Source: Streptomyces venezuelae (lineage in GTDB: Bacteria; Actinomycetota; Actinomycetes; Streptomycetales; Streptomycetaceae). Taken from it: 64,000 bases of DNA. The position numbers and the translations under genes were made by a program. The DNA lies in contig NZ_CP029192.1 of NCBI RefSeq assembly GCF_008642315.1, forward strand, positions 8,742,001 to 8,806,000, in the 5' to 3' direction. The notes beneath the pieces are model-generated. The model was given only the letters and a program-made list of their open reading frames with translations, searched no databases and was not told the origin of the DNA. Positions 1 to 64,000 of the stretch are shown here, one piece after another; positions within the stretch are counted from its first letter, which is position 1, and every line of letters starts with the position of its first letter.

Positions 1-819
1 GCCGCCTTCGCACGGGAAGCGGGCATCGACACACTGGAGATCCGTGAACCCGAGGTCACCGGCTTCGTCAACTTCGGCCTGGAAGAACCGCTTGACGGCC
101 ATGGCCTCGCCGGCCTGTTCCCGCCGGACCTAACTGGCTACTACGACGGTGCCGAAGTTTCACTGTCTGTAGCGTTGGAGCTGGTGCGGACCATGCTTCG
201 CGACGAGGGTGCTTGGTGCCGGTTGGAGCGCGAGGACACGTTCACCATCCACGTCGGGTGGGACCAGTACGTGTACGTCAGCAGCGACCGACCCTGCGAC
301 GCAGCGGTCGCACAGACACGTGAACTCGGCCTGTTTGCACAACCGATCAGCGCCTCCCCCTACGCGGCTGATCTTGAGGAACCTGAAGTGATCGAGGCTG
401 CCGACGAGGACTTCTGGGAAAGAGTCCGCGTCGAACTCGCGTCGCAACAGACGCTGCTCCTGGAAGAGGCCTACGTCCGTAACGCGACCCGTTGGCACCG
501 CCTCACCGCGAGCAATCTCGACCCGGTACGCGATCAGCTCGGTCCTCGCGCGATCCTGACGATCTGGCCGGACCTCAACCCCGATGTTGACGAGGTCCTT
601 GCTGCGCTGCCCGCGGACGCCTCCATGGACTTCGTCTGGGAGGCACCAAACGGAACGATCCGCCACGTCACCATCGACGAAACCGATCACCAACAGCTCG
701 CCTCCCTGGTCGCGGGCGCGAAAGCAGCCTGCTCTTTGCCCCTGATTCTCGACGAGCGCCACCCGCTGTTCCATGCTGCCTTGCCGGATAGCGACGGCGT
801 GCTGCGCGCCAGGTGGTGA
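1..819 (+). CDS. Conserved hypothetical protein, start outside the window
   Basis: The frame is open from base 1 to a TGA, giving 272 residues without a start codon, so only a short N-terminal part should be missing. I recognise it only as a conserved actinobacterial protein of unknown function. Its likely core is PPDLTGYYDG at about residues 41-50 and the aromatic stretch HVGWDQYVYV at about 84-93. No signal peptide, membrane segment or catalytic motif is visible. The internal ATG at 175 is not the start, because upstream codon use and sequence continue smoothly. An ADP-ribosylglycohydrolase gene follows on the same strand after about 170 bp, so a functional link is possible but unproven. 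Confidence 0.75.
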   Translation, partial: AAFAREAGIDTLEIREPEVTGFVNFGLEEPLDGHGLAGLFPPDLTGYYDGAEVSLSVALELVRTMLRDEGAWCRLEREDTFTIHVGWDQYVYVSSDRPCDAAVAQTRELGLFAQPISASPYAADLEEPEVIEAADEDFWERVRVELASQQTLLLEEAYVRNATRWHRLTASNLDPVRDQLGPRAILTIWPDLNPDVDEVLAALPADASMDFVWEAPNGTIRHVTIDETDHQQLASLVAGAKAACSLPLILDERHPLFHAALPDSDGVLRARW

Positions 820-990
820 CTAGGCCACCGCTGGCCCCGTGAGCGACTCATCGTCCTGCCTACGGCCGAGTGGGACATTGGCCGCTCTCGTGTCCCGCTC
901 AACTCTAGGCACCGCAGGTCAAGGTCCTCGCCCTGCCCACACTTATCTGGGACAGGACAGCCGTCGGCGCGGCGCGGATAACCTGCGCGA

Positions 991-1920
991 ATGAAGTGGA
1001 TTCAGCGGGCCGCTGGCGCGGTCGTCGGCTCAGCGGTGGGTGACGCTCTGGGCGCCCCCTTCGAGTTTGGCCCCCAGGGAGCGTTCTCTGCGCGGTTTCC
1101 CGCGCCTGGTGCCGGTGGCGAGATGTGCGGAGGTGGTGGCTGGGACCCCGGCGAGGCCACTGACGACACGCAGATGGCCGTCTTGGTCGCGGAGTCGCTG
1201 CTGGAGCGGGCCGGGCTGGATCTGCCGGACATCTTCGCCCGCTTCCAGCGGTGGGCGGCATCAGAGCCGAAGGACATCGGCTTGCAGACCGAAGACGTCC
1301 TGACCAACGGCATGCCCTGGGACCTCGCCGCCGCGATCCACTTCCAGGTCAACCAACGAGCGGCGGGAAATGGCTCCTTGATGCGGGCGTCGACCTCCGC
1401 AGTTCACTTCGCGGCCGCCGGCCAAGAAGCCACCATGGAGGCGGCCCGCCGTATCGCTGCCCTCACCCACGGGGACCGCGCGGCCTGGGAAGGCACCGCG
1501 ATCTTCCACGAGCTCATCCGTGTCACGTTCGAGGACATTGACCCCCTCGCCGCGCTCCCGGACGTCCTGGCTCTTGTCCACCCCGACCACCGCGGCCGCT
1601 ACGCTACCGTCCTCGCGCCCGACTGGCACCCCGATCAGGCGACCGAGTTCAACGGTGCCGTCTGGCCCTGTCTGGGCTCAGCCGTCTGGGCCTTGCGCAC
1701 CTCCGCCAGCTTCGAAGACGCGATACGCGCGGCGATCGACCTCGGCGGTGACACGGACACCGTCGCCGCGGTGACCGGAGGCCTCGCGGGGGCGTACTAC
1801 GGGCTGGACGCAATCCCCGCCCGCTGGACCCAACCGCTCCGTGTCCCCCTCCCAGGATTCGACGGACGGGTGCTGCACCTGACAGATCTGCTCCACCTCG
1901 CACACCGCCTCGGAGGCTGA
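991..1920 (+). CDS. ADP-ribosylglycohydrolase family protein (DraG-like)
   Basis: This 309-residue protein has the usual length and motifs of the DraG/ARH family, which removes ADP-ribose from modified proteins or small molecules using a binuclear magnesium site. GDALGAPFE at residues 17-25, TDDTQM at 57-62, GNGSLMR in the middle and GGDTDT at 252-257 supply the metal-binding aspartates and threonines. LTHGD near residue 158 is also conserved. No signal peptide is present, so it should act in the cytoplasm. The ATG start matches the family N-terminus. The substrate cannot be read from the sequence. The next gene is convergent, so this one is monocistronic or in a pair with the upstream hypothetical gene. 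Confidence 0.93.
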   Translation: MKWIQRAAGAVVGSAVGDALGAPFEFGPQGAFSARFPAPGAGGEMCGGGGWDPGEATDDTQMAVLVAESLLERAGLDLPDIFARFQRWAASEPKDIGLQTEDVLTNGMPWDLAAAIHFQVNQRAAGNGSLMRASTSAVHFAAAGQEATMEAARRIAALTHGDRAAWEGTAIFHELIRVTFEDIDPLAALPDVLALVHPDHRGRYATVLAPDWHPDQATEFNGAVWPCLGSAVWALRTSASFEDAIRAAIDLGGDTDTVAAVTGGLAGAYYGLDAIPARWTQPLRVPLPGFDGRVLHLTDLLHLAHRLGG

Positions 1921-1968
1921 ACCAGGTGCTCCTCCGCACTCTCCACGAACTCCGGCCCTCAGCCGCAG

Positions 1969-2967
1969 TCACTTGACCCGTGGCTCCGCAAGGAGCACGA
2001 CTCGATCTGCTTCGACATCGAATCCGAGCACCGGATGACCATGGGCACCCTCCGGATGCATCAGCACCGGCTTACCCAACCGCCGCCCGATCTCCCGCAA
2101 GAAGGCGCAGAACAGCTCAAGTCGCTCCTGCCCCTGCAACTCGCGCAGATCAACGTCGAAATCGATCTCCTCGTCTGAGTAGAAGCGGAAGATCGCCAGC
2201 ACATCAGCTCTCAGCCAGACACGCAGGCTCGGGCACTCCGTATCCGCTGGTCGAGACAGTGCAGCCTCCGCCCGGGGCAGGGGAAGCACCCTCTCTCCTT
2301 CGGAGTATTGGCACTTCCAGCCCTTCTCCACGACGAGATCCAGTACCTCCTGCCAGTTATTCCTCGAGGCATCAGGGACACTCACGTCCGGTAGCAATCC
2401 CATCAGGTCCGGATCGAAGAAGCACCTCACGTCATCCCACAGGAGATCAGCCACACCGTCATACTGCCCCATTTCGGCGTTCACGTGGACCCTGCGAGGG
2501 CCGGCAGGCGTCATCACCGTCTTGTCGACGTACCGAAACGGCGCCCGCTGCAACAACCCGGCATCCAGTGACCACGCCACCCACTTGTCAAGCGCCGCCA
2601 TCGACCGGTTCCACGTCCCCACCGACACAGCACCCGGCCCGCCACACCACAACCGCACCCGCTTGTAAGCCCGCAGGTCATCGCCGTCGCACGCCCAGAT
2701 CGGCTTGCCATACCGCGAGGTCTCCAAGAACCGGACGAGAAGCATCACGTCCCGGGCGTAACCCAGCACGCTGTTCTCGGCACGCACACCCCAACTCGGC
2801 AACTCACGCAGAAACCGGTTCAGTTGCAGGTCATACGATCCGTCCCCTCCCAGAATGAACGGCTGACCGTCACGGACACCTACGCGGTCGAGCACGGCCA
2901 CCGGGCCAGCCGCGCCCGGGCAGCTCTCCAACCGGTCCCGGCTCGTCGCGCACAGATCCGTGATCAC
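1969..2967 (-). CDS. Integrase N-terminal domain fused to an unrelated C-terminal domain
   Basis: The 332-residue product is a chimera. Residues about 30-155 match the N-terminal core-binding (SAM-like) region of Streptomyces tyrosine recombinases, with the typical pattern of a fixed line number of residues followed by LGYARDVMLLVRFLE. The catalytic Arg/His/Tyr domain is absent. From residue 166, an internal methionine at 2472, the sequence becomes an acidic globular protein of about 167 residues with no integrase character. It resembles small hypothetical or immunity-like proteins, but I do not recognise it. The second half may be the real gene (start at 2472) joined in frame to an integrase stub by recombination. 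It is convergent with the ADP-ribosylglycohydrolase gene. Confidence 0.65.
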   Translation of the reverse strand: MITDLCATSRDRLESCPGAAGPVAVLDRVGVRDGQPFILGGDGSYDLQLNRFLRELPSWGVRAENSVLGYARDVMLLVRFLETSRYGKPIWACDGDDLRAYKRVRLWCGGPGAVSVGTWNRSMAALDKWVAWSLDAGLLQRAPFRYVDKTVMTPAGPRRVHVNAEMGQYDGVADLLWDDVRCFFDPDLMGLLPDVSVPDASRNNWQEVLDLVVEKGWKCQYSEGERVLPLPRAEAALSRPADTECPSLRVWLRADVLAIFRFYSDEEIDFDVDLRELQGQERLELFCAFLREIGRRLGKPVLMHPEGAHGHPVLGFDVEADRVVLLAEPRVK

Positions 2968-3434
2968 AACACCGCCCCGTCCGCTTCGATCACCACATTG
3001 AGTCCGGCTCCACTAACCATCCCGGAGCTGATGCACGAGGGCCTTCCCCTCACCTCGGAACTACTCACGCTGGTGATCTGCCCTCGAGTGAAGACCGTTG
3101 ATGAGGCAGATGTGGTAGCCCACATAAATGGGGGGCTGGTGGTGTGGGAAGAGGGCCGCTGGCATTCGGTGAACCCCGGACCGTCAGGACCCCGTGCTTC
3201 GCACCCCTCCGTTCATGCCTTGGACGACAGGCAAGCGGCACCCGAAGGCCACGATCCCGGTGACCGCGGCCGCCGTTGAGCCCCCGGCCGCAACCGGGGG
3301 GCTCATGTGCGGCAGTCCAGACAGTCCGAGCAACCCGTGGCCCTGGTAGCTGGCGCCCGCTGCGCACCCCGGGTCATCCCACGAGGGCGGAACCCGGGAG
3401 ACCGTTTACCCGGGCTAGGGGAGTCCCCGCACGG
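2968..3434. other. Intergenic region without a convincing gene
   Basis: This stretch lies between the integrase chimera and the Excalibur gene. A forward frame from an ATG at 3031 runs 82 codons to 3279 and starts with fairly normal residues, but its second half is proline and arginine rich. I do not call it a gene. A strong hairpin at 3277-3305 is listed separately. Confidence 0.4.
3277..3305. terminator. Strong GC-rich hairpin, likely transcription terminator
   Basis: An 11-bp perfect stem (TGAGCCCCCGG and its complement) encloses a loop of about six bases. It can fold on either strand, lies between genes and lacks a long T tract, which is usual for Streptomyces terminators. Confidence 0.5.
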
Positions 3435-3920
3435 TCAGGGTCCGGCGTACGGCTCGCACGCCACTCCGTCACCGTCCCGATCGAGGTCTGTGCTGTACCC
3501 CGGATCACCTGCGTAGAGCGGTGCAGCACCGGCAGCCCGCGCCTCGTCGCAGTTCGCGTAGTACGCATCCTGCTGGCTGCTCGACTCGGTCGTGGGCGTG
3601 GCTGTCGGTTCCGGGGAGTCAGTGGTGCGCTCGGATGCGTCGGGTGATTCGTCGTTGACTGCCGGCTTGGAGGCCTCCGCGGTCTCGGTTTCTGTCACGG
3701 TCGGGCCTGGTTCTGTCACCGTGACGGTCGGCGCGGGTTCAGGGTCCCCTGGTGTCTTGGTCCCCGCCATGATCAAGAACAGGGTGAAGAACAGTGCAGC
3801 CAAGGCCCAGAGCCACCACGGCCCGGGCAGGCGACGGCGCCTTCGTGGTGTGTTTGGTGGCTGCGGTGGTTGCGCTCCGCCCTGGTTGTGCCCGCTACCC
3901 CACCTGTGTACGTCGTCCAT
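3435..3920 (-). CDS. Excalibur calcium-binding domain membrane protein
   Basis: The product has 161 residues in three parts. A Pro/Arg-rich cytoplasmic N-terminus is followed by one transmembrane helix at about residues 34-52 (LWALAALFFTLFLIMAG), a Thr/Glu/Pro-rich extracellular linker, and a C-terminal Excalibur domain. The last starts at YYANCDEARAAGAAPLY and ends with the DxDxDG loop DRDGDGVAC. Excalibur domains bind calcium outside the cell and have a conserved Cys pair, both present here. The protein is probably anchored in the membrane facing out. No partner is obvious next to it. Confidence 0.9.
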   Translation of the reverse strand: MDDVHRWGSGHNQGGAQPPQPPNTPRRRRRLPGPWWLWALAALFFTLFLIMAGTKTPGDPEPAPTVTVTEPGPTVTETETAEASKPAVNDESPDASERTTDSPEPTATPTTESSSQQDAYYANCDEARAAGAAPLYAGDPGYSTDLDRDGDGVACEPYAGP

Positions 3921-3954
3921 GGCTGCCTCCAGCCTGGAGCCGCGGGGCTACGCG

Positions 3955-4153
3955 GCGTTGTGGTGGTGGGCGCAGCCACCTCTCCATCTGCCCATGCCGG
4001 GTCCTGTAGCAATCCGTCCGCGTACGGCAGGCCTGCTTGGTGCAGGGACCCCTCGACATCTCTGTCGGAGTGCGCGAGGCCGAGGATCACAGAGACCCGT
4101 CGGCCGCCCGCGCCAAACGCCGGGTGAACGACTGTCGGAGCGGTTCGGACCAT
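3955..4153 (-). pseudogene. Remnant of a small conserved Streptomyces protein
   Basis: A reverse-strand frame opening with MVRTAPTVVHPAFGAGGRR and continuing with LGLAHSDRDVEGSLHQAGLP then DDPAW-like residues resembles a small conserved hypothetical protein of the genus. It then degenerates into Pro/Thr-rich sequence and runs on without a proper end. I read it as a truncated copy. The family match is from memory and is not strong. Confidence 0.35.
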
Positions 4154-4248
4154 ATGCCCAGCCTGCTCCGAATGGGTGGTCTCCGCATCCCGGCGCGGAT
4201 CATGGGTATCCGAGGAGCGGCCCTGCCTTGTCCCGAGCGAGGCAGGGC

Positions 4249-4377
4249 TCATTCCAGCAGGCTGGGCGCTGTGTCAGGTGGACGGTGGACGAGCGCCCGG
4301 ATCCCGTCCACGAGCGCTCGCTGCGCCTCATCCAGGGTGACCGGCCAGCGCCGTTTGCCCGCTGTGAGGCCTCGCAT
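4249..4377 (-). CDS. Possible small protein or C-terminal fragment (42 aa)
   Basis: A short frame reads MRGLTAGKRRWPVTLDEAQR and then ALVDGIRALVHRPPDTAPSLLE. The helical DEAQRALVDGIRALV segment looks protein-like rather than random GC-rich translation. It is next to a decayed gene on the same strand and could be the tail of a longer lost gene. I do not recognise it. Confidence 0.28.
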   Translation of the reverse strand: MRGLTAGKRRWPVTLDEAQRALVDGIRALVHRPPDTAPSLLE

Positions 4378-4422
4378 CGATGCACCTCGATGGGCGGACC
4401 GCCCTGTCCGGTCCCTCGCTCG

Positions 4423-4635
4423 ATGATTCAGTCTCGGGGGGGCCTCTATCGATTTGGTCAAGTCGTGGGCCACAATTGCGGCCTGACGACGTGCCTCCGG
4501 ATCTGCTATGAGGACGAAGATCTGTGGCTGTATTTCGAGGCCGATGACGAGGGCTGGGCCGTGCGGCAGGTTGAGGCCCTGGGGCAGGACTGGCGTCGGG
4601 TGACGGCGGCCTCCTTGGAAGAGGCACTTGCGTGA
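4423..4635 (+). CDS. Small hypothetical protein (70 aa)
   Basis: The last 70 codons of a longer open frame encode a plausible compact acidic protein, starting MIQSRGGLYRFGQV and rich in Trp, Tyr, Glu and Asp. The part upstream of this ATG is Arg/Pro-rich shadow translation, which is why this start was chosen. It has no membrane segment or signal. The pattern LWLYFEADDEGWAVRQVEAL suggests a beta-rich small domain of the kind found as orphan immunity or phage-type proteins. I cannot assign a function. Confidence 0.5.
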   Translation: MIQSRGGLYRFGQVVGHNCGLTTCLRICYEDEDLWLYFEADDEGWAVRQVEALGQDWRRVTAASLEEALA

Positions 4636-4679
4636 TCATGCCGATCTCGCGGTGATGTTCCGCTACGAACAGTAGTACG

Positions 4680-4889
4680 GTGTTCTCGCCGAAGGTCCCA
4701 TGGACGGCGCAGAACGTGGGGCTCGCACTCGGGTCACCGATCGTCGGGGGAGCCATGGATGCCCTCGCTCCCGCGGGTGGGTTCGTGGCGGCCGGATTAG
4801 CGGGCTGTGCTGCCGCGCCGACCGGCTGGCTGCTGACCCACCGCTCGTCAGAGGTGCGCAGGGTGGCCGTCCGAATACAGAAGCGGTGA
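4680..4889 (+). pseudogene. C-terminal remnant of an MFS-type transporter
   Basis: The 69-residue frame reads like the last transmembrane part of a major facilitator permease. A small-residue helix with LALGSPIVGGAMD is followed by GGFVAAGLAGCAAAPTGWLL and a short charged tail. No other part of a transporter is nearby, so this is a decayed fragment. The call rests on the hydrophobic pattern and remembered family tails. Confidence 0.4.
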
Positions 4890-5239
4890 ACCCGGCCTCC
4901 GCAGCCAGGCGACGCGGTCAATGCAGAGCGCCGTGAGGAGCAGCGCACCGCAGTGGGCTGCGTGCCCGCATCGGTGGGGGTTCTCCCAGGCGGGGCGCAT
5001 GCCGATATCCGCGTTCGATTTCCTTGGCCGCCAGAGCCGGTCTCGCGCGCGGCAGATATCCTCGCGTGCCACGGCCTCGTTCGCCTGAACCCCGGTTATC
5101 AAGCAGCGGGTTCAGGGGCGCGGCTACGTAGGTCGCCCGCCCCCGTGTCATGGCTCCCGACCGGAGGGCGGGGCTGCCTGCCGTGCTTGGAGACTCAGCC
5201 GTGCCCAGGAACGAGTGTCCAGCAGCTCGTGGTGGTCCT
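4890..5239. other. Region with no recognisable gene
   Basis: Six-frame reading gives only Arg/Pro/Ala-rich shadow frames. No RNA gene, repeat or clear hairpin was seen. It is flanked by two decayed genes and is likely debris itself. Confidence 0.4.
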
Positions 5240-5525
5240 GTGAGTGAAGCGATGGTGAAGCGGGGAGATGATGCTGTTATGCCCGATGAGCCGAAGCTCC
5301 TCCTCAGTGATCTTCAGCCGGGCCAAGTAGTGCAGGCCACTGTCACCAGTCATCAGCCCCGGGGCATCACAGCCGATCTCATCGCCTATGAGTCAGTCGA
5401 CCAAGCTGAGGTGGTCCCTGACCGCGAACAAAGCCGAGGTCGCCACGCTCAAGAACCTCGCCGAGTGCCGCGGCAGGCAGGAAGTGGAGTACGTGCTCGC
5501 GCCGGAAAGCGCGGCCGTGGCGTAG
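5240..5525 (+). pseudogene. Small S1-like domain protein, frameshifted
   Basis: From a GTG the frame reads through MPDEPKLLLSDLQPGQVVQA and TVTSHQPRGITADLIAYE, which resembles the start of small S1-type (OB-fold) proteins common in Streptomyces. The frame then turns into Arg-rich sequence. A different frame opens with an ATGA overlap at 5388 and encodes 45 residues (MSQSTKLRWSLTANKAEV and following) to a TAG. Either a frameshift has split one gene, or a second tiny gene starts at 5388. An RNA-binding role is only implied by the partial domain. Confidence 0.4.
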
Positions 5526-5742
5526 AAGCCAGCATGTCGGCTATGCCGTGGCGGTGCGCCCGCCCGCACCGCCACAGCACCCGCGCCGGGCATCGAGCCG
5601 TCCCTCCGCCCCGGGCAGGCTCGCGCGGCGCGGGAACCCTTCGGTCTCTCCCCAGGAGGGCAAGTTCACCCTTTACACGCGGGGGGAAGAGCGGGCGACA
5701 GGGGGCGGTGACCACCCATCACCCGCACCTCTTCCTCGGCTG

Positions 5743-6072
5743 CTAGTTCAGCTTGCGCCCCATGCACCTAGACGTCCTCTCTCTGTTTTTCGTATGCCAC
5801 CACTCGAAAAGATGGGTAAGCGCGAGCATCGCGAGGTAGCTGGCAGCTCTATCATCGAGATCGCCACTGACCATGCTGGCCTCCTGCCCGGAAAAGGACA
5901 GGGAGACCCGCCAACGTTCGTATTCAACCTGCAGGTCAACTTCGATGACCAAAGACGGGCATATCTCAGCAACGCGCAGTTCAACGATCTCAATAGAAGT
6001 CCCAGCGCCCTGACTTTGGACCCCGAGAAGCTCGCTTTGGAGTTTCTCTTGGACTAGCTCCACCGTGGCCAT
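5743..6072 (-). CDS. Hypothetical protein (109 aa)
   Basis: The start chosen is the ATG preceded by AGAAGGGGAAAT, a good ribosome binding site; the upstream 16 codons of the open frame are ignored. The protein opens MATVELVQEKLQSELLGV and has alternating beta-like segments (SIEIVELRVAEICPSLVIEV) and a C-terminal helix ending WWHTKNRER. It is soluble and has no recognised domain. The size and neighbourhood fit an orphan immunity or regulatory protein, but that is inference. Confidence 0.6.
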   Translation of the reverse strand: MATVELVQEKLQSELLGVQSQGAGTSIEIVELRVAEICPSLVIEVDLQVEYERWRVSLSFSGQEASMVSGDLDDRAASYLAMLALTHLFEWWHTKNRERTSRCMGRKLN

Positions 6073-6254
6073 ATTTCCCCTTCTAACAAGCAGCGTGCGC
6101 GCGGGGAGTGTACTCAACACTGGCCGTGATGATCCCCTGAGGCGTCAGTCCGCCGGGCCTTCCCCCGAGCGGGCCCGGGTTATAGACCACCTTGAAGTTC
6201 TTCCTGGGGTTGGGCGAGCACCCTGTGCCGGGCTTATACCGGTAAACCACGCCA

Positions 6255-6780
6255 CGAGACCAGAGTGAGCGCATCAAGGTCGGCGACACCTACTTCCACA
6301 ACGGTCCGCTGGGATTGTCGGCGTCCTCAACTGCCGGTGTGGATACGGGCTTTAACCGCGAGCCCGGGGGCACATTGAACTCCATGACCCGGAATGGGAA
6401 GGCCTTCTTCTACCTCGGCGACGCCATCGGCTCCATCGTGGCGGTCACCGACGAGGCCGGCGAGAAAGTCAACACATACTCCTACAGCCCGCGCGGCGTC
6501 GCCCGTTCCACGACCAGTGAGAAGACCCCCAGCCCTACCGCTTCGCCGGCGGCTACCAGGACCCCACCGGCCTCTACCACTACGCGGCCCGCTACTACGA
6601 CTTCAACATCGGCCGCTTCACCCAACCCGACCCCTCCGGCCAGGAACAGAACCCCTACCTCTACGCCGAAGGCGACCCCGTCAACCGCATCGACCCCGAC
6701 GGTCTGGACTCGACCGAGTTCGGCGGCGAGGTCTGCTTCGGGATCTGCATCGGCGGTGGTAAGGCCGGGCGTGTCCTTCA
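6255..6780 (+). pseudogene. RHS C-terminal core fragment with truncated tip
   Basis: From DQSERIKVGDTYFHNGPLGL this segment is a close copy of the core end of the RHS gene starting at 8081 (its bases from about 10309). One base is missing near 6528 in the codons for the EKATQPYRF block, so the frame changes before PYRFAGGYQDPTGLYHYAAR and the conserved core end DPSGQEQNPYLYAEGDPVN. After the core a new tip begins, DSTEFGGEVCFGICIGGGK, which is Gly- and Cys-rich and is cut off after about 22 residues where WD40 sequence starts. The left junction falls inside the RHS gene, so no start codon exists. Confidence 0.8.
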
Positions 6781-6783
6781 CTC

Positions 6784-7798
6784 ATGGCTCGCCCAAGACG
6801 ACTGGCCGGCGGCCTGGCGGCAACCTCGTCAGTCGAGGGAACCGTCCTTGTCTCTGCAGGCGCATCCGGTGCTGTGCGCGTCTGGGACCCGCACGGCACT
6901 GCACAGCAGGTGCTGGAGGCGGACCGCGGTCCGGTCCAGGCGCTCGCGCTGACCAGGTACAGGCAGACGACGACGGCGGCCGCGGGAGGCCTTGATGGCT
7001 CCCTCACACTCTGGGACGTCGAAAGCGCTTCCGCGCGCTTCACACTCGCCCCGGATGACGGCCCCATCACCTCGGTCTCTTTCGGTCTAGCAGGCGACAC
7101 AGTCATCTGTGGAACCGGACGAGGCACTGTCCGGGTGCACGCCACCGCGGACGGAGCGCTCAAGCAGGTGCCGACCCCCCCATACGGACCGGATCCTCTC
7201 CCTCGCCTACTTCCCCCTAGACGGAGGCATCGTCGCTTCCGCCGGTGCTGACCGCACGGTACGCACCTGGGAGGCATCCAATGGCCGTCCCCTCTTACGC
7301 CTGCGTGGCCATGAGAGCGCGGTGACGGGATTGGCAGCCGGAGAAGCCGACTCGACCGCGGTCCTGGCCTCAACGGACGAGGACGCCAAGATCCTGGTGT
7401 GGGACGCAATGTCAGGTCGCCGCCTGGCGGACCTGCACGCTGCGCGTCCGCTCAGCGCCCTCGCCTTCGGGACCATCAACGACACTGGCGTCCTTGCTGC
7501 CGCGGAACAGGACGGTCCCATCCGGGTGTGGGAGGCGCTCTCGGGGGAGGAGCTGGCAACACTCGACACCACTGACATGTCTGTCACCACACTCACCGTC
7601 TGCACGATCGCGGGCACCCCCGTTGTACTGGCGGGCACACGCGCCAAGACGGTCCACGCCTGGCAACTGCCCGGGGGAGCCGCGATGGGAATGGTCCCCG
7701 TCGAGCAGATTCCGCTTGCCTTGTCCTTCTCCTCGACGGGGTTCCTGCACGTCGCGGGAGGCGATGGCCTGACATCGATCCACCACTTCTCATCCTGA
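6784..7798 (+). pseudogene. WD40-repeat protein, 5'-truncated and frameshifted
   Basis: The two adjoining frames together give about five WD40 beta-propeller blades: GAVRVWDPHG, GSLTLWDVES, RTVRTWEASN, AKILVWDAMS and GPIRVWEALS. The frame switches in a run of seven Cs at about 7174-7180; removing one C joins the halves exactly. The 5' end has no proper start and abuts an RHS fragment, so at least one more blade or an effector domain has been lost. In Streptomyces such repeats often follow a protease or caspase-like domain, which is not present here. A sequencing error in the homopolymer could explain the frameshift, but not the missing 5' end. Confidence 0.8.
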
Positions 7799-7830
7799 GG
7801 TTGCAAGGCGCTGACACGAGGTACGAAGAC

Positions 7831-7887
7831 GCATGCCGAACAGCGGGGCCCACCGTCAGTGACGGTGGGCCCCGCTGTTCGGCATGC
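7831..7887. terminator. 27-bp perfect inverted repeat, likely terminator
   Basis: The arms 7831-7857 and 7861-7887 are perfectly complementary around a three-base loop. The repeat follows the WD40 stop after about 30 bp and precedes the RHS gene. The stem is unusually long for a terminator. Confidence 0.65.
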
Positions 7888-8080
7888 TATGCACCGACAA
7901 GGTCCGTATTTCGTCCGGGGCCAAGGGCAAGCAGACAAGCCGGATCAGGGAACTCGGTGTCCTGGGAAAGCACTGCGGAGCGCCTGAAGACGTGCACATC
8001 GCCCACTGCCCGTCGCCGCACCCATGTACGCGTGAAGAGCACCACCACGACGGCGAGCACACTAGCCGCGGCCGTGTGGG

Positions 8081-10963
8081 GTGCCTACTGACTTCTCCGT
8101 CGCCGGCGTCGGTCAGGAACTGACCCTGGCGCGCACCTACAACTCTCTGGACGCGCCGTGGGGGAAGGTCTCCCAGCGATGGTGGCAGCAGTACGAGCGC
8201 TACCTCCAAGTCTTGGAGGACGAAGTGGTGCTCTACGACGCCTCCGGCGACACCCTGCGCTTCAAGAAGGCCGCCGACGGCTCCTACACCACGCCCAAGG
8301 GCTACTCCAAGGAGCTGAAGAAGAACGCCGACGGCACCTACACGGTCACCAACTGGAAGTCGCATACCAAGGACACCTACAACGAGCACGGCACCCTGAC
8401 CAAGGTCACAGACAAGAACAAGGGCACCATCACCGTCACCCAGCACGACGAGGGCAGCGAGCACAAGGGCTTCAAGCTGACCGAAACCCGCTCGGGCCGC
8501 TGGATCGACCTGGTCAAGACCGACGCCTCGCAGTGGCAGGCGAAGGACAACTCCGGTCGCACGGCCGTCTTCGACCTCGACCCGGTCGGCAACCTGCACA
8601 AAACCACCGACGCCGAAGGCAAGACCACCACCTTCGGCTACGACTCCTCCCGCCGCCTGGAGAAAATCACCACCGCCGAGGGCCGCGTCACCGTCTTCAC
8701 CTACGACAGCGCCAACCGCGTCACCTCCATGCTGCGGGCCACCGACTTGAACGGCTCCGGCCACACCGGCCCGACATGGACCTACCAATACGACACCACC
8801 TCGCCCACGGCCGCCGGAACGACGAAGGTCACCGACCCCGAAGAACACGTGACACGCTACGAGCACGATGGTGACGGTGAAGTCGAAAAGGTCACCGACG
8901 CGTTGGACCACAAGCGGTCCACGAAGTACGACGCGGACCACAATGTGGACACGGCCACGGACGCGATGGGTACCGGCACCACGCCCGGCAACGTGTCCGA
9001 CTACGGATTCAACACCCGCAACAACCTGGAGACGGTGAAGTCGCCCACCGGCGGAAAGTCGACGACCAACTGGCAGACAATCGCCGGCGGCGACAAGCCC
9101 AAGGATTCCACCAACGCCGACGGCGAGAAGACGTCCTTCACCTACGACACGGCCGGCAACACCAAGTCGGTGGCGCAGTCCGGCACCGGCGGCGGCAACG
9201 TCTCGTACACCTACAACCCCGCCAGCCCCGACTGCGGCGGCTTCGAGGGCCAACGGTGCACGACCCAGACGAAGATGTCGTCCACGAAGACGGTGAAGAC
9301 GTCCTTCAGGTACGACGACAAGGGCAACCTGGTGAAGGTGACCCCGCCCAAGCCGCTGGGTGAAACCACGTACACCTACGACGCGTTGGGCCGCACCGAG
9401 ACCCTCACCGACGGCCGCGGGGTGAAGAAGGTCTTCACCTACGACCACCTCGACCGCATCAAGACGGTCTCCACGACCAACGACACGGTCCGCTACCACT
9501 ACGACGGCGACGGCAACCTCCGCCAGCGCGACGACTCCACCGGCACGGTGAAGTACGACTTCGACCCGTTGCAGCGGGAGACGGTCCGTACCCTGCAGGA
9601 CGGCTCCCAGACCCTGCTCGCCTACACCCCGGCGGGCAACGTTGATTACTACCAGGACCCGACCGGCAAGTCCGACTACACCTGGAACGAGGTCAACAAA
9701 CTCAAGGAGTTCAAGGACCCACAGGGCAAGACCACCACATACAAGTACAACAACAACGACATCCGCACTCAGACCTCCTACCCCGGCGGTACCGTCCAGA
9801 CCGTCGACGTCGACAAGTCCAGCCGGCCGGAGAAGATCAAGGCGACGTCCCCCAAGGGCACCCTGGTCGATCTCGCCTACACCTACGGCTACGGCACCGA
9901 CGGCAAAACCGACGGCGACAAGATCCGCGCCACAACAGACGCCGTGACCGGCATGAAGACGACCTACACCTACGACGGTGCGGGACGCTTCTCCTACGCC
10001 GAGGAGAAGAAGGGCTCCACCCTCAACGAGTCCTGGCAGTACTGCTACGACCTGGCCGGCAACCTCACCAGCCAGGGCACCGCCGAGGGCTGCCCGCGTG
10101 GCACCACCTACACCATCAACGACGCCCAGCAGATCACCGCCAAGAACGGCTCCGCCACCAACTGGTCGTATGACCCGGAAGGCCATGAGACGGCCGGCGC
10201 CTCCACCCCGGAGGGCACCCGCACCGGGGAGAAGTGGTCGGATCACAGCCAGCTCACCTCCCTCACCGTCGGGGGCAAGACGTACGAGGGGCGTTACGGC
10301 TCCACCGACCAGAGTGAGCGCATCAAGCTCGGCGACACCTACTTCCATAACGGGCCGCTGGGTCTGTCGGCGACGTCAACTGCCGGGGTGGACACGGGCT
10401 TCAACCGCGAGCCCGGGGGCACGCTGAACTCCATGACCCGGGACGGGAAGACCTACTTCTACCTCACCGACGCGCTCGGCTCCGTCATTGCGGTCACTGA
10501 CGGGTCCGGTGAGAAGGTCAACACGTACTCCTACAGCCCCCGCGGCGTGGAGCGGTCGACCACCTCGGAGAAGGCCACCCAGCCCTACCGGTTCGCCGGC
10601 GGTTACCAGGACCCCACCGGCCTCTACCACTACGCGGCCCGCTACTACGACCCCAACGTCGGCCGCTTCACCCAGCCCGACCCCTCCGGCCAGGAACAGA
10701 ATCCCTACCTCTACGCGGCAGGGGACCCCGTAAACAAAATTGACCCGTCAGGGCTGGGCTTCTGCGATAGCACGTTCGGGAAGATATCCGGTGGCGTCAT
10801 GTGCGCATCGAAGAGTGTGAAGAAGAAAGTCAACAAGGGAGCATCGGGTGTGTCTGCTGGAACAGCCGTGTGCGCTGTTGCCGCAGGGCCCTCTCCCGTC
10901 GGCGTAGGCTGCGGCACCGTCGGAGCGGCAGCCGGTGTAGTGGCGTTCCTTACGAGCGACTGA
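8081..10963 (+). CDS. RHS repeat protein with short Gly/Ala-rich C-terminal tip
   Basis: The 960-residue protein carries many YD repeats (YDxxGNL patterns) and ends its core with RFTQPDPSGQEQNPYLYAAG then DPVNKIDPSGL, the RHS-associated core motif. The GTG start lies inside what is normally the DUF6531 region (TDFSVAGVGQELTLARTYNS), so the signal peptide and N-terminal domain are missing and the gene is probably an N-terminally truncated polymorphic toxin. After the core, a tip of about 70 residues contains a basic stretch (KSVKKKVNKG) and a hydrophobic Gly/Ala/Val-rich end with cysteines. It is not a known nuclease or deaminase and looks membrane-active. A two-TM small gene follows with its own ribosome binding site and may be the immunity gene. 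Confidence 0.85.
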   Translation: MPTDFSVAGVGQELTLARTYNSLDAPWGKVSQRWWQQYERYLQVLEDEVVLYDASGDTLRFKKAADGSYTTPKGYSKELKKNADGTYTVTNWKSHTKDTYNEHGTLTKVTDKNKGTITVTQHDEGSEHKGFKLTETRSGRWIDLVKTDASQWQAKDNSGRTAVFDLDPVGNLHKTTDAEGKTTTFGYDSSRRLEKITTAEGRVTVFTYDSANRVTSMLRATDLNGSGHTGPTWTYQYDTTSPTAAGTTKVTDPEEHVTRYEHDGDGEVEKVTDALDHKRSTKYDADHNVDTATDAMGTGTTPGNVSDYGFNTRNNLETVKSPTGGKSTTNWQTIAGGDKPKDSTNADGEKTSFTYDTAGNTKSVAQSGTGGGNVSYTYNPASPDCGGFEGQRCTTQTKMSSTKTVKTSFRYDDKGNLVKVTPPKPLGETTYTYDALGRTETLTDGRGVKKVFTYDHLDRIKTVSTTNDTVRYHYDGDGNLRQRDDSTGTVKYDFDPLQRETVRTLQDGSQTLLAYTPAGNVDYYQDPTGKSDYTWNEVNKLKEFKDPQGKTTTYKYNNNDIRTQTSYPGGTVQTVDVDKSSRPEKIKATSPKGTLVDLAYTYGYGTDGKTDGDKIRATTDAVTGMKTTYTYDGAGRFSYAEEKKGSTLNESWQYCYDLAGNLTSQGTAEGCPRGTTYTINDAQQITAKNGSATNWSYDPEGHETAGASTPEGTRTGEKWSDHSQLTSLTVGGKTYEGRYGSTDQSERIKLGDTYFHNGPLGLSATSTAGVDTGFNREPGGTLNSMTRDGKTYFYLTDALGSVIAVTDGSGEKVNTYSYSPRGVERSTTSEKATQPYRFAGGYQDPTGLYHYAARYYDPNVGRFTQPDPSGQEQNPYLYAAGDPVNKIDPSGLGFCDSTFGKISGGVMCASKSVKKKVNKGASGVSAGTAVCAVAAGPSPVGVGCGTVGAAAGVVAFLTSD

Positions 10964-11022
10964 CAACTTTCTGCGGGCGCACCACTCAGGTTGCGCACAC
11001 AGCCCGTCTATCAGGAGGCATC

Positions 11023-11196
11023 GTGGCAAACAGAAGCAGCCAGCCATTATCAGCGATAATTGCTGTTCTCTGTCTCGTGGTGGGCGTCTTGTTGGCGGTC
11101 GTAGCCGACGGAAATGTATGGATGTACGTAGCGGCGGCGGCGCTGGCGCTGGCAGGAATCTCCCTGTTGACCAACCGGTTCGGACTGGGGCGATAG
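11023..11196 (+). CDS. Two-TM small protein, candidate immunity to the RHS tip
   Basis: A GTG with an AGGAGG site four bases upstream starts a 57-residue protein. It has two hydrophobic helices (about residues 9-27 and 34-49) joined by ADGNVWMY and ends in a basic tail NRFGLGR. The longer frame beginning at 10801 overlaps the RHS gene and is not used. It lies 60 bp downstream of the RHS stop, where toxin immunity genes normally sit. The gene at 31844 has the same size, topology, a similar turn (SQGDYWLL) and the same position behind another RHS copy. The immunity role is inferred from this repeated arrangement. Confidence 0.7.
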   Translation: MANRSSQPLSAIIAVLCLVVGVLLAVVADGNVWMYVAAAALALAGISLLTNRFGLGR

Positions 11197-11207
11197 GCGC
11201 TTCGGTC

Positions 11208-12102
11208 GCTAAGAGGTCCTAACAAAGACGTTGGACGTGTCGGTGGGTGATCAGGCAGACGGCGAGGCCGAGGAATGCTTCGTGGATGTCGTCGCGTCGT
11301 TCCCAGCGGATGCGTAGGCGGCGGAAACCGTGGAGCCAGGCGATGGAGCGTTCGACGACGTAGCGGAAGATGCCCAGGCCGGTGCCGTGGGGCTCGCCCC
11401 GTCTTGCGATCACGGGCCGGATGCCGCGCTGCCAGAGCTGGCGGCGATAGATGTCGTGGTCGTAGCCCCGGTCGGCCAGCAAAGCATCCGGGCGCCGACG
11501 CGGCCTGCCGACTGTGCCCGCGACGGGCGGGATCTTGTCGAGCAGAGGCAGGAGTTGGGTGACGTCGTTGCGGTTGCCGCTGGTCAGCGACACCGCGAGC
11601 GGGATGCCCTGGCCGTCGACGATGAGGTGGTGCTTGCTGCCCGGGCGTGCGCGGTCGACCGGGCTGGGTCCGCTTTTGGGCCCCGTCGGGCGGCCCGGAC
11701 GTGCGAGGAGTCGATCACCGCCCGCTCCCAGTCCAGCTGGTTCTTCGACCGCAGCTTCTCCAGCAGTAGCACGTGCAACTGGTCCCAGACACTGGCCTCG
11801 TTCCAGGCGGCCAGGCGCCGCCAGCAGGTCATGCCCGAGCCGAAGCCGAGCTCCTGGGGCAGGTACTCCCATTGGATGCCGGTGTGCAGGACGAAGAGGA
11901 TGCCGCACAGGGCCTGCCGGTCCGGCACCCGCGGTCTTCCCTCCACCAGCTTCGGACCCGGCTTCGGGAGCAACGGCTCAATTAACGACCACAGTTCATC
12001 CGACACGATCCACGGCCGCGACTCACGCTTTCCCATACCCAGACCTACGGACAGAACAGCCGACAGACTCATGATCAGCAGCTTTTGTTAGAGCCAGTTA
12101 GC
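11208..12102 (-). mobile_element. IS5-family insertion sequence
   Basis: The element carries a two-frame transposase and is bounded by imperfect inverted repeats of about 20 bp, starting GCTAA at 11208 on the left and, read inward, GCTAA from 12102 on the right, sharing the CTAACAAA core. The exact ends are uncertain by a few bases because the outer GCTAA could belong to the target. Confidence 0.75.
11219..12036 (-). CDS. IS5-family transposase expressed by -1 frameshift
   Basis: The first frame starts MGKRESRPWIVSDELWSLIE and covers the N-terminal DUF4096-like region and the first catalytic aspartate (ERAVIDSSHVRA). The second frame carries HHLIVDGQGIPLAVSLTSG, ADRGYD and ERSIAWLHGFRRLRIRWERR, the rest of the DDE domain. 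The frames overlap at 11674-11680 (top-strand numbering), where the coding strand reads C CCA AAA, a canonical -1 slippery heptamer. Fusion through it gives an intact protein of about 272 residues, so this IS is probably functional. An alternative ATG at 12072 adds 12 residues. Confidence 0.88.
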
Positions 12103-12122
12103 GCGGACGACGGGGTTCAAAG

Positions 12123-13897
12123 ACAGGTTCTGCGCTTGTTCTTTATCTTCTGACTTCGAACGGTGTCCCGAACGAGGTCACTCACCTGGGCATTCGCCGG
12201 ACATGAGGGTGGCCTTCGTCTGATCCTGTGCTCCGTCACGAGGAGAACCAGTCGAAGGCCGTTGTCATGAGTGTGGTGTGCCCGGATGTTCGGCGGGAAG
12301 CGTTAGCGGATGCGTCACGCTTCCGAGCGGAGTTCTACGAGTGTCTGACCGCCCGGCGTGACGAACTTTTCGAACTGGCCGACGCGTTGTTGTGCGTCGA
12401 CGGGCCGGTCACCTCGCCGGTGGACTTGACGATGGCGCCCGAGCACCGGCGTGGGCACGGCGCGTTGTACGGAGCTCTCAACCGGGGCCGGTTCGACGTC
12501 GAGAGGCTGCGGACCTTGCTCGCCGGGCTGCCGTTGCCCCGGTTCGAGGGCGGGCGCCTGGTGCTGGCGGTTGACGTGTCGCCGTGGCTGCGCTCGGACG
12601 CGCCGTGCTCGGCAGACCGGCTGTTCTGCCACGTCTACGGCCGGGCGAAGTCCGCCTCCCAGTTCATCCCGGGCTGGCCGTACTCCTTCGTCGCCGTCCT
12701 CGAACCGGGAGCCACTTCGTGGACGTCGATCCTGGACGTGGTCCGGCTCGGGCCCGAAGACGATGCGACCGCCCTCACCGCCGCCCAGCTCCGTGCCGTG
12801 GCGGAGCGGCTCATCTCAGCCGGCCAGTGGACGCCCGGCGATCCGGACATCACGATCGTCATGGATGCGGGCTACGACGTCACCCGCCTGGCCTGGGTAC
12901 TGCGGGATCTTCCTGTCGGGCTGGTCGGGCGGATCCGCAGTGACCGGGTGATGTGGCTGCCAAGCCCTCGCCCAAGGAGTACGCCCTGGCCTATCCCCAG
13001 GGCGGCAGGCCGCCGAAGCACGGCAAGGAGTTCCGCTTCGCCCAACCCGAGACCTGGCCCGAGGCGGTGATCACCACGGTCACCGACACCGCCAACTACG
13101 GCAAGGCCGAAGTCCAGGCGTGGGAACGGGTCCACCCGAGGCTGACCCACCGTTCGGCCTGGCTGGAGCACGACGGTGAACTCCCCGTCGTCGAGGGCAC
13201 CTTGGTCCGGCTGAAGGGCGAGCATCTCTCCAAGGAACGGGAAGCACCGCCGGTCTGGCTGTGGTCCTCCAGGACCGGTGCCGCCCCGGCCGACGTGGAT
13301 CTGTGGTGGCGGGTGTTCCTCAGGAGATTCGATCTTGAGCACACCTTCAGGTTCGGAAAGCAAATTCTCGGCTGGACCACCCCGAAGGTCCGTACCCCCG
13401 AGGCTGCGGACCGGTGGACCTGGCTCGTGGTCGTCGCCCACACCCAACTCCGCCTCGCCCGGCCGCTGGCCGCCGACCTCCGCCGGCCCTGGGAGAAGCC
13501 GGCCAAACCCGAACGCCTCACCCCGGCCCGGGTCCGCCGGGGGTTCAGGAACATCCGCGCCCACCTGCTCTGCCCGGCCCGTGTTCCCCAATCACGCGGC
13601 GCCGGTCCCGGACGACCGCCCGGGACCAAGAACCGCCATCCCGCACCCCGCTACGACGTGGGCAAGACCGTGAAACGCCCCGAGACCCTCAAGGCCATCG
13701 GTAGACCTGGCAGATCCTGGCAACTCAAGCAAGGGTGAGCATCGCGCTGAGGTGCGGCCACACACACCGCAGCATGTGCAGTCCCGATCAGCCATGCTCT
13801 CTGCCCGCAGGGACGTGCCGAAGCATTGGGTATGCGTGACAGCACCTGAATCATACCGAGGGCATCCGTCAGGTTAAAGAACAAGCTCAGAGCCTGT
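12123..13897 (+). mobile_element. IS701-like insertion sequence with a damaged transposase
   Basis: Terminal inverted repeats of 25 bp (12123-12147 and 13873-13897) match at 22 positions and start ACAGG at each end. They enclose one transposase gene. No target duplication is obvious. The right end interrupts a recombinase-like pseudogene. Confidence 0.8.
12267..13738 (+). pseudogene. IS701-like (NF041680-type) transposase, frameshifted
   Basis: The product begins MSVVCPDVRREALADASRFR and continues through GGRLVLAVDVSPWLRSDAP, which holds the first catalytic Asp, and DITIVMDAGYDVTRL, which holds the second. The frame is lost near 12958 at DRVMWLP, where one missing base moves the rest (KPSPKEYALAYPQGGRPPKH to the end) into another frame. 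The second frame contains DLEHTFRFGKQILGWTTPK with the catalytic Glu. No slippery site is at the break, so I take it as inactivation rather than programmed frameshifting. Confidence 0.8.
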
Positions 13898-14940
13898 TAC
13901 CGCGAAGCGCGCCGCCACCCCGCCCTCTGCCCGGTACGCGGAAAGCTGCGGGTGCTGATCGCCCGTACCGATCGGCAGCGCACGTGCGGGCCCTGCGCCG
14001 GCCACCCCGACCCCTACGCCTGCCCCCGGTGCGGCGAGCCCCGTTCCTACCAGGTGCGGGGGCTGTGTGACCGGTGCACGGTGCACGACTGTCTCGCCGC
14101 ACTCTTCGACGCGGTTCCCGATCAGGACGGCAGCGGTACGCCCACATGCGCGCGGCCCTGGCCGACTGCCCGGAGCCGGGCACCGTCGTGAACTGGCTGC
14201 GCAACTCCCGCTCCGCCCGCCTGCTCGCCGACCTGGTCGCCACCGGCCGCCCGCTCACGCACGCCGATTTGGACGCCACCGCCACCAGCCGGGCCACGGC
14301 GATGACCGCGGAGTACCTGGGCGGCCTCCTCATCGCCTACCAGGTGCTGCCCGAGCGCGACGAACTCGGCGCCCGCATCACCCGCCACCTCGAGCGGGTC
14401 ACTACCCGGCACCCCGACCATGCGGTGCTGCTGCGCTCCTATGTCCGCTGGTCCCTGCTGCCCCGCGCACGCCGCCGCCAGCGCCTGCGCGGCGGCAGCT
14501 TCAAGCACCGGGTCCACTGGGCCTACACCCGCATCAACCTCGCAGCCGCCTTCCTGGCCACCCTGGCCGACCGCGGCATGACCATCAGCCAGGCGACCCA
14601 GCACGACGTCGACGCCTGGCTCGCCGGGAACCCAGCCCGCCACGACGTCCGGGACTTCATGATCTGGGCCCACCGCCGCCACCACGCCCGCGCCCTGGAG
14701 GTCCCGCACCGGCCCAAGGCCGATCCCGTCGGACTGGACGAAGACTCCAAGTGGGACCTGCTGCATCAGCGCCTCACCGACACCGGTCTCCCACTCGAAG
14801 TGCGGGCAGCCGGAGCGATCCTGCTGCTGTTCGGCCAGCACCTCACCCGCATCACCGCCGCCCACTGGCGCCGACGCGCCACCACCGACGGGACCGCCTA
14901 CAGCGAAGCCCGCCTGACCGCTACGCGAAATCCGATGCCG
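13898..14940 (+). pseudogene. Zinc-ribbon recombinase-like protein, truncated at both ends
   Basis: Sequence entering directly from the IS end shows two CxxC zinc-ribbon units (CGPCAGHPDPYACPRC and CDRCTVHDC). A single-base frameshift follows near 14125, then the alpha-helical region typical of a Streptomyces site-specific-integrase-like family: NWLRNSRSARLLADLV, AILLLFGQHLTRITAAHW. The C-terminal catalytic part is absent and the frame ends in unrelated residues. The 5' end was removed by the IS701-like insertion. It is a dead gene. Confidence 0.65.
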
Positions 14941-15154
14941 GAGGCACACCAGGGCTGGCATAGAGGATTGTGGGGAGGGTGGAGCGACTCCGGAAATCCG
15001 CAGCTGTTTCAGCGCGGCAGTGCCGCGAACGAGGCTGCTGTTGCCCCGAGCTGAACTCCTGAGCCAGACCTATGGCATCGGTATCGGCCGCTGAGACACG
15101 AGAGTTTCGCAGCCGGACGGCCGCAGGTTCACCCGCCGATGTGAAGCCATCGGG

Positions 15155-15610
15155 TCATGGTTTCTGGCGGGCCCACCGGAAAGCGGTCACAGCCGCGAGC
15201 GTCAGCGCGGTAGCGCCGAGCAGCGGTCCGGTGCCAGGCGGCAGGAAGGCACAGGTGGTTTGGAGGGAGTTGAGGGTGAAGTGAGCCAGCATCAGGGGCC
15301 AGAGGGAGCCAGTCCGCTGGTAGACGAACAGCCAGCCGGTCATCCGCACACTCACCATGACGGTGGCGCCGAGGCCGTAGTAGAGGTGGAAGGGCAGCCG
15401 CAGAAGGATGAGGACGGTCAACTGGGCGGGCCAGGTCAAGCCGCGGCGGGTCATGACCGCGACTGGCAGGGCGAGCAGCATGGTCTCCTCGACCAGGGCG
15501 GCGTTGAGGTTCCACACCAGTTCCCAGCCGGTGCTCCGGGCGTGGCGTAGGCGCCGTCGGGGGCCGGGGGAGAGGTTCAGCAGCTGAAAGCCGGTCCAGG
15601 TGGCGGCCTA
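15155..15610 (-). pseudogene. CPBP-family membrane protease, N-terminally truncated
   Basis: The frame contains the CPBP (Abi/CAAX prenyl protease) signature: ALVEETMLLALPV with the EE pair, RLPFHLYYGLG in the second motif and LAHFTLN in the third, within four hydrophobic segments. Upstream in frame the sequence stays protein-like to about 15609, where a TAG blocks it and similarity ends. About half of the usual 250 residues is missing. CPBP proteins cleave membrane-associated substrates and are often linked to bacteriocin maturation or self-immunity, but this copy is probably inactive. Confidence 0.65.
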
Positions 15611-15649
15611 GGTGAGGGCTGCAGCGCCCGGCCCGAGGAACCGAACCCG

Positions 15650-15856
15650 TCAGGAAGCAGTGGCGCATCCTGCAACAGTCAGCCCCTCGGCCTCATCATT
15701 GGGGTCCCAGTCGAACAGCCCGCAGGCAGCCACGCACGGCTTCCCGTGGCATGCCGCGCCTGCAACGACAAGGGGCGTACTTTCCGGCGGACGCGTTTCC
15801 GAAGCGGCGTTGCGCAGGGTGCGCTCTGAAAGGTCGTTCTCGCACAGGTCGGCCAT
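15650..15856 (-). CDS. Small Cys-containing hypothetical protein (68 aa)
   Basis: From the ATG the product reads MADLCENDLSERTLRNAASE and ends WDPNDEAEGLTVAGCATAS, with five cysteines, two of them in the central AACHGKPCVAAC. A GGGGGA stretch about 13 bases upstream is a weak ribosome site. The acidic, Cys-rich composition differs from shadow frames. It is not recognised, and could be the end of a decayed gene. Confidence 0.35.
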   Translation of the reverse strand: MADLCENDLSERTLRNAASETRPPESTPLVVAGAACHGKPCVAACGLFDWDPNDEAEGLTVAGCATAS

Positions 15857-16008
15857 GACCGCGTCGGATCCCCCGAGCCAGGCCAAGTATCTGCCTACTG
15901 GGCATAAGCAGGGTTTATTAGTACATAAGATGAAACCCCCTACAATCATGCGTTGACTGCGTCGAAGCTGAGACCCGCAGCACCGGTCCACACAGAGGGA
16001 TTGACGCA

Positions 16009-16330
16009 GTGAAACTCATGTACATGGCCGCCGCCGTCACTACGGTCGCCACGATTGCTCCGACGTTTCTTGGTGTCATACCCGCGAAGGCGCCCGAGGC
16101 TCCGGACGCAACGGTGACCGCCCCTGACCGGCTCCCGCCCCAGGGCTCGGAGGAGGACGGGCCGGGCCGAAGAGCGACGGGGACGAGACCGGCACGACGG
16201 GAGCGGCACTTCCCTGGCCGAGACGGGCAACCACGCCTCCGAGTGGATACTCGGCGCCGACAGCACCTCGGTCGCGCTGGGCACGGTCCTGGCCGCGGCA
16301 GCCCATCGGCGTCGACGCGTAGCTCCCTAA
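16009..16330 (+). pseudogene. Decayed cell-wall-anchored protein with LAETG sortase signal
   Basis: A GTG or ATG start gives a short hydrophobic leader (MKLMYMAAAVTTVATIAPTF) and a Pro/Ala/Asp linker in one frame. A Ser/Asp/Gly/Thr linker continues in a second frame. In a third, TSLAETGNHASEWILGADST is followed by a hydrophobic helix and HRRRRVAP before TAA. The LAETG box, membrane helix and positive tail form a complete class E sortase sorting signal as used in Streptomyces. The two frame changes within about 50 bp show that the gene is dead. Confidence 0.55.
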
Positions 16331-16610
16331 GAAGGCGGGCGCCGATACCACACCTCGCACACGGTCGGCATGCTGCGCTCCGCCGTCGCGCTATGGCGCT
16401 CGCAGCGCAAGAGAGAAGGCCTTGGAGACGGCGTGCGGCGCGGTCGAGCGGCCCAGGAAGACCCTAAGCGGACAGGCTAGCGATCACACCGACTGAGATC
16501 ACTTCTGAGGTCCTGAAGGTGCAGGGCTTTCGCCCCTCGAGGATGTCCGGCTACCTGATGTATCGGCAGGTAGCAAGCAATGGCGATATGCAATTACTTG
16601 GAGGTCACTA

Positions 16611-17180
16611 ATGCGTAAACGACTGGCCATAGTGGCAGTATCGGGCGGTATTGCTCTTGCCCTCGCCGCCCCAGCCGCGTTGGCTGCGGCTGCCGACGAG
16701 CCTCTGGCGACTAGCGCCGACGGACATGCCGTAGACCCGTCCGAGCTGAGTACAGAACAGATAGCAGCGCTCACCGGTGAGCCGCAGGCAACCGGTGGAG
16801 AAGTATCCGCCACAGAAGCCGGACTCATCGATCCTTCCGGCACCCAGCCGATGACCCGCGCCAAGACCCGGTATCGCAAGGCAGAGTTCAAGCGGGGCGG
16901 GCGGCTGATGTGGACCCGCGACACGGTCTACTTCGGCTTCAACGGCGGCAAGGTGACCTCGTCAAAGGGATGGCAGGCGAATGGGCATATCTTCCCCAAC
17001 ATCGCAAAGAACAAAGGAATAACGCGCTACCACGCGACGAGCGCGACCCATAAGTGGCGGGCCAAGAACACGATTGGAGCCGGAATCCCCACTCCCTGGG
17101 GAAGCGTGAAAGCTTACTCGAAGGACTACATGCACTACTTCACCGGCAGCAAGTCCGGCGCCTGGAAATGGAAGGGTTGA
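16611..17180 (+). CDS. Secreted basic peptide precursor, possible lactococcin-972-like bacteriocin
   Basis: The 189-residue product has a clear Sec signal peptide (MRKRLAIVAVSGGIALALAA, cut near ALAAAADEP), an acidic leader region rich in Ser/Glu/Thr to about residue 80, and a basic Gly/Lys/Trp/Tyr-rich end of about 100 residues with no cysteine. Motifs include TVYFGFNGGKVTSSKGW, RYHATSATHKWRAKNT and a C-terminal GAWKWKG. The composition and its position ahead of an ABC transporter recall lactococcin 972-type bacteriocins, but direct sequence similarity is weak. A ribosome site (GGAGG) lies eight bases before the ATG. It could also be another type of secreted structural peptide. Confidence 0.6.
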   Translation: MRKRLAIVAVSGGIALALAAPAALAAAADEPLATSADGHAVDPSELSTEQIAALTGEPQATGGEVSATEAGLIDPSGTQPMTRAKTRYRKAEFKRGGRLMWTRDTVYFGFNGGKVTSSKGWQANGHIFPNIAKNKGITRYHATSATHKWRAKNTIGAGIPTPWGSVKAYSKDYMHYFTGSKSGAWKWKG

Positions 17181-17200
17181 CCTGCCAGCAGCTCAGCATA

Positions 17201-17237
17201 CGGCCAGCCGCACCGGACTGCCCCATGCGGCTGGCCG
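17201..17237. terminator. Hairpin between the secreted peptide and transporter genes
   Basis: A 12-bp perfect stem (17201-17212 with 17226-17237) and a 13-base loop are followed by a pyrimidine-rich stretch. It probably terminates or attenuates transcription after the peptide gene, so the transporter would be made at a lower level. Confidence 0.55.
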
Positions 17238-17312
17238 CCACACTACTTCTCTCTTCTTCCCTGGTGGTCTGCCGGATGGCCGGCTCCCCGAACTGATGAG
17301 GACGAACACCCG

Positions 17313-17990
17313 GTGATAGCAGCCGAGCAGGTCATCAAAGGATATGGAGCACATCCCGTCCTGCACGAGGTCTCCGCCACGTTCCGACGGGGCCGGGTGA
17401 GCTACCTACTCGGAAGAAACGGCGCGGGCAAAACCACCTTCTTCAAATGCCTGTCAGGGCTGGAACCCTTCCAGGGCACCATCACCTTCGGCGGCCAGCC
17501 TCTGGGCAAGATACGCCCGGAGCTGTTCCCCGTGTTCGACGACTGCGCCCTGTACCCCCACTTGTCGGGCTGGGAGAACCTGCACCTGCTGGTGAGGCGG
17601 AAGGTCACCATCGCCGATGTGCACGCAGCCACAGGCGGGCAGGTGTCCGCCACCTTGCTGACCAAGCCGGGCAAAGCGCTGTCGTACGGACAGCGCAAGA
17701 AGGTGTTCATCACCGCCTTGGCCCTGGCCCGGCCGCCCTACGTGTTCCTGGACGAGCTGGCCAACGGGCTCGACTACGACAGCCTGGCCTGGCTTCAGGC
17801 CGTGATCACAGACCTCAAGAAGGACAGCGTCGTGATCGCTGCGGGACACCAATTCGACTTCTACGACCGCGTGGCGGACGACGTGTTCGCCCTGGCACAG
17901 AACAGGCTCACCCGGCTTGACTTCCATCCCGCCAACGGCGACCGCCTCGAAGGCGCCTACCTCGCGCACTGCCCACGCGATCCGGACTGA
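17313..17990 (+). CDS. ABC transporter ATP-binding protein
   Basis: The 225-residue protein has all nucleotide-binding motifs: Walker A GRNGAGKTT at residues 34-42, an ABC signature in the shortened form LSYGQRKK at 123-130, Walker B YVFLDELA at 143-150 with the catalytic Glu, and the switch His near 179. It begins at a GTG preceded by GATGAGGA. Its permease partner overlaps its 3' end by 74 bp. Together they resemble small two-component exporters of the ABC-2 type. With the secreted peptide upstream, the likely job is export of, or self-protection from, that peptide; this is inferred from context. Confidence 0.9.
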   Translation: MIAAEQVIKGYGAHPVLHEVSATFRRGRVSYLLGRNGAGKTTFFKCLSGLEPFQGTITFGGQPLGKIRPELFPVFDDCALYPHLSGWENLHLLVRRKVTIADVHAATGGQVSATLLTKPGKALSYGQRKKVFITALALARPPYVFLDELANGLDYDSLAWLQAVITDLKKDSVVIAAGHQFDFYDRVADDVFALAQNRLTRLDFHPANGDRLEGAYLAHCPRDPD

Positions 17991-18879
17991 CCTGCGTTAC
18001 CAGTGGACCTCCCGCTACGGCCTGTACGCGCTCGCCGTCTGCGTGCTCGTCGCCGCGGCCTTCGCTGTGGGCGCCTACGGCACAGCCCACAGCGCGATCA
18101 GCAGCCTGCATCAGGAGTGGACATTCCTCCATGAGGACGGCGGATACACCTTCACTCGAGCCATCGGACAGGGCAACGACCCGACCGACGCACCGCTGGA
18201 GGACACCTGGCGCCAAGCCGGCAGTGCGGTGGCCAACCTGCACGTCGTGCAGGGCACGGTCAGCCTGCTCCAAGTCCTGTGCTTCGTCCTCGCCCCGGTC
18301 CTGTTCTTCACCCACGGAGCAGTCACCGCGACCCGTGATGCCCACTTCAAGACCCTCAAGTTCCGCGCCGTACGCGACGGGCACCGCACCCTGTTCGCCT
18401 CTCAGATCGCCACGCTCGTCACCATGGTGACGGCCCTGACAGCAGCGGCGCTGGCCGCCTGCCTGCTGATCAGCTCAAGCCTGAGCTGGGCGGCATCCGG
18501 ACGCCTCGACGATCCCCTGGTCTCCGTCCCCGGCGACCTGCCCCTCACCGACCTGATTCCGCCACTGCTGCTGTTCCTGCTCACAGGCACGTTCTTCGCA
18601 CTCCTGGGCATGGGCACAGGAACGATCGCCCGACGGCCGCTGCACGTCATCCCCCTCTTCATCTCCCTCTTCTTCGTCCTGCCGATCATGGGGCGCTTCG
18701 ATCCCCGCAACCTCCTGATGGCTCTCGCCTACCCCCACATGACCTTCACCGGAGGCTTCAGCCCCACTGCCCCCACCCCGTTGCCGGGAGCTGTTGCCGC
18801 CTTGGCTCTCGTGGCTGTGACGGCGGCTGTTCTCGCCGGCGCCTACTCGTTCACCACCCGGCGTTCTCTCTATACGTAA
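17917..18879 (+). CDS. ABC-2-type transporter permease
   Basis: The 320-residue protein has about six transmembrane segments: one near residue 35-55, two around 110-150 and 165-190, then three in the last 130 residues (PLLLFLLTGTFFALLGMGTG, LHVIPLFISLFFVLPIMG and the C-terminal helix). Between the first two is a large outward loop. The best start appears to be TTG inside the ATPase gene, giving a 74-bp overlap; a later start would shorten the cytoplasmic N-terminus. It should form the membrane part of the exporter with the adjacent ATPase. Confidence 0.82.
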   Translation: MTSIPPTATASKAPTSRTAHAIRTDLRYQWTSRYGLYALAVCVLVAAAFAVGAYGTAHSAISSLHQEWTFLHEDGGYTFTRAIGQGNDPTDAPLEDTWRQAGSAVANLHVVQGTVSLLQVLCFVLAPVLFFTHGAVTATRDAHFKTLKFRAVRDGHRTLFASQIATLVTMVTALTAAALAACLLISSSLSWAASGRLDDPLVSVPGDLPLTDLIPPLLLFLLTGTFFALLGMGTGTIARRPLHVIPLFISLFFVLPIMGRFDPRNLLMALAYPHMTFTGGFSPTAPTPLPGAVAALALVAVTAAVLAGAYSFTTRRSLYT

Positions 18880-19137
18880 GTCCCCAAAACCCATCCTCCA
18901 CTGATGCCTTCCGCTTCGAAAGCTTGGTTGAGCAAGGCAGCGGCCTTGGAAGGTGTCCGCTTCCATCCCCCACCTCTACCGCCATCAGCGACTCTTCGGT
19001 ACGGGACGGGAACCACCATGCGGACGCGGCGGCTCGATCTCTTTACCGACCGCAGATAGTGGTGCCCGTGATGTTCGTCTGGGCCTGTGACGTGGGCGTC
19101 ACGGGCTCGTTTACCGACCGGGTCCAGGACGTCAGTC
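18880..19137. promoter_or_regulatory. Region upstream of tnpA with repeated TTTACCGACCG
   Basis: The 11-base sequence TTTACCGACCG occurs twice in direct orientation (19042-19052 and 19110-19120). Between them, at 19087-19102, is a GTGACG-CGTCAC inverted repeat. They could be recombinase or regulator binding sites for the Tn554-like genes. No promoter boxes are clear. Confidence 0.3.
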
Positions 19138-20343
19138 ATGTCCTGGGGTCGGTACGGAGGACGAGTGGTACGGCATGTGGTCATCGGGGACTTGAGGGTC
19201 CAGCAGATTGACCGGAAGGATGGGCGGCGGTCGTGGACGATCGTGTGGCCCGAAGGCACTGTTCACCAGGAGGCGGACCGGTTCCTGCGCGAGTACGAAG
19301 GCTCGGGCACTCAGCGGACATACGCGTACTTGCTGGTGGACCATCTGCGCTGGCTCGAGCACGAGTGCCGCGGCGTCGATGCGGTGGTGCTGCGGGATCT
19401 CGAACGGTACATGGGCCTCGTCGGCGCGAAGGTTCGGCTGCCTCTCGGCGAGCCATGGCGTCTGGGCAAGCGCCCGTACGGGCAGGCGGCGTTGTCCACG
19501 GCTGCGGCCTGCCTGAAGGGCTTCTATCTGCAGCTGGCGTCGCTGGGCGTCAACACGGACCTGGGCTCGGCCCTGAATATCTCCCGGCTGCCGACCCGGG
19601 CCGACCGGGACCGCGCTCTGCTCGGGCATGTCACCCGCTCTCTGCCGGCGAACCCGCTCGCCCCGCGCCGGGTGCGGCGGCGGCATCCGAAGATGCTGCC
19701 CGAGGGGGCGAAGGAACGGCTGCTCGCGGAGGTCCGCGCCGCCCGGGACCGCATGCTGGTGAGTTGGCTGACCGATGGCGGCTTCCGCATCGGCGAGATG
19801 TGCGGCCTGCACCTCGCGGACCTGCATCTGCGTGAGAGGGCGGCCTGCGGGGACTGCCGGGCCCCGCACGTCCACATCTGTCACCGGGAGACGAATCCGA
19901 ACCGGGCGAGGGCGAAGACGAAGTACCCCTGGTCGGTGGAGAGCGGAGTGGTGACTGGCGGGCTGGTCAAGCGCGTCAGCCCGAACATGATCCACACCCA
20001 TTTCGAGTACATCACCAGCGAGTACCCCAAGCAGGCGGGCTACGGCATGCTGCTGGTCCAACTCCACGGCCCGCAGCGGGGACAGCCGTGGGCGACGGTC
20101 GGCGCCCGGCGGATGCTCGGCCGGGCCGCAGCCCGCGCGGGTCTGGGCAACGTGAACCCCCATGCCTTCCGGCACGAGTTCGCCTCCGCGGTCCTCGACG
20201 CCTCCCGCGGCAACCTGGTAATCACCCGGGACGCGGGTGGATGGGCCTCGACCAGCACCCCCGATGAGATCTACGGCCACGTCGACATCTACGACCCGGC
20301 CTTCGACGCCGCGCTGCGCAAGGTCTGGGGTGAGCGAGCGTGA
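19138..20343 (+). CDS. tnpA: Tn554-like TnpA tyrosine recombinase
   Basis: This is a complete phage-integrase-type recombinase of about 400 residues. The catalytic residues are visible: Arg in DGGFRIGEMCGLHL, His and Arg in HAFRHEFAS, and the nucleophilic Tyr in EIYGHVDIYDP. A Cys/His cluster (CGDCRAPHVHICH) sits in the insert after the first Arg. The start chosen is the ATG; an in-frame GTG at 19087 would add 17 residues of low quality. The stop overlaps the next gene by four bases. The order of two tyrosine recombinases and a small coiled-coil protein is that of Tn554 TnpA-TnpB-TnpC. Confidence 0.88.
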   Translation: MSWGRYGGRVVRHVVIGDLRVQQIDRKDGRRSWTIVWPEGTVHQEADRFLREYEGSGTQRTYAYLLVDHLRWLEHECRGVDAVVLRDLERYMGLVGAKVRLPLGEPWRLGKRPYGQAALSTAAACLKGFYLQLASLGVNTDLGSALNISRLPTRADRDRALLGHVTRSLPANPLAPRRVRRRHPKMLPEGAKERLLAEVRAARDRMLVSWLTDGGFRIGEMCGLHLADLHLRERAACGDCRAPHVHICHRETNPNRARAKTKYPWSVESGVVTGGLVKRVSPNMIHTHFEYITSEYPKQAGYGMLLVQLHGPQRGQPWATVGARRMLGRAAARAGLGNVNPHAFRHEFASAVLDASRGNLVITRDAGGWASTSTPDEIYGHVDIYDPAFDAALRKVWGERA

Positions 20344-22967
20344 CGGGAGGACATGAAGTCCTGCGGCTGCTTCCCGGCACGGATCAGCGTGAGTCCCGCG
20401 ACCGGCTGGAGATCCTGACCGCCCTGATCAACGGGCCCGGATTCGACCCGCTGCTGCGGGCCGACGTGATCGAAGTCCCGTCCGAGCACCCGGTGTTCGG
20501 CTGGTGCTGCCGGGTCCCGCACTGCGAGCGGGCCGCCCACGGCACCAGCGACCTCTGCGACACCCACCGCCAACAGTGGAGTGCCCTGGGCGGTGACGAG
20601 GCCGACCGCGCCGAGTTCTTCCGCACTGCCGTGCCGCTGCAGCTGACCAGGGCTGTCCGTCCCGGCGCCTGCCGGGTCGTCGGCTGCGAGCGCATGGCCT
20701 TGGGCCACAAGCACCGGTTCTGTCCCCGGCACGACAACCGGTGGCGCCGCGCGACCGCCCGTGCACAGGCACAAGGCCTCGAGTTCGACCTCGATGCCTG
20801 GCTGAGCGAAGAGGAGCCCTACCCCGGGTTCGGGGTCTGCCTGGCGGCTTGCTGCCACGACGGAGCGCTCTCGCCGCTGGGCCTGTGTCCCAATCACGAC
20901 CAGCGTTACACGCGCGAGGGCCGACCGGGCGGGGCCGACCTCGATCCGCCGAGGTACTAGGCCCACGCCTACGAACGGGACCCCTCGTCGGTCACCGTCC
21001 GCTACGACGATCAGCAGGCGTTCCGCAGGTGGTGCGCTCACGTCGAGCCGGTACTGCGGATTGGGGAGATCAACCTGCTCGGCCTGCACCCGCTGCTGCG
21101 GGCCGAGTTCCAGTGGGCCCTGTTTGCACGTCTCCAGCACAGCGTCCGCTCCCGCTGGACACCGATCGCGGTGCAGAGCCTGGTGAACTCCTGCCGGACA
21201 CTGGACACGCTGACCGAACTCGACCTGGACGGCCTGCCCCGCCGGTCCCGGGGCCTAGCCCAGGTGATGCTGCAGTCCCTGCGGGTGGTCTACGTGACGC
21301 CGGCAGAGACACGGGAGGCTGGCTATCTCGAACTCGACCACTTCGGATCGAGCATCCGCGGCTTCTCCAGCCACTACGACCTGATCGGGGTGGCCCAGCG
21401 TTGGTTGCGCGACCTGCTCTGGGACTACCTCGCCCACCAGTTGCGCACCCCGGGTAGTCCGCGCACCAGGTCGTCCTACGACGACACGCGGCGAGCCTGT
21501 CTGGAGCTGAGCGCCTTCCTCGAGGTCAGTGCTGAGGGCGGGGGACGCGACCCGGCGCTCTTGCAGGCCGATCACGTCCACCGTTTCCTGGCCGACCAGC
21601 GCCATCGGGCCCGCAATCAACTGCCGTCGCTTGTCGTGCGGTTGAAGTCGGGTGAGCCCAGCACCGTGACCGCGACGACCTCGCATTTCATCCTCAGCCA
21701 CGCTCGCAAGATCATGCGGTGGGGCCTGGAGAGCGGTGAGGCTGACCGCAGCGGCCTGAACCGTGAGTTCGTTATCGCCTTCCCGCCGATGGGCATTGGC
21801 CCCCACCGGACCCGCAGCCCCTTCACCGACGAGGTCGCCCGCGCTCTCGCCGCGGAGGAGAACCTCCAGCGCTTCGCCGACGAGCACGATGCCGGTGACC
21901 GGGGGCTGCGGGACATCTGGGAGACGATCATCGTGACCGGTCGCCGGGCCAGCGAAGTGCTCAACCTGAAGCTGGACTGCGTCGGCCGCTACAACAAGCT
22001 CCCCATGCTCTGGCACGACCAGACCAAGGTCGGCAACTACGACCAGGCCATCCGCATCCCCGAGTACACCCACCAGCGCATCCGCGATCGTCAGCGCAAG
22101 ACCCTGGTCCGTTTCGAGGGCCGGTTCGGCCGTCCCGCGACTGCCGCGGAGAGGGCCCGGATGGCGCTGTTCCCTGCTCCGAAGCACAATCCCGGCTTCG
22201 AACGTTCCGTCAGTTACGGCTGGTATGGGGCCGCGTTCCACGACTGGGTGTCCAAGCTCGACCTGGGCTCCTGTGTCACCCACCAGGCCCGTCATACTCT
22301 GGCCACCAAGCTGCTAACCAATGGCGCGGGCCTGCACCACATCAAGCGGTTCCTCGGCCAGGTCTCGAACCGGATGGCCGAGCACTACGCGAAGGTCGCG
22401 GTCTCGGAGATCGAGGACGTGCTGCAGCACGTCTGGGTCGCCGGCCCAGGCGCCGCCCGGCCCGGCGAGATGCTGTCTACCGGCACCGCCCCGCTCGACC
22501 GGCGCCAGGCCGAGGCCCTCGCCCTGGACCTCACCCGCCGCAGCACTCCGGCCGAGGGCGGACTTTGCACCTTCCAGCCCGTGGTCGACGGAGGCGCCTG
22601 CCCCTGGAACTTGAACTGCCACAGCTGCGACAAGTTCGTGATGTCCGGCGCCGATCTCCTCTACTGGCGCCGCAAACGCGAACAGTGGATGTCGATCGCG
22701 GAGCGGGCCCCGGACGATGCCACCGCCGACTACCTGCACCAGGTCTTCGAGCCCACAGCCCGCGCCATCGACGGCCTGGAGAAGGCCCTGGCCGGCCTCG
22801 GGCTCCTGGAGGACGCCCTCGCACTCGATCTACGCCGCCCCCAGGACTACTTCCACCGGATGTGGTCCACCGCCTTCCGGGCCACAGACCTCGCCGACGC
22901 GGCAGCTTCTGACCAGAACGCGTACGGCGACGAGGACACCGCCGACGACGAGAAGGGATACGCATGA
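20340..22967 (+). pseudogene. tnpB: Tn554-like TnpB recombinase with an in-frame TAG
   Basis: From the GTG that overlaps tnpA, the frame stays open to 22967 except for one TAG at 20958. Read through, it would give 875 residues. The N-terminal third has three Cys/His zinc-binding-like units (CRVPHCERAAHG, CRVVGCERMALGHKHRFCPR, CCHDG..GLCPNH). The rest is a tyrosine recombinase: Arg in TGRRASEVLNLKLD, HQARHTLA, and Tyr in MAEHYAKVAVSE, then a Cys-rich tail (CPWNLNCHSCDKF). Downstream of the TAG, a 598-residue frame from 21171 still contains all catalytic residues. The TAG is one base from CAG, so decay by a single transition is likely. The upstream 206-residue frame ends at it. Confidence 0.85.
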
Positions 22968-23557
22968 ACACCAGCACTGTCCCCGAACCGCGGACGGCCG
23001 CAGCTCTTGTAGCCCACCGCCGCAGCACCGAGACCGCCGTGGGACGTGTCCACGACGCTCTCGCCCGGCTCCGCCGAGACGGGGCCCTGATCAGCGTCGC
23101 CGCCATCGCCCGCCGCGCGAATGTCTCCCGCACCTTCCTCTACGACAACCCGCAGGCCAGAGCCGCCGTCTCCGCGGCGATGGCAAGCGTCGGCGAACAG
23201 CGGACCCAGCGCCTCGCCGATCATGATGCCGAACACGAGGCGACCTGGCGCGAACGCGCGCTGAATGCCGAGGACGCTCTCAAGGCTGCCCGCACCGAGA
23301 TCCTCGCCCAACGGACTCGAATCGGTGAACTCCTCGGCCAGGTCCGCGACTTGGAGAGCGAGTGGACCGAGGAGAGCATCCAGCGGATCACCACCGAGAA
23401 CATCACCCTCAAGCAGCGGGTCCGCCAGCTGACCGCCGACAACCGGACCCTCGACGAGCGGCTCAAGGCCGCTCGTTCCAACCTTCGCTTTCAGGACCGA
23501 CGCCTCGCCGATCTCGAAGCCCAGATCACCAATCCCTCACAGGGAGTTCAGCAGTGA
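22964..23557 (+). CDS. tnpC: DUF6262 family protein, Tn554-like TnpC
   Basis: The 197-residue protein starts at an ATGA overlap with tnpB. Residues about 15-60 form a TetR-like helix-turn-helix (LRRDGALISVAAIARRANVS RTF), typical of DUF6262. The rest is a long charged coiled coil (EESIQRITTENITLKQRVRQ, LTADNRTLDERLKAARSN). In Tn554, TnpC is a small accessory protein that helps set the orientation and efficiency of transposition. A strong terminator follows, so the three genes form one operon. Confidence 0.88.
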   Translation: MNTSTVPEPRTAAALVAHRRSTETAVGRVHDALARLRRDGALISVAAIARRANVSRTFLYDNPQARAAVSAAMASVGEQRTQRLADHDAEHEATWRERALNAEDALKAARTEILAQRTRIGELLGQVRDLESEWTEESIQRITTENITLKQRVRQLTADNRTLDERLKAARSNLRFQDRRLADLEAQITNPSQGVQQ

Positions 23558-23603
23558 TGCGATAGTGCCGGGAAACACGCCTGACGGCACGACTCGGTTC
23601 GGA

Positions 23604-23632
23604 GAGTCCGGCCGCCTGCAGCGGCCGGACTC
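23604..23632. terminator. Terminator after the tnpABC operon
   Basis: A 12-bp perfect GC-rich stem (23604-23615 with 23621-23632) and a five-base loop lie about 50 bp after the tnpC stop. It lies between convergent genes and could serve both. Confidence 0.7.
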
Positions 23633-23732
23633 CCGAGCTGCCATCACGGGGCATCGACGGATTGTTGACGGTGGCAGCGGCGCTCGGCCAGCCAAAGCAG
23701 AGGCCGGGGAACGTCTCCGACCTCTGCCAGCC

Positions 23733-24167
23733 TCAGGCCGAGGCTGCGGCGACGCAGAACTCGTTGCCCTCCGGGTCGGCCATCACAACGTGGTGCCCGT
23801 CGAACTCCTGCCGGACGGCCCCGCCCGCCTTCACCAGCCGCTCAGACTCCGCCTTGATCCGCGCCCACCGCTCACCGGCACTGCCGTGTCCCGGCACCCG
23901 AACGTCGATATGAAGCCGGTTCTTCGCTGTCTTCGTTTCGGGGACCTTGAGGATGGAGAGGCGGGGGCCGACGCCGTCGGGATCACAGAGCCACGCCCCG
24001 TCGTCCTCGGAGTCGTCCTCCGGCAGGTCAAACTGCGCGAGCCACTCCTCGCGGGTTTTGAAGGGAGCAGGCGGCGGCTCGTCGATATAGCCCAGTGCCG
24101 TCTTCCAGAAATCGGCGAGAAGTTGTGCGTTCGCGCAATCGAGGGTCAGATCGATTTTGGCTGCCAT
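23733..24167 (-). CDS. VOC (glyoxalase/bleomycin-resistance-like) family protein
   Basis: The 144-residue protein starts MAAKIDLTLDCANAQLLADF, the usual opening of the Streptomyces VOC glyoxalase-like group, and ends DGHHVVMADPEGNEFCVAAA, the conserved last strand with its metal-ligand-type Glu. The middle holds NRLHIDVRVPG. The start was placed at this ATG because the 14 codons before it are not conserved in style. VOC proteins bind metals and small molecules; the substrate is unknown. It is convergent with tnpC and may be native DNA next to the transposon. Confidence 0.88.
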   Translation of the reverse strand: MAAKIDLTLDCANAQLLADFWKTALGYIDEPPPAPFKTREEWLAQFDLPEDDSEDDGAWLCDPDGVGPRLSILKVPETKTAKNRLHIDVRVPGHGSAGERWARIKAESERLVKAGGAVRQEFDGHHVVMADPEGNEFCVAAASA

Positions 24168-24539
24168 GACAGGACCGTACTGCACACCTCTGACAGCTAC
24201 CGCCGTCACCAGTGCTCGTCATCCCTCGGAGAACGTTGACCGACCGTCGTGGACATGTAGTCTATGAATCGTCGCAGTTCAGAGCCGGTTCACGAGCTCC
24301 TGCGGTCGGTAAAGAGATCCAACGCGCCGTTCCCCATACTGAACTGACTTTTCGTCTCGTCCAGCACGAGCTGACGCTCCCGCGCAGCAAGCTCCTCATA
24401 CCGCTCGCGCGAGACACTCCGACCTTGACAACTGCGGCATCAGGCCCACCCCCTGCGGCACGGGCGACGGCTCTCTCCCTCCTCGGCGACAAGCCCCGGC
24501 CCGACAACCAAGCCTCCACCCAGCGCCCCCGATCCACAG

Positions 24540-25266
24540 CAGCCCCTGACCGCCCATGTTGTGCAGGTGTGCAACGCCGAGGATGGCCTGATGGGTGCCG
24601 CTGCCCTTGAGTCGGCAGTCCCGCAGAATCTTCCAGTTCTTCAGCCGGGACAAGACATGTTCGACCCGTGCCCGGGCCCGGCGGTGGACGGCGTTCTCGG
24701 CCTCCTGCTGCGGGCTCAAAAGGTCCTGACCTGGCCGGTGCCCTGGTAGCCGCCGTCCGCGATGGTGGGAATCCCGCGGCAGGGCCGGTCGGCTCCGGAT
24801 TCGGTGAAGGCCCGGCAGCCGTTGCGGCTGCCGGGCAGTGGGTTCCCGATGGCCACCACCAAGCGGCTGTCGGCGTCGATGACGACCTGCAGGTTCGCCG
24901 AGTACCGGTAGTTCTTGCTCGAGGTCGCGATGCTGCGGTCCCGGGTGGGCACCAGTGTCCCGTCGACGATGTGGACAGTGTCCTCTCACTTGCGGCGGGG
25001 CGGAGAGATCGCCAAGAGCGGCGCCAGATGGTCCAGGATCCGGTCCGCGGCCGACTCCGAGATCCCGAACAGCGGCGCCACCTGCCGCAAGGTCAGGTTC
25101 GTGCGCCAGTACGTGGCCCCCAGTAACCCCCGGCCCGCCAAGGGCAACCGCCACGGTCGGGCCCGCTGGAGGTCACCGCCCGCCGCCGCACCAGCGCGAC
25201 AAGCCGGTCGAACTGTACCGGGCTCAACCCGGAGAACGGTTCGATCCACTTCGGATCATCTGCTGA
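24540..25266 (-). pseudogene. IS5-family (IS112-like) transposase remnant
   Basis: Pieces of one transposase occur in four reading segments on the reverse strand: DDPKWIEPFSGLSPVQFDRL VALVRRR; then RQVAPLFGISESAADRILDH (the helix-turn-helix); then YSANLQVVIDADSRLVVAIG and IADGGYQGTG (DDE parts); then RARARVEHVLSRLKNWKILR and GVAHLHNM near the end. At least three frame changes and a stop separate them, so the element is long dead. No terminal repeats were found. Confidence 0.75.
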
Positions 25267-25515
25267 GCCCCCCACCCATGGCCGGACAGCGGCACAACAG
25301 CCACACCGGTTGCGGGACAGCCTCTAGCCCACACAACAGATCATTCAGTCACCGAGGTCGCCCGGCCGGGGCCCAAGGCCAGGCTCTGAAGGCTCAGACC
25401 CTCTTCTCTGGACAAGCGTTCAGAGGGCGTAGCGCTGCGGCCGAAATGCATAGGGCAGGGGCCCAGCGCTGTTCGGTGGTGCTTAGTGAGTGTCTGAGAA
25501 CCGCCGGTGGTGGGG

Positions 25516-25911
25516 TCAGGCGTGAAGGTGCCGTCGGATGAGTGGTGCTGATCCCAGAACGAGTGCGCTGAACACGATGATTCGTTGGAGGCCGGGTTGC
25601 GCGGTGAGGCTGCTGTTCTGGAGGGTGTGGACTGCGTACCAGTCCGCAACTGTGTCTGTAATCATGATCACGCAGGCCAGATCGATCCCTCGGCGCTTGC
25701 CTCTGATCAGGTAGATGGCGGCGAGTGTGTCGAGCACGGCCAAGGACGACCAGTAGAGGTTGAGCCAGCCGGGGGCCCAGTCATAGGGCTTCACGCCGTG
25801 GGCGAGAAGGTCGACGACGTGTGAGAGCGCACCGATGAACAGCATGGCGGCTGCGATGCAGCAGGTGGTGATGACTGCCCAGCGCGGGGAGTGGCGCATC
25901 CATCCGGTCAC
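25516..25911 (-). CDS. Four-TM hypothetical membrane protein
   Basis: The 131-residue protein has four hydrophobic helices (about residues 12-33, 48-68, 74-92 and 107-125) and short loops with a basic motif RGKRRG between helices 2 and 3. It ends in RRHLHA. It starts at GTG; an ATG four codons later is possible. This looks like a small DoxX- or DUF-type integral membrane protein, but no family motif is clear. Flanked by IS debris on both sides, it may be a passenger. Confidence 0.72.
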   Translation of the reverse strand: MTGWMRHSPRWAVITTCCIAAAMLFIGALSHVVDLLAHGVKPYDWAPGWLNLYWSSLAVLDTLAAIYLIRGKRRGIDLACVIMITDTVADWYAVHTLQNSSLTAQPGLQRIIVFSALVLGSAPLIRRHLHA

Positions 25912-26042
25912 ATTGTGGATCTTGCCATTCGGGCAGGTGGGACCGCTGAAGGGGGCGGTGGCCGGGAGGAATCAGATCTTCTTCGACCAGTCCTTGCGGG
26001 GGCCTTTGCGGGTGAGACTCAGGCGAAAGGGAGGGATTCACA

Positions 26043-26145
26043 CTCGTTCTGGCGTAACCTCCGCTACCTGCGCCGACGCCGGATCAAGCACACCATTCCG
26101 GAAGCCGAAGGGCCAGCGGGTCAACAGCCGACGCCGCGAACCAAG
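26043..26145 (+). pseudogene. Short IS5-family transposase fragment
   Basis: The words NLRYLRRRRIKHTIPE followed, after a one-base frame change, by GQRVNSRRR match the conserved block before the last catalytic residue in IS5/IS4-type transposases (usually RAYLRRRGIKHTIPEP then RANRLRRGSRG). Nothing else of the element remains. Confidence 0.5.
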
Positions 26146-26157
26146 TTGTTTGTCGTG

Positions 26158-27759
26158 TCACGCCGTGAACCGGTCGGGGTCGGCGGCGTGCCAGTCCCCC
26201 CGCCACGACACCGGAGGGTCATTCAGCAGCTGCTCTTCGTCCAGCCACTGATAGAGATCGGCGTACGAGCGGATCTCTCCGCTGGCGCCGAGTCGGCGTC
26301 GCAGCATCCGAGGGTGGAGTTGCTCAGGGCTATCAAGTCCCATGGCGGCAATGATGTGCTGGGCGCTGCGGACCGTGGCGGCCTGGTATCGGCGTACTCG
26401 GTCGGCCTTTTCGGTGACATGCAGTGCTCGGGCCCGGCGGGTGTCCTGTGTGGCGACGCCGACAGGGCAGGCATTGGTGTGGCAGGCTCGGGCCTGTATG
26501 CATCCGAGGGCGAACATCATCGCGCGGGCCGCGTTGGTGAAGTCCGCCCCCTGGGCGAGGCGTTTGACGATGTCCCCGCCGGTGGCGATCTTTCCGCTGG
26601 CTCCTATGCGTATCCGACTGCGGAGCCCGGTGCCGACGAGTGCGTTGTGCACCGTCATCAGCCCTTCGGTGAGGGGCATTCCGAGTTCGTCGGCGAACTC
26701 CAGCGGCGCGGCTCCCGTGCCGCCTTCGGATCCGTCCACGACGATGAAGTCAGGGCTCACACCCTCGGCGAGCATGGCCTTGCACAGAGCCAGGACCTGG
26801 ACGCGGTCCCCCACGCACAGCTTGATGCCGATGGGCTTTCCCTCTGCCAAGTTTCGCATGTGGGCAATGAACCGGATCAACTCGCGCGGCGTCGAGAAGG
26901 CTCGGTGATGGGGAGGGGAAGCGACAGTGCGGCCTGGCGGAACTCCGCGGATTTCGGCGATCTCGGTGTCGACTTTGGCACCCGGCAGCAGCCCTCCCAA
27001 GCCGGGCTTGGCCCCTTGAGAGAGTTTCAGGAGGACGCATTTGACGTTCCGGTGGCGGGCTTTGACCGCGAAGGCATCGGCGTCGAAGTCCCCCTCCGGC
27101 GTGCGGCAGCCGAAGTATCCGGTTCCGATCTGCCAGATGAGGTCGCCACCGTGGCGTAGGTGATACTCGGAGATCCCGCCTTCGCCGGTGTCATGGGCGA
27201 ACCTGCCCTGGGCGCCCTTGTTGAGAGCGAGAATGGCATTGGCCGACAAGGCACCGAAGCTCATCGCGGAGATGTTCAGCAGCGACATGGCGTACGGCTG
27301 GGTGCAGTCCGGCCCGCCGACGAGTACGGTGGGCGGCATTTCGTGAACCCTCCTGGGTGCCATGGACGGAGCAAGGAACTCGTGGCCCTCGGCGTAGATG
27401 TCCCGCTCGGTGCCGAAGGCTGTTTTCGCCTCGATACCCTTGGCGCGCTGGTAGACCACGTCCCGTACCGCGCGATCGTAGGGGCGGCCGTCGAAGTTCC
27501 GCTCGACAAAGTACTGCTGGAGCTCCGGCCTGATGCTCTCCAGCATGAAGCGGGCGTGTCCGAGCAGAGGATAGTTGCGCAGGATCGCGTGCCGACGCTG
27601 CACGATGTCCCATACCCCGAGCGCGGTCAGCCCCAGCGTCGGCACGGCCACCGTCCACCACCACCAGGACTGCTCGCACGTCCCTGCCGTAGCGAAGACC
27701 GCGCTGGTGGCACACACCGCGAGTGCGGTGTATCGGGCGAGATCGATGAGGCTTTTCAT
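26158..27759 (-). CDS. FMN-binding glutamate-synthase-family protein
   Basis: The 533-residue protein has two N-terminal transmembrane helices (about residues 8-27 and 32-50) and then the FMN/Fe-S synthase domain of the glutamate synthase large subunit. Recognisable parts are SAMSFGALSANAILALNKGA, GEGGISEYH, KLCVGDRVQV, IVVDGSEGGTGAAPLEFADE, IGASGKIATGGD and the [3Fe-4S] cysteines in GCIQARACHTNACPVGVAT. The amidotransferase domain of GltB is missing, as is usual for this stand-alone family. Its role is often unclear; an amino-group or redox reaction on the inner membrane face is plausible. The frame is intact. Confidence 0.92.
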   Translation of the reverse strand: MKSLIDLARYTALAVCATSAVFATAGTCEQSWWWWTVAVPTLGLTALGVWDIVQRRHAILRNYPLLGHARFMLESIRPELQQYFVERNFDGRPYDRAVRDVVYQRAKGIEAKTAFGTERDIYAEGHEFLAPSMAPRRVHEMPPTVLVGGPDCTQPYAMSLLNISAMSFGALSANAILALNKGAQGRFAHDTGEGGISEYHLRHGGDLIWQIGTGYFGCRTPEGDFDADAFAVKARHRNVKCVLLKLSQGAKPGLGGLLPGAKVDTEIAEIRGVPPGRTVASPPHHRAFSTPRELIRFIAHMRNLAEGKPIGIKLCVGDRVQVLALCKAMLAEGVSPDFIVVDGSEGGTGAAPLEFADELGMPLTEGLMTVHNALVGTGLRSRIRIGASGKIATGGDIVKRLAQGADFTNAARAMMFALGCIQARACHTNACPVGVATQDTRRARALHVTEKADRVRRYQAATVRSAQHIIAAMGLDSPEQLHPRMLRRRLGASGEIRSYADLYQWLDEEQLLNDPPVSWRGDWHAADPDRFTA

Positions 27760-27907
27760 GAAAAGGCCTTCGTATGGCTGTAGCGACGGGGAGGGGAAGG
27801 CAGGGGCGGGTGCGGCCCATGAAGGCCGCGTTCGTGTGGTGTTCAGCGGGGAGTGCCTGCACCAGGTGAGGCAACCGCTCAGTAAAGGCGCGCTGGGAGC
27901 GCGGAGT

Positions 27908-28252
27908 TCATGTGAGCAGCAGCAGGGTGAGGAGAAGGGAAAGAGAGAAGATCATGGTCGTCAGCCCGCATGCTGCGCGCCGACGTATACGCTGGAGAGC
28001 GTCCTCGAAATCTGCGCGGATCTCCATGTGCCGTTTCGCTATGTGGCGCGTCGTGGTCGCGGCCAGCTCCATCCGCATACGGAAGTATCGTTCTGCGATT
28101 TCATGGCGCTCAGCGTTGCTGAGCCATGGGAATTCTTCACTGAAGGCCGCAGCTTCTCGGCGTGCCCCCGTCTCCTCTGCCTTCCAGTACAAGAATCCTT
28201 CCATCTGGTGCAGGCCGTGCGTGACCTCTCCACTTGAAGGAAAGTCATTCAT
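27908..28252 (-). CDS. Small protein with C-terminal membrane anchor, coupled to ctaD
   Basis: The 114-residue protein begins [20 protein letters not shown], has a long helical, charged middle ([38 protein letters not shown]) and ends with a hydrophobic helix [16 protein letters not shown]. Its ATG overlaps the ctaD stop by eight bases, so the two are translationally coupled. It may be an accessory or assembly factor of this oxidase. No known small cytochrome-oxidase subunit was recognised in it. Confidence 0.7.
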
Positions 28253-29924
28253 CTGTCTGCTCCGCTGCTAGGGCCTTGTGGTGCAGGTCGAATGCCGGCG
28301 ATTCGCTGCGAATGCGCGGCAGGGTGAGGAAGTTGTGCCGCGGCGGTGGGCAGGATGTCGCCCACTCCAGCGAACGGCCAAAGCCCCATGGGTCGTCGAC
28401 CTTGATCTTCTTGCCGTACTTAGCGGTCTTCCAGACGTTATAGAAGAACGGCAGGATCGACAGGCCGAGCAGGAACGAGGAGATCGTGGAGATCGTGTTC
28501 AGTGTGGTGAAGCCGTCGGCGGCGAGGTAGTCGGCGTACCGGCGCGGCATGCCCTCGGCACCGAGCCAGTGCTGCACCAGGAACGTGCCGTGGAATCCCA
28601 CGAACATCGTCCAGAAGGTAATCTTTCCGAGGCGCTCGTCGAGCATCTTGCCGGTGAACTTCGGCCACCAGAAGTGGAATCCGGAGAACATCGCGAACAC
28701 CATGGTTCCGAACATGACGTAGTGGAAGTGCGCGACGACGAAGTAGGTGTCGGTGACGTGGAAGTTGAGCGGCGGTGACGCCAGGAAGATGCCCGTCAGG
28801 CCGCCGAAGACGAACGTGATCAGGAACCCCATGGCCCAGAGCATCGGAGTCTCGAAGGACAAGGACCCCTTCCACATCGTGCCGATCCAGTTGAAGAACT
28901 TCACACCTGTGGGTACGGCGATCAAGAAGGACGTGAAGGAGAAGAACGGCAGGAGGACGCCGCCCGTGGCGAACATATGGTGGGCCCACACGGTCACGGA
29001 GAGACCCGCGATCGCTATCGTCGCGCCGATCAGTCCCGTGTAGCCGAACATCGGCTTTCGGGAGAACACGGGGATGACTTCGGAAATGATGCCGAAGAAC
29101 GGCAGAGCGACGATGTACACCTCTGGATGGCCGAAGAACCAGAAGAGGTGCTGCCACAGCAAGGGACCGCCATTGGCTGGATCGAATATGTGGGCGTCGA
29201 ACTTTCGGTCCACTTCCAGGGCAAATAGTGCGGCGGCCAGGACCGGGAAGGCCAGCAGGACCAGCACCGCAGTCAGCAGGACGTTCCACACGAAGATCGG
29301 CATGCGGAACATGGCCAGGCCCGGTGCGCGCATGCAGATGATGGTGGTGATGAAGTTGACCGAAGCGAGGATCGTGCCGAAGCCAGAGAGAATCAGACCC
29401 ATGATCCACATGTCGGCGCCGGCACCGGGTGAATGCACCGCGTCCGAGAGCGGGCTGTAGGCGAACCAGCCAAAGTCGGCCGCCCCGCTCGGTGTAAAAA
29501 ACCCGCCGACCGCGATCAGAGAGCCGAACAGGTACAGCCAGTAGGCGAACATGTTCAGCCGTGGGAAAGCGACGTCGGGGGCTCCGATCTGCAGTGGGGT
29601 GATCCAGTTCGCGAAGCCCGTGAACAGCGGCGTCGCCACCATCAGCAGCATGATCGTGCCGTGCATCGTGAACGCCTGGTTGAACTGCTCGTTCGACATG
29701 ATCTGCGTGCCGGGACGAGCCAGTTCGGCGCGCATCAGGAGCGCCATCACACCGCCGATGCAGAAGAACGCGAACGACGTCACCAGATACAGCGTGCCGA
29801 TCGCCTTGTGGTCGGTGGAGGCCAGATACTTCACGACCGCATTTCCCGGTCGCCTGGGCCGGGTCTCTGTAACCGGACCGATGGTCTCGACGGCGGATGG
29901 TGATTGTGTAGTAGCGGCTGCCAT
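28245..29924 (-). CDS. ctaD: Cytochrome c oxidase subunit I (aa3 type)
   Basis: The 559-residue protein has the length and 12-helix profile of actinobacterial CtaD, the catalytic subunit that reduces oxygen to water and pumps protons. Ligands are visible: His88 in AFTMHGTIM for haem a, GHPEVYI with the cross-linked His266-Tyr270 pair, His315-His316 in VWAHHMF for Cu-B, and His399 and His401 in [10 protein letters not shown] for the haems. No other cta genes are present here, so it is probably an additional copy used with the core oxidase. The start has GGATCC nearby and the [16 protein letters not shown]-terminus fits the family. Confidence 0.97.
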
Positions 29925-30185
29925 GAGGATCCTGTCCGTGTTCAGCTGCTGATGCCTCAGCCACGATGACGTGGCTCTCAGCAGCGGGAGTTCATTGACG
30001 CTGCACCTACTTGGTGCTGAAGGAGTGGCGATTTGCTATTTCCGTGTCTCTCCGGCAGCAACTGAGCTGAGCCACATCTTTATCCTCACACTTCACCCCG
30101 CAGCTCCGGTACGCGTTGCAGCTCTATGGACTCATAAGCCGACGCTATGAGGCATGTGCTCGTGCTACCCCACGCCAGTGAGTTT
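29925..30185. other. Intergenic region upstream of ctaD
   Basis: This stretch should hold the ctaD promoter, but no convincing boxes were identified. Similarity to the other RHS copies begins at about 30186. Confidence 0.3.
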
Positions 30186-31763
30186 TTCCACGTACGACAG
30201 CCTGGGCCGCACCGAGACCCTCACCGACGGCCGCGGCATCAAAAAGACCTTCACCTGCGACAACCTCGACCGGATCAAAACTGTCTCCACCAGCAACGGC
30301 ACGGTCCGCTACTGGTATGACGGCGACGGCAACCTGCGCCAGCGCGACGACTCCACCGGCACCATCACCTACGAAACGATCCGCACCCTCCAGGACGGCT
30401 CCCAGACCCTGCTCACCTACACCCCCACGGGCAACGCGGACTTCTACCAGGACCCGGCCGGCAAGACCGACTACGCCTGGAACGAGGTCAACAAGCTCAA
30501 GGAACTGTCCGATCCCTCGGGCAATATCACCTCCTACAAGTACAACCGAAACGACGTGCGCACCGAGACCGCCTACCCCGGCGGCACCGTGCAGACCATC
30601 GATGTCGACAACTCCAGCCGGCCGGAGAAGATCACGGTCAAGTCCGGCAAGGGCACCCTGGTCGACCTGGCCTACACCTACGGCTACGGCACCGACGCTA
30701 AGACCGACGGTGACAAGATCCGCACCAAGACCGACGCGGTGACCGGCAGGAAGACCAACTACACCTACGATGGCGCAGGACGCTTTTTCTACGCCGCCGA
30801 GTACAAGGGCCCTACGCTCAATTCGTCTTGGCAGTATTGCTACGACTTGGCGGGCAATCTCACGAGCCAGGGCACTGCTGAGGGTTGCCCGCGCGGCACC
30901 ACGTACAGCGTCAACGACGCCCAGCAGATCACCGCGAAGAACGGCTCATCGACGAACTGGTCCTACGACCTGGCAGGTAACGAGACCGCTGGCGCGTCTA
31001 CCCCGGAGGGCACCCGGACCGGGGAGAAGTGGTCCGATCACAGCCAGCTCACCTCGCTGACCGTCGCAGGCAAGACGTATGACGGCCGTTACGGCTCCAC
31101 CGACCAGAGCGAACGCATCAAGCTCAGCGACACCTACTTCTACAACGGCCCCCACGGCCTCTCCGCCACCTCCACCGGCGGCGTCGACACCGGCTTCAAC
31201 CGCGAACCCGGAGGCACACTCAACTCCATGACTCGGGATGGGAAGACGTACTTCTACCTCACCGACGCGATCGGCTCCGTCATCGCACTCGCCGACGAAT
31301 CGGGGGCGAAGGCCAACACGTATAGCTACAGCCTCCGTGGCGTAGAGCGGTCGATGACCGCGGAGAAGGTCGTCCAGCCCTACCGGTTCGCCGGCGGCTA
31401 CCAGGATCCGACTGGCCTCTACCACTTTGCGGCCCGTTACTACGACCCCAACATCGGCCGCTTCACCCAGCCCGACCCATCCGGCCAAGAAGAGAACCCC
31501 TACCTCTACGCCGAGGCGACTCCGTCAACCGCATCGACCCGACCGGGCTCTTTGGCTTCTCCGACGTGATGGACGTGGCTGAGAAGGTCGTCACCGCAGC
31601 CACAGGATGCCTCGCTGGGGTCGGTGCTGCCGGTGAATCCGGCATTCTTACTGCTGCCACGGGGGTCTTCGGGACTCCTGGCACGATAGCCGCAGGTGGT
31701 GCCGCATGCGCAGTCGGAGCGGGGGCTGCATTCATGAACGCTGACATCATCTCCTACGGATGA
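30154..31763 (+). pseudogene. RHS C-terminal half with a second Gly/Ala-rich tip, frameshifted
   Basis: The frame matches the last half of the RHS gene at 8081 (from about its base 9370) after an unrelated short lead-in. It lacks seven codons relative to that copy near 30372 (YETIRTLQDG against YDFDPLQRETVRTLQDG). Just after the core motif NPYLYAE, one G is missing near 31513, so the original frame ends falsely at 31569. Restoring the base gives GDSVNRIDPTGLFGF and a tip of about 65 residues (MDVAEKVVTAATGCLAGVGA to FMNADIISYG) ending at 31763. That tip is hydrophobic, Gly/Ala-rich and has two cysteines. It resembles the 8081 tip in character but not in sequence. A candidate immunity gene follows. 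Confidence 0.8.
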
Positions 31764-31843
31764 TGCTTCATCGGAACGCTTGACTGGGAGTGGCCGCGAA
31801 GAGTCTGCGGCCACTCCTATCAACCTGGCCAAAGGGGAATCCC

Positions 31844-32029
31844 GTGCGACCCGAAGTGAAACTGACCGTGTTCACCGTTCTGGCAACACTATTCGGGGTT
31901 CTCTGCATCTTAATAGGCGTAAGCCAGGGGGACTACTGGCTTTTGGGAGCGGGTGTGGCCGCCGTAGGGTTCGGTCTCTTCCTCGGCGGCTTGATGATCA
32001 GGCGGCAGACCGCCAAGGGCAGAAGATGA
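31844..32029 (+). CDS. Two-TM small protein, candidate immunity to the second RHS tip
   Basis: A GTG with AAAGGGGA eight bases upstream starts a 61-residue protein with two hydrophobic helices (about residues 7-25 and 31-50), a short turn SQGDYWLL and a basic tail MIRRQTAKGRR. The longer frame from 31790 lacks a ribosome site. It starts 80 bp after the RHS tip. It matches the gene at 11023 in size, topology and position, supporting an immunity function against a membrane-active tip. Confidence 0.7.
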   Translation: MRPEVKLTVFTVLATLFGVLCILIGVSQGDYWLLGAGVAAVGFGLFLGGLMIRRQTAKGRR

Positions 32030-32204
32030 TTCATGGTACGGCCCCGGGCGTGCGGTTACGGGGCGAGGAACACTCAAGCAAGCCGGATAGGATTTCCCCC
32101 GGCGTACCGTTTTCCGGTGGCTGGGTGGGAGGAAAATCAGTGAGTTCGGAAAGTACGCCAGCGGCACTAAAAGCGCTGTACGGCTTACCTTTTCACTCGC
32201 GGGT

Positions 32205-32357
32205 ATGTTGAACCTGGTAGAAGCATTGTGGCACCCGCCTGGCAACGCGTAGCTTGTCATACGCGTCGCAGCATCAGCGCTGTTCACCGCCGCTCTGCTC
32301 ACTTTCATAGGGCTCTGGGTGGTCCGGAGTCGGCAACGCAGGGCAAGGGCAAGGTAG
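32205..32357 (+). pseudogene. Small single-TM protein interrupted by TAG
   Basis: From an ATG the frame reads MLNLVEALWHPPGNA, meets a TAG at 32250, and continues as a membrane helix with a basic end (ALFTAALLTFIGLWVVRSRQ, then RRARAR) before a final TAG. The second part is a convincing membrane anchor with a positive tail. It could be a third small membrane protein of the RHS locus or the tail of a lost gene. Confidence 0.35.
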
Positions 32358-32362
32358 ACGAT

Positions 32363-32390
32363 GGCCCCGTCCAGACATCTGGGCGGGGCC
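32363..32390. terminator. Hairpin terminator
   Basis: A 12-bp stem (32363-32374 with 32379-32390, one G-T wobble) and a four-base loop follow the last small gene by a few bases, ending the RHS-tip locus on this strand. Confidence 0.65.
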
Positions 32391-32785
32391 TTCGCGTATC
32401 CGGGTCAGATGAGAACGTGCGTCGACGCCGAGCAGAAGCAGACCGGCGTCGAGCTGATCGACGCGCTCACGAAGAACCGGGCCGAACCGCCGGTCGGGCC
32501 AGCCGGATCACCACTGCCTGCGCCGCGAGCGCGGCCGCCGACCTCTACGCGCACCGCAAGAGGACCGGGGCCCCGGTCAGCTGTGGATGGTGCACCGGCC
32601 TTACAGGGATGCACGGGGCGATGGCCGCAGTCCGCGGACACTTTGCTTATCAGTGGTCGACACTAGCCTCGTCGCGCGAGGCGGATCACGAGGGGAGCGG
32701 GAGGGCCGGCAGCTGTGGGGATGTCGTGGCGGGACCTCGTCTTAAGCAGAGCCTCGTCGAGGCGGGGGCGCCTCTATGACTTCGG
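32391..32785. other. Region without a convincing gene
   Basis: Two overlapping forward frames contain short protein-like runs (AEQKQTGVELIDALTKN in one, ADLYAHRKRTGAPVSCGWCT in another). This may be a small gene broken by a frameshift. It is not assignable. The left end of the IS110 element lies near 32760. Confidence 0.3.
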
Positions 32786-33988
32786 TTAAGAGGCAACTGG
32801 GGTTGGTGGTTGGTAGAAAGTGCCCTCGCGGAGCATCGCGAAGAGCACGTCGGCTCGGCGTCTGGCCAGGCAGAGAAGGGGCTTGGGTGTGGTGCTTGCC
32901 CTCCTTGATCTTCTTGTCGTAGTAGGTGCGGGAGGCGGGGTCGGACAGGGCGGCGAACGCGGAGAGGAAGAAGGCCCGCTTGAGCTGCTTGTTTCCTCTC
33001 CTCGACTGTTGTTCGCCGCGGATGGACGAACCCGAGCTGCGGGTCGTCGGAGCGAGACCCGCATAGGCGGCGAGGTGGGCGGCGGACGGGAAGCGGGAGC
33101 CGTCCCCGACGTCGATGAGGAGGCGGGCTGCGGTCCTGACGCCGACGCCCGGCATCGAGGTCAGGACTTTCGAAAGAGGGTGGACGTCCAGCAGCTCGTT
33201 GAGTCGCTTGTCCAGCAGACGGCGCTGGTCGAGCACGGCGGTCAGGGACCGGGCGAGGCTGGGAACGATCAACGAGGCCGCGTCGGTGCCGGGGACGACG
33301 ACGGTCTGCTCGTCGAGCGCGGTGAAGATCTCGCCGGTCAGCCGGTCAGCCATCCGCGGGGCCTTGGGACGTATCAGGCTGGTGATCCGTCGGCGTCCGA
33401 GCCGGCGGATCTGGGCCGGGGATCCGAAGCGTTCCAGCAGGGCCAGGACGGCCGGGTGCTGCATGCGCGGACCGAGCACCCGCTCCACGTGCGGGTGGAC
33501 CTGCGTGAACAGGCCGCGGAGCCGGTTGGAGAGCCGGTTCGCCTCCGAGACGAGGTCGTCGTCGAACCCGACGAGCATCTCCAGCTCGGCGACCGCCTCG
33601 TCGTCCTGCTCGATCGAGCGGAGGGTGTGAGGCATCGACCGGGCCGCGTCGGCGATGACGAACGCGTCGCGGGCATCGGTCTTGGCTTCGCCGGGATAGA
33701 GATCGGCGATCCGCCGCATGGTCAGCCCCGGCAGATAGGCGACCTGGCAGCCGATGGCTCGGGCAATGGCTAGCGGCAGGGCCCCGATCGAGGCGGCTGG
33801 TCGACGATGACGAGCACGGTCCCGTGCTTGGCCTGCAGTTTCGCGAAGACCTCGCGGAGTTTGGGTTCACTGTTGGGCAGCCTTCGGTCGAAGGCTTTCT
33901 TCCCGGTCGTGGTGACGGCGGTGGCGTGGTGTTCGCCCTTGCCGACGTCCAGGCCGAGGAAGACGTCGATGTTGCTGATGTCGATCAC
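32786..33988 (-). pseudogene. IS110-family transposase with two frameshifts
   Basis: From a GTG the protein starts VIDISNIDVFLGLDVGKGEH, the DEDD RuvC-like domain of IS110 recombinases. One base is lost near 33790 (after VIVDQP), and the frame resumes with AIGCQVAYLPGLTMRRIADL and YPGEAKTDARDAFVIADAAR. The Tnp_20 domain is intact: LTSMPGVGVRTAARLLID and AHLAAYAGLAPTTRSSGSSI, followed by RRGNKQLKRAFFLSAFAAL. One extra base near 32887 shifts the end, whose true tail LFAMLREGTFYQPPTPVAS is in another frame. IS110 enzymes use a DEDD plus Ser mechanism with an RNA guide. This copy appears inactive unless the indels are errors. Confidence 0.85.
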
Positions 33989-34200
33989 GTCGTGGTTCCT
34001 TCGGTGCTGTTCACCCGGCCTCGCCACGGCGCCGATCGCCACATCCACATCACGAAGAGCCTCCCGACCTGGGAAAGGCTGGTGGTCATGCCCCTAATCA
34101 GCGGTCTGTCAGCGCCTTCGGAGCTGGTGACACCACCCCCCGGGCCATGCACTCGACAAGGGGAGGTAGTCATACCAACTCCGAAGGCCGGTAACCCAGT
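33989..34200 (-). ncRNA. Candidate IS110 bridge-RNA region upstream of the transposase
   Basis: IS110-group elements encode a structured guide (bridge) RNA in the noncoding end before the transposase. The 200 bp upstream of this transposase are noncoding and contain an inverted repeat (34115-34128 with 34174-34187, 13 of 14 bases) plus short GGTGGT/CCACC repeats that could fold into stem-loops. This is a structural guess. The IS end has not been located. Confidence 0.28.
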
Positions 34201-34712
34201 TGCGGGGCTACGAAGAAAGTAGTGGGGGGGGGTCCGCCCGCCGCTCCTCTTCGACCGGCGCCTCCTGGACCCGATGGGCAGCGGATTACAGGTTCTAGAG
34301 GGCCGAGCACGCGTCGGTGTCTTGCAGGGCCGCCTGCGCGAGAAACTGCATGCCGCGGCCGCGCACTGGATCTGGCCCCCGGCGACTGCGGGCGTACAGC
34401 GGTCGCCGGGGGCTTCGTGGAAGTCGCCCGGAGCCGACGGGGGAGACGGCGCCGGGCGACGATCAGGGGGAGGCCGTGGTGGTTACCTCCAGAACAGGAG
34501 CGGTGCCTCGCGGTCGGTCCAGCCGCTCGTGCAGTGCCCGCAGCGTACAGGGCCGGTCGGCTGCCGCGCTTCGAGTTGGCTGATTACCGCGAGTGTTATG
34601 TGGTCGAGTGTGGGATTGGCTGTTTCGTGAGGATCGGCGCGGTTGCCAGGTGCTGGGACAGGCTCGCTGGCCGCTCTGGGGGGCAGTTGTGGTTGTGGTG
34701 GTCAACGAGGGG
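34201..34712. other. Region without a recognisable gene
   Basis: Only Arg/Gly/Pro-rich shadow frames are present. It probably includes the outer end of the IS110 element or old flanking debris. Confidence 0.35.
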
Positions 34713-35072
34713 TTACTGCGGTGACATGGGGGTCCAGGGCAGTGCTTTCCGCCATTCTGTCCGGTTGTGGGCCCAGTCCATCATCGTTTTGGCGATTGTT
34801 GCTTCTGGGCCGAATACTTCGTGGAGTCTTGGGATGTGGGCTTGGTAGTGCTGGTCTGCGCTGCCTTCGCGGTATTCGATCTGGTAGCTGCGGTCGTCGT
34901 TGAGGTACACGTGGATGTAGTGCTGGTCCGCGGGCTCCAGATCGAGCCTTTCCAGGATCACGAACCGGTGCGCCAGGTTCATCTCGGACAGCAGGTCGCC
35001 CAGGGCCTCCTCGGTCGGATCGTCCACGGTGCGACCGCTCGCTTCAACTACGCGCAGCAATGGTTTAAGCAT
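34713..35072 (-). CDS. Hypothetical protein, immunity-like (119 aa)
   Basis: The start is the ATG of MLKPLLRVVEASGRTVDDPT; the long upstream extension of the frame overlaps another gene on the other strand. The protein is acidic with alternating helices and strands, including HRFVILERLDLEPADQHYIH and VYLNDDRSYQIEYREGSADQ HY. A small soluble orphan of this kind next to toxin debris fits an immunity protein, but no family was recognised. Confidence 0.6.
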   Translation of the reverse strand: MLKPLLRVVEASGRTVDDPTEEALGDLLSEMNLAHRFVILERLDLEPADQHYIHVYLNDDRSYQIEYREGSADQHYQAHIPRLHEVFGPEATIAKTMMDWAHNRTEWRKALPWTPMSPQ

Positions 35073-35192
35073 GCATGCGACTGTACCGACCCGCAGGATC
35101 CAGGTGCTCAGCAGTGCAATTCCACAACAGGCCCTGGGTGAATGGTGGTTACTGGTTCTATTGGAGTGAGTTGTTGGAGGGTTGGGGGGGAA

Positions 35193-35495
35193 GTGGCGGA
35201 GTGGTCGGTGGGGGACTACCTGCTCGCCCACGCGCTGGACCAACTGGCGCAGGCGAACTGGATGTTCGCCACGGTCAATCAGGACGAGGACGCGGATCCC
35301 TTGGACCCGCCGCAGCCCGTCCCGCGTCCGGGCGTGGCCTCTCTCCCAGAGGATGCCGGTGTTGTACGGCACGCGATTCCTGCCGCTCCCAGGCTGGCGG
35401 CGGTGCAACTGGCGGCTTTCTTCTCCTGGCCTTCCCGCCGCGACGGCGGACGGGCGATGATCTGTGGGACAGTGTGGATCAGGAGAGGGAGCCTC
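35193..35495 (+). pseudogene. Phage tail-assembly-like fragment (copy A)
   Basis: The frame from GTG reads DYLLAHALDQLAQANWMFAT then a DEDADPLDPPQPVPRPG stretch. The helix followed by an acidic and proline-rich end resembles a small phage tail protein common in Streptomyces prophages. The frame runs on, without a stop, into the next gene, which has its own ribosome site. The same arrangement is repeated at 36264. The phage identity is tentative. Confidence 0.38.
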
Positions 35496-36050
35496 GTGAA
35501 CGGTCCGGAACAGCAGTGGTCATCCTGGCGCAGCCGCGAAATCCTCATCCGGGCGGACGGTGATTCCGCGCCCATACCATTGGAGATCCGAGGAGTGTTC
35601 GGCGCGCAGCTCGACGCTCACATCATGCAGCGCACAGCGACTACGCAGAAGGCGGGGTACGGCTCCACGATGTGGGGCAGGAGCCGCCAGCGGATCGTGC
35701 TGCCGTCGGATTTCAACTCCCTCCGGCTCTTCCGCCATGGAGGCAAGGCCACCTTCACAGGAGTGGGCGGGTGGAAGGTCAGACGGTTGGCCGAGGAAGA
35801 AGTCGAACTTGTCACCGGCGAGATGTCCGGCGAAGGGCCGTGGGTACTGCGCGTGGCTGACGGTGTGAAGAAGTGGCTGCGTATCACGTGGAACAAGGGG
35901 CAGTACGCAGGGGTTCTGACGCACTTCGGCCCGGCCTTTGGTGCCGGCAAGGAACTGTCCGCGCCGAACCACACGCACGAGACCATCAGTGTGACCGGAC
36001 CCGGGTTTGTCCTGTTGAACGCCCAGCACTGGAGCCTCACCACCGACTGA
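35496..36050 (+). CDS. Unknown protein, copy A of a tandem pair (184 aa)
   Basis: A GTG behind AGGAGAGGGA starts VNGPEQQWSSWRSREILIRA. The protein is beta-rich with an internal WKVRRLAEEEVELVTGEMSG, the strand pair PWVLRVADGVKKWLRITWNK and the ending ETISVTGPGFVLLNAQHWSL. It is soluble, has no cysteines of note and belongs to no family I recognise. A second, frameshifted copy lies 500 bp downstream with about half of its residues identical, so the unit has been duplicated and is diverging. It could be an effector or immunity domain, but this is open. Confidence 0.6.
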   Translation: MNGPEQQWSSWRSREILIRADGDSAPIPLEIRGVFGAQLDAHIMQRTATTQKAGYGSTMWGRSRQRIVLPSDFNSLRLFRHGGKATFTGVGGWKVRRLAEEEVELVTGEMSGEGPWVLRVADGVKKWLRITWNKGQYAGVLTHFGPAFGAGKELSAPNHTHETISVTGPGFVLLNAQHWSLTTD

Positions 36051-36213
36051 ACACACCGACCCCGAGCGGCAGCTTTTCATGCCTGGTCCAACAGCATGTG
36101 GGGTCGTCACCCGTTTTAGGTGCGGATGATGGCTGACGACGGTTCCTTGGCAGACCAGACGGTCAAGCTGATCAAAGACGTCACGGAGCGCTAGTAACGT
36201 CAAGAAGGTTGAG

Positions 36214-36546
36214 GTGACGGCATTCGAGAGCGAGTTCAATGGCGGTGCCTTCGTCTTCAACGCTGGTGGAGTGGTCGGTGGATCATTTCTGCTGGCTCAT
36301 GCCGTGGACCAGTTGACTCGGGCGTACTGGATGTTCGCGACGGTCAACCAGGACGAGGACGCGGATCCCTTGGACCCGCCGAGGCCGCGGTCGGGCGATG
36401 ATCCTGCCGAAGAGTCGGGCCTGCCGTTGCGGACTCACTCCCGCCCGGGACGGGCAGAGTTGGTCGCCTTCTTCATGTGGGCTTTCCTTTCTGCCTTCGC
36501 TGACATGATGATCTGCCGTACAGGCATGGCTCGGGAGGGGAATGGC
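36214..36546 (+). pseudogene. Phage tail-assembly-like fragment (copy B)
   Basis: This is the paralogue of the copy A fragment: SFLLAHAVDQLTRAYWMFAT followed by the shared NQDEDADPLDPP. The DNA for ATGTTCGCxACGGTCAA and the DEDADPLDPP codons is nearly identical between the copies. The frame again continues into the next gene. Confidence 0.35.
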
Positions 36547-37103
36547 GTGAAGAGTCAGGTACAACGGTGGTCCTCATGGCGCAGCCGCGAGTTCGTCGTC
36601 CGCGAGGCGGGCGACACCGGGCCCATCGTGCTTGCGGTACGGGGTGTTCTCGGGGCAGCGATAGACATCAGTTCACTACGGCGCACGGAAACGACGGTCG
36701 AGGGGGTGGCCCCTCCGCCACGGTCTGGGGTGCGGGACGACGCCGCTTCATCGTGCCTTCGGAATTCGATTCCGTGGACGTGTTCCGCCGGAGCGTCGGC
36801 AGTAGCAGCACGTCGGGATTCGGCCCGTGGAAGGTGACGCGTTTGGCTGATGAGGAGATCGAGCTCGTCGCGGGCCGCATGTCCGGCCGTGGGCCGTGGG
36901 TCCTGCGGGTCGAGGACTCTGGCAAGGAACTGCGGATCACCTGGAACGAGGGGAAACATCCGGGGACTCTGACCTTCTTCGGTCCCGGGTCCGGGGGCGG
37001 CAAGGAATTCCACAACGACAATCGCACCCGAGAAACGATCAGTGTCACCGGCCCCGGCTATCTTCTGCTCGACGCCGACCACTGGACGCTCGAAAGCTGC
37101 TGA
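36547..37103 (+). pseudogene. Unknown protein, copy B of a tandem pair, frameshifted
   Basis: A GTG after GGGAGGGGAA starts VKSQVQRWSSWRSREFVVRE, matching copy A. A run of five Gs at about 36702-36706 carries a one-base change. The rest (RRRFIVPSEFDSVDVFRRSV to ETISVTGPGYLLLDADHWTL) is in another frame. Both ends are still well conserved, so the break is recent or a sequencing error. Confidence 0.6.
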
Positions 37104-37296
37104 CCCTTCATACGTTAATCACCGGCGACCCCGTGCGCCGTGACCGGCGCGCTCGGGGCCGTCGCTCGTTTGGGGAGCCAGCCATGGCCGAGGCCGGGCA
37201 TGGGCTCTGCCTCAGATGACGGCCCTATGTGTTTGGACAAGGTCCGAGGTCAGTAGGTTCGTGCGGTCAGGGGTGGGCCGAACCGTAGGAGTGTGC

Positions 37297-37530
37297 ATGA
37301 GTGCTAGCCAGGTGACGATCAAGCTCACGCGTGACGAGGCACTGGTGCTGTCGCACTGGCTGGAGAAGCTCCAGATGACGGACCTCAGCCGTGTTGTCGA
37401 TGATCCGGCGGTCTGGGCACCGATCCATCGAATCGCCGGAACACTCGACAAGACCCTTCCCGAGCTGTTCACGCCCGACTATGACCAGCGACTTGAGGCT
37501 GCTCGTCAGCGGCTTCGGCCGGAGGAATGA
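37297..37530 (+). CDS. Small hypothetical protein (77 aa)
   Basis: The start is the ATG preceded by TAGGAG at a spacing of five. The product MSASQVTIKLTRDEALVLSH then WLEKLQMTDLSRVVDDPAVW APIHRIAGTLDKTLPELF is a helical acidic protein. It matches the style of a common Streptomyces small hypothetical family with a conserved WLE and TLDKTLPE. Function is unknown. The upstream frame extension is not used. Confidence 0.65.
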   Translation: MSASQVTIKLTRDEALVLSHWLEKLQMTDLSRVVDDPAVWAPIHRIAGTLDKTLPELFTPDYDQRLEAARQRLRPEE

Positions 37531-37829
37531 TCGAGCGGTCTGGACTGCGGCGCGGCGGCAGGCGATGGCGGACCTGCCGTCCGACACCTGGGAGACCTAG
37601 CTCAGGCCGACGGGGGCACACGACCTCCGACACCACCGGGATCTTCGCGGCGCCCACGAAGCAGAACACGTTGCCGTCGGTGGTGCTCCGCCCCAGCGGG
37701 TCCGACAGGAAGGTGGGCCTGTCCTGAACCCCGGTCTGCTGTCCCGGAGGTTCTGGGGCAGCAGACCAGCCTGTTGACGCGCTTCGGGGTTGTTGTTCAG
37801 GGCACCCGCGGGTCGACTGGTTACGGGGC
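37531..37829. other. Intergenic region with a possible reverse-strand fragment
   Basis: The reverse strand has one protein-like run (TFLSDPLGRSTTDGNVFCFV then GAAKIPVVSEVV) in a frame without a start or defined ends. I do not recognise it. Confidence 0.3.
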
Positions 37830-38363
37830 TCAATTACCTGCTTCGTTTGCGTCGAGTGGGTCCGGCTCGCGGTGGTAGGCGAGGTCGAGGACGTAGTGCT
37901 CGCCGGCGGGGCACTGGGCGAAGTAGCTACGGGTCTGTTCGAGGGTCCAGTCGTCGGTCTCCTGGTCAAAGTAGCTGTCGTAGTAGTCGCCGGCGGCTTG
38001 TCGGCCGCGCCACCAGGCGTGGCCTTCATACACGCCGGGGCGGGGCAGATTCGTCTCGCCGGCGGGGCCGAACTCGAGCTCGTTGACGACCAGGGTGCCC
38101 GTGCGCGACTCGATGGTGACCGGCACGCGGCCCTCGGCGTCGGCAGGCACCTGAGGGACGGTGTCCCAGATACGGATGCTGACCTGGGCCTTGATCGTTG
38201 GCTGGAGGCTGACCAGGTAGAGATGATGGCGCTCGCCGGCTACCACCTGTTCTTCGGCGGTGTGCAGGCTTTCTGTGTCGCCGAGGTAGGTTTCGGCGTC
38301 GTACACCTCCAGGACGCGGCGGCCCGGTGTGGCGGTGCAGGTGTACTCGTGAAGGAGCGGCAT
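37830..38363 (-). CDS. Hypothetical protein, immunity-like (177 aa)
   Basis: The protein begins MPLLHEYTCTATPGRRVLEV and is acidic and beta-rich, with GERHHLYLVSLQPTIKAQVS, GRVPVTIESRTGTLVVNELE and the ending HYVLDLAYHREPDPLDANEA. It has no signal peptide or membrane helix and no recognised motif. Its composition and size fit orphan immunity proteins that accumulate next to toxin loci. It lies alone between decayed genes on the same strand. Confidence 0.6.
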   Translation of the reverse strand: MPLLHEYTCTATPGRRVLEVYDAETYLGDTESLHTAEEQVVAGERHHLYLVSLQPTIKAQVSIRIWDTVPQVPADAEGRVPVTIESRTGTLVVNELEFGPAGETNLPRPGVYEGHAWWRGRQAAGDYYDSYFDQETDDWTLEQTRSYFAQCPAGEHYVLDLAYHREPDPLDANEAGN

Positions 38364-38375
38364 GTGTTTTCCCGG

Positions 38376-38462
38376 CTAGTCGGTGATCTTCACGTAGAAG
38401 GGGTCGCCGTCGAGGACGCGATACCTGACGGCCGCGGTGTGCGGGCGCTCAACGATCTCAGG
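38376..38462 (-). pseudogene. C-terminal fragment of an unknown protein
   Basis: The frame IPEIVERPHTAAVRYRVLDG DPFYVKITD ends at a TAG just upstream of the 177-residue gene. It looks like a real protein tail but has no start, and its 5' part meets unrelated sequence. Confidence 0.35.
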
Positions 38463-38481
38463 TATCCATAACCAGGAGTCC

Positions 38482-38625
38482 ATGGGCGCGAACTTCGCCA
38501 GCTTCATGAAGCAGATGCGCATCATGGACAAGGACGCCTACCGGCTCGACACCCGCATGACCGGGAAGCGCGACCCCACCGACGCGACCCTGAAGCCCCT
38601 GCGGTGCACCATGACCGCGAGGTAG
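38482..38625 (+). CDS. Possible small basic protein (47 aa)
   Basis: An ATG with AGGAG five bases upstream opens MGANFASFMKQMRIMDKDAY RLDTRMTGKRDPTDATLKPL and ends in a TAG. The residues look protein-like, and a terminator-type hairpin follows 20 bp later. It may be a small gene or the start of a lost one. Not recognised. Confidence 0.4.
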   Translation: MGANFASFMKQMRIMDKDAYRLDTRMTGKRDPTDATLKPLRCTMTAR

Positions 38626-38646
38626 ATCCCTGCACCTGACCGCTTC

Positions 38647-38671
38647 GTGCGGGCCCAGGGCGGGCCCGCAC
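38647..38671. terminator. Hairpin terminator between convergent genes
   Basis: A 10-bp perfect GC-rich stem (38647-38656 with 38662-38671) and a five-base loop sit between the small forward gene and the reverse SMI1-type pseudogene. Confidence 0.6.
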
Positions 38672-38681
38672 CAAGCACATG

Positions 38682-39345
38682 TCACGCGTGGACCGGTCGC
38701 CAGGGAACCTCCAGACCCTCAGCAGGGTCAATCCACGCCAAGCACCCCAGCGCCAGCACCGGACGCTGCTCGCCTAGGGCGTCCAGCAGAGGGCCGCCGC
38801 CTGTCTGAAGCAACTCGTAGACTGCCTCCAGGTAGGCAGCCGCAGAGGGCCAGGCCGGGGGAGAGAGATCCCCCGGTCATCGTTGACCAGCCAGCGACCC
38901 CCCGCAGGGTGGGGTCCTGCGAGTAGGAGAGGTACAAGCCGAACTCGCCTGCGCCACTTGGCTCCTCGCCGTCGAGGAACGACACGAAATCGGCGTCCCT
39001 CCACAGATCGTCCTACCCCGGACCGAAGCGCAGACGCTGCCAGAGCGCGGCTTCAGGATCGAGGAAGATCCCGCCGGGCAGGAACTTTCCCGCCCAGAGC
39101 TCGCCGTCCTCGTTGCCCGGCACCTCAACCTTCTGGACACCACCGCATACCTGCCACAGAGCTTTCAGCTCGGGTGGGAAACCATAGTCGAGCGCCTGCA
39201 TCAGACGGGTCTCCGCCGCACCGACTGTCTCCGGCGCTGCCGCAGGAAGCAGCGAGGCATAAGACGCAGGCGCGTACTCGGCCAGCCAACCAGTAAGCCG
39301 CTGCCACATCGCAGTGATCTGCTGTATGTCGCTCTGATCAGACAT
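38682..39345 (-). pseudogene. SMI1/KNR4-family protein, disrupted
   Basis: The N-terminal part (MSDQSDIQQITAMWQRLTGW, PETVGAAETRLMQALDYGFP PELKALWQVCGG) and the end (AYLEAVYELLQTGGGPLLDA LGEQRPVLALGCLAWIDPAE) match the SMI1/KNR4 domain used by many polymorphic-toxin immunity proteins. A TAG at 39013 follows LWQRLRFGPG. The same frame resumes after it (DDLWRDADFVSFLDGEEPSG), and two frame changes follow near 38880 and 38830. The gene is inactive, with all parts still present. Confidence 0.7.
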
Positions 39346-39518
39346 CCCGCCAACCTATAAGCAGGCAGCGCCATTTGTTGCTGATCGTGAAGAGGCGCAG
39401 AGCTTGACCTGTCGTTCCTGCGAGGACGAGTGCCAGACGGACGGACGGAGAACTGTGACGAGGATTTTTAGTTGGCACAAAAGACGGCTAGTTGGCACCA
39501 AGATCACGGGTGCTCTTA

Positions 39519-40549
39519 CGAGTTGGTGCAGCGGGTGAGGTGTGTTCGGCCTTGCCGTGGCCGGTTTTCAGATGTTGGCAGTGCGGTCGGAGACGAGGCC
39601 GGCGATGGCGCGGTAGGTGTCGGGCAGGACATCTCGCCGGCGTGTCCAGCGGGTCAGTTGCTTCCAGCGTTTGTGATCGGCAAGGGCGTGTTCGACGGTG
39701 ATGCGGTCGGACGAGTGCCCGTGGCGGTCCCGCTCCCACTGCTCGACTCTGCCGGGCAATGCTCCCGGCCGCGGTTTTCTGGGCGGTGTGATGGCTTGGC
39801 CACGGTGTTCGCGGCTCAGGCCGAGGTAGCCGTCGTCCAGGAGGACTTCGACGTCGGGGAAGTGCCGGAAGCAGACGGAGATGCCTGCGTTGCGGGCGGC
39901 CGTGGCGTCGTGCATACGCCCAGGTCGCAGGGCGTCGGTCCATAACGTGCGGCCTCGCCAGTCGGCAATCACGGTGGCCTTCATCGTGTTCTGCTTCTTC
40001 TTGCCCGAGACGAAGGCACGACGTCCGCCGCGGCCGGCCGGTGGCCGGCGGACCTGGATCTCGGTGGCGTCCAGCCGCAGCTCGATGCCTTCGGCCTGGG
40101 CATAGGCACATACATCCGTCAGCGTCCGAAGTCGCAGGCCGGGAGGGTCGGGAACCGTGCACCCCCGCTCCGCCAGGAGCGTGCGCACCTCTGCGATCGC
40201 CCGGGTGACCGTGGAACGGTCGACACCGAACAGCAAGCCCAGCACCGAGTGCGGCAGGTCGTGCCGCAGATGGATCAGTGTGGCCACCAGCCTGTCGACG
40301 AACACCAGCTGATGGCGGGCGCCGGCACCCGCGGCCCGCCTCCTGGCCCCGCCCCGCGTTGCATGGCGACGACCCTCGACCCCGGTCTGCCACGGCTCCG
40401 ACAACTCTTCGATCAGACCAGCAAGATGAGACCGAGAGAGCCCCGTGAACAGCCGCTGCGCCAGCACCGCCCGATTGACCATGATCGCTACAGCGGGATC
40501 ATGCCACCCACCTGACACGACACCTCACCCGCTATCACGCACCAACTCG
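39519..40549 (-). mobile_element. IS5-family (IS1031-like) insertion sequence, complete
   Basis: The element is 1031 bp, bounded by inverted repeats beginning CGAGTTGGTGC at both ends; the right end carries five extra bases before AGCGGGTGAGGTGT. TTA flanks both sides (39516-39518 and 40550-40552), a three-base target duplication typical of the IS1031 group. It appears intact and recently inserted. Confidence 0.85.
39568..40518 (-). CDS. IS5-family transposase
   Basis: The intact 316-residue protein has an N-terminal helix-turn-helix region (DLPHSVLGLLFGVDRSTVTR AIAEVRTLLAERG) and the DDE domain: Asp in IELRLDATEIQV, the KKKQNTMKATVIADWRGRTL stretch, DDGYLGL, and Glu in TVEHALADHKRWKQLTRW. 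This pattern is that of DDE_Tnp_4 IS5-type enzymes. The start may be the ATG of MVNRAVLAQRL, 12 codons into the open frame. Confidence 0.93.
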   Translation of the reverse strand: MSGGWHDPAVAIMVNRAVLAQRLFTGLSRSHLAGLIEELSEPWQTGVEGRRHATRGGARRRAAGAGARHQLVFVDRLVATLIHLRHDLPHSVLGLLFGVDRSTVTRAIAEVRTLLAERGCTVPDPPGLRLRTLTDVCAYAQAEGIELRLDATEIQVRRPPAGRGGRRAFVSGKKKQNTMKATVIADWRGRTLWTDALRPGRMHDATAARNAGISVCFRHFPDVEVLLDDGYLGLSREHRGQAITPPRKPRPGALPGRVEQWERDRHGHSSDRITVEHALADHKRWKQLTRWTRRRDVLPDTYRAIAGLVSDRTANI

Positions 40550-40566
40550 TTAGGGCGCGGATCGAA

Positions 40567-40782
40567 GTGGTTCTCTCGGCCCCCCTCGGGATGACGACGA
40601 TCGTGACGGCCGTCTGGCCGACGTGGATCGAGGGCTTGTTCGGGCTCAAGCCCGATGGCGGGAGCGGTGAGACCGAGTGGTGGATCGTCGCCGTACTTGC
40701 CGTGGTTACCGTCGCCGCTACCGCGCTTGCCCATCGCGACCTACGCGTTGTCCGGCGCCGCATGTCCGCTGACACCCCGTAA
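40567..40782 (+). pseudogene. Membrane protein C-terminus cut by the IS
   Basis: The frame reads VVLSAPLGMTTIVTAVWPTW IEGLFGLKPDGGSGETEWWI and then a second hydrophobic helix and RDLRVVRRRMSADTP. It resembles the end of small Streptomyces membrane proteins with the WPxWIExxFGxxPDxGSG signature. The IS end lies 17 bp upstream, so the original 5' part was separated by the insertion or lost. Confidence 0.55.
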
Positions 40783-40784
40783 TC

Positions 40785-41100
40785 GCGGACAGCCCAAGCT
40801 CTACCCTTCGCGGCAGCCCGGGGGCTTCAGGACGGGCCGCGCTCACCCCGGAGGCGGTCTGCGTCGTGCTGCTCGACAGTGCTCGATGGAGGCTTTTCCG
40901 ATTGGAAGGTTCTTCTGGGGCTGGAGTTAACCGATCCTGGATTCGACCAATCAGTGCTGAGTGAGTTCCGTGACCGTCTGATGGCCGACCGGGCGCCCAC
41001 CACCGTGCCGTTTCCGGTGACGGTCGGACTGTCCTCGCCGAGGGACTGCTCGGCGGCTTCGGCGCGGTGGCTGCCCAACTGGCCCACTGGGGGCGCGGTG
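40785..41100 (+). pseudogene. IS1182-type transposase N-terminal remnant
   Basis: The run DWKVLLGLELTDPGFDQSVL SEFRDRLM is the conserved N-terminal motif of IS1182-family transposases. Upstream bases encode LYPSRQPGG-like residues in another frame. The part after DRLM is unrelated or scrambled. The element is dead. Confidence 0.65.
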
Positions 41101-41159
41101 TAACGGTGCTCGCCATCGTGCCCTGCGGGCAATCGGTCGGGTCGAGGGCGCGTCTGTTT

Positions 41160-41345
41160 CGGCCCTCAGCGACTAGCCGGAGCACCTCGAGGCCGTGGTC
41201 GGTAAGTTCGGGCAGCGGGCACCGGCCGGTGCGGTGGTGTCGTAGGCGAGGGCGCCCTCGGCGATGCTCGTGCCGAAGACCACCTCTCCGCCGATGACCG
41301 CGTGGATGGAGCGGACCGTTGCGGCTCGGGCGCAGAATGCGCGGT
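41160..41345 (-). pseudogene. LuxR-type response regulator remnant
   Basis: On the reverse strand, RAFCARAATVRSIHAVIGGE VVFGTSIAEGALAY is the usual end of a receiver domain and linker. Another frame continues with LPELTDHGLEVLRLVAEGRN, the first helix of a LuxR DNA-binding domain (normally LTDREREVLDLIA). The rest is missing. This is a two-component regulator fragment with one frameshift. Confidence 0.6.
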
Positions 41346-41663
41346 CGCCCGAGCGAGGGCCCGAGAACGAACGGAAGACAAGCGACGGCTGACGCACCCA
41401 CCCAAGGGCGGACTCCACCCAGGACTCGCGCTTCGAGATCGCCGACGACAGGGGGAGGGAAGCCGCGTTCCGGAGACCTGGGCCGAACAGGCGTGAAGCC
41501 GGGGGAGAACAGGGTCTAGGGGGGTGGTTTGTTACACAAAGCGTGGTTCGCCCTCCTTCCCCCTGGTGCGCGCCCCATGGGTTGATGGCTCCCGGGGGAG
41601 ACCTGCCACGCCGCAGGGGGTGTCCGGCGGTGGCGCGGGTCCAGGGCTGGGGGGGGACACGCC
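41346..41663. other. Leader region of the giant-protein operon
   Basis: No gene is apparent. The stretch just before the first operon gene is very G-rich and should contain the promoter, but no consensus elements could be assigned. GGGGGGG precedes the ATG and may act as its ribosome site. Confidence 0.3.
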
Positions 41664-43364
41664 ATGGCGGCATCGCCTGATCCCGCGAAGTGGTTTCTGC
41701 AGTTCGCGCCGCACGGCGCGGGGCGGCCCTGGGCGGACGGCACCGAGATGGCCAGCCGTGCGCAGCCGCCGCAGGGGCAGCCCACGTATCTCCCGTGGGA
41801 CTCAGGGTGCCGAGTGACGACGTACACCAGCGGGTTCGACGCGATGAACGCCATGCGCGACGCGTTGGTCGCCGTCATAGCCGAGGCCAAGCAGCAGCAG
41901 GGGCCGGCCAAGGGGCGTGTGTACATCAGCGACTGGCGGATGAACGGCCTGCGCGACCTGTCCACCGACAACGCCTGGGGGATCGGCCCGTGGCACCAGT
42001 TCCTCGCCGGGACGCAGGCCGCCCGCGATCAGACGGTCATCGGTCTCCTGCTGCAGCTCGTCCAGGCGGGCGTGATGGTCCGCGTCCTGCTGTGGCAGCC
42101 GTTGCACGTCAGCCAGTATTGCCCGGCAGACCTGCACGCCCATGTGCTCGACCACCATTACGCGGCCCGCATCGTGGCGGACCAGACCAAGGGACCGACT
42201 CCGCTGCCGGACGGCGAGCCGCTGGGTGTGGTCGCCCTCGACCTGCGTACCGCGGACCGGCTCACCGCGTCGCACCATCAGAAGACGATGGTCATCCGCA
42301 GCGGTGCCACCCATCTGGCCTTCGTCGGCGGGGTCGACTTCGGCTTCACCCGACGGGACGCCGTCGCGCCGGGCACCTCCGAAGCGGGCGACTGGCAGGC
42401 GGGCGCCGGCATGCCCGATCCGCAGCGCGGCTGGCCCCGGCAGGCGGGCGTCGGCTACCCGAAGCCCGACGAGGTGAAGCCGCCTGAGCGCGCCGTCCCC
42501 AGTTCGGACCTGCCCACGGCGGTGTACAGCGACTCGGATCCCACCGCGGTCGGACACCGTCAGCGCTGGCACGACCAGCACCTGAAGATCGAAGGACCCG
42601 CGGTCGCGACCCTGGAGCACCAGTTCGGGGAGCGCTGGCGTGACTCGGGCCGTGTCTTCGACCTGAGCCAGGACGGGAACTGGTCCGGCCAGCAGGTGAT
42701 CTTCAGTACGAGCCACGCCATTCAGCAGCCCGACGGCATCAGGCCACTGCCGATCCCACGGCCACCGCCGGACCTCCAGGGGGCGGCCTCCCTCGTCCAG
42801 ATGTGGCGCACGATTCCGCTGCGCCGCTATCGGGTCGGACCGCCCTTCGAGCGCGGCGAGTTCACGGTCATGGCGGGTATCGCCCACGCGGTGCAGCAGG
42901 CCACCGAACTCATCTGGATCTTCGATCAGTACCTGTGGAGCGAGGCCTTCGCCCGCCTGCTCAACCAGCGGCTGCGTGCCGTCGGCAGCCTGCGGGTGAT
43001 CATTGTCCTGCCGCCGCATGCCGACGTCCTCACCGATACCGCCCACGAGGCTCGCTTTCGCGCGCTCACCCTGCTCACCGCCTCGGGCATGCAGGACCGG
43101 GTCGCCGTGTTCAACCCGTGGAACGTCGTGTCGGCGTCCGGGAACGCACCGGCCAATCGCGGCATCTACGTGCATGCCAAGGCCCACACGTACGACGGGG
43201 CGCTCCTGGTGTGCGGCTCGGCGAACCTGAACCGGCGCTCTTTCCTGTGCGACACCGAACTGTGCTGCGCGGTGCTCGACCCCGCCGTCGTCCTCGCCCA
43301 CCAAAAGGCCCTGTGGCAAAGGCTGTTCACGAACGAGCCATGGCCCCCGTTGACGGACCTCTAG
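41664..43364 (+). CDS. Phospholipase D-like protein, first gene of the giant operon
   Basis: The 566-residue protein has two PLD half-sites. The first is HxK at His205-Lys207 in SHHQKTMVIRSG. The second is HAKAHTYDGALLVCGSANLN with His504 and Lys506. An additional HLKIEGPAV near residue 330 is of the same type. PLD-type enzymes cut phosphodiesters in lipids or nucleic acids through a phospho-His. A TAG at 43362 ends the frame, but the same frame then stays open for 99 protein-like codons (SGAGETFFQSFRAAVKTGPS to YGKGYREPS) to a TGA that overlaps the next start. The ancestral protein was thus 665 residues. Both active sites precede the TAG, so a shortened enzyme might still work. No signal peptide is seen. 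Confidence 0.85.
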   Translation: MAASPDPAKWFLQFAPHGAGRPWADGTEMASRAQPPQGQPTYLPWDSGCRVTTYTSGFDAMNAMRDALVAVIAEAKQQQGPAKGRVYISDWRMNGLRDLSTDNAWGIGPWHQFLAGTQAARDQTVIGLLLQLVQAGVMVRVLLWQPLHVSQYCPADLHAHVLDHHYAARIVADQTKGPTPLPDGEPLGVVALDLRTADRLTASHHQKTMVIRSGATHLAFVGGVDFGFTRRDAVAPGTSEAGDWQAGAGMPDPQRGWPRQAGVGYPKPDEVKPPERAVPSSDLPTAVYSDSDPTAVGHRQRWHDQHLKIEGPAVATLEHQFGERWRDSGRVFDLSQDGNWSGQQVIFSTSHAIQQPDGIRPLPIPRPPPDLQGAASLVQMWRTIPLRRYRVGPPFERGEFTVMAGIAHAVQQATELIWIFDQYLWSEAFARLLNQRLRAVGSLRVIIVLPPHADVLTDTAHEARFRALTLLTASGMQDRVAVFNPWNVVSASGNAPANRGIYVHAKAHTYDGALLVCGSANLNRRSFLCDTELCCAVLDPAVVLAHQKALWQRLFTNEPWPPLTDL

Positions 43365-43657
43365 CAGAGCGGCGCCGGCGAGACCTTCTTCCAGTCCTTC
43401 CGGGCCGCGGTCAAGACCGGACCCTCGCTCCTGGCCCCCGACCCGTGGGCCCAGACGCCCGCTCTTCTGCACAACGGCGTCACGCGCACACGGTCCGACC
43501 TGCTGTGGGACCTCTACTACGGCACGATCGCCGACCCGAGCGGCGTGGGCTCCGCGCTGGAGCAGGACGTACGCGACGACCAGGGCGGCCTGCGCCCCCC
43601 TGACCTGGCCGACCTGGTCCGCCGCCTGGAGTACGGCAAGGGTTACCGGGAGCCCTC

Positions 43658-46600
43658 ATGAGTGCGCAGAACTTCGTCGGCGACGTCCTCGGCGCGCTGG
43701 CCGAGGCCTTCGAGCCGCTGACCGACGCGCTCGCCTCACCCGAGGCCGCGGCAGCCTTCCTCGGCCGGCTCGGCTGGAGTCTGTCGCCCACCCTGCCGGC
43801 CGACGCCTTCACCACCGCGTTCGGGCCGCTTCCGGGCGCCCTGACGCGGCTTGCCGAGCGCGCGGCCGAACTGGCAGCCCTGCCCGAGGACACGGACCCC
43901 CTCGCGGTGGCCGCGGCCATCGGAAAGCTGGGCGGCGCGGTGGCCGACGTCGTCTCCGCGCTGAGCGCGCTCGGGCCACCCGCCCAGGGCCCGCCCCCGC
44001 TGCTCGACGACCCCGCCTTCTGGAACTCGCTCGCGCAGGACGTGCCGAACCTGCTCATCGCCCGCTACCTCTCGCGCAGGCAGCCGAAGCTCTGGGGGCT
44101 GCTGCGCTTCACCGGCATCGCCACCGCCGAGGTGCAGCCGGCGACGCCCACCCGGGGCAGCTACCGGCGCGACACCGTCCACTGGGCGCGCGTCGCCACG
44201 CTCGCCAGTGATCCCGGCAAGCTCTTCGCCGAGGTCTACGGATGGGGCGGTACGTTCGACGACGTCCGCTTCCTGACCGGCCTCGGCGAATTGTGCGCAT
44301 GCTTCGGGCTGCCCGCGGGCCTCGGCCCCGCGCCGTCCGCCGCCCTCGATCCGTACTGGGTCCCCGACGCGCCAGCCCGCGCCCGCATCGTACAGCTGGA
44401 CATCCCGCTCCACCGGGACATCGTCGAGGCCGGACCGTCCGTCGTCATGCTGCTGGCCGCGCTCGCGGTGGTACCGATCCCACCCCCCGCGGCCTTCGGC
44501 ACGAGTACCGCGGACCCCGTCGGCTTCTCCGTCTTCCCGATGGTCAGCGGAGACCTCACGGAGACGATCAGGATCACGGACGCCCTGTCCCTGAGTTTCA
44601 CCGGCGGCTTTGAGGCCTCCGGAGGAATCCGGGTGGAGATCCGCCCGACGGGCGCGGGCATCGCCACCTCGGGCGTCACGGGCCGGATGGCGGCCGCCGT
44701 CCGGCTGGACGCGATGCCCGCGCTCCCCTGGCTGCTGTTCGGGGCTCGCGATTCGACGCGGATGGAACTCGGGGCGGCGCATCTCGCCCTCGGCGTGCGC
44801 GGCACACCGCCCGATCTCGACATCGACATCGAGGCGGCCGCCGACCGGGTTGCCCTGGTCGTCGACTTCGGGGAGGGCGACGGGTTCCTGCAGAAGGCCC
44901 TGGGACGCAAGCCGCTCCGCTTCGACTTCGGGGCGGGTGTCGGCTGGAGCCGCTCGGCCGGATTCCGGTTCATCGGCCAGGCGACGCTGGACGTGACGCT
45001 CGCCGTGCACCTGTCGATCCTCGGCGTGGTCGACGTGGAGAACATCCAGGTCGTCCTCGGCGTACAGCCGGGGACCGGCCGGGCGGCGTTGACCGTCGCG
45101 CTCAGCGGTCGCCTCTCCCTCGGTCCGGTGCGCGCGGTCGTCGAACGGGTCGGGCTGCGCGCCGAGTTGGAGGCGCGCCGTCCCCCGGCGCCGCCGGGCA
45201 ACCTGGGCGGAGCCGACCTCGCGTTCCGGTTCAAAGCCCCGGACGGCGCCGGACTCTCCCTCGACGCGACCGCGGTCCGCGGGGGCGGATACATCCGGCT
45301 CGACGAGGCCCGGGGCCTCTACGTCGGCATCCTCCAGCTGGAGATCCAGAACCGGTTCACCGTCACCGCGATCGCCCTGATCACCACCAAACTACCGGAC
45401 GGCGCCCCGGGATTCTCGCTGCTCGTCATCATCGCCGCCGAATTCCCGGGGATCCAGCTCGGCTTCGTTCACCCTCAACGGACTGGGCGGTCTGCTCGGC
45501 GCCAACCGGACCATGTCCGTGGACGCGCTGCGCGCCGGGGTCCGCAACCACGTCCTGGACTCGATCCTCTTCCCCAAGGACCCCGTCGCCAACGCCTCCC
45601 AGGTCATTGCCGATGTGCAGGCCGTGTTCCCGGTCGCTCCCGGCCGGTTCGTCATCGGCCTCATGGCCCGCCTCGGCTGGGGAACGCCCACCCTGATCTC
45701 CCTCGACCTCGGCATCATCCTCGAACTGCCCTCCCCGGTACGGATCGCGCTCCTGGGACGTCTGGCGCTGGCGCTGCCCGAGGGCGAGCCCGTCGTGTCG
45801 CTGAAGATGGACGTCGTCGGCATCCTCGACTTCGACCGTCGTGAGGCCTCCGTCGACGCCACGATCTACGACTCCCGGATCGCGGCCTTCACCATAAGCG
45901 GTGACATGGCCGTCCGGCTCAACTTCGGTGCCGCGCCCGCCTTCGCGCTGTCCGCGGGCGGCTTCAACCCGCGCTTCACCCCGCCGCCGGGCTTCCCCGA
46001 ACTGCGCCGTATGACCATCGCCCTCGCGGACTCGGACAACCCGCGGCTCCAGCTGGAGTCGTACTTCGCGACGACCCCGGCCACGGTGCAGTTCGGGGCC
46101 CGGCTGGACGTCTTCGTCGCCGCCGACGCCGGCATCTTCGGCTACTTCTCGGTGACCGGCTACCTGTCGTTCGACGCGTTGCTCGTCCTCGCCCCTCCGT
46201 CGTTCATCGTAGACATGGCCGGAGGGCTGTCGCTGCGGCGCAACGGCAAGGTGCTGTTCGGCATCGACATCCGGCTCAGCCTGGCCGGGCCGGCCCCGTG
46301 GCACGCCTGGGGCGAGGCCACCTTCGAGTTCATCGGCAAACGCACCATCCCCTTCGACGTCACCGTCGGTGAGGAAGTGGCCGCCGTCCTGCGCGCCATG
46401 GTGGATCCGCTGGGCGACCTGCTGACCGCCTTGGCCGATCCGCAGAACTGGACCGGCGCGCTCCCCGCAGAAGCGGGGCTGGTCACCCTGCGCTCCCTGG
46501 ATCCCGGCGCGGGAACGGTCGTTCATCCCTTCGGCTCGCTTGCGGTGCGGCAGCGCGAGGTCCCGCTGGCGCTGACCATCGACCGCTACCAGAACGTGGA

Positions 46601-47186
46601 GCTGGCCGCGCCGGCCCTGTTCGACATCGCTTCCGTCAGCTTCGGGCCGACGGCCGTGCACGCGGGCGCGGACGTACGCGAACACTTCAGCGCGGCCGAC
46701 TATCTGCTGCTCACCGACGACGAGAAGCTCAGCCGTCCCGCCTTCGAGCCGCTTCCCGCGGGGCGCTCCGCGATCGGATTCCCGGCCGCGCCGGACACCG
46801 GTGAACCCAGGATGCCGGTGGCGCACGGCGCTCCGGTCGCTCGCCCCGGCGACACCTACGACACCGTCGTCATCAACGAGGCGTCCGCGCAGCCCAAGCA
46901 GCACCTCCCGGACGCCTACGCGGCGCACCCGGACCTCCTCACGGTCTTCGCCGGATACGCGGCAGGCGCCCGATCCCCGCTGGCCTCGCCGGGAGCCAAC
47001 CGGTTCGCCGGGGACGGGCTGGGCATCGCCGTACGCGACCCCGGCTACCGGCTGGCGTTGCGCAGCACGCTGGCCGCCGTGTCCGCCGTGACGTACGTGA
47101 GCCGGGCGGAGGCCGAGGAGGCCCTGCGGGGCTCGGCCCGGCCGGAGACCCTTCAGGTGGTCGGAGCCCAGGAGGTGGTGTCATGA
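43658..47186 (+). pseudogene. DUF6603-like giant protein, frameshifted
   Basis: The ATG overlaps the end of the PLD frame (ATGA). The first frame encodes about 600 residues and the second about 575. They join near 45466, where two bases missing from GFGFTLNGLGGLLGANRT would restore one protein of about 1175 residues. The second half has the DUF6603 hallmarks: LGGLLGANRTMSVDALRAGV, HVLDSILFPKDPVANA, FPVAPGRFVIGLMARLGWGT PTLISLDLGIILELPSPVRI, and many amphipathic beta-strands (AFTISGDMAVRLNFG, VQFGARLDVFVAA). It looks like a large beta-sheet or barrel-type structure. There is no signal peptide. DUF6603 has no known function that I can name. Confidence 0.7.
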
Positions 47187-49965
47187 CGGACGCGCGCTTT
47201 CTGCCCTGGGCCCGCCAAGGGCTGGCCACGGCGCTCACCACCACGGACCCGGTCGGCGACGCACCGCTGCCCCTGCGCGTACCGCTGAAGGTGACCACCG
47301 CCGTCGGCGGATCGGCTTCCGGCACTGCGTCCGTGCAGCTGCACCTGCACGGACCCGCCGACGTCGTCGGCATCGACCCGCGCCAGGTGCGGCGGACGGA
47401 CCCGGCGCCCGGTACGGCCGTCGAGCCCGGATATCTGCCCCTGATCGAGTTCCAACGCCCGGACTTTCCCTGGCTGTTCACCCCGGCATCGGCCAACTCC
47501 GAGGACCGGCTGCGGCCCTGGCTCTGTCTCGCGGTCCTCGAAGCATCCGAGGTGACCGTGCAGCGGCCGGACGACCGGCCGGCCATCGCCCGTCTCGAAC
47601 ACGCCGGGCGTACGTTGCCGAACCTCGCGCAGTCATGGGCCTGGGCGGTGGTCCAGGTCCCCGGATCCGGCGCCCCCGCCGACGCGTTGCGCTCCGCCCG
47701 CCCCGGCCAGGCGCTCAGCCGGCTGTTCTGCCCGCGCCTCCTGCGTCCCCGCACGGCGTACGTGGCCCTCGTCGTGCCCACCTTCGAGCAGGGCCGGCTC
47801 GCGGGGCTGGGGCGGCTGACGGGCGAGGTGGCGTCGACGGCGCAGACGGCTCCGGCGTGGCGTACCGACACCGGTCCGCTGGAGCTGCCCGTCTTCCACT
47901 CCTGGGAGTTCAGCACCGGCGAGGAAGGGGACTTCGAGGCGCTGGTCACCAAATTGCGGAGAGTCGCACTGGATCCGGGCCGGGTCGGCCGCCGCCCCCT
48001 GTCGGTGCGGAGCCTGCCCGCCGGACTGCCCGACCTCGGTGAGGTCCCGCTGGCCGGGGCGCTGGAAGCGGTGAGCCCGGACCAGTTGACCGGTTCCGCC
48101 GCGAGCGACGACTTGGGCACCCCGCTCGCCCCGTCCTTCACGGAGGCGCTGCGCGCGCTTTTGAACACCTTGCTGCCGGCACCGGCGGGCACTCCCGCGC
48201 CGGCCGGCCTGGTCCTGCCGCCGCCGCTGTACGGGCACTGGCAGGCGGGGCAGCCGACCGTGCCGCCGGTGGGCGGGGCGGCCTGGCTGCGCCGGCTCAA
48301 CCTCGACCCGTGCCACCGGGTGGCCGCGGGCCTCGGTGCCCGCATCGTGGAGCTCCAGCAGGAGGAGTTGATGGCCTCGGCGTGGGCGCAGGCCGGGGAG
48401 GTCATCCGCGCCAATCAGCTGCTGCGCTCCGCACAGCTCGCGCGGGCCGCCGACCGCCTGTTGCACCGCGGGCTGGCCGCCCTGGACGCCGAGGCGCTGC
48501 TCCAGATCACCTCGCCGGTCGCTCCTCGGGTGCGGCACGGCACCCGCACCGTCGCCGGCACGGTGCAGGGCGGCGGCAGCCGCGTGCCGCCTGCCATGAC
48601 GGGAGCCGCGTTCCGCTGTGCGCTGCGCCCGCGCGGGCCGCTCGGGCGGCGTACCGGCGTCGGCGCCGCCGATCTGCTGCGCGCCGTGAACGACGGCACG
48701 CTCACGGTGTCCGGCCCCGCCGTGGCCCGCCGGGCACGGTGACGTTCGACTCCGCCGTCGACGGGCCGGGCCTGTGCACCCGTACCCCGGACGCCCTCCT
48801 GGACGCCGAACCGCCGCCCAAGGATTCCCCGCGGTACCGGGCCTGGCTGGACTTCCGCAGCGTCGCGGTGCGGCAGCAGTCCACGATGCCCGCGTGCCAT
48901 CCGCCACCGCCGCGCCCCCCGACCCGGCTGCCCACCGGTGACATCGCCGTCTCCGTGCTGAACGCCCTGGACCCGGAGCTGACGGTGCCCAAGCGCGTGG
49001 CCGGCCGGGTGTCGGCTCCGTCGGACTGGCACCCCGCCGACCCCCTCGACCCCCTCCTCGTGGCGCCGTCCTTCCCGACGCCCATGTACCGCGCGCTCGC
49101 CGACCTCTCACAGGACCTGCTACTGCCGGGCGTCGGCGACATCCCGGCGAACTGCGTGGCCGGGCTCGCGATCAACCCCCGCTTCGTCGAGGCGTTCCTG
49201 GTCGGGCTCAACCACCACGTCGGCCGGCTGCTGTTGGCCCGCCACTTCCCGACGGACCAACGAGGCACCTGCTTCCGCCAGTTCTGGGATCCGGCCGGCC
49301 GGGTCCCGGCCCCGGCGACCGCCGCGGAACGCCACGACATCCCCGCGCTCCACGAATGGACCGCCGCAAGCGATCTGGGAGAGCACCTGAGGGGCGGCCG
49401 GCACTTCGTGCTGCTGCTCCGCGGCGATCTCCTGCGCCGCTATCCCGACGCGGTGATCTACCTCGCCCAGGGCGAGTGGTACGAGCCGGGGACGGGCCTG
49501 CCGTCCCGGCGCCGCCCCAAGTCCGCACCGCCCGGACTGAGCCCCGGAGCCCCCGAACACCCGGAGAAATACCCGCTGTTCAGGGGAAGCCTCGCACCCG
49601 ACGTGACCTTCATCGCCTTCCCCGTCACACCGGAGGCCGCCATTGGAGACCCCGATCCGGCCGGGTCCCGACCCGGGTTCTTCGTCGTCATCCAACAGCA
49701 GCTCACCGAGCTGCGCTTCGGGATCGACACCGCCGAACCCACCGCCTTGACCGGCAGTTGGCGCGACCTGTGGTGGGGGAACGTGCCCCTCACGCCGAGC
49801 GGCCACATCGACCTGGACCAGCCGCTCCAAGGTTTCGGCGACCGCACCGACAACCCGCTGGGGCTGCGGTGGGGAGCCACCAGCGCCCATCAGGCCGCGA
49901 TCACGACGCAGGCCCCCTTCCGTGCCGCGATCCACGCCAGCGACCTGTTGGAGCCCCCGCCATGA
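47183..49965 (+). pseudogene. Giant operon protein 3, unknown, frameshifted
   Basis: The ATG overlaps the previous stop. The first frame gives 519 residues from MTDARFLPWARQGLATALTT and includes YLPLIEFQRPDFPWLFTPAS and DRLRPWLCLAVLEASEV. One base is off near 48720 and the second frame, GTVTFDSAVDGPGLCTRTPD to LLEPPP, completes about 927 residues, ending in an ATGA overlap. The second part contains FVEAFLVGLNHHVGRLLLAR, FRQFWDP and FFVVIQQQLTELRFGID. These blocks recur, as far as I remember, in uncharacterised proteins of actinobacteria, myxobacteria and cyanobacteria. No enzyme motif, membrane helix or signal is visible. Confidence 0.68.
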
Positions 49966-52900
49966 CCACGTTCACCCAACTGGACGCCGGTATCCCGCTG
50001 TTGCTGCTGCCGGTCCGCCTGGAGACGCGGTTCACCCCGCGCGACGCCGTCGGGGCGCGCGTCCTGAAGATCCGGATCTATCCGGACGATGTCCACCAGG
50101 ACAGTCATGAGCCGGGCCTCACGGCGGCGGAGTCGACCGGCGGGAAGGAGTTCTGGGCGGCGCTGTGGCGGGCGGGCCGGGGCGTCGAAGGGGAGCAGCA
50201 ACGCCTCACCGCCTGGCAGCTGTTGGTGGCACGGCACGGCGCTCACCGGGCGCGCTGGATCGCCGAACGGCTCACCCCGGTCAATCCGGGGCAGCGTCCG
50301 GACGAGCGGATCCCGGCCGACGCTCCGCTGTCGCCGCCGCCGCAGTGGCCGGACGTCCCGTCGGCGGACGCCGCGTGGACGCGCGCGTCCCGTATCGCCG
50401 TACTGCCCGACCGATGGCTGGCCACCGGCCATTTCGGGGGCCGCAAGGTCTTCGAGCAGCGCGGGGCGCCCATCACACGGCCGCTGGCCACCGGGCCGGA
50501 CCCGGCCGACGACCTGAACGAGGTGGGCCAAGTCGGCCCGGGCATGCGCTGGATGGTCGACTTCGCCGCCGCCGAGCTGGCCGGCATGGGGATCAGCGTC
50601 CGGTTGCCGCCGGGCAGCCCGGACCGCTTCGACCGGATCACGGTCCTCGGCGTCGCCGAATCCCTCGACGCGGCGGAGGCGACGGCCGCGCTCTCCGGCC
50701 TGCTGGACGCGCACGCCGCCACCTGGGGGCTGGACCTGGTGCCTCAGGGCACCCCGACCAACAACGACGGACCCGGTCGCCCGGGTGGACGCCGCCCGCG
50801 GACCCTGGACGGGGCCGGCGTCCTGGCCGCGCTGGACGCGGCGCCCGCTGCGCCGGGCGACGGCAGTGACGCCGCGGCCCTGGCCCACGCCCTCGGGGTG
50901 ACCGAGCGGACGTCTCCGCTGTGGCGGCTGCCGCACGCGGCCGGCACCGAGGGGGGCGAGGCATCGGCGATGGCGGCCGCGCTGTGGCCGGCCACTTGGG
51001 GCTACTACCTGCGGGAACTGTTCTCGCCGGGCTTCGACGGCATGCCCCTGGCAGACTGGCGCCGCTTCACGATCGACACGGTGCGCGCCCGCGGTCCGCT
51101 GCCCGCGGTGCGGGTCGGTGATCAGCCGTACGGCGTCCTGCCCGTCACCTCGCTGACGCAGTGGCGGCCCCACCCGTCCCGTCCGGACCTGTTGTTCTGA
51201 CCGGATCGCCGACACGGCGGCGCAGTCCCGGCTCCATGTCCGATGGGAGCTGGACGCCCAGGGGGAGTCTGCCGCCGCTTCCGGGCATGACAGGGAGGCT
51301 CCTCCTCTCGTCGGTGATCCGGCACGGGCCGCGGGCACGTTTCTCACATTTCCCGGAGACACCCGGCCCGGGGTGGTCCTGCTCGACCCCGGCACACCCC
51401 AGCAGGCCCCGTCGCACTGGCTCGGGCCGAGGGCCGAGCGGAGCGGCACCCTTGAGGGCGACTGGCTCGGCCCCTTCCCGCCCCCCTTCCTGGCCGCCGA
51501 ACACCGCGGAGTCGCCCTGACGACGCTGGCGGCGGACAAGGGGCCGCGGCTGCTGGCCGCTCAACTCATCGCCCGGCGCGGCCAGTTCCGGCTGCACCTC
51601 GCCTTCGGCACCCCGCTGCAGGGCAACCGGGTCCGCTGGGACCAGGCCGTGGACGTAGGGGAGTTGTCCGCCGAGGCAGGGCACCGGCTCGTCGGCCTCG
51701 CGGCCGGTCACGCCACGGGCGGGCGGCCAACCGAGATCGTGGCGCTGCTCGCGGTGCCCGACGCCGCCGGCGACGAGACGCTCTCGTACCGCCTGGGGCG
51801 GCTCTCCGAGCGCGGCCGCCTCACCGTCACCTGGGCCGACCCGCTGACACCGCCACCCACCGGACCGGGCCCCGTCCGCACCGCGGGGGTCGCCCTGCAC
51901 GACCTCGACGGTGACGGCCGGGACGACCTCCTGCTCGTCGCCTCGCACTCCCCGCTGACCGACGCCGCCTACTGGATCGGTTCCGGTCTGGGCGAGGACG
52001 GCGTGGCGGCGGGCTGGCAGGGCCCGTTCCCCGCCGCGCCCTCGTGGGAGCGTCCGGCCGGGCTGTGCCTCGGACTCCTCGACGCGGGCCGCCCGCCCGC
52101 TCCCGCACCGCTCGGCTCGCCGTCGGCGTTCGTCGACCTGCTGAGCGACGCCCGCCGCCTGTGGCTCGCCCGGGCCGCGTCCCCGCGGGTCCCCTTCGTC
52201 GGCCGCGGCGATCCCGGCCGCACCCTCCTGGACATCCTCGCCCACGACGCCCATGCGACCAGCCTCCACGTCAGGCGTCTGATGGGACCCGACTACCTGC
52301 AGTCCCTGTCCACCCTCATGGGTTCCGGGCCGCTGCCGGACCTCCCCGCACGGATCGCCGCGCGCTGCGACACCCAGCTGATGCACCTGGGACTCGCCGT
52401 CCGCACCCGCCTGGACAGCTCCTGCTACGCCGACACCGCCGTCGAGTGGACCGCGCCATGGATCCAGAGCGGACCGCTGTCCGAGACCGAACCACTGACC
52501 GAGAACTACCTCCGCTGGGCCGCCACCGTCCACCCGCAGGCGCTGCACGGCCACCGGGGCATCGCTGACAGCAGCCCGCTCCTGCTGCGCCTCGTGCGTC
52601 ATGCGACGCTGCGGGGGTACGCCGACGCCGCCCTCCGCCTCGTACCGCCACCGATGCCCGCGGACCGGCCGCCGTGGCACGAACCGGAACTCGTCGACCT
52701 GTTCTCCCTCGCCCACCCCGACGCCGACCCGCCGCCCGCCCCGCCCCGCACCCTGACCGCCTGGCGCTACATCGGCGAGAACCAGCAAGGCCGCGACCTG
52801 GGCGGGGAGATACAGGTACGCAGCAACGCGGGCGACGGCGCCGTCGCCGACGTGACCGAACTGCGGGACGCGCTACGGCTGTTGGCCGACCGCCCCACCG

Positions 52901-55341
52901 CCGCCCTGCACCGGCTGCTGGCCGAGACTCTCGACCTGTCCGGCCACCGCCTCGACGCGTGGATCACAGCGGTCGCGACCTCCCGCCTGCGCGCCCTGCG
53001 CGCGCAGCGGCCGACCGGCATTCAACTGGGCGGCTACGGCTGGACAGAGGACCTGGTCGCCGCCGACGCCGACGCCGCCGAGGAGAGCGCCGGCTTTGTG
53101 CACGCCCCTTCCCTCGCCCACGCCACCACCGCGGCACTGCTGCGCGGCGGCCACCTCAGCCACCGGGGCACCCCGGCCGCCGAGACCTTCGCCGTCGACC
53201 TGTCGTCCGCCCGGGTCCGCGCCGCCCTGGAACTGCTCGACGGGATCCGCGCGGGCCAGTCGCTCGGCACGCTCCTCGGCCAGGTCTTCGAGCGCGCCCT
53301 GGTGGAACACCCCGACCTGCCGCTCGCCCGCCACCTCGGCGCGTTCCGGCAGCTGTGCCCGTCGGTGGCCGGCAAGCGGGTGCCCCTCCCCGAAGGGGTG
53401 CCCGCCGACGCCGTGGCCGCGCGGAGCGTCTGCGACGGGCTGGCCCTGCTGCGGTTGCACCAGAAGTCCGCGATTCCCTGGGGTGAGACTCCGCCGGGGC
53501 TGCCGGAGGCGGATTCGACCGACGCGCAGGCGCTGAAGACGATCCTCGACGCGCTCGGCGACCGGGTCGACGCCGTCGCCGATCTCGGCGTCGCGGAGGC
53601 CGTCCACCAGACGGCGTCGGGCCGTCCGGTCCGGGCCGGAGCGGTCCTGGACGCGCTGAACCGAGGTGAACTCCCGCCCCCCGAGATCGAGGTGAGCGCC
53701 AGTGCCCGCAGTGGCATCGGTGTCACCCACCGGGTCCTCGTCCTGCTCGCCCCGCCCGACCCGGACGATCCGGCCGTACGGGCCTGGAGCGCGTCCCGAA
53801 CCGGCGGGCCGCCGTTGCGCGCGCGGGCCGAGCCCCGGCTCGACGCGTGGGCGGCGCGGCTGCTCGGCGACCCGGCGCGCGTCACCTGGCAGGCCCAATT
53901 CCCCGGCCCCGGCGGCGACTTGCCCGACTCGGTCGTCACCTTCACCCTCGGGGACCTCGGCCTGTGCCCGCTCGACGTCCTGTCCTGCCCGGGCGCCGAA
54001 CCGGGCGGAGACCTGGAACGACGCATGCTGCTGCACGCCGTGCGCCACGCCCCGGCCGGCTGGAGCGGTCCGCCGCCGCGCCTGCGCCTCGGGCCCGCCG
54101 CGGGCCCGGGCTCCCGCAGTGTCCGCGCGCTGCTCGAAGTCGCCCGGGCCGTACGTGACCTGGTCGGCGGGGGCCGGCCGCTGCGGCCGGCCGACCTCGT
54201 GTCCGGCAGCGCCCCGGACGCCGACGCCGGGCGCCTCGACCTGGCCCGTCGTCTCGCCGACGCCGTGACCGTCGTGAAGGCGGCGGTGGCCGCGCTGCGC
54301 GCACTCTTCGCGTTCACCGACCCGGCCGCCGCGCGTGCGGCGATCGCCGGGGCCCTCGGTGTGCCGGTGGGTGAACTCGGCACGATGGACAACCTGTTGG
54401 ACCTGCCGGCCGGGCTGGACATCGCCCGCGCGGGCGACGCCGCAGCGGTCCCCGCCCGGTCCGCGCCGGAGGCCATCCGCGACGCGCTGCTCGCCCTCGC
54501 CGACTGCGCCGTGCAGGGGGCGGTGCCCCGCTCGGCGGCCGACGGCGACGCCTGGGACGTCCTGAGCGTGCAGACCGCAGCGGTGGGCCGGGAGTGCGCT
54601 GGCCGGCTCGACGCGGCCCGCCGGGCGGCCGACCCCGCCACCGGACTCACCGAACTCCTTGGCGCGGACACGCGGATCCTTCCCACGTTCGCCCCGCCGA
54701 GCCAGGACTACGTCCTGGCCCTGGCCGAGCGGCGCCGCGCGGGCGACGCCACCGCGGGCGTCACGGCGCCCTGGCTGGCCGGGTTCGCCGAGGTGCGCGA
54801 GGGAGTCGGCCGCCTGGACCGCGCCCTGCTGTGCGCCGAGGCCCATACGGAGTCGCTGCTGGGCGGCGTCGACATCGCCCAACTGCCGCTGGCGGGCGAC
54901 ACCCCGGAACGCTGGGCCGGGCTCGAACCCGCCGCCGGAAAACGGCTGCCCGGCGGGCGCCTGTCGCTGGCCCTGCACACGCCGCTCGGGCCGCCGCCGG
55001 CCGCCGCCGACGCGACCGTCTCGGGGCTCGCCGTCGACGACTGGGTCGAAGTCGTCCCCAACAACGAGGAGACAACCGCCGTGGCCTTCCACTACGACAA
55101 CCCGGGCAACACCGCTCCGCAGGCACTGCTGCTCGCAGTACCCCCGGTCGTCGGACAGCCGTGGGACACCGACACGCTCCAGGACGTCCTGGCGGAGACG
55201 ATCGACCTCGCGCGCGTGCGCGCCGTCGACCCCGACGCATTGCCCGACCTCGGCCAGTACCTGCCGGCCCTGATGCTCGCCTGCAACGTGGGCGGCGATC
55301 CGCAGGGCGACACCATCTCCACCCAGGCCCCGATCGCGTAG
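49962..55341 (+). pseudogene. Giant operon protein 4, unknown, with VCBS-like repeat, frameshifted
   Basis: The ATG overlaps the previous stop. Reading MTTFTQLDAGIPLLLLPVRL ETRF, the frame runs 413 residues to a TGA at 51198. A second frame is open from before that point to 55341, so one protein of about 1790 residues was split. Some sequence may also be missing at the join, because VGDQPYGVLPVTSLTQWRP changes abruptly to DRIADTAAQSRLHVRWELD. The C-terminal part has a calcium-loop HDLDGDGRDDLLLVASHS (FG-GAP/VCBS type) at about 51900 and a helical middle. It ends YLPALMLACNVGGDPQGDTI STQAPIA. It has no signal peptide and no known family. Confidence 0.68.
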
Positions 55342-55347
55342 GCGCCC

Positions 55348-57090
55348 ATGTCTTCCCTCACGACGTGGCAGCGCCTGGAACCCCGTACCCGCAGCAGCAC
55401 GCTGGACTCGATCCGGGCCCGGGTCCACGACCCGGCGTGGCTGCTCGCCCGGCAGGCGCAGCTCGGCGAGTTCCTCGGGACGGACGCCGGGTCCGCGATC
55501 AGCGTCGAAGCGGCCGGGCGGACCAGCCGCCTGACCCGATACCGGCCCGGCACCCCGGCAGACGGCGCGCCCCCGCAGCCGTATCCGGCCGGGACGCCCC
55601 TGGAGGCCGTCGTCGAGGCGGAGACCGGACAGGGCCCCGCGACCTCGGGCACGGTGTTCGCCGCGCAGGCCGGGCAGTGCTTCCTGCGGTCTCTGGGACC
55701 GGAGTTGGGCCCGCGCTACCGCGCCGCGTACATCCTGCGCCACCCGCTGACGGCCCCGCCCGACCCCACCGCCCTGGACGACGCCTCCCTCCGGCTCCTT
55801 GACGTCCTGGTCGGCCATGTCCCCGACGGGCACGCCCTTTACGCCGAACTCTCCGCCGCCCTGCGGCCACCGGGCGGCGGCGCCCCCGTACTCCCCGAAG
55901 AGCCGCCCATCGCGCCGGCGGATGCCGCCGCGGTGCTCGCGACCGCGCTCTCCTGGCTCGGCTGGTACGAGCGGAGGCGTCCGGCATCCCGGCCGCAGGC
56001 GTGGCAGCCGGAGCGGCTTGCTCACCGCTTCGCCGTCGCCGCACCGGCACCCGGACCGGCCGACGACGGCGAAGCTGTCCTGTCGGCGCCGGCGTTCCCG
56101 GGCGGCCGCCTCGACTGGCACGCCTTTGACGTCGAGGCCGGGGCTTCCCTGGGGGCGGCCGGGGCCACGAAGGAGTGGCGGAACGTCGCGATTCCCACCC
56201 CGGTCCGCTTTCCCGGCATGCCGAACGCCCGCTGGTGGGAGTTCGAGGACGCGACGAACCTCGGTGCGGTGGATGCCGCGCCCGACGATCTGGGACGGCT
56301 GCTGCTCCTGGAGTTCGCCCTCGTCTACGGCAACGACTTCCTGTACTTTCCGCTCGATCTTGACGTCGGCTCGCTGTGCTGGATCGACGGGCTGACGGTG
56401 CGTACCTCGTTCGGCGAGAGGGTCGGGATCCGGCCCGTCGAGAAGGCCGATGGCGGAGCGGGCCTGTGGAGCATGTTCCGCCTCACCCGCCTGACGCCGT
56501 CGGGGCGCCCCGAGCGGGGCGACTTCCTGTTCCTGCCCCCCGTGCTCGGCCCGTCCCTGTCCGGTCCCGCACTTGAGGAAGTGGCCTTCGTACGGGACGA
56601 GACGGCCAACATCGTCTGGGCGGTGGAGGAGCGGATCCAGACAGCCGCGGGGACCACGGCGGTACCGCACGAACTCGCCGAGGACCGCCGCCGGCGCGGC
56701 CCGGCCGAGGAGCCACCACCCGCGCCGGGGCCCGCGCTGACGTACCGCATGGCGACCGCGGTCCCGGACCCCTGGTATCCGCTGCTGCCCTCGCTGATCT
56801 CCCGCACCGTCGCGGGCGTCAGCTGGAACAACGTGGTGCTGGAACTCTCCGGCACCCGCGCCCCGCGCGCCCAGGTGCTGCGCAATCCCGGCGGTACGCC
56901 GCTGCGCGTCGCGGAGCAGGAGATCTCCGCCACCGGCGCCGTCGTCAACCGGTCCTGGCAGCGCGCCCGTTGGACGGACGGCAGCGTCCATCTGTGGGTG
57001 GGGAAGCGGCGGAGTGCCGGGCAAGGGGCTCGTACGAGCGGGCTCCGGTACGACGTGGTCGAGGAGCTCGACCACGAGGAGACGACGTGA
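55348..57090 (+). CDS. Giant operon protein 5, unknown (580 aa)
   Basis: This is the only gene of the operon after the PLD gene with an unbroken frame. It starts six bases after the previous stop. The protein begins MSSLTTWQRLEPRTRSSTLD SIRARVHDPAWLLARQAQLG and has a conserved-looking core MPNARWWEFEDATNLGAVDA followed by ALVYGNDFLYFPLDLDVGSL and RTSFGERVGIRP. It is soluble, has no nuclease, protease or ATPase motif and is not recognised. Tight spacing with the giants implies that it works in the same complex or pathway. Confidence 0.78.
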   Translation: MSSLTTWQRLEPRTRSSTLDSIRARVHDPAWLLARQAQLGEFLGTDAGSAISVEAAGRTSRLTRYRPGTPADGAPPQPYPAGTPLEAVVEAETGQGPATSGTVFAAQAGQCFLRSLGPELGPRYRAAYILRHPLTAPPDPTALDDASLRLLDVLVGHVPDGHALYAELSAALRPPGGGAPVLPEEPPIAPADAAAVLATALSWLGWYERRRPASRPQAWQPERLAHRFAVAAPAPGPADDGEAVLSAPAFPGGRLDWHAFDVEAGASLGAAGATKEWRNVAIPTPVRFPGMPNARWWEFEDATNLGAVDAAPDDLGRLLLLEFALVYGNDFLYFPLDLDVGSLCWIDGLTVRTSFGERVGIRPVEKADGGAGLWSMFRLTRLTPSGRPERGDFLFLPPVLGPSLSGPALEEVAFVRDETANIVWAVEERIQTAAGTTAVPHELAEDRRRRGPAEEPPPAPGPALTYRMATAVPDPWYPLLPSLISRTVAGVSWNNVVLELSGTRAPRAQVLRNPGGTPLRVAEQEISATGAVVNRSWQRARWTDGSVHLWVGKRRSAGQGARTSGLRYDVVEELDHEETT

Positions 57091-57150
57091 CGCCACGTGC
57101 GGGGGCTGCGCTGCCCCAAGGTTCAGCTCAGGTCCACGGAAGGATTCTCA

Positions 57151-57990
57151 ATGGCTGCCACTGAGGTGCACAAGGTTCCCTGGACACGCAAGCATGACGA
57201 ACCAGTTGTCGACCTGATCCCGTCCGCTCCGACCATCGCCTACCCGACATCGTTGGAAGACCTGATCGATCTCCTCAAGAACCGTGACCCGGCGGAGCGA
57301 GTCCGGGCGGCCGGCAGTCACTGGGCGCTGTCCCGGGCTGCCGTGAGCGACGACGTCTTCGTCGAAACCCATGATCCGAACAACGTCCACCCGGCCATGG
57401 GACGCACGCTGTACGACGTCGTGCCGGGGTGCCTCACCGAAGAGTTCATCGAGCGACTCGCCACACAGCACCCCGCACCGTACGACGCCGAGCACTCCGA
57501 AGAGGACGTGGGGCTGTACCCCTTCCACATCGAGACCGGGAAACGCGTCTACCAGGCCTACGCCGAAATGGACTGGGGTGACGACCAGAAACCCGGACAG
57601 CCTGGCGGTGCTCCTCCAGCACGCCTACAACAACACCTCGTATTTCGGTCCTTGGGCGTTTCGCACCATGGGCGGCGCCGGAGGGCAGACCGTCTTCACG
57701 GCGCTGACCACCGGTACGCACGGAGGCGACTTCCGAGCCCTGCCCATCGCGGATTCGGTGCTGGCGATGCACCTGGTCACCGACGGCGGCAAGCACTACT
57801 GGATTGAACCCGAGACCAGCCCCACTACCGTACGGATGACCGACGACACGAAACTGCGGGCGCTCTACGGGACGCCCCGCTACGGCGGGCCGGGCAACTT
57901 CGAGATACGACGCAGCGACGACCTGTTCAACGCCGTGCTGATGTCCGCCGGGCGCTTCGGGATCGTCTACTCCGTCGGCGTCAAACACGG
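57151..57990 (+). pseudogene. FAD-linked oxidase N-terminal part, frameshifted and truncated
   Basis: The ATG has GGAAGGA seven bases upstream. The protein starts MAATEVHKVPWTRKHDEPVV and shows the PCMH-type FAD-binding fold: YPTSLEDLIDLLKN, VRAAGSHWALSRA and, after the break, FRTMGGAGGQTVFTALTTGT with the flavin-contacting GTHGGDF. One extra A near 57590 (CAGAAACCC for CAGAACCC) shifts the frame. At about 57990 the sequence changes to the C-terminus of an IS701 transposase, so the substrate-binding half is lost. It follows the giant operon by 60 bp on the same strand and may have been its last gene. Confidence 0.72.
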
Positions 57991-58215
57991 CCTGGGCCTG
58001 GACCACTTCGAGGGCCGCACCTGGCGCGGCTGGCACCACCACGTCACCCTTGTCACCACCGCCCAGGCCTTCCTCACCCTCCGGCGGCTCCACCCCAAAG
58101 CACCGACTCCAGCCTGAGCCTCTACCAAGTCCTCGACACTCTGCAGGACATGCTGCGGTGCTGGACCGGCACCTGCACCACCTGCGGCCGACCACTCACC
58201 AGAGCCAGAACCTAA
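57991..58215 (+). pseudogene. IS701-family transposase C-terminal remnant
   Basis: LGLDHFEGRTWRGWHHHVTL VTTAQAFLTLRRLHPKA is the typical end of IS701 transposases. Behind a TGA, the same-strand words LSLYQVLDTLQDMLRCWTGT CTTCGRPL are the usual trailing sequence of these elements. It is fused in frame to the FAD oxidase fragment. Confidence 0.72.
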
Positions 58216-58228
58216 CGAAGCACTACTA

Positions 58229-59443
58229 GTGCTGGATTCCTCTTTCACTGGGTATATGTCTTGGTGGCGGGGTAGTTGATGGTGCTCGGGGCGGGTGCTG
58301 GGTCATGGTTTTACGGGCACGGCCAGGGCGTGATGAGGACGAGCGGGCCGTCGTTCGCCGCTTGTCGCGGGCTCGGAAGGCTCCGCGCGATGTCGTGATG
58401 CGGGCCCGGATCGTCGAGTGGAGCTGGTCGGGGCTGCGGGTGCCGGCGATCGCTGCGGAACTGGACTGCAGTCAGAGGACGGTCCGCTGCTGGCTGCATC
58501 GCTTCAATCGCTCGGGCCTGCCGGGGCTGGATGATCTGGGTGGGCAGGGCCGCAAACGACGGATCACCGAGGAGGAACGTTCTCGCATTATCGCCCTGGT
58601 CAAGGGCGTGCCGCCGGGGCGGCTGCGGTGGGAGCCGGTCGGGGAACTGTGGGCTTTCGACGAAGAGGGCCCATCGGAGTGGACCCTGGATTCCCTGGCC
58701 GCGGGGGCGCGTGCCGAAGGGATCGAGGTGGGCCGCTCGCAGGTCAGACGCATCCTGCTCGCCGAGGGTGTGCGCTGGCGCCGCACCCGGTCCTGGACAC
58801 GTTCGAAGGACCCGGACTTCGTCCCAAAAGGACAAGGGTCATCGGCCTCTACACCCACCCGCCCGACGGTGCGACGGTGATCTGCGCCGACGAACTGGGG
58901 CCGGTGATCCCGCGTACCTTCCCGCCCGCGCCCGGCTGGTCACCGGACGGGCACCGGATCAAAGCGGAACTCGACTACAGCCGCGGACCGGAGAAGACCT
59001 GGATCTACGGCGGTCTGCGGCCGGCCGATGGCCAGGCAGTCACCATGACCGCCTCCTCCCGCAACAGCGTGTTCTATCAGCAGTTCCTGCAACTGCTCGA
59101 GGACGCCAATCCGGACGGGGATATCTGGATCGTCACCGACAACCTGTCCAGTCACAACAGCGTGTCCACCCGGAACTGGCTCGAAGACCACCCCCGCATC
59201 CACCACGCCTTCATCCCGGTAGGAGCGTGCTGGCTCAACCTGCAAGAAGGCTGGTGGCGCATCTTCCGCAAAGCCGCGCTCGCCGGCCAGTCATTCGCCA
59301 ACCGCCACGACATCGACCACGCCACCAACCTGGCAACCGGCCAGCTCAACAACCATGCTGCTCCCTGGATCTGGGGCAGACCCACACCACCAACCCGCCT
59401 GCCCCGGCGCCGATATGTGTACACCGTTTGAGGAATCCAGCAC
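58229..59443 (+). mobile_element. IS630-family insertion sequence, complete
   Basis: The outermost 14 bp of each end (GTGCTGGATTCCTC) are perfect inverted repeats, and with the flanking CTA the match extends to 17 bp. A TA lies on each side (58227-58228 and 59444-59445), the target duplicated by IS630/Tc1-mariner-type elements. The element is 1215 bp and looks intact. Confidence 0.9.
58305..59431 (+). CDS. IS630-family transposase expressed by -1 frameshift
   Basis: Frame one starts MVLRARPGRDEDERAVVRRL and holds the helix-turn-helix region (RVPAIAAELDCSQRTVRCWL HRFNRSG). At 58823-58829 the sequence is C CCA AAA, a canonical -1 slip site. The continuing frame (RTRVIGLYTHPPDGATVICA DELGPVIPRTF) carries the DDE domain, with Asp in ICADELG, WIVTDNLSSHNS and the last acidic region near PVGACWLNLQEGWW. 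The fused protein of about 375 residues is complete, so the element may be active. Confidence 0.9.
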
Positions 59444-59447
59444 TAGC

Positions 59448-59609
59448 TCACAGGAAGGCCTTGTCGGCCTTTTCCTGCAGCTCGTCCATCGCCGCCTTGG
59501 TGCACTGCTCCTTCGCCTCGGGGCTGACCGTGAGGACCGACGTGTTCTCCAGCCCCGCCGGGAGGCATACGTGCACCGGGATGCCGCTCAGCGGAAAGCG
59601 CCTACCCAT
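59448..59609 (-). CDS. Small hypothetical protein or gene end (53 aa)
   Basis: From an ATG the reverse strand encodes MGRRFPLSGIPVHVCLPAGL ENTSVLTVSPEAKEQCTKAA, then MDELQEKADKAFL and TGA right beside the IS630 end. The last 30 residues look like a genuine helical C-terminus. The first 15 could be chance reading through a recombination junction. It is too short to recognise. Confidence 0.4.
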   Translation of the reverse strand: MGRRFPLSGIPVHVCLPAGLENTSVLTVSPEAKEQCTKAAMDELQEKADKAFL

Positions 59610-60195
59610 CGATCGGGACAGCCTGCGCGCGCTGGCCCGCGAGGTGGCAGCCGATGTAACCGAGGACCAACTCGCCGTTCTGCCAACACCGTTGGCCCCC
59701 CTTCCACCGACAATCCCCCGCCCCCGTGGGGAGCGGGGCGAAAGCGGTGAGGGCTACGTGGTGACGCCTGCGCATCCCGAGATGAAACTGGTCATCGGGC
59801 TGGCCGGAGAGAAAATCGTCGGCGCGTGGCTGCACCGCCATCTTGGTGTGCCGGAGCAGGAGTCGTGGCGTTCCAGCCTGCGTTCGCACGTCTACCCGGA
59901 CAGAGTCGGGGACGACCGGCTCGGCTACGACTTCCGGGTCGGCACCCCGGAGCGGACTCTGTACTTCGAGGCGAAGGCATCCGCGGGAGCCGACGGGGAG
60001 ATTCAGTTGGACGAGTCCGAGGTCGAGCGCGCACGCACCCTCAAACCCGATGAGACGTACATCGTCGTGTACGTCTCGCATGTGTTGGACGGTGCCCGTC
60101 GCCGCGTCACGCCCTTGCCCAACGGGGCGCCTGGGCTTGCCGGGTATCGCCTGGTGGGGAATGCGTTGCGGCTGCGGTTCACATTGCCCAGGTAG
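59581..60195 (+). pseudogene. DUF3883-domain protein, C-terminal fragment
   Basis: The open frame carries the DUF3883 (Mrr-like nuclease) fold at its end: PEMKLVIGLAGEKIVGAWLH, DDRLGYDFRV, LYFEAKASAGADGEIQLDES EVERARTL and YIVVYVSHVL. These domains usually terminate proteins of over 1000 residues with an HSP90-like or helicase N-terminal part, linked to DNA-targeting defence. Here only about 200 residues remain. The 5' end meets unrelated sequence next to the IS630 element. The in-frame ATG gives a short protein that might be made, but the enzyme is incomplete. Confidence 0.65.
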
Positions 60196-60487
60196 CAGAC
60201 AGCGTTTTGTACGGTGCAGGTTCGCAGAGCGGGGGCGTACGTGCGGGTGGTGGTGGGGGGGGAGGGGCCATGGAGCTCATGGGCGCCAGGCTGTGAGTGA
60301 GCTGGCCGCACTCTCAGTGTGCTGCTCATCGGCGTCGGTGAGACTTGGGCCGAGCCGGCGCTCGGCGTATCGCCGCTGACCCCTCACGCAGTGCCCTGTT
60401 CGAAGACGTGAGGGCCTTGTGACCGCCGGGCGGAGACCTGTCAAAATATGATGCAGGTGTGTGAATGCAAGAGACGAACGGGGACGC
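60196..60487. other. Intergenic region upstream of the Hsp70 cassette
   Basis: A long G tract lies near 60255-60270. No gene or clear promoter motif was identified. It must carry the promoter of the following operon. No inverted repeat matching the HAIR or CIRCE heat-shock operators was seen. Confidence 0.3.
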
Positions 60488-62218
60488 ATGGGGAACGAAG
60501 ACGCGTCGGCAGGGCGGCTCGGCGGCGGATTCGGCGGGGGGAACACTCCGATCACGGGGGCGATGACGCGTGCTGAGATGATTGAGGTCTGGCGGACACA
60601 CAGGGCCGCCCGCCGCGCTGCTGCGGTGAGCGGCCCCGAGGACCCGGTTGACGGATTCGCCCTGCGGAAGTGGCGCAAGGCCGGAGTCTTCGGCGCGGAG
60701 GCGGTGGCCCGCGTCGAGGACGTGCTGCGGGCTCTCTTGGCGTCCGTGGCTGCCGAAGACGGCACGCTGAGCTGGGGCGCCGATACCATTCGCGCATGTT
60801 TGGATGGGCAGCCAACGCCCCAACTCCTGCCTGCGGTTAAAGCCCTGCTGGAAGCCGCCGAACCGAACCGGGCCGTCGCGCAGACCGCCGCCGTGCTCTC
60901 CGTCATTCACGAAGTCGGCATGCCTTGGCTCTCGCCCGTTGGTGAGCGTCGCCTCGCAGTGATCGCCGGGACGGTCGCAACGTCTGAACTTGGACCGGCT
61001 GATGTCCCTCGTGCTGAGGACGATCCCGTCGGCGCCTACGCCTTGTATCACGCCCTCATCAGGGGGCACTTGGACGAGTTACCCGCGCATTCCCTGCGGG
61101 CCGTTATCCCCTGGGCCCCCCTCGGAATCATCGACGACCTCATAGACGCCGACGTGCTGGACCGTGGAAATAGGCCGTGGAGTCTGCGCTCGGATACTGC
61201 TGAGCAGGGCTACCTGCTGGCCAGGCTTGCACCGGAAAAGGTTGAAGCTGCCCTTGCTCAGTCGCTCTGCTGGAACGAGCCCCGCGAGCGTGAGGCGTTC
61301 CTGGCCGGCGAGCCGGTCGATCCGAAACCAGGCAGCCTTTATGACCTGCTCCTGCGCGTGGCGGACGGTGAGCCGGAAGTACTCAAGGAACTCGAAGAGC
61401 TTCTGCCCCGCGACTTGGTGCTGCAACTGCGCAAGATCCAGGAGGGCGCCGTGACCGGCACGTGGGATCCCGACATCCCTGCCGATCGTGGACTGTGGCG
61501 ACTCCTGTGCGCCCTGTGGGAGCCGAGAGCCGCAATCAATCCAGCCCGCGGCCCGTTCTATGCCCTCGTTGCGCTGCGACATGCCTACGACCTCATCTGC
61601 CAGGGCGAGAGGAAGAAGGCCCAGGCACAGGTAAACAAGCTTGTCGATCACGAGGACGCCGAGGCCGGTGCCGCGACCGAGGCTTGGAACATGTTCGCCT
61701 ATCTCGCCTTGCTCAACGACGACCTCGATCTGGCCTACGTCTCCCTGGCACGCGTCGCCCGTACTGACCGGAGGGTTGAGGACAACCTGGCCCTCCTGGA
61801 TCGTCGACGGCGGACCAAGCGCAACGACAGGAGCCAGCCGGCCAATCCGTACTTGGAGCTGGGGCTGCCGCACAAGAGCGAGCAGTGGAAGCATCAGTGG
61901 CGTGAGCGCCGTCGTGCCGACCGGGACAACCTTGACCTGGCAGCGCAGGCCAACTGGGCGAAGCGCCGTATCGAGCAGGCCGAAAGGGCTGAGGACTGGT
62001 CCGACTTCTTCGTACTGCCGTTGGATCCCACAGCCCTGCGACTGCCGACCGTGCGCCCGAGATCCTTGACTCCCCGGCCCGCCGTCATGCCCCGCCGGAC
62101 CCCATCCGGGGCCGCCGCCGACCTCTCGGCGGTACGCGATCGCGCGCTGGCCACCCTCCTTCCCACTCTGCTGTCCGCGCCCAGGCGCCCCGATCACGAC
62201 CACAGGACATCGTCATGA
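60488..62218 (+). CDS. Unknown helical protein, first gene of the Hsp70 cassette
   Basis: The chosen ATG (MGNEDASAGRLGGGFGGGNT) follows GGGGAC; the in-frame GTG nine codons upstream is less likely. The 576-residue protein is mostly helical. Residues about 370-450 (ALVALRHAYDLICQGERKKA QAQVNKLVDHEDAEAGAATE AWNMFAYLALLNDDLDLAYV SLARVARTD) look like tetratricopeptide-type helix pairs. A charged segment (WKHQWRERRRADRDNLDLAA) follows. There is no signal peptide. The stop overlaps the next ATG by four bases, so it is coupled to the GrpE-like and Hsp70 genes. It may be a client-specific adaptor, but the family is not recognised. Confidence 0.75.
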   Translation: MGNEDASAGRLGGGFGGGNTPITGAMTRAEMIEVWRTHRAARRAAAVSGPEDPVDGFALRKWRKAGVFGAEAVARVEDVLRALLASVAAEDGTLSWGADTIRACLDGQPTPQLLPAVKALLEAAEPNRAVAQTAAVLSVIHEVGMPWLSPVGERRLAVIAGTVATSELGPADVPRAEDDPVGAYALYHALIRGHLDELPAHSLRAVIPWAPLGIIDDLIDADVLDRGNRPWSLRSDTAEQGYLLARLAPEKVEAALAQSLCWNEPREREAFLAGEPVDPKPGSLYDLLLRVADGEPEVLKELEELLPRDLVLQLRKIQEGAVTGTWDPDIPADRGLWRLLCALWEPRAAINPARGPFYALVALRHAYDLICQGERKKAQAQVNKLVDHEDAEAGAATEAWNMFAYLALLNDDLDLAYVSLARVARTDRRVEDNLALLDRRRRTKRNDRSQPANPYLELGLPHKSEQWKHQWRERRRADRDNLDLAAQANWAKRRIEQAERAEDWSDFFVLPLDPTALRLPTVRPRSLTPRPAVMPRRTPSGAAADLSAVRDRALATLLPTLLSAPRRPDHDHRTSS

Positions 62219-62817
62219 GTAGCCAGTCTGCAGGCCGAAAGAACAATCCGGGCGCGGCCGGAGCGGCGAAGAAGCCCACAGGGCGTACGCGCCGTAAGGA
62301 AAAGCGTGAGTTCGTTGAAGAGATGAAGCTACGCACCCTCCGGCCAGAAGAACTGCTCCATCCGGCCCAGCTCTTGGCCCGATTCACGGAACGGGCCGAA
62401 GCGCTGCTTGCACAACTTCCACAGGAGTCCCGGCCTGCGCCCGCAGCGGTCAGCACGGCGCTACGGCAGGGCGTGCTCGACGCATTCCGGACGCGGGATG
62501 AACACATCGCGCGCCTGGTTGAAACCGACCTCCTCGCGAGCACGCCCGAGCGCGGGGCGAAAGCCATCCGCCGGGCGGTCCGGTCCTCGCTCGTCGACAT
62601 GGGGGTCCGTGTGGTTGAGGAGGCTGACGAGCACGAACTTTTCGTCGTGGTCGAAGGCGAGGGCCGAGGCTTCGAGCTAGTTCGGCCGGCCTACGTGGAC
62701 CAGGCGACCGGCAAGCTGCTGCTGGCCGGGCAGCTGCGCCGTATCCCGACGCCGAGCGACCTGTCGACGCAGGAGCAGGCCGAAGAGGCGGATGTGCCAG
62801 GAGGCGGTGCCAAGTGA
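62215..62817 (+). CDS. GrpE-like protein, second gene of the Hsp70 cassette
   Basis: The 200-residue protein has a basic, disordered N-terminus (RKNNPGAAGAAKKPTGRTRR KEKR), a long helix (ELLHPAQLLARFTERAEALL) and a small C-terminal domain ending GFELVRPAYVDQATGKLLLA GQLRRI. That ending resembles the GrpE wing (VVRPGYxxxGRLLRPAxV). GrpE releases ADP from Hsp70, and the next gene is an Hsp70 that overlaps it by four bases. The similarity is weak and the role is inferred from both pattern and position. Confidence 0.65.
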   Translation: MSSQSAGRKNNPGAAGAAKKPTGRTRRKEKREFVEEMKLRTLRPEELLHPAQLLARFTERAEALLAQLPQESRPAPAAVSTALRQGVLDAFRTRDEHIARLVETDLLASTPERGAKAIRRAVRSSLVDMGVRVVEEADEHELFVVVEGEGRGFELVRPAYVDQATGKLLLAGQLRRIPTPSDLSTQEQAEEADVPGGGAK

Positions 62818-64000
62818 CCGCGACAGGAATCGATTTCGGAACGACCAACTCGGTCGTGGCCCAGTGGCAGGGGGACGACGCCGAGGTCCTGCCACTCGAC
62901 GCCCACCACATCGACGCCGACTGGCGCCACCCGGGGTTTGAGCAGCTCTTCCCCTCGGTCGTGGGGCTCAGCTCGCTGAGGCGTGGCCCTCTGTTCGGGT
63001 GGGAGGCGAAGCTCCGCTCGGAGGAAGCGGCGGAAGCCTGCAAGCGGCTCCTCAAGAGCGACGAGTACGTGACCGTCCAGGGCAGGCGCTTCGCGGCGAC
63101 CACCGTCGCGGCGGGTGTCTTCACCGCCATGCGCGATGGTGCCCAGCACAACCTCACCGATATTGATCGTGCCGTCATCACCGTGCCCGCCAACGCTACG
63201 GGAGCCGCCCGCTACCGCACCAGGGCTGCGGCGCGGTTCGCCGGCATCGAGGTTCAGGCTCTACTCAACGAACCCACCGCCGCTGCCATCTCGTACGTCC
63301 ACGACTTCCGTGAGGATTCGCAGATCTTGGTCTTCGATTGGGGCGGCGGAACTATAGACGTCACCGTGCTGGACTACGCGGACGGGTTCTTCGAGGAGCG
63401 CGCATCACGCGGAGTTTCAGAGCTCGGCGGCCTGGAAATAGATCGGCGGCTGCGCGATCTGATCCTCGAACGGGCACCCGCACGCAGGGCGTGGACTCCG
63501 GCGCAGGAAAGGCAGTTCCGGCTTGACGTGGAACGGAACAAGATCCTTCTCTCTTCCCAGACGAGCGTGACAGTGATCACCCCGGACGGGATCGGCGTCG
63601 AGATCTACCAGGGCGAGCTGGAGGAGGCGATTGGCGACCTGGTCGACCGCGCACTCGCGCCGGTGGAACAGTGCCTGAGAGACCTGCACATGGCGCCACT
63701 CGACGTGGACGAGATCCTCATGATCGGCGGTACGAGCCAGATCCCCAGTGTGCGGGCCGCAGTGGCCGAGGCACTGCAGACAGAGCCCGTGCCCACTGAG
63801 CTGTGTGATCCGATGACGGCGGTGGCGCGCGGTGCGTCCATCGCGGCGGCGGTGCTCGCTGGCGAGACCGAGGGAGTCATTCAGGTGGCCACCAGTCACG
63901 CGCTCGGCACCATGGTCAAGGACTCCTCGGGACGGAAGCGGTTCAGCCAGATCATCCCGAGGAACTCGCCGCTGCCCTGGAAGGAACGCAAGAGCTACAC
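62814..64000 (+). CDS. Hsp70/DnaK-family chaperone, 3' end outside the window
   Basis: A GTG overlapping the previous stop starts VTATGIDFGTTNSVVAQWQG, the first phosphate loop of Hsp70 ATPases. Further motifs are NEPTAAAISYV, the second phosphate loop LVFDWGGGTIDVTVLD and the adenosine motif MIGGTSQIPSVR near residue 300. About 395 residues, the whole nucleotide-binding domain and the start of the substrate domain (FSQIIPRNSPLPWKERKSYT), lie in the window. It differs from housekeeping DnaK in loop lengths (an insert RHPGFEQLFPSVVG early on), so it is a specialised Hsp70. Its partner genes are the GrpE-like and helical proteins upstream. Confidence 0.93.
   Translation, partial: MTATGIDFGTTNSVVAQWQGDDAEVLPLDAHHIDADWRHPGFEQLFPSVVGLSSLRRGPLFGWEAKLRSEEAAEACKRLLKSDEYVTVQGRRFAATTVAAGVFTAMRDGAQHNLTDIDRAVITVPANATGAARYRTRAAARFAGIEVQALLNEPTAAAISYVHDFREDSQILVFDWGGGTIDVTVLDYADGFFEERASRGVSELGGLEIDRRLRDLILERAPARRAWTPAQERQFRLDVERNKILLSSQTSVTVITPDGIGVEIYQGELEEAIGDLVDRALAPVEQCLRDLHMAPLDVDEILMIGGTSQIPSVRAAVAEALQTEPVPTELCDPMTAVARGASIAAAVLAGETEGVIQVATSHALGTMVKDSSGRKRFSQIIPRNSPLPWKERKSY

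Follow-up and report, generated by a model that had tools for sequence, protein, structure and literature searches.

Four giant-protein families, including DUF6603, form a horizontally transferred gene unit that is often preceded by exchangeable hydrolase genes in bacteria and haloarchaea

Introduction

Four genes encoding very large proteins (g2–g5), one of them a member of the family DUF6603, constitute a single inherited unit that moves horizontally among bacteria and haloarchaea. The gene directly before this unit, which we call the lead gene, often encodes one of several unrelated hydrolases, either of the phospholipase type or a peptidase. DUF6603 (PF20248) is a family of unknown function, and we found no papers naming it from the years 2020–2026; its partner families g3, g4, and g5 lack a family-wide database match. 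The conserved arrangement unites these four largely unannotated families, whose members have lengths between about 500 and over 1500 residues, in a single genetic unit that spans both domains and offers a slot for an enzyme, and turns thousands of residues labelled as hypothetical into a testable system. In the best reading of the data, the mobile core (or chassis) would build one complex that carries or activates a phospholipase or protease.

Organization of the cassette in Streptomyces venezuelae

The window analysed here is a stretch of 64,000 nucleotides, located at 8.742–8.806 Mb of the 8.94-Mb single-contig genome of Streptomyces venezuelae. The lead gene g1 (41664..43661), which encodes a phosphodiesterase of the PLD superfamily, is interrupted by an in-frame stop at 43362-43364. 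It is followed by g2 (43658..47186), which encodes the DUF6603 protein, g3 (47183..49965), g4 (49962..55341), the largest core family, and g5 (55348..57090), which encodes 580 amino acids and is the only intact gene of the five; g2, g3, and g4 contain one frameshift each (near 45465, 48735, and 51200, respectively). As described in the first-pass annotation, the genes run head to tail on the plus strand, with ATGA overlaps at 43658, 47183, and 49962 and a gap of six bases between the end of g4 (55341) and the start of g5 (55348). Also in agreement with that annotation, none of the N-termini of the operon proteins is obviously signal-like, as judged by a simple hydropathy measure rather than SignalP.

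The assignment of g2 to DUF6603 is firm, because two pieces in different frames (45020-45469 and 45462-46718, plus strand, spanning 45020..46718) match PF20248 with 89.4 and 281.3 bits (Pfam cut-off 27); its relatives likewise lie well above the cut-off. The VCBS-type loop proposed for g4 was recovered as a match to FG-GAP_3 (51853..51933, plus strand), which stays under the Pfam cut-off (18.0 vs. 26.9 bits). The five-gene unit that had been envisaged has to be narrowed to g2–g5, which form the conserved unit, with g1 as an exchangeable partner.

The product of g1 matches PLDc_2 (PF13091) with 40.3 bits, above the Pfam cut-off of 27. The domain (residues 408–549; 42885..43310, plus strand) carries the second HKD motif, and the C-terminal motif HxKx4D...GSxN is present at residue 504. 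The first motif of the PLD superfamily (HxKx4D) is incomplete: HxK is kept, but R stands where a phospholipase D of solved structure has the aspartate. The same aspartate is also missing from the PLD proteins of two other loci (L036 and L064). In PADLOC, g1 matches DrmC with an E-value of only 0.0076.

Conserved order and co-occurrence of the core genes

Profiles of g2–g5 were built from seeds of S. longwoodensis and searched against 44 fetched loci and the window. The resulting set of 45 loci includes the window; it lacks L003 and L006, whose genomes are already represented by L052 and L055, and L009, which closely resembles L007, and was later extended by L078–L080. The four genes occur in the order g2–g3–g4–g5 on one strand in 32 of the 45 loci, or in 33 if L056 is counted, which is complete with g4 and g5 fused. 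Among the incomplete loci, five are located at a contig edge (L062, L069, L071, L074, and L075), and L080 is cut by the end of its record, for which a second g5 was not reported. L055 is rearranged (its whole copy was seen as L006), L037 and L057 contain g5 alone, and L068, L070, and L077 contain DUF6603 with at most a g3-like partner. Fifteen later loci, which come from the window's genus and are thus not independent of the first set, comprise nine that are strictly in order, five with a fused g4–g5 frame of more than 2000 residues, and the rearranged L105.

Because the loci were chosen by a match to one of the genes, and searches with g5 favour loci that contain it, co-occurrence was also counted in two less biased collections. 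Among 396 genomes of Actinomycetota, DUF6603 is present in 12 (E-value limit 0.001), g3 in 10, all of them within these 12, and g5 in 10, eight of them within the 12 (limit 1e-6 for both). The hypergeometric p-value for the overlap with DUF6603 is 3e-18 for g3 and 2e-12 for g5, with the genomes treated as one draw, since the genome identifiers listed agree across the searches. Of the 72,556 plasmid records searched, the same 13 contain g2, g3, and g4, and 15 contain g5, including those 13. These 13 records belong to Streptomyces, Nocardia, Gemmatirosa, Rhizobium, and Paraburkholderia and to the haloarchaea Natrinema, Salinigranum, Halobellus, and Halalkalicoccus. Gene order in distant genomes, which the first-pass annotation had proposed as a check, is kept together with the strand in Actinomycetota, Gemmatimonadota, Alpha- and Betaproteobacteria, and haloarchaea.

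Two pairs of loci indicate that the core genes are passed on together, with exchange of the lead gene. L064 and L065 share a block of 10.4 kb with 84% identity (7948-18304 of L064), which begins just before the start of the g2 frame (7966) and ends with g5 (18304). No similarity outside the block was detected in the two 19.9-kb stretches, which cover about 8 kb upstream but only 1.3–1.6 kb downstream. A PLD gene lies directly upstream of the core in L064, whereas none was found in L065. Likewise, L051 and L053 form one clade of the g5 tree (100/100) but differ in their leads, which are tandem trypsin-like in the former and M64-type in the latter.

The fixed gene order, the co-occurrence, the g4–g5 fusions, and the clean-edged block strongly support the earlier idea of one multi-protein system, albeit for g2–g5 and not for the set of five. 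Independent occurrence of the families, which would speak against such a system, is mostly not seen; the exceptions are the loci with g5 alone and L068, L070, and L077. In the latter three, DUF6603 is combined with a family remotely related to g3 (hhalign probability 97.8%), and g5 was not found in their genomes; DUF6603 and a g3-like protein may represent an older pair.

Horizontal transfer

Four haloarchaeal sequences, two of them with an odd composition, fall into one clade of the g5 tree (100/99). Rhizobium clusters with Catellatospora (99/93), Gemmatirosa clusters with a group containing S. anthocyanicus (100/98), and the sequences of Streptomyces are scattered. Within the genus of the window, g5 occurs in 16 of 246 genomes, and the nearest same-genus copy among the matches listed is 44% identical. 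No relatives of g5 or g2 were detected in the viral contigs scanned.

Exchangeable lead genes

Lead genes were counted in the 33 loci of the first set that contain g2 and have about 0.7 kb or more of upstream sequence, with L068, L070, and L077 left out. The adjacent upstream gene encodes a hydrolase in 14 of these loci. PLD leads occur in the window and in L064 (which also matches an NCBIfam cardiolipin synthase below the cut-off), PhoD-like leads in L030, L034, and L073 (the last also by a match below the cut-off), M64-type leads in L053, L054, L071, and L072, trypsin-like leads in L039, L051, L067, and L078 (the last with an additional weak match to the solved NARROW LEAF 1), and an M14 carboxypeptidase lead in L066. 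The assignments are based on profile matches over the cut-off only in the window, L030, L039, L053, L071, and L072, on similarity to another lead in L034 and L073 (to L030), L051, L054, L064, L067, and L078, and on a PDB search in L066. In the window, L030, L031, L032, L069, L071, and L072, the lead overlaps the first possible start of g2 by 1–4 bases or abuts it.

No recognised hydrolase lies directly upstream in the other 19 of the 33 loci. Six have no qualifying upstream gene on the same strand (L033, L036, L038, L061, L065, and L079), eleven have an open reading frame of no assigned family (L031, L032, L035, L052, L058, L060, L063, L069, L075, L076, and L080), and L056 and L059 have a WD40 gene. 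In L038, a gene encoding an S8 peptidase overlaps the end of g5 instead, i.e., the other end of the core. Among the 15 later loci, whose lead classes were assigned by similarity to leads of the first set, six have hydrolase leads (two PhoD-like, one M64, and three trypsin-like, with the match of L102 weak at 47.5 bits and lacking the GDSG motif) and five have WD40 leads, all in the group with fused g4–g5; the remaining four are unassigned or lack g2.

L036 contains a PLD gene and a neighbour annotated as DUF2235; close relatives are present in L106 and L109, divergent to the core (PLD, 1310 and 1274 bits; DUF2235, 764 and 740 bits, respectively). This recurrence places the pair near two different chassis groups; DUF2235 alone, without PLD, is found in L056. 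Proteins of the DUF2235/Tle1 type with the motif Gly-X-Ser-X-Gly are described in PMC7245790 as type VI lipase effectors, and the phospholipase D of S. chromofuscus is placed in the PhoD family in PMC4223295. In sum, three unrelated phospholipase-type families and four peptidase families occur at the lead position or in its neighbourhood.

A block of 100 residues in the PLD of L036 shares 59% identity with a segment of the peptidase frame of L038 and is present also on L106 and L109. A peptidoglycan-binding domain scores above the cut-off in the lead of L034 and is suggested below the cut-off in that of L064. Many PhoD, PLD, and S8 enzymes are secreted. An obvious signal peptide is absent from the core proteins and from the eight leads examined with the simple hydropathy measure. 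Clustering of 383 neighbouring open reading frames revealed no common immunity, lysis, or secretion gene and no family in more than three loci.

Predicted structure and variable modules of the core proteins

The DUF6603 protein is predicted to form a very large, two-faced beta-sheet with a long series of amphipathic strands (pTM only 0.52). TM-scores in Foldseek searches with this model are all low, and porins and ushers match as well as apolipoprotein B, with an rmsd of 10–15 throughout. For g3, g4, and g5, the libraries tried yielded no family-wide match, and the predicted model of g5 has no fold match. In PHROGs, which was searched with g5 only, there are single-member matches with E-values of 0.015 or worse, one of them to a protein named attachment protein. 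LysM is present in one of 26 g4 proteins, and lamin-tail domains are present on the g5 proteins of the haloarchaeal loci L030 and L031. In L033, g3 and g4 are each split into two overlapping genes.

Comparison with known systems and possible role

The cassette resembles the repertoires of polymorphic toxins and type VI effectors (Tle lipases, proteases), because these also combine a conserved apparatus with interchangeable hydrolases of unrelated families, among them DUF2235/Tle1-type enzymes and PLD. In contrast to type VI systems, the core and lead proteins scanned have no match to VgrG, PAAR, Hcp, or sheath proteins (for the leads, in a subset of the neighbours), no immunity gene was seen, and the cassette is present in haloarchaea. 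Extracellular contractile injection systems are likewise large gene sets without obvious signal peptides that occur sporadically in Streptomyces and archaea. However, the Pfam scans made match the core to neither tail or baseplate families nor AAA+ proteins, and the annotated plasmid stretches examined, whose gene table is incomplete, name no gene of a contractile tail. Tc toxin complexes share with the cassette very large proteins encoded in an operon and, in some members, repeats of the FG-GAP/VCBS type, but Pfam detects no domain of the Tc/SpvB/TcdB type in the core (window pieces and relatives). The long series of amphipathic strands in the DUF6603 model recalls outer-membrane beta-barrels and the beta-belt of apolipoprotein B, but the structural agreement is poor (high rmsd, low TM-scores), no sequence relation was found, and the hosts of the cassette are actinomycetes and archaea, with proteins lacking an obvious signal peptide. 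The Pfam family itself, of unknown function, accounts for the domain of g2 but not for g3–g5, which have no family-wide database match.

If the core acts as a unit, the four giant proteins would build one complex in the cytosol, and the huge amphipathic sheet of DUF6603 may interact with a membrane or with lipid. The complex would be directed by the variable modules (FG-GAP, LysM, lamin-tail, and peptidoglycan-binding), whereas the hydrolase would provide a destructive cargo or activity that is swapped in an arms race of the conflict type. A harmful activity of the hydrolase is suggested by the exchange of phospholipases and peptidases of unrelated folds at one position. The probability that the cassette is a conflict or delivery system that bears an effector and has a new architecture is set just short of an even chance, because 19 of the 33 loci have no recognised hydrolase lead, no common immunity or secretion gene was seen, and nothing points to export. 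Such a system would be a type of microbial-conflict machine that is not based on phage tails and is common to haloarchaea and monoderm bacteria. A more specific version is rather unlikely: an effector-carrying nanomachine of an undescribed kind in bacteria and archaea, made of four giants, in which the single-chain amphipathic sheet of DUF6603 opens or spans the target membrane and a cargo slot takes unrelated phospholipases or proteases.

The absence of obvious signal peptides, the plasmid locations, the sporadic occurrence (12 of 396 genomes), and the swapped hydrolases would also fit an intracellular defence by abortive infection, in which the chassis senses infection and releases a bound hydrolase that attacks membranes or proteins. 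We consider this unlikely, since the Pfam scans of core proteins list neither an NTPase or cyclase nor a recognised sensor domain, and the PADLOC defence models do not match the core proteins tested (one each of DUF6603, g3, g4, and g5); moreover, the peptidoglycan-binding domains on some leads and the lamin-tail domains on haloarchaeal g5 suggest an action at the envelope. The modules found in some members and the beta-rich DUF6603 could instead point to a structural complex of the envelope or spore, matured by the hydrolase, or to a secreted digestive complex that feeds the cell. This is still less probable in view of the sporadic distribution (16 of 246 genomes in the genus), the absence of obvious signal peptides, the different envelopes of the archaeal and bacterial hosts, and the different catalytic types of the leads in sister chassis (L051 and L053). 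Least credible is a lipoprotein-like lipid carrier, with DUF6603 covering lipid as apolipoprotein B does and phospholipases trimming it, because porins and ushers match the low-confidence model equally well and peptidase leads do not fit.

Decay of the cassette in the window

Beyond its in-frame stop, g1 continues in the same frame without a further stop as far as the ATGA at 43658, in sequence that looks coding (third-position GC 0.91). The genome is otherwise clean and not generally prone to frameshifts: 66 of its 71 AMP-binding matches span most of the profile, in frames of up to 5863 amino acids. Since these matches are near full length and no homopolymer of at least six bases is present at the interruption sites, local decay is likelier than a faulty assembly, and the copy of the cassette in the window is probably dead.

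Lead genes, neighbouring genes and repeats at related loci

A pair of genes encoding a DUF2235 protein and a peptidoglycan-binding-like PLD protein is present alongside different groups of the chassis, the core unit g2-g5 (L036:30751-34068, L106:949-4147, and L109:14527-17767). The lead proteins of two haloarchaeal loci (L031 and L032), encoded 5' of DUF6603, are weakly related to each other; both contain a hydrophobic glycine-rich stretch, which could represent a membrane span. Diverged internal repeats with an identity of ~64-75% occur between g2 (DUF6603) and g3 in the related loci L051 (~5950-8190) and L053 (~5100-8170).

DUF6603 is present also in a second arrangement (L068, L070, and L077), where it is accompanied by a remote relative of g3 and additional undescribed proteins, one of which has a VYLHW motif common to L070 and L077.

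Surroundings of the window operon

The ORFs directly 3' of g5 (57097-58117 and 58305-58880) resemble an FAD-linked oxidase, split over two frames, and a transposase, and an IS-like ORF lies upstream of the operon on the minus strand (39568-40518); these labels are based on translations inspected by eye rather than on profiles. The C-terminal part (residues 351-551) of the product of ORF 58531-60195 matched the PADLOC models of TmtA (E 4.6e-51), and a match to NOV_C was slightly under the cut-off. RHS-repeat proteins are encoded at 8081-10963 (also with DUF6531) and 30154-31569 of the window.
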